Shown here one piece after another: positions 1-27,646 of a DNA stretch of 27,646 bases; the stretch's first letter is position 1, and every line of letters starts with the position of its first letter. Both the position numbers and the translations under genes were made by a program. The notes under the pieces are model-generated. The model had not been told where the DNA came from. It was given only the letters and a program-made list of their open reading frames with translations, and ran no database searches. This DNA is from a virus, in the IMG/VR virus record IMGVR_UViG_3300045999_010773, positions 1 to 27,646 of that record; one strand, 5' to 3'.

Positions 1-318
1 GGGAGAAGCTGCACTAAATTGCGGAATACTTCTGGGTCTTACCCTTACCTCAAGAGTGAATCCCTGGCTTGACGGGATAGAGATAGCTGGCGTAACGCCA
101 ATCCTACTGGAAGGAGTATTATTAAAGTCGATACTGCTTACACCCGCCCCGGCTTGCGCCGTTGATATTGTTGCTCCTGCGCCAACTGATAACGTTCGTG
201 CGCTGGCCGACTTGTCCGTAATCGCGGATCCTTCGCCGTCTAAATATAAAATTGGTTGCGGACCAACAGGTCCGGCCAGTGACGCAAGAAACACAGGATC
301 GTACAGTCGACTTCTCAT
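1..318 (-). CDS. LamG-like tail adhesin/structural protein, N-terminal part (runs off left edge)
   Basis: This reading frame opens with an ATG at 318 and continues without a stop to base 1, giving 106 residues, so the gene is cut by the window edge. Its ATG overlaps the TGA of the tail fibre gene before it (ATGA), which argues for translational coupling. The protein begins MRSRLYDPVFLASLAGP; residues 22-100 read as beta-strands (PILYLDGEGSAITDKS, then SSIDFNNTPSSRIGVTP and GFTLEVRVRP). This is the usual opening of a concanavalin/LamG jellyroll, in which the sequence strings between an 'ILYLDG' strand and a 'FTLEVRVRP' strand. Such domains sit on tail fibres or capsid surfaces and bind glycans or stabilise the virion. 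The fold assignment is from pattern only. A plus-strand frame over the same stretch is a shadow. Confidence 0.75.
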   Translation of the reverse strand, partial: MRSRLYDPVFLASLAGPVGPQPILYLDGEGSAITDKSASARTLSVGAGATISTAQAGAGVSSIDFNNTPSSRIGVTPAISIPSSQGFTLEVRVRPRSIPQFSAASP

Positions 319-2246
319 AATTGTGCCGCCGCTCCTGCGCGAACTTGCGCCGCTGCAGTGCCGAAGGACATCAGCCCTATGGCCAATACTTTGGAAGGCT
401 GAATTGTCGCAGGCACGCCTGATGCGCCCAGGAACTTGACATCAGGCGGGAACGTGACAGTTCGCGCAGTTGAGTCGCACGTCAGGTCAATCCCCACCTC
501 TCGGCCGGGGGACAAATTGGAAAATGTAAAGATTATATTTCCTGTCAGTGTGATGGCAAGGATCCTGCCGGCGTGCAGCGCAAAATCTATGTTTATAGTC
601 GCCGCATAGGGAATAGTGACGATTTCTGACGCGGCGCCCGGCTGAATTGCTGTTGTCGCTAGCTGGCCCTGCGCGGCCGTAGCGGCGCCTATATCTCCAG
701 GCCCCAAAATGACGGTGCCAGTTTGCCCATTGACCGACTGAACGGGAACAGCGGGCATTGGGATTTGAACCCAGCTTGCCAAGGTGCTTGACGGTTCGCC
801 GGCCAAGATCCACGCCCCAGCAGACCCTGAGTCCGTTCTGATGCACCAATCACCTCGCTGTCCCGATAGCACCAGCATCGCAGATTGGGAAGCGACGGCG
901 CCTAGGTATTCGCTGATTGCAATTGCCGGGATTTGAGACGTTGGAACAACGCCCCCGACAAGATCGGCTTTTGATGCCAGGCCAGCCGACAAAGATGCTG
1001 GTGTTGCAAAATCAGTGGTAGACGATAGTGCTGCACTGCCAAGCTCAAGTGCAGACCGAGCTTCTGCGGCGGTATTTGCGGCGGCCAAGAGCTTTCCGGC
1101 CGTGCCACTAGCAGACTGCCACCAAGCTGCTACAGCCTGCCTGACGCGCTGAGCCGACCATAGGCTGAAAACGGTAGCGGTGCCACCTTCCGCGTTGGCC
1201 TGGCTGATTTCGGGCGGGCGACTGGCTAGGTCAGGATAGGAGCCGGAGAACGCCACCGAGGTAAGCACGGGCGATGGCGCAACCACGATCGAGCCTGTTG
1301 ATGCGTGGATCCGCCCAAAGGTGCCAATCACCTGTGGATTTGTTGCCGGGCGGGTTGCGCTGATACCTCCAGTGAGGCCAACCCATATAGACGACCCTTC
1401 AGTTGCTCCTGTCGTGTTCAACCCCGACACGGGGCCGCTTGTGGCTCCATGCCCGTCAGCTCCCGCGCCGTTTGCCGTCAACTGCTGGAGAAGGATCCCG
1501 CTGGCAGGCATGGTGGAAGCATCATCCGCGCGAGCTGGGATCACCCGCACCTGCGTGGTATCTCCTACCGTGCCCACAATGTGATAAGGGGTGCCGGCTG
1601 CCATCGTGGCGCCGCTGTCATTGCGGACGTGTTGAGTTGTTGCCCCGGTGATGTCTACATTTAAATGTGTAAGTGCATCAATAATTTCACTAACTTCTGT
1701 GCCGGTTGTATAGACAGGGAACGGATCAGGAGATGTCAGGAGGTTGGTCAAGGATGTCGTAGTTGCATCCCATTGATTTTGCCTTGCCGTTGTAGGCAGG
1801 CTATAACCGGCCGCAAAATCAACAGTTATTGTGCCGCTTGTGGCTACAGGCGAGTTGGCTACACTGAATCCCGTTGGAAGGCTAAGACCAACTGATGTGA
1901 CAGTGCCAGATCCGCCGCCCGTTGCCGTGGCGACTAGCGCTCCCCCTTGAATCGCCAGTCCGCTGCCAATCGAAACACGCTGGATTGCGCCGGTAGTGCT
2001 GATAAGTGCAATGCCTTGCACTGCGTTTGCCAGGCTAGACAGGGTGATGCCGGCAAACGTGGGTGACGCTGTAATCCCCAGCGCTTGCGGCAGGCCTACT
2101 TCAGAAGGCGGGACCAACCTGTAAGCATAAGGTGTGTCGCCATCCTTGACGATCGTAAAGCCATTCTGGCCGGTCGCGCCAGGTGGAAGCCCGATGCCTG
2201 GGGGGCCTGCTTTGGTAGTGACACGGATAACAGTGGGGCAGGTCAC
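315..2246 (-). CDS. tail fibre protein
   Basis: The predicted protein has 643 residues. It starts at a GTG (2246) that overlaps the TGA of the gene before it (GTGA). Near the N-terminus there is a short collagen-like stretch (GPPGIGLPPGATGQNG, about residues 14-29) followed by 'FTIVKDGDTPYAYRL', a common fibre shaft start. Residues 40-330 are Gly/Ser/Thr/Ala-rich beta repeats; residues about 195-330 resemble the 'GTPYHIVGTV...TGSIVVAP' module of phage fibres. The last 90 residues (FALHAGRILAITLTGNIIF, then VGIDLTCDSTARTVTFPPDV) match the beta-structured tip domain found at the end of many phage fibres. Its position after capsid and head genes and before a LamG protein fits a host-recognition module. 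Family identification is by pattern; confidence in 'fibre' is good, in the receptor none. Confidence 0.8.
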   Translation of the reverse strand: MTCPTVIRVTTKAGPPGIGLPPGATGQNGFTIVKDGDTPYAYRLVPPSEVGLPQALGITASPTFAGITLSSLANAVQGIALISTTGAIQRVSIGSGLAIQGGALVATATGGGSGTVTSVGLSLPTGFSVANSPVATSGTITVDFAAGYSLPTTARQNQWDATTTSLTNLLTSPDPFPVYTTGTEVSEIIDALTHLNVDITGATTQHVRNDSGATMAAGTPYHIVGTVGDTTQVRVIPARADDASTMPASGILLQQLTANGAGADGHGATSGPVSGLNTTGATEGSSIWVGLTGGISATRPATNPQVIGTFGRIHASTGSIVVAPSPVLTSVAFSGSYPDLASRPPEISQANAEGGTATVFSLWSAQRVRQAVAAWWQSASGTAGKLLAAANTAAEARSALELGSAALSSTTDFATPASLSAGLASKADLVGGVVPTSQIPAIAISEYLGAVASQSAMLVLSGQRGDWCIRTDSGSAGAWILAGEPSSTLASWVQIPMPAVPVQSVNGQTGTVILGPGDIGAATAAQGQLATTAIQPGAASEIVTIPYAATINIDFALHAGRILAITLTGNIIFTFSNLSPGREVGIDLTCDSTARTVTFPPDVKFLGASGVPATIQPSKVLAIGLMSFGTAAAQVRAGAAAQL

Positions 2247-2602
2247 GGGTCCCTCCTGGCGGGTCGCTTGGCAATGGTTACAGGAATGAACGCGAGATGA
2301 TGATCATCTGCTACTACATTGCCCGGTGCAACCATGATGGTGTTTAGAAAGTATTTCTTGGTGGTCTTCAAGGAATTGAGCAGGCTTTCGGGGGCAATGA
2401 CCTTGACGATGCCGTTGATGGGATCTGTGATTGTTGTCAGTGTGTATTTGTTGCGCTGCGATTCATCTGACAGGACAGAATTGACATCCCAAGACGGGAA
2501 GGGCCATGGCTGGGTTTGGGCATCATTCGCGAACATCTCAAATTCGCAGGCGCCATCAATGCCCTGCTCCCAGATAATTGACTCGCCTTCAACCCAAGCC
2601 AT
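2243..2602 (-). CDS. small phage structural protein, fibre/baseplate adaptor-like
   Basis: A 119-residue protein starting at ATG 2602, 19 nt downstream of the core of operon-head element copy 1. It opens with MAWVEGESIIWEQGIDG and has a beta-rich pattern: 'YTLTTITDPINGIVKVIAPESLLNSL' split by turns, and a C-terminal strand 'LAFIPVTIAKRP'. This resembles the small beta-sandwich proteins that phages place directly before fibre genes, in which a residue pattern for a polymorphic 'property of the material, then linear range' (residue 'tTitdpinG.v.v.apesl') is typical of the N-terminal domain of upper baseplate proteins. The GTGA overlap with the fibre gene suggests co-translation and perhaps assembly together. 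I cannot name the family with certainty. Confidence 0.7.
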   Translation of the reverse strand: MAWVEGESIIWEQGIDGACEFEMFANDAQTQPWPFPSWDVNSVLSDESQRNKYTLTTITDPINGIVKVIAPESLLNSLKTTKKYFLNTIMVAPGNVVADDHHLAFIPVTIAKRPARRDP

Positions 2603-2617
2603 GGCTTTAAGTTACTG

Positions 2618-2632
2618 CCTAAGTTTTCCCGG
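2618..2632 (-). promoter_or_regulatory. operon-head element, copy 1
   Basis: Minus strand reads CCGGGAAAACTTAGG, perfect. The TAG within it ends the small proline-rich gene, so the element encodes Gly-Lys-Thr-stop. Its core is 19 nt before ATG 2602. Confidence 0.8.
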
Positions 2633-2849
2633 TTTCATCCGGGACATCTTCCCACGCTTCATTTTCGGGAGTAGCGGGATTATCGCCTTGGAACTGCCCC
2701 TCATTGTCGCGTGCGCGGCGGGAGCGGAGCCTTAGGGGTGGCCTGGCCTGGGGCGGGGGCTGTGGAGGTGGGGACTCTTGATCTTGCTGCAGGTCGGGCC
2801 GGAGCAAGATGTCAGGATTGACGCCGGAAGGGAAGCTGAATACAGACAT
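2619..2849 (-). CDS. small proline-rich phage protein with RARDxxGQF / NEAWE motif
   Basis: A 76-residue protein from ATG 2849. Residues 22-37 are rich in proline and glutamine (ESPPPQPPPQARPP). Residues about 42-66 carry 'RRARDNEGQFQGDNPATP' followed by 'ENEAWED', a pattern that I recognise from small conserved proteins in many phages, function not established. The stop codon lies inside operon-head element copy 1, so the last three residues Gly-Lys-Thr are encoded by the element itself. It sits between a possible decoration protein and the adaptor-like gene, so it is probably a head- or virion-associated protein. Confidence 0.65.
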   Translation of the reverse strand: MSVFSFPSGVNPDILLRPDLQQDQESPPPQPPPQARPPLRLRSRRARDNEGQFQGDNPATPENEAWEDVPDETGKT

Positions 2850-2896
2850 AAGAAAAGGGCCACGGATATACCGCAGCCCATGAAGGACGGTTGTGA

Positions 2897-3394
2897 TCAG
2901 ACGGGGAGCTGATAGAAGACGTAAGATCCGGTTGTGTTGGCAGGAACAGCAAGTCCGTTTTGACCGGAGCCCGTACCCGTACCAGCTACCAAGCGGATGG
3001 CGACAACACGAACCTCGCCGCTGATGGCGGGAGAGGTTTCACCCTTCACCAGACGATTCAGCTCAACGCCGCTCAAGGGAAGCTCAACGGCGTTGAGTCC
3101 GTCAAGGACGATGCTGTCAACTCGAATCCAGTTGGTCGAATCCGAAGCAGGGAGGCTGCCGCCGATGGCAACATGGGCCACGTCCACGAAGTAGCCGCCA
3201 GCGGCGTTGCTGAGCGCACCTTGAGCCACGATCTTGACGAGATCGCAGTTGTTCAGCTTGTTGTCAAGAATCCGAGCTGCGCCTGTGCGGGTCTCAGCGG
3301 CAACATTGTCACCCCTGCGAACACTGCCAAGAAGAACAGCATCTCGGTCGATGTTATAGCCCCGACGGGCTTGTAAACCAGTTGCTTGAGGCAT
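2897..3394 (-). CDS. possible head decoration/virion structural protein
   Basis: A 165-residue protein starting at ATG 3394, 38 nt after the stop of the major capsid gene and with no operon-head element before it, so it is likely co-transcribed with the capsid gene. The sequence is beta-rich and acidic-neutral without membrane segments or cysteine motifs: 'GGYFVDVAHVAIGGSLPA', then 'WIRVDSIVLDGLNAVELPL' and 'VRVVAIRLVAGTGTGSGQNG'. The size and place directly after the capsid gene suggest a decoration or cement protein, but the order (after rather than before the capsid gene) is not the commonest. No domain recognised with certainty. Confidence 0.6.
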   Translation of the reverse strand: MPQATGLQARRGYNIDRDAVLLGSVRRGDNVAAETRTGAARILDNKLNNCDLVKIVAQGALSNAAGGYFVDVAHVAIGGSLPASDSTNWIRVDSIVLDGLNAVELPLSGVELNRLVKGETSPAISGEVRVVAIRLVAGTGTGSGQNGLAVPANTTGSYVFYQLPV

Positions 3395-3432
3395 TGGAGG
3401 AAATCAGAAAAGAGGGCTGTGGTTCAAAGGGA

Positions 3433-4401
3433 TTAGGCTACGGCAGGTGCGTCGGTCACGTTGAACAAGCGTGCGGCGGCACGCTTGTTTTTGATGGCCA
3501 TACCGACATCCCAGTTCATCCGCGTGATGAAGTGGGGAGTAGATGTGGACTCGCCCACGTCATAGACAACAAGACCGTCTTGCAGCTCGCGACTTTCATT
3601 CATGGAACGGCCTTGAATGCAGCTCACCAAGCCTTCGCCAAGCGCCACGCAATAGATACTGGTGGTGTTGCTGGCCTCGGTGAAGCCTTGAATCGCGACG
3701 TTTTTGTTATCAACGTCGGTCTTGACGATTTTGACGCTGTTGTAGTATTCAGCTTGACGGCCAAATTCATCCATGCGCTGATCAATCGACCCGGCGACGG
3801 ATCCATTGCGGACGGTCTGGCCAAGGCGCTGGGCCATTTTCTGGCCCATGATCAGGATCTTGTCTGTTGCGGGTACGTCAACAGCGCGGAGCAGGTCGTC
3901 CAGCTTGTCGAGGCTCAAGGCGCCGCCGCTACCAGAGGCGTTGGCGATGCACTGAGAGCTTCCAACCGTGAGACGCTTCTCAAGGCCATCAAATTCAGCA
4001 GCCGCACGCTCGCCCACAGTGCCGCCCTTGATGAAGTCGCGTTCAATTCGCAGCCTGAGAGCTTTGATGTACAGATTGACTTGCACCAAGTGCCGATCCA
4101 TGCCAAAGCGGTTGATCAGCGCCATGTCGGTCTTGATGTCCTTGCCATAGATCTTGGTGACCTCGGTTTCCGTGCGAACATTCCCAAGGGAATCGTCGTT
4201 TGCTTCGTTGAAGAGTCGAGGTTCTGCGCCGGGCAGTTCATCTTCGATGCCAAAGACATCAGCGCCGTTGTCGACCGTCTTGAACGGCAACATCGGATTC
4301 AGCTCCGACATCATGATGCCAGAGTAAAAAGCCTGCTCAAGGGGGGAAGCGCCAGCGGAGATGCGAGCGTTTTGGATTTCGTAAAGAGTTAGGGTTGCCA
4401 T
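3433..4401 (-). CDS. major capsid protein (HK97 fold)
   Basis: The predicted protein has 322 residues from ATG 4401. It begins MATLTLYEIQNARISAGASP and shows the successive marks of a common siphovirus capsid family: 'ELNPMLPFKTVDNGADVFG' (about residues 33-51), 'DELPGAEPRLFNEANDDSLG' (about 54-73), 'FIKGGTV...FDGLEKRLT' (about 123-145), and 'LDKLDDLLRAVDVPATDKIL' near the middle. These are the N-arm, E-loop and spine-helix regions of HK97-like capsids, as I recall them. There is no obvious N-terminal delta domain, in keeping with a separate scaffold gene (the preceding gene). A 206-nt leader with an intrinsic terminator and operon-head copy 2 precedes it. A 336-residue open frame on the plus strand over this gene is a shadow. 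Confidence 0.9.
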   Translation of the reverse strand: MATLTLYEIQNARISAGASPLEQAFYSGIMMSELNPMLPFKTVDNGADVFGIEDELPGAEPRLFNEANDDSLGNVRTETEVTKIYGKDIKTDMALINRFGMDRHLVQVNLYIKALRLRIERDFIKGGTVGERAAAEFDGLEKRLTVGSSQCIANASGSGGALSLDKLDDLLRAVDVPATDKILIMGQKMAQRLGQTVRNGSVAGSIDQRMDEFGRQAEYYNSVKIVKTDVDNKNVAIQGFTEASNTTSIYCVALGEGLVSCIQGRSMNESRELQDGLVVYDVGESTSTPHFITRMNWDVGMAIKNKRAAARLFNVTDAPAVA

Positions 4402-4534
4402 CGGAAGGGGCGGGATCGTGTGTCACCCATCACCTGCGTGCCTTGATCCGTTTGCATCGCAAATCGCTTGCGAGACATCTGTAAAAATGCAGCTTGATTC
4501 GGGTGGTGAGAATGAGCCCCTCTGGCTTCGCACC

Positions 4535-4579
4535 AAAAAGGGCGGAGAATGAAAGGCATCGCGCCCATCAACTCCGCCC
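4535..4579 (-). terminator. intrinsic terminator between scaffold and capsid genes
   Basis: On the minus strand GGGCGGAG (4579-4572) pairs perfectly with CTCCGCCC (4547-4540) around a 24-nt loop and is followed by five T (4539-4535). The 5' arm overlaps the last two bases of operon-head copy 2. It lies after the scaffold gene and 134 nt before the capsid start, so it could reduce read-through and lets the capsid have its own level. Confidence 0.7.
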
Positions 4580-4592
4580 TAAGTTTTCCCGG
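4578..4592 (-). promoter_or_regulatory. operon-head element, copy 2
   Basis: Minus strand reads CCGGGAAAACTTAGG, a perfect match to the nine-copy consensus. It lies 14 nt after the scaffold stop. It is the outlier in distance: the capsid start is 180 nt downstream of the core and a terminator hairpin overlaps its 3' end. Confidence 0.75.
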
Positions 4593-4606
4593 CAAAAATA
4601 AGTGAA

Positions 4607-5515
4607 TCAGAGTCCGTAGGCTTCGCCGAGCAATCGCTCTGGTCGCTTCCTGCGCTGAAGCTCCACATCCGCCACTTGCTCGGTTCTCACCCCCCTGGCT
4701 CCCTGCAGCCCGCCGCCGCCTGAACCGCCACGAGGCTTGAAGAGGCTTCCGATGATTGGGTTGGTATCAGCGAGCTGCGTCATCCACGCGGCAAGGGACA
4801 GGGGCTTCCCGTCCTCTCCGTTGACGATCGCACCTTCCTTGTCGATGACATAGGTTTTTCCCGTGTCAGGATCGTATTTGGTGCGCACGTCGCCACGGGC
4901 CTTCATAAACAAATCGAAGTAGGTTGTGCCTTCATCGTCCTGTCCATCTCTGCCGTCATTGGCATAAAAAGCGCTTGACAACTCTGTGCGCTTTGCAAAC
5001 TCAAGCCGCTGTTGCCGTTCAGCTTCCGCCTTGGCTTCCGCGTCTTCCCGCGCCTTGCGCTCGCTGTCGCGTTGTTTTTCCGCTTCAATCAAGCGCGTTT
5101 GAAACTCGGCTTCAGTTTCATTTTTTTGTCTTTGCAGTTCAAGTTCGCGCTCACGGGCTTGGCGTTTTGTCTCTTCATTCTGCTCAATCATCTCGCGATA
5201 TTTATCAGGCGGAATGAAGGGCTTGAACTTCTCAATCTGTTCTCTCGCTTCGGCAAGTTCTTGCGCGACCTGTCTTTTCTCCTCTCGGATTCGGGCCAAG
5301 GCGCGCTTTCCGGCGTCGCCCAGGTTGTCTTCGTCGCCATCATCCGTTCCATTGGCAGGTTTTGGCGCGGGAGGTGTGGGCAATGGAGCGGGAGGCTGCG
5401 GAGGAGTTGCGCCGCCTCCGTCGGTCTCTCCGCTGGGATCAGGATCAACAGAGCTCCAAGGTGAACGAAATTCATCAGCCACAGAGGTGAGCTGATTCCA
5501 AAAACGAGTCTTCAT
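4607..5515 (-). CDS. capsid scaffolding protein
   Basis: A 302-residue protein from ATG 5515. Residues 20-62 are acidic, proline- and glycine-rich (TPPQPPAPLPTPPAPKP). Residues about 65-180 form a long highly charged coiled coil (for example 'RIREEKRQVAQELAEAREQI', 'RERELELQRQKNETEAEFQT'). The C-terminal third is mixed, and the tail is basic (ELQRRKRPERLLGEAYGL). This organisation, with the position immediately before the major capsid gene, is that of phage scaffolds, which interact with the capsid inner face and leave or are degraded during maturation. No protease motif is visible in it and no separate head protease is seen in this window. Operon-head copy 3 is 42 nt upstream of the start. 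Confidence 0.8.
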   Translation of the reverse strand: MKTRFWNQLTSVADEFRSPWSSVDPDPSGETDGGGATPPQPPAPLPTPPAPKPANGTDDGDEDNLGDAGKRALARIREEKRQVAQELAEAREQIEKFKPFIPPDKYREMIEQNEETKRQARERELELQRQKNETEAEFQTRLIEAEKQRDSERKAREDAEAKAEAERQQRLEFAKRTELSSAFYANDGRDGQDDEGTTYFDLFMKARGDVRTKYDPDTGKTYVIDKEGAIVNGEDGKPLSLAAWMTQLADTNPIIGSLFKPRGGSGGGGLQGARGVRTEQVADVELQRRKRPERLLGEAYGL

Positions 5516-5553
5516 GCGTTGCCGCCGGCACGGCCGGACGGTGCAAGTTGCAA

Positions 5554-5568
5554 GCAGAGTTTTCCCGG
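5554..5568 (-). promoter_or_regulatory. operon-head element, copy 3
   Basis: Minus strand reads CCGGGAAAACTCTGC; the core GGGAAAACT is intact and the 3' part diverges. It begins directly after the stop of the 43-codon gene and precedes the scaffold start by 42 nt. Confidence 0.75.
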
Positions 5569-5700
5569 CTACTTTTTCAAAGCTTGAGCAACAGCTTCCC
5601 GGATCGCCCTTTCTTCGGCTTCACGCTGCAAAAACTTCTGCCTGTTCGCGAGTTGCGTCAGTTGAGCATTGTACGCGGCGCCAAGGGGTTGTGCGTTCAT
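5569..5700 (-). CDS. 43-residue small phage protein, helical
   Basis: The ATG at 5700 overlaps the TGA of the LamG gene (ATGA), and a 43-codon frame runs to a TAG at 5571-5569. The product starts MNAQPLGAAYNAQLTQLANR and is then a charged amphipathic helix ending in AVAQALKK; there is a Glu/Arg-rich middle (REAEERAIREA). The tight coupling and the operon-head element starting on the next base after its stop support a real gene. It is too short to assign; its place before the scaffold suggests a head- or tail-associated role. Confidence 0.65.
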   Translation of the reverse strand: MNAQPLGAAYNAQLTQLANRQKFLQREAEERAIREAVAQALKK

Positions 5701-6839
5701 GCGAGGTCAGTGATGGAAGTTGGAGGGGTGAAGCTCGTGCCTGAATACAGCTCAACACCTGGTGTGAAGCGGACAGAGGAAAATCCAATGTTTAAGGGTA
5801 TCAATGAGTACAGCTCTTGTGTTACATTATACAAAGGACCGGGTGGATATACCATTTGACCGGTCAGCTCAAGTTTGTAGACGTAGGCAAGCAACGAGAA
5901 TAGCACAGACTCAGCAGCTCCGTTGCCCGGTTGTTGATAGAATTGCCTTGTTCTAATCAGCGTGCCGTCAATGTATTCCCTTGCGGATCCGTCGCTAGCG
6001 ACAATAGCAAAATGATGCCTGCCACTATCAAAGCCTAGCTTAGGCCCAACGGGCTCAAGTCTATCTTCATGCAAACTCGGAAGCTGCCATCGTGATGCAA
6101 GACCACGCAAGCCAACGGGATACATCGTTGGAGGATATGGAGATGGGTAGGGCACGATCACATCGTAATACTTGTGCTTGTTTGCGTTAAAGTTGTATGA
6201 ATAGCCTTGGCCGCTTGAAGCAACTCCAAAATAAGAGGAGAATGTTGTGAACCTGTAACTGTCACCACCAAGATATTCTATTGTCGGCGCATATTCTCCG
6301 CTTTCCTCAAAATGCACAAAAAATTCAAGTGTGAACACATTAGTGTTTTCTGCGGACGCCGCTAGTGTGTAATTTAGATAGCCTGCCGCAAGATTTCCAG
6401 ACCTACCTGGAAATCCGGGAGACGTAGAAGGATGAGACCCTAGTTTCAGCGTATTCCCGATAAGCGCAAGCGTAAGTGGGGCGCCACCGAAAAACGACGT
6501 CGCATAAGCATAAGGATTTGCCCCATAAGCAGACCTAACATATATCTTTCCTTCCGCGTCGAACCCGGAATGGGGCAACAGCAAGAATCCCCTCTCCGAA
6601 GATCTTCGTGTGACCTTGATCTTTTTTGCCTTCCTTTTTGCAAATTCAAGCTGACCACCTTCCTTGATTCCAGCGTCCAGACCTTTGCGCACGGCCACAT
6701 CGTAGCGAAGTGAGGCCTCTTTTTTTATGCGGTCTTTCAGGGTGCGACTGTTGAGCCGTTGTCGATTCAGAAGCTGCTGAGCCCTGGCATCCTCTACGAT
6801 TCTGGGAGACTCGCCGCGAACTGTTACCCTGTTTTGCAT
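5697..6839 (-). CDS. LamG/concanavalin-like virion protein
   Basis: A 380-residue protein from ATG 6839, overlapping the stop of the gene before it by one base. Residues 1-75 are basic and helical (RAQQLLNRQRLNSRTLKDRI, FAKRKAKKIKVTRRSSER), like an anchoring segment. Residues about 85-380 are a beta-rich jellyroll: 'VFTLEFFVHFEESGEYAPTI', 'HHFAIVASDGSAREYIDGTL', and a final 'GFSSVRFTPGVELYSG', which match the strand order of LamG-type domains in phage tail proteins (the 'W/HHFAIV..DG....YIDG' strand pair is the clearest mark). Tyrosine is abundant. Probably an adhesin or tail-tip appendage placed after the hub genes. Coupled by ATGA to the following 43-codon gene. Confidence 0.75.
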   Translation of the reverse strand: MQNRVTVRGESPRIVEDARAQQLLNRQRLNSRTLKDRIKKEASLRYDVAVRKGLDAGIKEGGQLEFAKRKAKKIKVTRRSSERGFLLLPHSGFDAEGKIYVRSAYGANPYAYATSFFGGAPLTLALIGNTLKLGSHPSTSPGFPGRSGNLAAGYLNYTLAASAENTNVFTLEFFVHFEESGEYAPTIEYLGGDSYRFTTFSSYFGVASSGQGYSYNFNANKHKYYDVIVPYPSPYPPTMYPVGLRGLASRWQLPSLHEDRLEPVGPKLGFDSGRHHFAIVASDGSAREYIDGTLIRTRQFYQQPGNGAAESVLFSLLAYVYKLELTGQMVYPPGPLYNVTQELYSLIPLNIGFSSVRFTPGVELYSGTSFTPPTSITDLA

Positions 6840-7285
6840 TATGACGTGACAGTGAATCCGTCAGCAAAGAGGTTGATTGTATAGCCGTAGGATTTATCTG
6901 CTGGCAGTACAAAGTTTGAGCCGAGCAACAGGATCCCCCTGGGCGCCGTGGTTTCCCATGTTGTTGTGCCACCGTTGATCGTACCTGCAACGAGGTAGAG
7001 GGCGTTCCATGTCAAGCCGGCGCCGCCAGCGCTTGCCGCGAAGGTGGCAAGCTGCGAAGGGGCCTCAAATCGACCTGTAGTGGCGTTGAAGCTACCTGCC
7101 GGGAGAGTCCAGATAAAGTCGCTGTAGCCATTGCCAGAGAGCTTCTGCGCGTCCCATTGAGCGACCGTAGAAGCGTCCGTCAAGCTGCCATTGCTGAGTG
7201 CCAGGCAAGCCTTCATGGCCTTTCCTGCAAACGTCCCTGCGTAAGTCAGGCTATCTTGATATGGCGTCATCGCGATAGCTGGCAT
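6839..7285 (-). CDS. tail-associated structural protein, unknown
   Basis: A 148-residue protein starting at ATG 7285, 24 nt after the core of operon-head copy 4. It starts MPAIAMTPYQDSLTYAGTFA and is rich in Gly, Ala, Thr and aromatic residues ('WTLPAGSFNATTGRFEAPSQ', 'GLTWNALYLVAGTINGGTTT'), with an all-beta look, no cysteine motif and no membrane helix. It lies between the tail hub-like gene and the LamG gene, so I infer a tail-tip or fibre-linked protein. No family recognised. Confidence 0.65.
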   Translation of the reverse strand: MPAIAMTPYQDSLTYAGTFAGKAMKACLALSNGSLTDASTVAQWDAQKLSGNGYSDFIWTLPAGSFNATTGRFEAPSQLATFAASAGGAGLTWNALYLVAGTINGGTTTWETTAPRGILLLGSNFVLPADKSYGYTINLFADGFTVTS

Positions 7286-7305
7286 GATCTTGATTGATGC
7301 GTTTC

Positions 7306-7320
7306 CCTAAGTTTTCCCGG
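7306..7320 (-). promoter_or_regulatory. operon-head element, copy 4
   Basis: Minus strand reads CCGGGAAAACTTAGG, perfect. It lies 10 nt after the stop of the hub-like gene and its core is 24 nt before the ATG at 7285. Confidence 0.8.
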
Positions 7321-7330
7321 TCAAGCCTTG

Positions 7331-10141
7331 CTAGGCAATCTGAAGTGTATGCGTGAGCTTTGTGGCACCATGCGGACTAGAGATCACAAGCCCGACGACA
7401 ATATACGGCTCTGCCGCTGATCCGTAGTTGCCCGTTTGATCGTCAGTAATGCTCCCGCCCGTCAAGACAACAGACTGGCTGAAGCTGGTCAAAACCTTGC
7501 CCCCTGCAATGGCCACATCATATGCGAAGTTCAAGTTAGGATCTTGATCTATGACAGGTGTTGGCATATTCCATTCAAGCGTGTAAATGTTCCCCGATTG
7601 CAAAACTACCAAATTGCCGCCTGTTGTCACCAATGATCCAAACGTAATATCTTCAATTGCTGAAATCGTTAAATCACCAATGGTGAAAGAATAGAACGTA
7701 TCTACAATCGTGACAAAGCTGTAGGTATCTCCGGAAGGTTCTTCAATCAGTGCGCCAACAGCAAAGATGCCAACTCCAACACCAGCCATCAAGGTATCAC
7801 CAACTTCAAGCCCGTTGGCAATGGCGCCAACGCCAACCCCGGCGAACAGGGAATCAAGGAAGTATTCCTGATAGATGGCGCCAACACCAGCCCCGGCGAA
7901 CAGGGAAGCAGGGGGCGGCGCAATCCAGTCTTCAGGATCTGCGATGGCGCCAACGCCAATCCCGGCGAACAGTGAAAGTGTTTCGGTATAGGGCAACAGC
8001 CCGGAAGACGGCTGAATTGTAGCAGCAAAAACAGGCTCCTGGCCTTTCGGCAGGGTTGCAAAAATGTTCCCAGGGCTTAAATGGTTGAAGCCTTGCGGAA
8101 TCGCTACAGCGTTAGCAGGTTTCGGGCTAGCATTTGTTGTTACGGGAGCCAGCTCCGGCAGGGATGTAGTGTTTGGAGGCAATGGAAACCATGCGCTATT
8201 TACACTTGTCCCATCTACAGCGCTATGGAATACAGCGTCAGCAGTGCATGTAACGCCTTGCGGTGAGACATTCCATGTTCTCCCGTTAGCCAAAAAAGCA
8301 GCGGTGCAATTTTGGAGCCTGATGTAGATAAAAGATAGGGGTTTGATTGGCAGATTCTCCGGCAATAATTGGATCCCATTTCCATTGCGATGGCCAAAAA
8401 GTAACGCATTTTCAAGCCTGGCATAATTCAGCGCTTTGGTGGAAGCGTCGCTAGGTACAAGGGTGAATTTGGCGGGCGGATTGGGAGCGCCCATGGGGTC
8501 ATTCGGTCCCGGTGGTGAATAGACCACGCGGTCATCAGATACATACGGAGGCGATAGCTCAATACTGGTCTGAGATGCGGCGCTGCCAAATAGCCAGGTG
8601 ATGCTTTCCTGTTGTTCAACTGCGGGGGTTTTGATATTTGCGGAAAGGGATCTCTCAGCTTCTTTTGGTCTGCGCTGAATGCCAAATTCGCGCTCCGTTC
8701 TGATGCGCTCTTCGATTGGCTTTTGAACAAGTCGCGTTGCAATCTCGATCAAATCGTCTACAGAGTCATAGGGTTTCTTTCTTTCCCTCAGCCTAGAGAT
8801 AACTTCGGCCCCGTCAGTTGTGTTCATAAACGGCGCCCATTCCTTTGTGATTGTCCTAGTGATGCCAGTAGCTTTGTTTTTTGTGTAAAAAACCTCTCGT
8901 CGAAGTGATTGATATGTGCCGCTATTGTAAAGTGTTTGATAAGTTGCTTGCTGTCCTAGCGATTGCCTGACGCTTGCCAGGGGTGAGTATTCAACCGTAG
9001 TTTCGCTAGAAATCTCACCATTGTCATTCTCGTTTACGCTCGTGGGGGAATAGGATCCACCGACGAATCCATCACGGTATTCATAGTAAACCTCTGTCCT
9101 GGAAGGCCCCCATTGATCGGTATTGCTTGTGATGCGCGACACCACGCGATCTTTCTTGTCGTAATTCGTGATTGAGATACTACTTTGCAGGTAGTCAATT
9201 TCCTCCTCTCTCTCGACTGCTTGAATAGTTTCAATCTCATCTAATACAGGGGCGCCGTTGATCGAGAAAAAAAGTGGATAGCCATAAGCATTTCTGCGCT
9301 GCTGATATTGGCCGGTGCCAACTCTTGAATGCTCAGTCCAAGTATGCGTATAAACTGCGGCAGAAGATGAAGACTCCCGCTCCCAGTTCCGCTTCTGCAG
9401 TTCGTTTTCTGGCAGGTCAGCTTTTGGCGCTGAAAGGATGGTACTTGTGTACTTGGCATAGACCGCTTCGCCCGGAAGCTCGCCCGTGTTGATCGGGTTG
9501 AAGTCAATCAGGTCGTCCCTTGTGATTAGCGGCCCAACTGTTAGCACCGGCCCTTTGTAGATAAATTCAACCTGCCCACTTTCGTTCATTCTTGCCGCAT
9601 ATCCCTCGCTTGAGCAAAGCTTATCAAGCTCAGCCACGTATCCCGCTGTCATATTGAACTCATCGATCAACATGTGATTAGTGAGCGGAATTGAAGATGC
9701 GGCGGCCAGGCCAAGAGCTGCCAGGATCTGCCCCACAAGCCAGCTAGCAGGGGTTGCAGGAGCCGCCGCACGCCACACGGCATCAGGGAAGCCAGGGTTG
9801 GCAGGCTTCGTGGGAAGCGACGCTGGGGGCTGCTTGCGGTCGTTCAGATATGCCAGGTCACAGCCGACACTGACTGACGTGACGGGAATATCCAGAAGGG
9901 CATTGCAGAAACTTGACAGGACACGCAACCGAAGCGGGAGGCGAGCGATCCAGTTTTGGCCGTCAGAGTAGGCTAGTTCAACTATGGCGCCAGGGACTGG
10001 GCGCAGCGATCCTTTCAGGTTGATCGTGCCGCGATACATGATCACGCCGACGCGCTGGGCATGATCCTCTGTAATCGAACTGGCTTCATCGGCAAGATCT
10101 CCGAGGTTGCACCAAACCCACGCCCGACTATCAATTGTCAT
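7331..10141 (-). CDS. tail hub / baseplate-like tail protein with glycine-rich repeats
   Basis: The predicted protein has 936 residues from ATG 10141, coupled to the gene before it (ATGA). Residues 1-480 look like the hub domain of siphovirus tail-tip proteins: beta-rich N-terminus (AWVWCNLGDLADEASSITED; 'IVELAYSDGQNWIARLPLRL'), an LPG-type turn 'GELPGEAVYAKYT', and charged strands. Residues about 723-800 hold four copies of SLFAGxGVGAI-like units (Leu of each unit at about 724, 747, 765, 784; the last is degenerate, LMAGVGVGIF). The C-terminal 130 residues are beta-strands with no recognised domain. The position two genes after the tape measure is where hub genes sit in many siphoviruses. 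The hub call is by position and composition. Confidence 0.7.
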   Translation of the reverse strand: MTIDSRAWVWCNLGDLADEASSITEDHAQRVGVIMYRGTINLKGSLRPVPGAIVELAYSDGQNWIARLPLRLRVLSSFCNALLDIPVTSVSVGCDLAYLNDRKQPPASLPTKPANPGFPDAVWRAAAPATPASWLVGQILAALGLAAASSIPLTNHMLIDEFNMTAGYVAELDKLCSSEGYAARMNESGQVEFIYKGPVLTVGPLITRDDLIDFNPINTGELPGEAVYAKYTSTILSAPKADLPENELQKRNWERESSSSAAVYTHTWTEHSRVGTGQYQQRRNAYGYPLFFSINGAPVLDEIETIQAVEREEEIDYLQSSISITNYDKKDRVVSRITSNTDQWGPSRTEVYYEYRDGFVGGSYSPTSVNENDNGEISSETTVEYSPLASVRQSLGQQATYQTLYNSGTYQSLRREVFYTKNKATGITRTITKEWAPFMNTTDGAEVISRLRERKKPYDSVDDLIEIATRLVQKPIEERIRTEREFGIQRRPKEAERSLSANIKTPAVEQQESITWLFGSAASQTSIELSPPYVSDDRVVYSPPGPNDPMGAPNPPAKFTLVPSDASTKALNYARLENALLFGHRNGNGIQLLPENLPIKPLSFIYIRLQNCTAAFLANGRTWNVSPQGVTCTADAVFHSAVDGTSVNSAWFPLPPNTTSLPELAPVTTNASPKPANAVAIPQGFNHLSPGNIFATLPKGQEPVFAATIQPSSGLLPYTETLSLFAGIGVGAIADPEDWIAPPPASLFAGAGVGAIYQEYFLDSLFAGVGVGAIANGLEVGDTLMAGVGVGIFAVGALIEEPSGDTYSFVTIVDTFYSFTIGDLTISAIEDITFGSLVTTGGNLVVLQSGNIYTLEWNMPTPVIDQDPNLNFAYDVAIAGGKVLTSFSQSVVLTGGSITDDQTGNYGSAAEPYIVVGLVISSPHGATKLTHTLQIA
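7738..7974 (-). repeat. four-copy coding repeat, LFAGxGVGAI units
   Basis: Four imperfect units of about 55-70 bases inside the hub-like gene; on the plus strand three share gcgccaac...ccggcgaacag and the fourth (7748-7795) is diverged. Encoded unit: SLFAG(I/A/V)GVGAI followed by 8-13 variable residues. Confidence 0.8.
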
Positions 10142-10893
10142 CGGATTTTCACGGCCGTAAACGAAACGTTCGCATAGGAGCCCATCACGCCAGCATCAGA
10201 GCGCCTAATGATTGTTGGCCTTGTCCAAGCCGCCGGGTACCATGTGCCAGGGGATGGGGTTGCTTGGATCGTGGTCTCTAGCCAAGTTTCAAGGAGTGCC
10301 AGATTCGCACTGGTGACCCATCCTTCTACCTCGTAAACTTCGGTCGCCTTCAGCGAGCCGGAAATGATGTGGCTTCCCCCAGGGGTCAAAGCTGCGCTAG
10401 GCAGGTCGGTATAAGATTTTGGCCTTGATGTCAGGTTGACCACTGCACTACCAAACGTGAGTGTCCCTAGATTAAGTGTAGCAAATTGCTCCGACTCCTC
10501 TTCAATCCCGCGAAGGATAACGGCCAGCCTTTCGTTTGCATCTTCAAATGTAGCAGCAAGCCGCACAAATTCACCGGCAACAGCAAAAGATGGCGCCTCA
10601 ACAAAATTGCACGCAACAGGGGTCGACCATGTAAAACCAGGCGAAGATCCGCTCAGCGCAACAGTTGCGCCAACCGTACCAGTTCTTGCGGGATCATCTT
10701 CTAGGATTTTTGCAGCATTCCACGCCCGGAAGATTCCATCAAATGTAACAGAATCCGACTTTTTCACAATGCCCGACACCTTCCATTGACGCACCGCTCG
10801 GCCGCGATCTACGGATTCCCCGGAATAGCCGTAGGGCTGTTCGGTGAGGTTAGGGAATGTGTAGGTTGTGCCACTGTAGGAAATGGTGATCAT
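10138..10893 (-). CDS. distal tail-like minor tail protein
   Basis: A 251-residue protein from ATG 10893, overlapped with the tape measure stop by ATGA and with the next start in the same way. It begins MITISYSGTTYTFPNLTEQP and is beta-rich with 'RQWKVSGIVKKSDSVTFDGI' and a C-terminal half with 'VYEVEGWVTSANLALLETWL'. A gene of this size between the tape measure and the hub is normally the distal tail protein, which caps the tube and holds the hub. Two similar domains may be present (each with a 'V.G.v....' strand and a helix 'ALLETWLETT'), but this is only my reading. Confidence 0.65.
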   Translation of the reverse strand: MITISYSGTTYTFPNLTEQPYGYSGESVDRGRAVRQWKVSGIVKKSDSVTFDGIFRAWNAAKILEDDPARTGTVGATVALSGSSPGFTWSTPVACNFVEAPSFAVAGEFVRLAATFEDANERLAVILRGIEEESEQFATLNLGTLTFGSAVVNLTSRPKSYTDLPSAALTPGGSHIISGSLKATEVYEVEGWVTSANLALLETWLETTIQATPSPGTWYPAAWTRPTIIRRSDAGVMGSYANVSFTAVKIR

Positions 10894-13800
10894 AGGATCC
10901 TCTGGAGTGCGGCCATGTTTCGCGTTGCATCAGGTGTGACGACTTGCACATCCATCGGCCGATAGGTGCGCATCGCATTTTCCACCCCGGCTAGGCCTCG
11001 TTCAAGTCGTCCCATGGCCCCTGCCAGCCCCCTGGTGTCCATCGGCATGGAATGCGAGCCCACGGACTGCCTCATGGCCGCTGTGGGCCCCTGAGAGAAT
11101 GCCCCACGCTCTTTGAGCGCTGCTGTCACGTTGGCAGGCAATACAAGACCGCGAGATGGAGGGGTCCATTTGGAATATGCCGGGGCCGTGATTAGCCTAA
11201 GATTTCCCAGGCGATCCAGCCAGGATTCTTGGCCCAGCTCATTGATGGTGTAGCTGCCAGAAGGATCTACGCCGCCGCCTGCCCATCGTGCTTGTGGGGA
11301 GGCAAACGCTTTCAGTGTATCGGCCGATCCGACAACCAATTGATAAACAGATTCCCATTGCTCCCTTAGTGCAATAGTTTTTTCAAGCGTAGATTGAGTT
11401 TGGCCGGACATATCCGTATTCCCTTCGCCAAGGGAATCGTATGTTTCGTTAAGCGATTGAGCGGCGGTATTAAGCTTTCCGGTTTCATCGTAGACACCAG
11501 AGAGGTTTCTGTAAATTGAGGAGAGAGTTTCTTGAGGGTTTTCGTTGCTCAGTTTTTTGCCAAATTCATCAGCACGTTGAGCTGCTTGGGTGTATAGACC
11601 ATTGATCCCATAAAGGTATTCTTGATAATTTTGCCAATCTTCAATATCTAATGGGCGCCCAATTGCGTCCCTGACTCCTGTAATGCTGCCCGCAAGATTC
11701 CTTGCCTTGGCATCGGCATCTGCAAGTTCAGCGGCGATCTTGTCAATCAATCCCTCGGCGCCTGCTATTGGATGCTCAAGGATGTCAAAACCTTCCTTGT
11801 CCGCCATTCTTTTTGCTCCGCTCCGTGCCAACCTTCGGACAGTCGACGGATCTTCAAATTGCCTTGCTGGATCCATAAAAGAGACGACATTCTTCATGTT
11901 GCTAGTGCCACCCGGCGTTAGCGCTTTGACTATTGCCTCTTCATACCACTTCTGTTTTTCAAGTTTAGTTGCCTGAATGTTTAACGCCGCAAGCGCTCTT
12001 TCAAGATAGGTCGCTTTTTCTGATGCTTGGAAAAAAGCATCTGCTGACATATTCGTCGCATTTTCGATTTTCATAATCGCTTCAAGCTCTTCCCGGTCAA
12101 ACCACGATGATCTGTTCGGACCCATATCTTTGGGCATACTAAATAACGACATTCCGTTAGGGCCGTAAGAATAAGATGTCCTATAATTTGAAGTGGTTTG
12201 CGCCATGGCCATATCCGCAATTTCTTTGTATTCCCTCTCCTTCGGCGAGATATATCGCTTGTCAGCTCCTGCCCCGCCTCCTAAAACGCTTTGAGCGCCA
12301 GTACCTCCGAAAATTGCCTCACCGGAAAGCTTGCTTACATTTCCATAGGCATCCTTTAGTTTGTTTACGGAGCGGGTCGCGGCTTCTATTTGATCACGTT
12401 GATCTTTAATTAGCTTGGGGGCTTTCGATGCTTTATCGTTCAAATCTTTCCACGCATCGGACATGCTGGTTGTTGCGTCAATCACTTTTACGGTCTCGGC
12501 GTAAATTTTCTCCACGGGCTTTCCGGCCACTTCTATAACGCCCACAAGCTCTTTGACCTTCACAAATCTTTTCCCGGCAGCTTGATCAAGTCGCATCAAT
12601 TCTTGGCTAAAGTCTACCTCAAATCCTTTTGCCGCCGCTGCCGCCCGTTGTTGATTAGCGGCTGATTGTTGTTGCGCTTTTTGGGTTTCACGCTCAAGCG
12701 CAAAATTCACGCCAAGGCTCTTTGCTCGTTCACGCTCAAAGCGGGCCTGCTCCTTGCTAAGGCTGACAGATTGCTCCTGTATTTTGATCTGTTCTTGGAT
12801 AAGCTTTTTCTGCTCCGGTAGCATTGATGGATCTTGGAGTTTGCCTTGAAGCTCCAAAAGCCGCGATCTTTGCTGCAAGACGCCTTGATCGGCGGATCGG
12901 ATGGCAGATTCCTGTTCAAGAACTTGAGCCCGCTGCTTAAGTTCCAAGATCTTGTTTTCAATCTCAAAACGTTTTTGCGTGGCTTCAATGGCGCTTAGCA
13001 TTGCGCTACGCTCTATGCCTTCACTTTCGCGCTTGATTCGTGATATGCGCATCTCTGCTTCCCTGACTTGTTCAGCCGAAGCACCCCTATCTTTGAGCGT
13101 CTGCAGCTCTTGCTCTGCGAGTGTTTGGGCACGGCCAACCCTGGCGCGGCTAACATCAAACCCCGACTGCACAAGCTGAGCCTGAGCGCTAGCCAAATTA
13201 GCATAAGCATCCGCAACATTCCGCACCGCGCTAAGGCGAGCGGAGTCTAGGCCGGCCTGCTTATCCAGGTTGGCAGCGGTCATCTGTTCAACTTCTAACT
13301 TGCTTTTTGCAATCTCCAGTTTTTCTTTCGCGGATACAACTAGACCGCGTGCGGTGCGCTCTTCTTTTTCTATCAAGCTTTGCATTTTGTCTTGATTATT
13401 TAGCAGCTCCCTGTTTAATTCTTTTTCACGCTCCTTGAGATTTTTGATTTTTTCGCGTGAGTTGATCTGAACTTTAAGTATACTGGTTGGGTCGATGCCG
13501 CCAACTCTTTCCACGCGCTCTGCTGCGGTATCTGTCGTTGCAGGTGTCAGCGCCGGTCGCTCTTTTGATTTAACCGCTGCTAACTGTTCTTCTAGTTTGA
13601 TTTCCTCTCGAATCAGCGCCAAGTCTTTTTGTGTCTGCCTGGTAGCAGCTACGGCTTGTTCGCGCTCTTTGCCTTGCGCAAGTCGCAATTCTAGGGCGTT
13701 GATCTCTTTGTCGATCGCGCTGCGCCGCTCCCGGTCCGATGCTGGGATGGTCGCTTTTTTACTTTCAAGCGCATCTAGCCTCTTTCGATCGGCTTCCGCT

Positions 13801-16109
13801 TGCTTTACAAAATTCTGCGAAGCCTTGGATAGATTCTCAAGATTCTTGGCAGACGATCCTTTGTCAATTGCATCTAGCACATTTTTGTATTCCTTGAGCG
13901 CCGCGATTCTTGTTTCAAACACAGATCTTTGCGGATCGTTTCTGCCGAGCTTCCCTAGCGCAGCTTCTAGCGCCTTGATCTGACCATCAACTTTTTGCAT
14001 GTCAAGCTTAACGCTCAACGGAGTTTCAATCTTGCGCAGTTGAGCCTGAAGCTCGTCTAGCCTTTGCTGTGCTTCCGTTGTATCTAGCTTCAGTTTCTTT
14101 GTCTTATCAATCTCGTCTTGTGTTTTCTTGATCTCATCTCGTAGTTCATTGGCTTTTTTGGAAAGTTCTTCTGTGTCTTCGCCGGTTACCTTGATCTGGG
14201 AATCCAGCAGCGCATAGGTCCCTGCGGCGGCGGCGGCGGCAATGCCAAGGGCGATCACGGCTTTGCCTGGGTTCAGTGCTTGAACGAATGAAAGTAGCAC
14301 CGCGTAAACTTTTGTGCGTGCGTTTAACACACTTTGCGCAACTTGCAGCGCAGCCAAGCCCTGCGTCATCCCTTTGAACACAGCAATGCCAACCCCAAGG
14401 GCAATAGTGGTTTGCAGGAGCTGCTTTGTTGTGCGATCGGTTTCGCGGAAGTTTCCGGTCAGAATTGCGGCGGCGGCTGCAATGGAGAGGACAATCACAG
14501 CGCCTGATCCCATAGAGGCGATTGACAATCCTGCCGCCTTGGCACCTTTTGCCAGGTCGCTAAACCCACCCAGTTGCAAAACAACAGCATTGGTCGCCAT
14601 CATGGCCACGGTTGTAGCCGTTGCGGCAGCTGTCAGGGCGATCAGGGCCCCGGCTGCTGTCTTGACAGGGGCGGGAAGTGCGGAGATGCCCCCTAGCGCC
14701 GCGTTCAGCAGGCCTACGAAGGGTCGCAGTCCAGCGGCGATGACACCGCCGAGATGCGTGCCCAGACTGTCAAGGGTCCCGGTGAGCTGCTGAACTTCTA
14801 ATCCCATGCCAGACATAGAGGTTCTCGCTGTATCCGCTGCGCCCGCTGAATTTCCCATATCACGAAACATCTTCGTGATAGCCACATCAGATTGGTTGAG
14901 AATCGCGAGAAACTTTGAACCGGCTTCATCGCCAAACAACACGTTAGCCAGTTGGACCTGATCGGCTTGATTGAGCTTTTCAAGGCCACTTTTCAGGCTA
15001 ATGAAAACCTGATCCAGCGGAAGCAGCTTGCCGTTTGTGTCCACAACTTGAGCGCCGAGCTTTCGCATGACGCCCGTAAGCCTTTCCTGCCCACGGGCCA
15101 GGCCCATCACCTCAGGTGACGCACCGCCTGCGGCCTGCTGAATTTTCTGGAGGCCTGTGCGCAAGCCCGTGCCCGCCACGGATCCTTGGATGCCCGCGTT
15201 TGCCATGAGGCCAGCGGCGGCGGCGACCTCTTCCAGGGAGATGCCAAGCGCTTTGGCAATAGGGGCTGTGTACTCAAATGTATATCCAAGTCCTTCAATG
15301 CTTGCGTTGCTGCTGTTCGCCGTGTTGACGAGTACATCTACAACATGAGTTGTTTTGTCTACGTCTAATTGAAAGCCCCTGAGAGTGTTTCCGACAATAT
15401 CCCCAAAGCTTGCAAAGCCGGTTCCCGTTGCTTCCGCCCCTCTCACGACTCCTGGCAACGCAGTTTCAATCTCTTTGACCGAAAAACCAGCTCTGACAAG
15501 GCTTGTGGCAAGCTCTGCCACTTGCTTCGTTGTTCCAGCCGCTTCGATGCCAACCTTGTCCACAATGGTGCCAAGCCGTTCGTAGGCGCCGGTTTCCCCT
15601 GCGGCGGCAGCGGCAAGCCTTAGCTCGCCGTCAAGCTCCAAAAATCCGCTGATCAATCCGCGCAAGGATCCAAGGCTTGTGCCGATGGCGTCGGTCAGTC
15701 TTGACGTGAGGCTGATTGCAACACCTTCTACGGCCGCTTCGATTAGGTTGAAGTTTCTCTCGGCGCTTTTGCCGGCACTCTCTACAGCATTGCGGAATTT
15801 GTTTACGCTATCGACCGCTTGCTTAAAGGCCTCGCTTCCTTTGCTCAGCCGCTCAAGTTCTTGTGGCGTCAGGAATTGCCCTAAATTGTTTCTGAATTTA
15901 AGGTCAGTCTTGCTAAATTTTGCATTGACATCTTTAGCAGCTTTTTCTGCCGCCGCTACCAGTTCATCAAATGCCTTTTTGCCTTCTGCAGATAGTTTAT
16001 CCGAAAAATCACGGCCAAGCTTTCCGCCCGATAGCGCAATGGCGCGCGCGATCTCAGCTTCATTCTCAAGTAAAAAACTTACGCCAACTTCAACGCCCTG
16101 GCCTGCCAC
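10890..16109 (-). CDS. tail tape measure protein
   Basis: The predicted protein has 1739 residues and starts with GTG 16109 (MAGQGVEVGVSFLLENEAEI), 23 nt after the core of operon-head copy 5. Residues about 150-330 hold the TP901-type minor tail core: 'AELATSLVRAGFSVKEIETA', 'GISLEEVAAAAGLMANAGIQ' and 'GSVAGTGLRTGLQKIQQAAG' are its typical strings. Residues about 470-620 are hydrophobic (several 'ALIALTAAATATTVAMMA' type segments). Residues about 640-1220 are long coiled coils rich in Lys, Glu and Gln. At the usual 0.15 nm per residue this length would set a tail near 260 nm, so a long-tailed siphovirus. The tape measure also helps assemble the tube and can act in DNA entry. Plus-strand frames within it are shadows. 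Confidence 0.95.
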   Translation of the reverse strand: MAGQGVEVGVSFLLENEAEIARAIALSGGKLGRDFSDKLSAEGKKAFDELVAAAEKAAKDVNAKFSKTDLKFRNNLGQFLTPQELERLSKGSEAFKQAVDSVNKFRNAVESAGKSAERNFNLIEAAVEGVAISLTSRLTDAIGTSLGSLRGLISGFLELDGELRLAAAAAGETGAYERLGTIVDKVGIEAAGTTKQVAELATSLVRAGFSVKEIETALPGVVRGAEATGTGFASFGDIVGNTLRGFQLDVDKTTHVVDVLVNTANSSNASIEGLGYTFEYTAPIAKALGISLEEVAAAAGLMANAGIQGSVAGTGLRTGLQKIQQAAGGASPEVMGLARGQERLTGVMRKLGAQVVDTNGKLLPLDQVFISLKSGLEKLNQADQVQLANVLFGDEAGSKFLAILNQSDVAITKMFRDMGNSAGAADTARTSMSGMGLEVQQLTGTLDSLGTHLGGVIAAGLRPFVGLLNAALGGISALPAPVKTAAGALIALTAAATATTVAMMATNAVVLQLGGFSDLAKGAKAAGLSIASMGSGAVIVLSIAAAAAILTGNFRETDRTTKQLLQTTIALGVGIAVFKGMTQGLAALQVAQSVLNARTKVYAVLLSFVQALNPGKAVIALGIAAAAAAGTYALLDSQIKVTGEDTEELSKKANELRDEIKKTQDEIDKTKKLKLDTTEAQQRLDELQAQLRKIETPLSVKLDMQKVDGQIKALEAALGKLGRNDPQRSVFETRIAALKEYKNVLDAIDKGSSAKNLENLSKASQNFVKQAEADRKRLDALESKKATIPASDRERRSAIDKEINALELRLAQGKEREQAVAATRQTQKDLALIREEIKLEEQLAAVKSKERPALTPATTDTAAERVERVGGIDPTSILKVQINSREKIKNLKEREKELNRELLNNQDKMQSLIEKEERTARGLVVSAKEKLEIAKSKLEVEQMTAANLDKQAGLDSARLSAVRNVADAYANLASAQAQLVQSGFDVSRARVGRAQTLAEQELQTLKDRGASAEQVREAEMRISRIKRESEGIERSAMLSAIEATQKRFEIENKILELKQRAQVLEQESAIRSADQGVLQQRSRLLELQGKLQDPSMLPEQKKLIQEQIKIQEQSVSLSKEQARFERERAKSLGVNFALERETQKAQQQSAANQQRAAAAAKGFEVDFSQELMRLDQAAGKRFVKVKELVGVIEVAGKPVEKIYAETVKVIDATTSMSDAWKDLNDKASKAPKLIKDQRDQIEAATRSVNKLKDAYGNVSKLSGEAIFGGTGAQSVLGGGAGADKRYISPKEREYKEIADMAMAQTTSNYRTSYSYGPNGMSLFSMPKDMGPNRSSWFDREELEAIMKIENATNMSADAFFQASEKATYLERALAALNIQATKLEKQKWYEEAIVKALTPGGTSNMKNVVSFMDPARQFEDPSTVRRLARSGAKRMADKEGFDILEHPIAGAEGLIDKIAAELADADAKARNLAGSITGVRDAIGRPLDIEDWQNYQEYLYGINGLYTQAAQRADEFGKKLSNENPQETLSSIYRNLSGVYDETGKLNTAAQSLNETYDSLGEGNTDMSGQTQSTLEKTIALREQWESVYQLVVGSADTLKAFASPQARWAGGGVDPSGSYTINELGQESWLDRLGNLRLITAPAYSKWTPPSRGLVLPANVTAALKERGAFSQGPTAAMRQSVGSHSMPMDTRGLAGAMGRLERGLAGVENAMRTYRPMDVQVVTPDATRNMAALQRIL

Positions 16110-16128
16110 TATTTGATGATCTTACTGA

Positions 16129-16143
16129 TGTAAGTTTTCCCGG
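16129..16143 (-). promoter_or_regulatory. operon-head element, copy 5
   Basis: Minus strand reads CCGGGAAAACTTACA with the core intact. It follows a strong intrinsic terminator by 17 nt and is 23 nt before the tape measure start. This terminator-then-element order favours a role in starting transcription or translation again. Confidence 0.8.
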
Positions 16144-16160
16144 TTTGACGTGGCTTGCAT

Positions 16161-16182
16161 AAAAAACCCGGCCCTTGCCGGG
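16161..16182 (-). terminator. intrinsic terminator upstream of the tape measure gene
   Basis: Minus strand has CCCGGC (16182-16177), loop AAGG, GCCGGG (16172-16167) and then six T (16166-16161): a perfect 6-bp GC stem with a U-run. It terminates the tail terminator-like gene unit. Confidence 0.85.
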
Positions 16183-16219
16183 ACCGGGTGAACTGTTCTC
16201 AACTAGGAATTTACACCTA

Positions 16220-16651
16220 TCAGGTCAGACCTGCAACCTTGCATTGCCAAACCACAACAAACTGAGCTAGGCCCGTGGTGAGATCTTGAATTGTCACATT
16301 GTTTGCAGTGGCGCCAGGCAGTAGGACAAGGAGGCGATCTATGACGGCTTGGATATTGGATGCACCTCCTGCGGCAGGCTTCCACTGGGTGACGCGGATG
16401 GAGAATGATGGATTCGTGACAACCTCACCGGTTTGGCACGGCTCTGGAGCGTAGCCAATCGGCAAGCGTTCAACCTGGATTTCCACGCCCTGTTGCCTTG
16501 TGGTAGCTTCAATGGTCTCATTCGGCCACAGCCTAGAGATGGCTGGCCTTGTGGCGCCAGATTTGAGGATATGGGTTCCCAAGAGGGGGATGATGTCGGG
16601 ATCCGTGGCGATCAGGTCATAGAGTGCGCCGGTATCGGTTGGGAGTGTCAT
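16220..16651 (-). CDS. tail terminator-like protein
   Basis: A 143-residue protein from ATG 16651. It starts MTLPTDTGALYDLIATDPDI, then 'GVEIQVERLPIGYAPEPCQT' and 'PSFSIRVTQWKPAAGG', and ends with a helix 'IQAVIDRLLVLLPGATANNV' and a strand 'LAQFVVVWQCKVAG'. The helix, strands, helix, strand pattern with a short N-terminal helix (ALYDLIA) is that of siphovirus tail terminators, which cap the tube at the neck. Its place just before the tape measure is unusual for a terminator, as that gene usually precedes the tail tube gene; this fits the reshuffled layout of the window. Its start lies just after a perfect 10-bp inverted repeat (16695-16722). Confidence 0.6.
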   Translation of the reverse strand: MTLPTDTGALYDLIATDPDIIPLLGTHILKSGATRPAISRLWPNETIEATTRQQGVEIQVERLPIGYAPEPCQTGEVVTNPSFSIRVTQWKPAAGGASNIQAVIDRLLVLLPGATANNVTIQDLTTGLAQFVVVWQCKVAGLT

Positions 16652-16763
16652 GGTTGAATGGCGGTTTGGCCCAGGATCTGTAGAGGTATATAAGCAAGTA
16701 TAAGGTGGTGGGCTTATACTTGGCTAGATTCTGATAGAGGTTCAGTTGGTCGGCGATGGTCAT
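16617..16763 (-). CDS. possible 48-residue ORF overlapping the tail terminator-like start
   Basis: An ATG at 16763 opens 48 codons ending at 16617, with a 35-nt overlap with the start of the next gene. The product starts MTIADQLNLYQNLAKYKP, then TTLYLLIYLYRSWAKPP, and looks more like a structured protein than a random frame. A purine-rich AAGGAGATAGCGG lies upstream of the ATG. The frame is open to a TTG at 16808 as well. A competing frame (16714-16830) covers part of the same bases. Only one is likely to be real. Confidence 0.35.
   Translation of the reverse strand: MTIADQLNLYQNLAKYKPTTLYLLIYLYRSWAKPPFNHDTPNRYRRTL
16695..16722. repeat. perfect 10-bp inverted repeat, stem-loop
   Basis: CAAGTATAAG (16695-16704) and CTTATACTTG (16713-16722) are perfect reverse complements around an 8-base loop. 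No U-run follows on either strand, so it is not a terminator. It lies 44 nt before the tail terminator-like start. A third partial copy of the CTTATA half (to 16690) would allow an alternative fold. Confidence 0.7.
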
Positions 16764-16830
16764 TCTGTTTGCCGCTATCTCCTTGGTCTCGAATCTCGTC
16801 CACGTCAATAGATTTGACGAATGGTGCCAT
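16714..16830 (-). CDS. possible 38-residue ORF coupled to the basic protein gene
   Basis: An ATG at 16830 overlaps the TGA of the basic gene by TGATG and opens 38 codons to a TAA at 16716-16714. It starts MAPFVKSIDVDEIRDQGDSG and is hydrophilic. The TGATG junction, seen at other genes here, supports translation by coupling. The stop lies inside the 10-bp inverted repeat. It competes with the 48-residue ORF at 16617-16763; a frame slip between the two is also possible. Confidence 0.4.
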   Translation of the reverse strand: MAPFVKSIDVDEIRDQGDSGKQNDHRRPTEPLSESSQV

Positions 16831-17420
16831 CACTTCCCTTTCTTCCGCTGAATCTGTCCAGTTGCAATCAGGATTTGACGGGCGATGGGATCAAGAAACC
16901 TGTTGCGCCTGACGGGTTTTGCGGCTGCCATTTTGGCCGCTTGAGCTTTAGCCTCTCTGCGCCTAGCGAGATCTCCCGGCTTGAGATTTTTTGGCTTTGC
17001 GACGGTGCCGGCTTTCGCTGTGATCAAGCGCTTCCGTTTTGGCGCCGTTTTGGATGGCGTGATTCTACCGGCAAGCTCGCTGTGTTTCAGGCCTTTGGGC
17101 TTCCCGATAACGTTTTTCATCGGCGCCATCCTCTTTTTGGATGCCTCTTTGGCAGCCTTCAGAGCTTTGCTCCCCCGCGTCACGGCTCCTTTTTGGGCGC
17201 TAGAAGGCTTGCCCATGCCCATCAGCTTGGCCCTGGATCGCTTTAGGGAGCTTCTAGCGGCTAGGGTGCCGCCCTTCGGCTGAGAGGGAGGCTTGGCCTT
17301 CTTGGCGGCGGGAGCCGACTTTTTTCGTGCGGCGGCCAGCGATTTACTGCCCCCTCCCGGAGTGGAGGCGAAGCGGCCTGATGCATCACGAACGTAGTTG
17401 CGTCTGCCGCCGCGAGCCAT
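16830..17420 (-). CDS. very basic histone H1-like virion or DNA-binding protein, paralogue A
   Basis: A 196-residue protein from ATG 17420, 26 nt after the core of operon-head copy 6. By my hand count it has 33 Lys and 22 Arg against 6 acidic residues (28% basic). It starts MARGGRRNYVRDASGRFAST, the 'YxRDAxGRFAS' opening seen at the N-terminus of assorted phage proteins, and then consists of Lys/Ala/Pro-rich low-complexity sequence like a histone H1 tail (AAKKAKPPSQPKGG, KALKAAKEASKK, APKRKRLITAK). The C-terminus has a compact piece 'RRNRFLDPIARQILIATGQI'. Role not known: DNA packaging or condensation, or an assembly tail, are both possible. The next gene upstream is a paralogue with the same opening. 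Confidence 0.7.
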   Translation of the reverse strand: MARGGRRNYVRDASGRFASTPGGGSKSLAAARKKSAPAAKKAKPPSQPKGGTLAARSSLKRSRAKLMGMGKPSSAQKGAVTRGSKALKAAKEASKKRMAPMKNVIGKPKGLKHSELAGRITPSKTAPKRKRLITAKAGTVAKPKNLKPGDLARRREAKAQAAKMAAAKPVRRNRFLDPIARQILIATGQIQRKKGK

Positions 17421-17442
17421 AGCTGAGAAAGATTAGGGGTTG

Positions 17443-17457
17443 CCTGAGTTTTCCCGG
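17443..17457 (-). promoter_or_regulatory. operon-head element, copy 6
   Basis: Minus strand reads CCGGGAAAACTCAGG. It lies 7 nt after the stop of paralogue B and its core is 26 nt before paralogue A's start. Confidence 0.8.
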
Positions 17458-17464
17458 CGGCCAA

Positions 17465-17875
17465 CTATCGCCCTAGCGCCCTAGAAATGCCCTTTGCGAT
17501 GCGAGTGCCCAGGCTAGGTTTCTTTAGTCCGACCTTCACAAGGCCCTGGTCGATAACACGCCTATACACGGCCTCTTGAGCACGTTTCCCCTTGCCCTTG
17601 GCTTTTGCGGCATTATACGCTGCTTGTGCTTTTTTCTGGGTTTCTCCCATAATCCTGTTCCGCTCAGCGCGGGATGGTGCGCCATTGCTGGCGCTTTTTG
17701 CGGCAGGCTTAGCCTTGCCGGTGGAAGGCTTGGCCTTGCTAGCAGAAGGCGGCTTTCGGGCGGACTTGGGCGCGGATGCCTTCCTTGCAGAAGCCAGGCT
17801 TCCTCCCCCTCCAGAGGAAGAGGCAAACCGTCCGTTAGCGTCCCTGGTGTAGGTACGTCTGCCGCCGCGAGCCAT
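17465..17875 (-). CDS. very basic histone H1-like virion or DNA-binding protein, paralogue B
   Basis: I take ATG 17875 as the start, giving 136 residues; the open frame runs up to 18055 but would then pass through the tRNA and the operon-head element. The chosen start gives MARGGRRTYTRDANGRFASS, matching paralogue A, and the 20 bases covering start and next codons are identical in the two genes. Hand count: 18 Lys and 16 Arg against 5 acidic residues. The centre is Lys/Ala/Pro/Ser repeats (SASKAKPSTGKAKPAAKSAS), then a helical part 'ERNRIMGETQKKAQAAYNAA', and 'EAVYRRVIDQGLVKVGLKKP'. Core of operon-head copy 7 lies 23 nt upstream. Function unknown; condensation of DNA, or a tail-linked role, could be imagined. 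Confidence 0.75.
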   Translation of the reverse strand: MARGGRRTYTRDANGRFASSSGGGGSLASARKASAPKSARKPPSASKAKPSTGKAKPAAKSASNGAPSRAERNRIMGETQKKAQAAYNAAKAKGKGKRAQEAVYRRVIDQGLVKVGLKKPSLGTRIAKGISRALGR

Positions 17876-17894
17876 AAAAGAAAGGAAACTCTGA

Positions 17895-17909
17895 CGGAAG
17901 TTTTCCCGG
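17895..17909 (-). promoter_or_regulatory. operon-head element, copy 7, directly after the tRNA
   Basis: Minus strand reads CCGGGAAAACTTCCG. It begins one or two bases after the tRNA 3' end and its core is 23 nt before paralogue B's start. A tRNA-processing cut would therefore place the element at the very 5' end of the downstream RNA. Confidence 0.8.
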
Positions 17910-17910
17910 A

Positions 17911-17982
17911 AGCCAGTTGTCGGGATTGAACCGACGGCCTGCGCCTTACAAGGGCGCCGCTCTGCCGCTGAGCTAAACTGGC
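17911..17982 (-). tRNA. tRNA-Thr (anticodon UGU)
   Basis: The minus strand folds as a full cloverleaf: acceptor GCCAGTT/AACTGGC (7 perfect pairs), D stem GCTC/GAGC, anticodon stem GCGCC/GGCGC with loop CTTGTAA (anticodon TGT), T stem GTCGG/CCGAC with loop TTCAATC, discriminator T. No CCA is encoded. It reads threonine ACA codons. Its 5' end overlaps the last 10 bases of the preceding coding region, whose TAG is the D-side TA of the tRNA. No flanking attachment-site repeat was noticed. Confidence 0.93.
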
Positions 17983-18545
17983 GGCTTTGGAATTGTAGCG
18001 GATGGATCTTGGATGAATAAGGATCCTCGCGGCGGGATCGCATATTCTTCTCCATTCTCTCCTTTGACGATCGCGGCTTTCCCTCTGGCGCCTTTACTCA
18101 GTTCACACGCTCGAACCCACTTTTTTAACTTGACCGGCTTTCCGCCATCTGGCCACCACATGCCCGTAAGATAATACGTGACGCCCTCGACAAGATCCTT
18201 GCCTTCGATAAGCATCGGTTCTTTGTCGGTCTTTGGCGATTTTTTGACAGGTGCCGCTTTCGTGGGTGGTTGTGGCCCATCAAAGTAGGCCCATCCAATA
18301 ACACCTGCAAGGGGCTCAGTGGATGGATGGCTTTCTTCCCACCAGTTGCCTTCTTGATCGCAATATGCCACCAGCGCATATCTATTGCCCCAAGCTGGCC
18401 CGCGATGTCCGTCGATCTGGACTAAAACTTCGCGCCCTGCCGGAGGCATCTTGCCTGGGAGGCTATTCCACGCCATGGGAAGCGGTTTTGGTGTTGGCTC
18501 AATTTGCAACGGCAGAGAGGTTTGATCGTACATGGATGATTCCAT
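17973..18545 (-). CDS. DUF551-like phage protein
   Basis: I choose ATG 18545 (190 residues, MESSMYDQTSLPLQIEPTPK); ATG 18533 is an alternative and a TTG at 18566 extends it. Residues about 25-90 carry the pattern of the DUF551 family, small phage proteins with a Trp-rich fold: 'AWNSLPGKMPPAGREVLVQI', 'YCDQEGNWWEESHPS', 'GVIGWAYFDGP'. Residues about 95-190 form a second part with 'GVTYYLTGMWWPDGGKPVKL' and 'LKKWVRACELSKGARGKAAI', which may be another domain. Its last codons and TAG lie inside the tRNA gene (10-bp overlap). No operon-head element precedes it; the nearest upstream signal is the terminator after the reductase gene. Function unknown. Confidence 0.75.
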   Translation of the reverse strand: MESSMYDQTSLPLQIEPTPKPLPMAWNSLPGKMPPAGREVLVQIDGHRGPAWGNRYALVAYCDQEGNWWEESHPSTEPLAGVIGWAYFDGPQPPTKAAPVKKSPKTDKEPMLIEGKDLVEGVTYYLTGMWWPDGGKPVKLKKWVRACELSKGARGKAAIVKGENGEEYAIPPRGSLFIQDPSATIPKPPV

Positions 18546-18593
18546 CAACTTTGAGTTTGTCGGCAATTACGGATGGCATCTCCTTTGATGCCA

Positions 18594-18627
18594 AAAGACC
18601 CCTCAGTGTTAGCAGCACTGAAGGGTC
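18594..18627 (-). terminator. intrinsic terminator after the ribonucleotide reductase gene
   Basis: Minus strand GACCCTTCAGTG (18627-18616) pairs with CACTGAGGGGTC (18608-18597) through 12 pairs with one U-G wobble, around a 7-nt loop, followed by TTTT. It lies 83 nt after the reductase stop. Confidence 0.75.
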
Positions 18628-18709
18628 CCAAAGATGGCGGTCCGACCAAGGACCAATCACCGCAACGTTTAAGGAGGAGGTTTTCGGTGACCTCTGGAAT
18701 CATAGGGCA

Positions 18710-21031
18710 TCACCCCGGTTTTGACAAGGGCAGCAGGCATTTGTCGGAATCACACCCCGCCGGGCCTACCTCCGTCAGTCCCCCCGCGTCAGACCTGCTC
18801 AACGCCGCCCCGAAGTCGTCCGACTGTCTGCGCTCCAAGACGGCGCCGTGGAGGCGATTGTAGGTGGCATGGTCGATCGGTTCAAAAGGCAAGCGCGGGA
18901 AGGTCTCGTTCGCGTCAAAGCGGGCGAGCAGTGCCGCCGAGATGTAGCCGCCGTCGCTTTGGATCGCTTCATAGATCGCGCTCGCCAGGGGCTCAATCTC
19001 CTCCTCTCGAAACTCAATTGTGGCGCTGGTGTTGTGTGTTGTGTAGTGCGTCTGTACTTGCATGTAGAAGTCAAACTGCGCCAAGGCGGAAATCTGGCTT
19101 AGGTCAACCTCATCTGCCCCTGGCAGGCTGGCCCACGGCACCTCCGTGGGGATCTCTACCAGCCACTCCGTGCACCGAGGATCAAAAGGATCATCCAACA
19201 GCCTCCCGTTTTCATCTTTGTCGCTCTGGCTCGGCACGATAGTGTAGCCGTAGTCCAAGCAGGCCAGGGCCACGGGGTCATTCTTGCGGAAGGTGATCCG
19301 TCGGATGAAGCGCTGAGCCTTGGGCGGATGCCAGCCCGGCGAAGCTCCCGTCAGCAAGCTCTTGGTGCCAGCGGGTTGCACGGTGGTGTAACGATTTGGC
19401 ATGCGCAGCCCATGGCGTTCGCAGTACGATCGAACTGCGCCTGCCACGGCATCACGCCAGGATCTCAAGTAAACACCTTCGGCATCGCGGAATGCGTCAC
19501 CCTCTTCCGTGGCTGGCCTTCCATCGGCGAACCATCGCAGCCATCCCACGCCAAAGGCCTCAACAAAAAAGTCAAACAGGCCAGTGAAGCTGATCCCGAT
19601 GATTGGATCCCATTCCCGGCTCTGCCGGAAACGGTGCACCTCGAAGCGGTGATGCAACAGGGACGCAGCGGAGATGGCGGCAGCGCGGAAGGCTTCTTCT
19701 TGTCCCCACATATCGTATGGACGGAGTTGATTTAGGTGAACCTCTGAAAGATTGCAATGGAATGTATCTCCAATGATCTCACCACATGGATTTAACCCAT
19801 ATCTGCTGATTCGATGTTGAACCTCATCTCCAAGCATTGTATGATTGGTTAGCGTATCGAGAAAGATCGCCCCACCAACGGCGCCGCCCGATTTGCTGGT
19901 GTATTCAGCCAAGAATGCCTGCTTCAACTGTCGCGTAGTCAACAGATCAGCATTTGCGCGGGCGATAGCTTCCGGTGCGTATTGGATGGCCCCCTCTCCA
20001 GAGAAGAATTGTTTGCGCACGCTGTCCACAACCTCATCTAAGCTAGGTTTTCGGTGAAACACACGGGTGTGATTGGCCATGCGCAAGGCGTCCCGCTCCG
20101 GGTCGATGCGCCAGCCTCCATCCGCATCTTGCTGCCATAGATTATCCTTTGCGGTCGCCGCTTCTGCGTCCCTTTCATGGAATTGCCTCATCCCTGCGCT
20201 CCTGCGGATATTCCCAGCTACAACCACGATTGCAGCTTCGTCGATCAAGAGGCAGCATTCCACGGATGTAAGCTGACGGCCCTGCGCACGGTTCAGAATC
20301 GCCGCGATGCGTCCCCAAAACTCTGACAACTTTACGGGGTTGGAGACTCCTCCAAAGCCTTTCAGGGGCTCGCCTGGGGGCCTGATGTGGGATAGATCAA
20401 CATGGAGATGGATGGGCCCTTTCCAATTAGAATCACTGGACAACTTAAGAATTGTTAAGTAAGCGTCGGTCCATCCCCTGCGGCTATCACCAACGCGCAG
20501 CGTGGTTTTGCCACCTTCATCAACAATTGCGGTTGTTTCAATCCGCTCACTCGCTGGCACTGTGCCAATGTCAGAAACGCTGTCGATCTCGATTCTGTTG
20601 AGCACCTTCGGCAATTGCTTGATATGCCAGGGCTCAATTTTTGCCCCCGTGCCACATCCCATCATTGCCAAATCCATCATTAGGGCGAATGACTCCCAAT
20701 CGACCAGATTCAGGGATGTGCAGTTGTAGGCGCCGCTGAAGTTTTCCGGCCGGGTGATCCAATCGGTCCCGCCCGCCCATAGCCAGCGCCCAGAGGGCAA
20801 GGCTTTCTGCTCCAGTTGCATGCGGCGCAGTAGGCTGATCTCGGCATCGGGCAACCGCCCGATTTCCGCCAGTCCGCTCAGGTTGCGCTCCACTGCGTCG
20901 CCCCAGCTTTCTCGGCCCTGGGGCCCCTTGCGGCTGTAGGTGCGGTAGAAGACTGGATTGGCCGAGGGGGCGGAAGAGGGGAATGCGTCGCCGTGGGATG
21001 CGGTCATGGGATCCGTGTAACGTTTTGTCAT
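18710..21031 (-). CDS. nrdJ: class II (adenosylcobalamin-dependent) ribonucleoside-triphosphate reductase, monomeric type
   Basis: The predicted protein has 773 residues (ATG 21031; ATG 21007 is an alternative). It makes deoxynucleotides from ribonucleotides. The catalytic pattern is complete: Cys104 in 'GAYNCTSLN' and Cys426 in 'FHCNLSE' (the redox pair), Cys416 in 'NPCGE' (414-418, the thiyl radical residue, with Asn414 and Glu418), and a C-terminal Cys760-X4-Cys765 pair for reduction. This matches the monomeric Lactobacillus-type enzyme and the class II enzymes of cyanobacteria. I see no intein and no partner gene, in keeping with a single-chain, cobalamin-using and oxygen-independent enzyme. 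No operon-head element precedes it, and it runs divergently from the plus-strand island, as expected for early or middle metabolism genes. A terminator follows it. Confidence 0.95.
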   Translation of the reverse strand: MTKRYTDPMTASHGDAFPSSAPSANPVFYRTYSRKGPQGRESWGDAVERNLSGLAEIGRLPDAEISLLRRMQLEQKALPSGRWLWAGGTDWITRPENFSGAYNCTSLNLVDWESFALMMDLAMMGCGTGAKIEPWHIKQLPKVLNRIEIDSVSDIGTVPASERIETTAIVDEGGKTTLRVGDSRRGWTDAYLTILKLSSDSNWKGPIHLHVDLSHIRPPGEPLKGFGGVSNPVKLSEFWGRIAAILNRAQGRQLTSVECCLLIDEAAIVVVAGNIRRSAGMRQFHERDAEAATAKDNLWQQDADGGWRIDPERDALRMANHTRVFHRKPSLDEVVDSVRKQFFSGEGAIQYAPEAIARANADLLTTRQLKQAFLAEYTSKSGGAVGGAIFLDTLTNHTMLGDEVQHRISRYGLNPCGEIIGDTFHCNLSEVHLNQLRPYDMWGQEEAFRAAAISAASLLHHRFEVHRFRQSREWDPIIGISFTGLFDFFVEAFGVGWLRWFADGRPATEEGDAFRDAEGVYLRSWRDAVAGAVRSYCERHGLRMPNRYTTVQPAGTKSLLTGASPGWHPPKAQRFIRRITFRKNDPVALACLDYGYTIVPSQSDKDENGRLLDDPFDPRCTEWLVEIPTEVPWASLPGADEVDLSQISALAQFDFYMQVQTHYTTHNTSATIEFREEEIEPLASAIYEAIQSDGGYISAALLARFDANETFPRLPFEPIDHATYNRLHGAVLERRQSDDFGAALSRSDAGGLTEVGPAGCDSDKCLLPLSKPG

Positions 21032-21032
21032 C

Positions 21033-21099
21033 AGACTGGCCTAGTCTTAGGCACGGGCGCCGCCCAAGTCCCTAATCTGGCCCCTGACATCCTAGGATG
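21033..21099. promoter_or_regulatory. divergent intergenic control region with two dyads
   Basis: Between the divergent starts at 21031 and 21105 there are AGACT-ggcct-AGTCT (21033-21047), directly before the reductase start, and a perfect 12-bp palindrome CATCCTAGGATG (21088-21099), directly before the plus-strand start. I see no clear -35/-10 pair. They could be operators or RBS-covering hairpins. Confidence 0.4.
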
Positions 21100-21104
21100 G
21101 CCCC

Positions 21105-21371
21105 ATGCCTACCGACGACCAAACCCCAGGCCAGCACGGCCCAGTCCCCGCAGAGCCCGCGAGTGCCATGGCGCTTACCCTGCCCCAAAGGTTCGAGCTG
21201 ACACGCATGGGGCAGGTGATTGACGCATGCCATAGCGTAGACGAGCTGAGGGGCATTGCCAAGCAGCTTTTAGAGGCCTGGCAAACCCAAAAAGCTGCCA
21301 CAAACTGGGTCATTAGCCAGCAAACAGGATGGAGGGCCGATGGCCTGCAATCTCACCCGGTTGATCGCTGA
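21105..21371 (+). CDS. small helical protein of cyanobacterial look, possibly NblA-related
   Basis: An 88-residue protein from ATG 21105 (a second ATG at 21168 would give 67 residues, starting MALTLPQRFELTRMGQVIDA). AGGA is 8 bases before the first ATG. Residues 22-75 are two amphipathic helices: 'LTLPQRFELTRMGQVIDACH' and 'ELRGIAKQLLEAWQTQKAAT'. The 'LTLxQxFxL' opening and a roughly 50-residue two-helix layout recall NblA (phycobilisome degradation) proteins, which some freshwater cyanophages are known to carry; the rest does not match closely, so this is only a suggestion. First gene of the plus-strand, probably early, island. Confidence 0.65.
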   Translation: MPTDDQTPGQHGPVPAEPASAMALTLPQRFELTRMGQVIDACHSVDELRGIAKQLLEAWQTQKAATNWVISQQTGWRADGLQSHPVDR

Positions 21372-21503
21372 TCCGCCTCCCGGCGATGACTGGAGGCCTC
21401 CCAAGGGTCGCGGTCGATCGTTTTGTGACCTTCCAAGGTGGAAGGCATTTCTTTACCTCATTATCTCAAAGTTTCGCAAGCCATCAATCACTCATCAGAA
21501 TCT

Positions 21504-22073
21504 ATGAGCAAAATCAAGTTAGGCGTGCCATACTACGGGCGGAGAAATACCACCCTTTGGGGACCCGACCCGTTGGGTTTCAGCTCCGTCTGCGCAATGG
21601 CGGCAGAGTTTATCAGGCCAGGTTGTTTGATTGGGCCAGGCGAGCGCGATGATCGCTATTTGAAGATGGTGCGTGAATTTGGGAATCCCGATACGGCTGA
21701 AGCCCAGATTCATGCGCTGCGAGGATTGGGCATTGGCGCTGAAGTGGGTCGCAATGGAGACTTATCGACCTTAATTGCCAACCTGATGAAGGGAATCCCT
21801 GTGCCGGTGTACTGGCTATTCAATGGCAATCCCCAGCGCCCCACCGATGGACGTTGGACACTTGCCGTAGGATGGGACAAGGCTGCCAGAGAGTTGATTA
21901 TGCACGATCCCTTAGGGCGAGCGGATCTTGATCGGGGCGGGTTTATCTCTACCGCGATCGGGGAAGGTTCGTTCTCTCGCTTCAAAAAGGGACGGTTTTG
22001 TAGTCGCTGGATGACAACAGACCATCGGGGCGTGCGTAGACCAGGCACCTATCTTCAGCTCTCAAAGATCTAA
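21504..22073 (+). CDS. C39-like peptidase fold protein with altered catalytic residues
   Basis: I choose ATG 21504 (189 residues, MSKIKLGVPYYGRRNTTLWG); a GTG at 21438 extends it by 22 residues. The overall string order matches the C39-like papain fold: 'LGVPYYGRRN' for the usual 'L.VPYYSQ.D', 'GFSSVCAMAAEFI' at the active helix, 'DGRWTLAVGWDKA' for the usual 'GGH.vvV.GYD', and 'ELIMHDPLGRAD' for the 'v.v.DPyg' strand. Read against the family pattern from memory, the catalytic Cys position is Ser, and the His is Arg or Trp (no His in that segment). It may bind peptide without cutting, or use the nearby Cys. Possible roles: lysis, host-factor binding. Catalytic reading is inference. Confidence 0.6.
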   Translation: MSKIKLGVPYYGRRNTTLWGPDPLGFSSVCAMAAEFIRPGCLIGPGERDDRYLKMVREFGNPDTAEAQIHALRGLGIGAEVGRNGDLSTLIANLMKGIPVPVYWLFNGNPQRPTDGRWTLAVGWDKAARELIMHDPLGRADLDRGGFISTAIGEGSFSRFKKGRFCSRWMTTDHRGVRRPGTYLQLSKI

Positions 22074-22124
22074 TCAAGCATCAACAAAATCTAGGCCGTA
22101 TTTGAATCATGCTTGCTGCGCTCA

Positions 22125-23510
22125 ATGAGTGATCAGGATTTTTTGCTCGCAACCGATCGAACACCACCGCACCTGCTGGAAGCTGAAGAGGCTGTCATCG
22201 GCGGGATCCTATTGGATCCTGACGCCATCACGCGAGTTGTCGGAATCGTAGAGTCGGAATCGTTCTATCTTGGTGCACATAAGGCTATTTTTGCAGCCGC
22301 GATAGCACTGCACTCTAAGGGCAAAGTTAGCGATCTTACAAATGTTGCAATGGCCCTAGCTGATGCCAATCAGCTAGAAAAAGCAGGTGGTCACGCAAGG
22401 CTCACAGAGCTGGTTGACAAAACACTTTCCACCGCGTCGATAGCGGGTGCCGCAAAGCTAGTCGCTGAAAAGCATCTTAGAAGAAAGCTGCTTGCAATCA
22501 CGGAAGAGATAAATGCTCTTGTTTATGACAAGGGCTGCAAAATTGGCAATCTGTTAGATGCAGCGGAAACAAAGATCTTTTCACTGACTGCAAACTCAGG
22601 CGATGAAGGTCCAAAATGGAGCGGAGATATTCTGGCGCGGGTATTTGATCAGATTACGATCTCATCAGGGGAAGAAAAAGGGCCCGGCATCCCAACAGGA
22701 TTCAACGATCTTGATTCTTTAACTCAAGGCCTGCAGCGGACTGATCTAATTATTCTTGCAGCAAGACCGGCCATGGGTAAGACGGCTGTGGCGCTTAATC
22801 TTGCAAGGAATGTGGCAAAGACTGGCTTGCCTGTGATCATCTTCTCTCTTGAGATGTCAGAAGAGCAGCTAATGAGTCGGCTCATTGCAATTGAGACAGG
22901 AATCGAGACAAGTCGCCAGCGTAACGGTGAATTAAGGAGAGAAGAATGGGGCCTGTTGGCTCACGGAGTATCTGAGCTTTCAAAAATACCTATCGCGACC
23001 AATGATAGATCATCCACGGGTGTTGCTGAGATGCGTGCGCAATGTAGGCAGCTCGCGGCAAAAATGGGCCAGCCTCCCGGCTTGATCATTGTGGACTACC
23101 TGCAGCTCATGGAAGGACGGGGAACCGATAACAGGGTACAGGAGGTGTCAAGAATCACCCGTAGCCTTAAGGGCATGGCGAAGGAGCTAGATACCCCCGT
23201 GATGGCGCTGTCACAGCTCAGCCGGGCAGTGGAGCAGCGCACAAATAAGCGCCCTATGCTGAGCGACCTGCGGGAATCTGGCTCAATTGAGCAAGATGCT
23301 GATTTGGTGGCGATGCTGTATAGGGATGAATACTATAACCCAGAGACACCAGATCGCGGGATCACTGAAGTGATAATCGCCAAAAGCCGCCATGGATCCG
23401 TCGGTACTGTAAGGCTTTTATTTGAGTCGCAATTTACTAGATTCAGGAGTGCTGAAGGCTTGCCAGGAAATGGGCACGGGGGAGGTAGGGAAGGATGGTC
23501 TGATGATTGA
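22125..23510 (+). CDS. dnaB: replicative DNA helicase DnaB
   Basis: I choose ATG 22125 (461 residues); a TTG at 22113 adds four. The N-terminal domain is 'PPHLLEAEEAVIGGILLDPD' and onward to about residue 110. The C-terminal RecA-like core has the Walker A 'ARPAMGKT' (about 213-220), the catalytic Glu in 'FSLEMSEEQ' (about 243), Walker B 'LIIVDYLQ' (about 320-327), and 'KRPMLSDLRESGSIEQDADL' near 375-394. Length is close to that of E. coli DnaB (471). No intein interrupts it. The 'EAEEAVIGGILLDPDAI' opening resembles cyanobacterial DnaB, in line with a cyanobacterial host. It unwinds DNA at the fork and loads or works with a primase and polymerase not seen here. Confidence 0.93.
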   Translation: MSDQDFLLATDRTPPHLLEAEEAVIGGILLDPDAITRVVGIVESESFYLGAHKAIFAAAIALHSKGKVSDLTNVAMALADANQLEKAGGHARLTELVDKTLSTASIAGAAKLVAEKHLRRKLLAITEEINALVYDKGCKIGNLLDAAETKIFSLTANSGDEGPKWSGDILARVFDQITISSGEEKGPGIPTGFNDLDSLTQGLQRTDLIILAARPAMGKTAVALNLARNVAKTGLPVIIFSLEMSEEQLMSRLIAIETGIETSRQRNGELRREEWGLLAHGVSELSKIPIATNDRSSTGVAEMRAQCRQLAAKMGQPPGLIIVDYLQLMEGRGTDNRVQEVSRITRSLKGMAKELDTPVMALSQLSRAVEQRTNKRPMLSDLRESGSIEQDADLVAMLYRDEYYNPETPDRGITEVIIAKSRHGSVGTVRLLFESQFTRFRSAEGLPGNGHGGGREGWSDD

Positions 23511-23552
23511 CGTTGGCACCTGTCCCGACCTAGGCTAGGAAGGCATCTGCGC

Positions 23553-23795
23553 ATGGGTCCCATGACCACCATTGACACAAGCAACTTCCAGCCCCACCAG
23601 CTCCGGGTCGTTCAAGAAAAGGCTGACTTGGATGTGAAGCTCACGGCCCTGAAATCCTTCGTTGCTGGTGATATTTTTCCAACCATCAACAAAGCTGAGC
23701 AAGAACGCCTTGTGAGGCAGGTTGAGGCGATGGAGCAGTATTCAAGCATCCTCGGGGAAAGGATCGAGTTCTTTGCTGGCCCTACCTCCGACTGA
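23553..23795 (+). CDS. small conserved phage protein, helical
   Basis: An 80-residue protein from ATG 23553 (MGPMTTIDTSNFQPHQLRVV; ATG 23562 is an alternative). Residues 14-75 read 'QLRVVQEKADLDVKLTALKS', 'FPTINKAEQERLVRQVEAME' and 'YSSILGERIEFFAG', a pattern that I recognise from a widespread small phage protein ('RVV.EK.EL..K...L..F......l...e...L..Q...M..Y..iL..Ri'); I am not sure of the current family name, and its function is not established. It forms a helical hairpin with a coiled-coil look. Its 3' end overlaps by 54 nt with a minus-strand ORF. Confidence 0.75.
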   Translation: MGPMTTIDTSNFQPHQLRVVQEKADLDVKLTALKSFVAGDIFPTINKAEQERLVRQVEAMEQYSSILGERIEFFAGPTSD

Positions 23796-23942
23796 GCTTG
23801 CACCGCGCCTTAGCCTAGCGTAAACACGCAAAAGCTCCCTGGCATTGCGGCCAGGGATGATGACATCTCCAACTTGAACAGTCCAAAGGGGGCGCCCATT
23901 GTTTGGCCTAACGGCTAACAGTCGACCCCTTTGCTGTGTCAC
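23742..23942 (-). CDS. 66-residue basic protein coupled to the major tail protein gene
   Basis: A GTG at 23942 overlaps the major tail protein TGA (GTGA) and opens 66 codons. The product starts MTQQRGRLLAVRPNNGRPLW and continues 'TVQVGDVIIPGRNARELLRV'; it looks like a folded beta-helix protein, basic. It is convergent with and overlaps the plus-strand gene by 54 nt. A hairpin TCCCTGGC/GCCAGGGA with TTTT following (23857-23836, then toward 23830) lies inside the coding frame and could instead be the terminator of the tail protein unit, so the two readings compete. Confidence 0.5.
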   Translation of the reverse strand: MTQQRGRLLAVRPNNGRPLWTVQVGDVIIPGRNARELLRVYARLRRGASSVGGRASKELDPFPEDA

Positions 23943-24808
23943 GAGTTGTCGAAGATGGTATAGGCGGGACCGTCTGTAGTCAGGGTGGCTGAATACGTGC
24001 GACGGGCGCCAGCATCACCGGCTTCCTGAATACTGTCAATCTTGCCGTAGCAGGCAAGTTTCTCGGAAGTGCCTGCAGGTCCGATCCGCAAGTATTTGAC
24101 TGCGAGCTGTTGAGATGTGCCGTGCATCCGCATGATTTGCAGGAACTTGTGATCAACATTCTTGATGATTGTTGAGCCCGCAAACGGAATGGTGGTAGTA
24201 TCAGAAAGTGGCATCGAGATGCTTGAGCCAAGGGTCTCTTGGTCATGCGTGATGATCGTATCCTTGTTTGTGGAAGGATTCACGTTCGAGCTGGTGATGT
24301 TCAGCAAGCGAATCGCCTTGCCACTCCCATCCAACGGGTAGATGCCTGTCGTGACGGTGCCTGCAGAGACGGAGGCGGAGGCGATATTGGTTCCCGTTAG
24401 CGCATAGCTGATCGTGTGGGCGGGAGTTGTGGTGACGGCGGTTACCACTGCGGATGTGGTGTTCAGCCCGGCAAAGGGGGAGGGCAGGCTCGCAACCTTA
24501 ATCACATCGCCAACGGCCACACCAGTAGCAGCGGCAAAGGTCAGCTTGGCGACGTTGCTTTGCAGCTCGGCAGTTGTTGGAGTCAGGGTGGCCGAATTGA
24601 GCCTGATCTCAAAGGTGGAGTTGGTGGCGTCGCATTCAACCTTGGCGCTACCGCTAACAGCTCCGGCAGGATCGAACCATGTGGAAAGCTGGGCGCCATT
24701 GTTGGCGGCGGCCGCAGCTAGCGCTTCCAGGTCGATCGCCGTTGAGCGAATCAGCTTGACGAAGTGCAGTAAGCCGAGTTGCGGCTGATAGGCGACCTGA
24801 GATGCCAT
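23939..24808 (-). CDS. major tail (tube) protein
   Basis: A 289-residue protein starting at ATG 24808, 27 nt after the core of operon-head copy 8. It starts MASQVAYQPQLGLLHFVKLI and then has beta-strands with Ala/Thr/Ser-rich turns typical of siphovirus tube proteins. There is an inserted loop domain (about residues 70-150, 'TLTPTTAELQSNVAKLTFAA', 'SYALTGTNIASASVSAGTVT'), 'TKDTIITHDQET'-like sequence about residue 190, and a C-terminal strand pattern 'KLACYGKIDSIQEAGDAGAR' with 'RRTYSATLTTDGPAYTIF', a common end of tube proteins. It polymerises into the tail tube. Placing it after the assembly chaperone is unusual (it normally precedes). Confidence 0.7.
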   Translation of the reverse strand: MASQVAYQPQLGLLHFVKLIRSTAIDLEALAAAAANNGAQLSTWFDPAGAVSGSAKVECDATNSTFEIRLNSATLTPTTAELQSNVAKLTFAAATGVAVGDVIKVASLPSPFAGLNTTSAVVTAVTTTPAHTISYALTGTNIASASVSAGTVTTGIYPLDGSGKAIRLLNITSSNVNPSTNKDTIITHDQETLGSSISMPLSDTTTIPFAGSTIIKNVDHKFLQIMRMHGTSQQLAVKYLRIGPAGTSEKLACYGKIDSIQEAGDAGARRTYSATLTTDGPAYTIFDNS

Positions 24809-24831
24809 GGGGCGGGAGTTGTGACTTCTGC

Positions 24832-24846
24832 CTCAAGTTTTCCCGC
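24832..24846 (-). promoter_or_regulatory. operon-head element, copy 8
   Basis: Minus strand reads GCGGGAAAACTTGAG, with the first base G in place of C. It overlaps the final base of the preceding TAG and its core is 27 nt before the tail protein start. Confidence 0.75.
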
Positions 24847-25541
24847 TAGACAATTTGCAAGATTGCTCCCGCTCTTGAGCTACCAAAGCCCTTGGGATTC
24901 ACAAGCTCAGCAGGGATTTTCAGCCTCATCGAGTGCCCCGCGTTGATTGCGTCCCCCTCTAAGTCAAGGCAGGTAAACTCAAGCGGCCTACCTGACGCCT
25001 CAGGCTTGGCAATCAGGAAGCCACCCCACTGGTCTTGGCCCACCCGATACGGGGCAAGCAGGATCGCAGCAGGAGATGACAGGCACAGCCTAGAAGGCGG
25101 TTTCTTGCCTTCCCCTTGCGCCATCAGGTCGTCAAACCATGGCCCGTCAAGCCAGAAATCTTCATGCAGCTCACGGTCTACCAAAGCCGCCAGTGCTGCC
25201 CCTGCCTCGCTAGGCGGCCGTGGTTTCTCTTCCACATCCGCCCATGCGTAAAAATCCTTGATTGGCAGCCAATCAGGAGGTTGCCCCCCGGCCGCGCCTA
25301 TCACGGTGCGTTGCAAGGCGAAAACAAGCTGTGCAACCTGTGCAGTGGCTAACTCCTCTTCGTGAAGCCGCCGCTTTTTGGCCTTGACGCCCGCTTCGAC
25401 CGCTTGGATGATAAACGCCCCAGGGAGTGAGCCGTAGTTTTCGCGGCTAAACTCGGGGGCGCCGGGCCATAATTCTCGGCATTCCCAGAAGAGTTCAATG
25501 AAGTCGGGTCGCTCAAGATTGACCTCATCTCCTCTGGCAAC
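24846..25541 (-). CDS. tail assembly chaperone, frameshift extension (T part of a G/GT pair)
   Basis: This second frame runs from the slippery site to a TAG at 24848-24846 and encodes 231 residues. The whole product is a fusion from ATG 26104 of 188 residues plus these, 419 in all, after a -1 slip. The frame is closed by a TGA (25553-25551) just before the slip site and has no ATG, GTG or TTG for 75 codons, yet reads as clean protein: 'VARGDEVNLERPDFIELFWE', 'CRELWPGAPEFSRENYGSLP', 'GAFIIQAVEAGVKAKKRRLH', 'EEELATAQVAQLVFALQRTV'. Only a 156-residue TTG-started piece is visible if the slip is not considered. Tail assembly chaperones of siphoviruses are commonly made this way, the short G and long GT forms binding the tape measure and tube subunits. 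Confidence 0.8.
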   Translation of the reverse strand, partial: VARGDEVNLERPDFIELFWECRELWPGAPEFSRENYGSLPGAFIIQAVEAGVKAKKRRLHEEELATAQVAQLVFALQRTVIGAAGGQPPDWLPIKDFYAWADVEEKPRPPSEAGAALAALVDRELHEDFWLDGPWFDDLMAQGEGKKPPSRLCLSSPAAILLAPYRVGQDQWGGFLIAKPEASGRPLEFTCLDLEGDAINAGHSMRLKIPAELVNPKGFGSSRAGAILQIV

Positions 25542-26104
25542 TTTTTTAGGTCATCCTCAAGCTGTCGTTGCGCTTTCTCTAGGTCAACTTCGCCCATGCC
25601 TGCCGTCAGCTCCGTGTTGGCAAATTCATAAATCAAATCCTGCAAGTGTCCCGGCAGCTCGGTGGTCATCTGATCGGTCCAATCAGGAGTATTTCGCCTA
25701 AGGATCACGGTGATTGTGCGCGTCCTGACGATATTCTGAGCATCTTTCACCTGCTCAATTGCATCTTTAACCAGATCCTCGTTTTCAACGATAATCCGCG
25801 CTTCCTCTTCTGTTGGGCGCCATGTCCCTTTGATGTTGCCAAATAGCGAGAGCAGAAGCGCGTAGCACTTCGGACCATTCCACGATTCCTCATCACCAAT
25901 CCTTGCAGCAAGTTCTACGGCTCGCTTGTAGAGGATTTGAAATTGAAGATTGCTAGGATCAGCGTCCCTGATGCCCTGCATCTCTGTGGCGTCCAGGTAT
26001 CCCTTGCGGGGGATCTCAAGCTCACCGTCAAGCCATTTGATCGTTTCAATATCACCGCCGACAACCGTTGGCCTCGCCTTCCATGCAAGCTGGCTCCAAC
26101 TCAT
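25349..26104 (-). CDS. tail assembly chaperone, short form (G)
   Basis: A 251-residue protein from ATG 26104, coupled to the gene before it by ATGA. Residues 1-188 look conserved: 'MSWSQLAWKARPTVVGGDIE', 'LSLFGNIKGTWRPTEEEARI', then 'RTRTITVILRRNTPDWTDQM' and 'LPGHLQDLIYEFANTELTAG'. Codons 186-188 are CTA AAA AAG, giving the A_AAA_AAG heptamer (25547-25541). After this point the zero frame becomes a low-complexity Ser/Lys/Arg tail (SLGRLSSKRSKRASRPKS), typical of sequence constrained by another frame. It lies upstream of the tail tube gene, whereas lambda and most relatives have it between the tube and the tape measure genes. Confidence 0.8.
   Translation of the reverse strand: MSWSQLAWKARPTVVGGDIETIKWLDGELEIPRKGYLDATEMQGIRDADPSNLQFQILYKRAVELAARIGDEESWNGPKCYALLLSLFGNIKGTWRPTEEEARIIVENEDLVKDAIEQVKDAQNIVRTRTITVILRRNTPDWTDQMTTELPGHLQDLIYEFANTELTAGMGEVDLEKAQRQLEDDLKKLPEEMRSILSDPTSLNSSGNAENYGPAPPSLAAKTTAHSLGRLSSKRSKRASRPKSGGFTKRS
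25541..25547 (-). other. programmed -1 frameshift site A_AAA_AAG
   Basis: The heptamer is in the zero frame as CT[A AAA AAG], identical to the E. coli dnaX slippery sequence. Three bases downstream CCAGAGGAG (25537-25529) can pair with CTCTTCTGG (25493-25485) over a 35-nt loop, with one G-U pair. A purine stretch GAGGATG ends 3-4 bases upstream of the heptamer's first A, and could act as an internal Shine-Dalgarno stimulator. The downstream stem is a proposal; the heptamer and the frames are seen. Confidence 0.85.
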
Positions 26105-26604
26105 TTAATCTTCCTCCAAGCCGAAGTGAATGCTGTCTTCCATTGTAGCGCAATCGGATATGGTTCGATGCCAGGATTCACGATCGTGCCAAGCACGGCA
26201 TCAGTCCATGGCCTGGCAGGGAGTTTAACTTTTTCCTTGGTTTTATCGCCCCAAGGGTAGATCTCGGCGCCATAATGAACAGCCGCTGCATAGGGCTCTG
26301 TCCACATAAACATGATCAGCAAGCCCGTGATTCGATATTCATTGCTTTGCCGCAACCGACCTTGATCCACAATGTTGCGTGGGCTAAACACGCGATAGCC
26401 TGGCCCCCTGCGACCCCGGGAATCCAGCGAGCCACGCCTAATGGTCTCTCGTGGCCATTGCCAGACCGGCGACCCCATGGCATCTTGGAAGGCGGCATTC
26501 AGCTCAGGCGCAACCATTTGCGTGGCCATCACGGCCGCACGCTGTGCCTTGCCCGCAAAATCAAGCTTAACTCGAACAGTGCCAACTTTTGCCCTGATCC
26601 TCAT
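26101..26604 (-). CDS. HK97 gp10-like tail completion/neck protein
   Basis: A 167-residue protein from ATG 26604, overlapped on both sides by ATGA. Basic N-terminus (MRIRAKVGTVRVKLDFAGKA), a helix with 'AAVMATQMVAPELNAAFQDA', then 'PGYRVFSPRNIVDQGRLRQS' and 'FMWTEPYAAAVHYGAEIYPW', finishing 'KLPARPWTDAVLGTIVNPGI'. The 'W..PYA..VHYG....... RPW' order is that of the HK97 gp10 group, small proteins in the neck-to-tail set. It would join head and tail. I am fairly sure of the family, less of the exact role. Confidence 0.75.
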   Translation of the reverse strand: MRIRAKVGTVRVKLDFAGKAQRAAVMATQMVAPELNAAFQDAMGSPVWQWPRETIRRGSLDSRGRRGPGYRVFSPRNIVDQGRLRQSNEYRITGLLIMFMWTEPYAAAVHYGAEIYPWGDKTKEKVKLPARPWTDAVLGTIVNPGIEPYPIALQWKTAFTSAWRKIK

Positions 26605-27074
26605 CGACCTGTCGCAAACTGGCCTGAAAATTCGTCTAGCCCAGCAGCTCGGACGAGGGCATCAATCCCGCCGACACCCTGAAGGGATTGCACCGTAAAC
26701 CACCCCCTCTTGCCCATCCCGATCGCGGGAAGCCCTGTCAGATCTCCATAAAAGGCCTCCAGAATTGCACCTTCGTCTAGCCCGGCCGGCCTAAGGCCTG
26801 TTGTGTCCCATGTCCAGGATGTCCCCAGATCAAGCCAGCTTGCCCCGGAGGGGATTAACGCCCAACGATTCCACCATCCCTTGAACGAGCCTGCCGCAAT
26901 CGCCCCTGCGCCGCTAGGTTGCTGCCCACCGGCACCGCCCTGTGATTCGACATAGGCCTCTAGGGCGATCAATTCCACGGCAGGATTGAAGCCATCGCGC
27001 AAGTTGGTGTCGTTCGCCGTGGGGCGCTCGAAGACTAGGCGGATGTTGTTGATGCTGGAGGGTAGGGCGGCCAT
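26601..27074 (-). CDS. possible head closure/head-tail connector protein
   Basis: A 157-residue protein from ATG 27074, which directly follows the TAA of the preceding gene (TAAATG) and overlaps the next by ATGA. It starts MAALPSSINNIRLVFERPTA and has two parts: a short strand-helix N-terminus 'GFNPAVELIALEAYVESQGG' and a Trp-rich core 'GSFKGWWNRWALIPSGASWL', 'LDLGTSWTWDTTGLRPAGLD'. It sits immediately before the gp10-like gene, as closure proteins do. No domain recognised; the role is from position only. Confidence 0.55.
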   Translation of the reverse strand: MAALPSSINNIRLVFERPTANDTNLRDGFNPAVELIALEAYVESQGGAGGQQPSGAGAIAAGSFKGWWNRWALIPSGASWLDLGTSWTWDTTGLRPAGLDEGAILEAFYGDLTGLPAIGMGKRGWFTVQSLQGVGGIDALVRAAGLDEFSGQFATGR

Positions 27075-27497
27075 TTAGGGCTTGGGTTTGCGGCGGACAA
27101 TCTTGGTGCTGGTTTGCGCTTTTACTGGAAGACCATATGCACGCTCCATCAAGCGGCCTCCCACGTTTCTTTGGCGACTTGGCACAAACACTGTCCTTCT
27201 TGTGCTGACCGTTCCCCCGACAAGTGGTCCACCTTTTGACTGAACTTGCACGGCAACGATCTCAGCCGCAGTTCTTGGATTTTTATTCCCAACCGCAAAC
27301 TGCTTAGAGTATGTCCGCACCCCTCCCAGTGCGTTACTGCGAGCGGAAAAACCTTGCCTCCGAAGTTCTTGCTCTAGCGCAGATCTTTGGCGCCCACCCA
27401 TGCGCATTGGCTGACTAAATCCAACGTCAAACATCTGTACATCTTTGCCTTTTGATAAAGGTTTGCGACCTTTAGGGATAACCGGAACAATGCTCAT
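27075..27497 (-). CDS. basic protein of unknown function
   Basis: A 140-residue protein from ATG 27497, coupled by ATGA to a 22-codon ORF. It is basic, with glycine- and glutamine-rich parts: 'MSIVPVIPKGRKPLSKGKDV', 'RMGGRQRSALEQELRRQGFS', ending in 'TSTKIVRRKPKP'. A short helix with 'ALEQELRRQGF' is the only clear structure. It precedes neck genes and may be virion-linked; no family recognised. Confidence 0.6.
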   Translation of the reverse strand: MSIVPVIPKGRKPLSKGKDVQMFDVGFSQPMRMGGRQRSALEQELRRQGFSARSNALGGVRTYSKQFAVGNKNPRTAAEIVAVQVQSKGGPLVGGTVSTRRTVFVPSRQRNVGGRLMERAYGLPVKAQTSTKIVRRKPKP

Positions 27498-27562
27498 AAC
27501 CTTGCGAAGCGCAGCGCCGCCTTCTCCCTCAAGTTTAATCCTGGGCTGGCGCCGCGAGCCAT
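27494..27562 (-). CDS. 22-residue leader-type ORF
   Basis: An ATG at 27562 opens 22 codons (MARGASPGLNLREKAALRFA, then RL) ending at a TGA overlapping the next ATG (ATGA). It lies 22 nt after the core of operon-head copy 9, the usual spacing of that element to a first gene. Its MARG start and about 14 bases of DNA match the start of the two basic paralogues at 17420 and 17875, so it may be a remnant N-terminus or a coupling leader. Confidence 0.45.
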   Translation of the reverse strand: MARGASPGLNLREKAALRFARL

Positions 27563-27580
27563 GAAAACGTGTTGCTGTTG

Positions 27581-27595
27581 CTTAAGTTTTCCCGG
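27581..27595 (-). promoter_or_regulatory. operon-head element, copy 9
   Basis: Minus strand reads CCGGGAAAACTTAAG. The upstream gene's TAA lies inside it, so it encodes that protein's final Gly-Lys-Thr, as in copy 1. Its core is 22 nt before the 22-codon ORF and 87 nt before the ATG at 27497. Confidence 0.8.
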
Positions 27596-27646
27596 ACCGT
27601 CGCCGTTTTGGTTTTGGCGTGGATTTGGCCGGCATCAACAGCAGTG
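27582..27646 (-). CDS. C-terminus of a basic protein (cut by right edge)
   Basis: The frame covers the last 20 codons of a gene whose start lies outside: LLLMPAKSTPKPKRRRSGKT then TAA (27584-27582). The tail is strongly basic. It may be a short gene starting at the inner ATG (17 residues) or the end of a longer one. Not identifiable. Confidence 0.4.
   Translation of the reverse strand, partial: LLLMPAKSTPKPKRRRSGKT

Follow-up and report, generated by a model that had tools for sequence, protein, structure and literature searches.

Probable programmed -1 ribosomal frameshifting in a G/GT-like tail gene pair of a virus related to cyanosiphophages

The closest known system is the pair of tail assembly chaperones, G and GT, of phage lambda (Levin 1993; Xu 2004, 2013, 2014; reviewed in PMC5009743). 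Their genes belong to the late tail module, the two products arise by a -1 slip at G_GGA_AAG close to the 3' end of G, and neither gpG nor gpGT is present in virions (PMC5009743). In lambda, G extends for 140 amino acids up to the slip and T is annotated as 144 amino acids. In most siphophages the two chaperone genes are flanked by those for the major tail protein and the tape measure protein (PMC6070908), a position that is usual but not strictly defining. A second point of reference is E. coli dnaX, which is unrelated in gene and purpose but combines an A_AAA_AAG heptamer with a downstream hairpin.

The locus described here lies on the minus strand of a 27,646-base IMG/VR virus record, which in its full length is referred to below as the window. 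A zero-frame ORF (25349..26104) encodes a G-like protein of 251 amino acids, 188 of which precede the slip at an in-register A_AAA_AAG heptamer (25541..25547, read CTA AAA AAG), while the 63 codons past it form a tail rich in S, R and K (25349..25540). A -1 slip re-reads base 25541 and enters a frame (24846..25541) that is open for 231 codons and ends at a TAG (24848-24846). The first ATG, GTG or TTG in that frame is a TTG at codon 75 (25316), which would give an ORF of only 156 amino acids, and the G-T fusion has a length of 188 + 231 = 419 amino acids. The register of the heptamer, the long -1 frame devoid of an early start and the length of the fusion, all proposed in a sequence-only reading of this locus, were verified from the reading frames; the TGA said to close the -1 frame upstream does so (25551..25553), but at a distance of 6 bases, with one codon (CCT) between, and not 9.

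An open -1 frame of this kind is not rare by itself, as at least 231 codons are open at 64 of the 8,224 in-register positions in the window. The likely genes of the window contain 18 in-register heptamers with an A or T second triplet, of which that at 25547-25541 alone leads to a -1 frame of more than 29 codons; the -1 frames entered from the other in-register A_AAA_AAG sites (6627, 17325 and 18126) do not exceed 28 codons, and these sites were rejected. The weight of the argument rests on the combination of heptamer and open -1 frame, and on conservation, not on the open frame alone.

Homologues of the T part (conserved family A4) occur in the cyanosiphophages P-SS2, S-CBS2 and S-CRES1/2/3 and, as detected by profile search, at 75 IMG/VR loci, and a G-like ORF precedes T at every homologous locus whose upstream sequence was read. 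The T part also matches PHROG 34388 (phrog_34388), a family of unknown function, in all 37 members scanned (E 2.5e-9 for the window). When G, T and the major tail protein were each used as a single query against viral contigs, no match was obtained, nor did a tblastn search of G against phages give one, and one candidate homologue (MT835517, E 0.09) looked like noise once its frames were read. A contig from a cyanobacterial MAG, found with a five-row alignment, has the same arrangement with a G_GGA_AAG heptamer. Given that the best named relatives are P-SS2, S-CBS2 and S-CRES1/2/3, and that a related locus is found in a cyanobacterial MAG, a cyanobacterial host is likely for the virus of the window.

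Collapsing the loci at 80% T identity left 40 clusters, and a canonical heptamer is found at the equivalent place in 39 of them: A_AAA_AAG in 16, G_GGA_AAG (the heptamer of lambda itself) in 19 and G_GGA_AAA in four. With the three amino acids fixed and the codon usage of each locus applied, canonical heptamers would be expected by chance in 3.1 of the 40 clusters; the clusters are related, so the product of per-cluster probabilities was not used as a P value. Elsewhere in the same G ORFs, canonical heptamers occur at one in 5,960 in-register positions. The existence of KK and GK forms means that a slippery heptamer is reached via different residues. The 40th cluster (L053/L054, about 3968-3974) has a weaker, degenerate G_GAA_AAG followed by TAA, with T intact, and is a natural test of minimum site strength. 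The zero-frame stop is located 0 or 1 codon past the heptamer in 30 of the 40 clusters, while in the window and its own clade (L007, L009 and L010) and in P-SS2 and L037 the zero frame continues for 39-80 codons.

The pairs P-SS2 gp064/065, S-CBS2 gp015/016, S-CRES1 gp72/73 and S-CRES3 gp79/80 are true homologues with the same slip arrangement, and the ORF before T ends with an in-register G_GGA_AAG in P-SS2 and S-CRES3 and an in-register A_AAA_AAG in S-CBS2 and S-CRES1. In these four phages T begins at the heptamer, 39-55 codons ahead of any start codon. Comparison across the homologues, which had been suggested as a check, places the beginning of T homology at most about 13 codons from the slip, far ahead of any start codon in many members, and thus, as in lambda, the downstream frame lacks a start of its own and is conserved from the slip site.

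Substitution patterns in the overlap point in the same direction. In the L010 clade, the best-sampled relatives (16 distinct sequences), the variable columns number 29, 9 and 9 at T codon positions 3, 1 and 2, respectively; because they accumulate at T position 3, which is the second position of the zero frame, T is constrained and the zero-frame tail is not. The homologues therefore have the opposite of the pattern named beforehand as evidence against frameshifting, namely a preserved zero-frame tail with an unpreserved T frame. Between S-CRES1 and L074, the 55 codons from slip to first start, which lie past the zero-frame stop, have pS 0.30 and pN 0.04, and the corresponding 39 codons in S-CBS2 and L044 have pS 0.87 and pN 0.06. 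Taken together, the conserved heptamer, the conservation of T from the slip, the constraint on the T frame and the unconserved zero-frame tail support the earlier proposal, and comparative sequence evidence indicates that programmed -1 ribosomal frameshifting almost certainly takes place at A_AAA_AAG.

The genes surrounding the pair are those of a tail module. Upstream of G is a neck/tail-completion-like gene (26101..26604, minus strand), a homologue of S-CBS2 gp014 with a weak match to phrog_26, and directly downstream of T is the gene for the major tail (tube) protein (23939..24808, minus strand), which matches phrog_38654 (tail protein) and, weakly, PF06199, and has homologues annotated as major tail protein. 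The minus-strand order then continues with inserted non-structural genes, a gene for a 143-amino-acid homologue of S-CBS2 gp018 (16220..16651) and, about 8.7 kb downstream of T, the tape measure gene (10890..16109; phrog_1533 and others). In marine relatives, gp018 separates T from the major tail gene. The genes keep the order neck-G-T-(gp018)-major tail-tape measure, and wherever the sequence of a relative extends far enough, the pair is part of the tail module.

The insertion that separates the tape measure gene from the major tail gene includes a class II ribonucleotide reductase-like gene on the minus strand and a DnaB-like helicase gene on the plus strand (18710-23510). The long contigs of the closest relatives have the pair, the major tail gene, a gap of several kb, the 143-amino-acid gene and the tape measure gene, and because this layout is shared, the odd spacing in the window is not an assembly fault; given the several kb between the major tail gene and the 143-amino-acid gene in those relatives, part of the insertion may be conserved as well. 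Two proteins encoded nearby on the minus strand (16830-17420 and 17465-18055) and two on the cyanobacterial MAG contig (L091, 1006-2202 and 3427-4458) are otherwise unlike but have the N-terminal motif GGRRxYxRDxxGRFASxxGG in common, which resembles a tag or sorting sequence shared by late phage proteins. A tRNA-Thr (TGT) gene in this late region (17911-17982, minus strand) overlaps the N-terminal part of ORF 18055-17465, the true start of which is probably the internal ATG of its MARGGRR motif. In S-CBS2, S-CRES1 and S-CRES3, an HNH endonuclease gene on the strand opposite to T directly follows T and overlaps its end (L003 4578-5042, L004 4578-5045 and L005 4566-4988); it is absent in the window.

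The label of tail assembly chaperone, and with it the analogy to lambda G/GT with a dnaX heptamer, has good support without being proven. The slip architecture and A_AAA_AAG fit, as does the genomic context. However, both in the window and in its relatives, the pair is located upstream of the major tail gene instead of separating it from the tape measure gene, and neither protein significantly resembles those of lambda or any known G or T family. The proteins are also longer than in lambda, with about 165-190 amino acids of G up to the slip and 204-231 amino acids in T. When members were scanned singly against the Pfam family of lambda T (Phage_tail_T, PF06223), the best score was 17.6 bits against a curated cut-off of 25.9 bits; the sub-threshold matches, found in a few of the 37 members (best E 0.0012), fall in the same region of T. 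A profile-profile comparison of T with lambda T by hhalign returned a probability of 6%. Fold searches with models of mean pLDDT 87 produced no named significant match for either protein; each had one confident match, in both cases to an unnamed viral protein, and the remaining matches were weak.

The most probable alternative is one in which the frameshift is real and the products assist assembly in some other way or are a minor structural component of the neck or tube. The lack of sequence or fold matches to known chaperones and the location between neck and tube genes speak for it, but a tail-module gene pair with two products from conserved -1 frameshifting is the hallmark of chaperones, and the sub-threshold Phage_tail_T matches cluster in a single region. 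Moreover, in some marine members the tape measure gene starts about 100 nt or less from the major tail gene, which leaves no space there for another candidate pair. In the published proteome of P-SS2 virions (PMC2784084, Table 2), ORFs 061-063 and 066-069 are listed whereas 064 (G) and 065 (T) are both missing, as expected if chaperones leave the particle and as in lambda, with the proviso that non-detection is weak evidence. This alternative is accordingly judged unlikely. If the frameshift is accepted, a tail-chaperone role for G and GT is very probable, and as deduced from architecture, position in the tail module and the non-listing of both P-SS2 products it is well supported, not proven.

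The remaining alternatives concern the change of frame itself. At the window site there are six consecutive A, so that the frame could in principle be changed by RNA polymerase and not by the ribosome. Polymerase slippage usually needs A runs longer than six, and it is very improbable here because over half of the homologous sites are G_GGA_AAG or G_GGA_AAA and lack a long homopolymer. It is still harder to maintain that T is a separate gene with its own start (TTG 25316 in the window). Every member does contain potential start codons, which gene callers select: the P-SS2, S-CBS2, S-CRES1 and S-CRES3 pairs are annotated as separate ORFs with no frameshift marked, and, as had been predicted for T, P-SS2 gp065, S-CBS2 gp016 and the S-CRES1/3 'tail assembly protein' begin too far downstream. 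Conserved T sequence is nonetheless found 39-110 codons ahead of the first start in many members, it is under purifying selection there, and the heptamer is preserved more often than the encoded amino acids require. Finally, sequencing error, a pseudogene or chance overlap might be suspected for a single metagenomic contig, but this explanation is refuted by the comparative data, with the same arrangement in 40 clusters that include isolates sequenced by different groups and with T under purifying selection.

Signals that might stimulate the slip are less uniform than the slip site. In the window, a two-part hairpin of 17 pairs begins 3 nt past the heptamer (25485..25537, minus strand), with an outer stem of nine pairs between CCAGAGGAG (25537-25529) and CTCTTCTGG (25493-25485) and eight inner pairs, and has a predicted energy of -22.4 kcal/mol over 55 nt (z about -3.1). 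The nine-pair stem of the sequence-only reading is thus present and is the outer part of a longer hairpin, but it is not a conserved part of the signal: an equivalent hairpin is absent in the close relatives L007 and L010, and no conserved downstream structure was found across the family, where the mean z of -0.82 is a small shift from the -0.34 of control windows. The resemblance to dnaX in heptamer and hairpin is limited accordingly. A GGAGG-like stretch 3-8 nt upstream of the heptamer is enriched (P 4e-6), but as a Shine-Dalgarno-like stimulator it was rejected, since synonymous resampling of the same amino acids gives -5.9 kcal/mol against the observed -6.0 and removes the enrichment, which, unlike in dnaX, is explained by amino-acid content. 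The heptamer is the sole conserved frameshift signal that the comparisons made here demonstrate.

The locus is thus very likely a G/GT tail assembly chaperone pair of a siphophage, probably cyanobacterial, that makes G by read-through and the 419-residue GT by the slip. Most ribosomes would pass A_AAA_AAG in the zero frame and produce G; in a minority, the two lysine tRNAs would re-pair one base back, as the comparative evidence suggests, and yield the fusion. By analogy with lambda, the G part may coat the tape measure protein and the T part may recruit tail-tube subunits, with the G:GT ratio set by the efficiency of frameshifting, which the hairpin in the window may raise locally.

Because the proteins have no sequence similarity to known chaperones and the genes are positioned ahead of the major tail gene, the pair represents a separate lineage within an already known kind. 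It is possible, if rather doubtful, that the cyanosiphophage pair is independent in origin or has diverged past recognition from lambda-type pairs, and has settled permanently ahead of the tube gene, most lineages having a zero-frame stop directly past the heptamer. If so, a stop directly after the heptamer would force each ribosome to shift or to terminate at once.

The mechanism is a textbook one, and what is new is its extension to a cyanosiphophage group in which it is unannotated in the relatives checked. Among the openly available papers searched, no description of frameshifting in these cyanosiphophages was found, and the word frameshift is absent from the P-SS2 paper; within that scope, this does not amount to proof of priority. 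For a widespread group of cyanobacterial siphophages, the analysis points out what are likely to be their missing tail assembly chaperones, and it corrects an error that recurs in annotations, by which T genes are truncated and left unjoined to G. The family also offers a natural series: its members make a conserved product but differ in the type of heptamer, in how far away the zero-frame stop is and in downstream structure, which makes them useful for studying how a fixed product ratio is tuned by phages.
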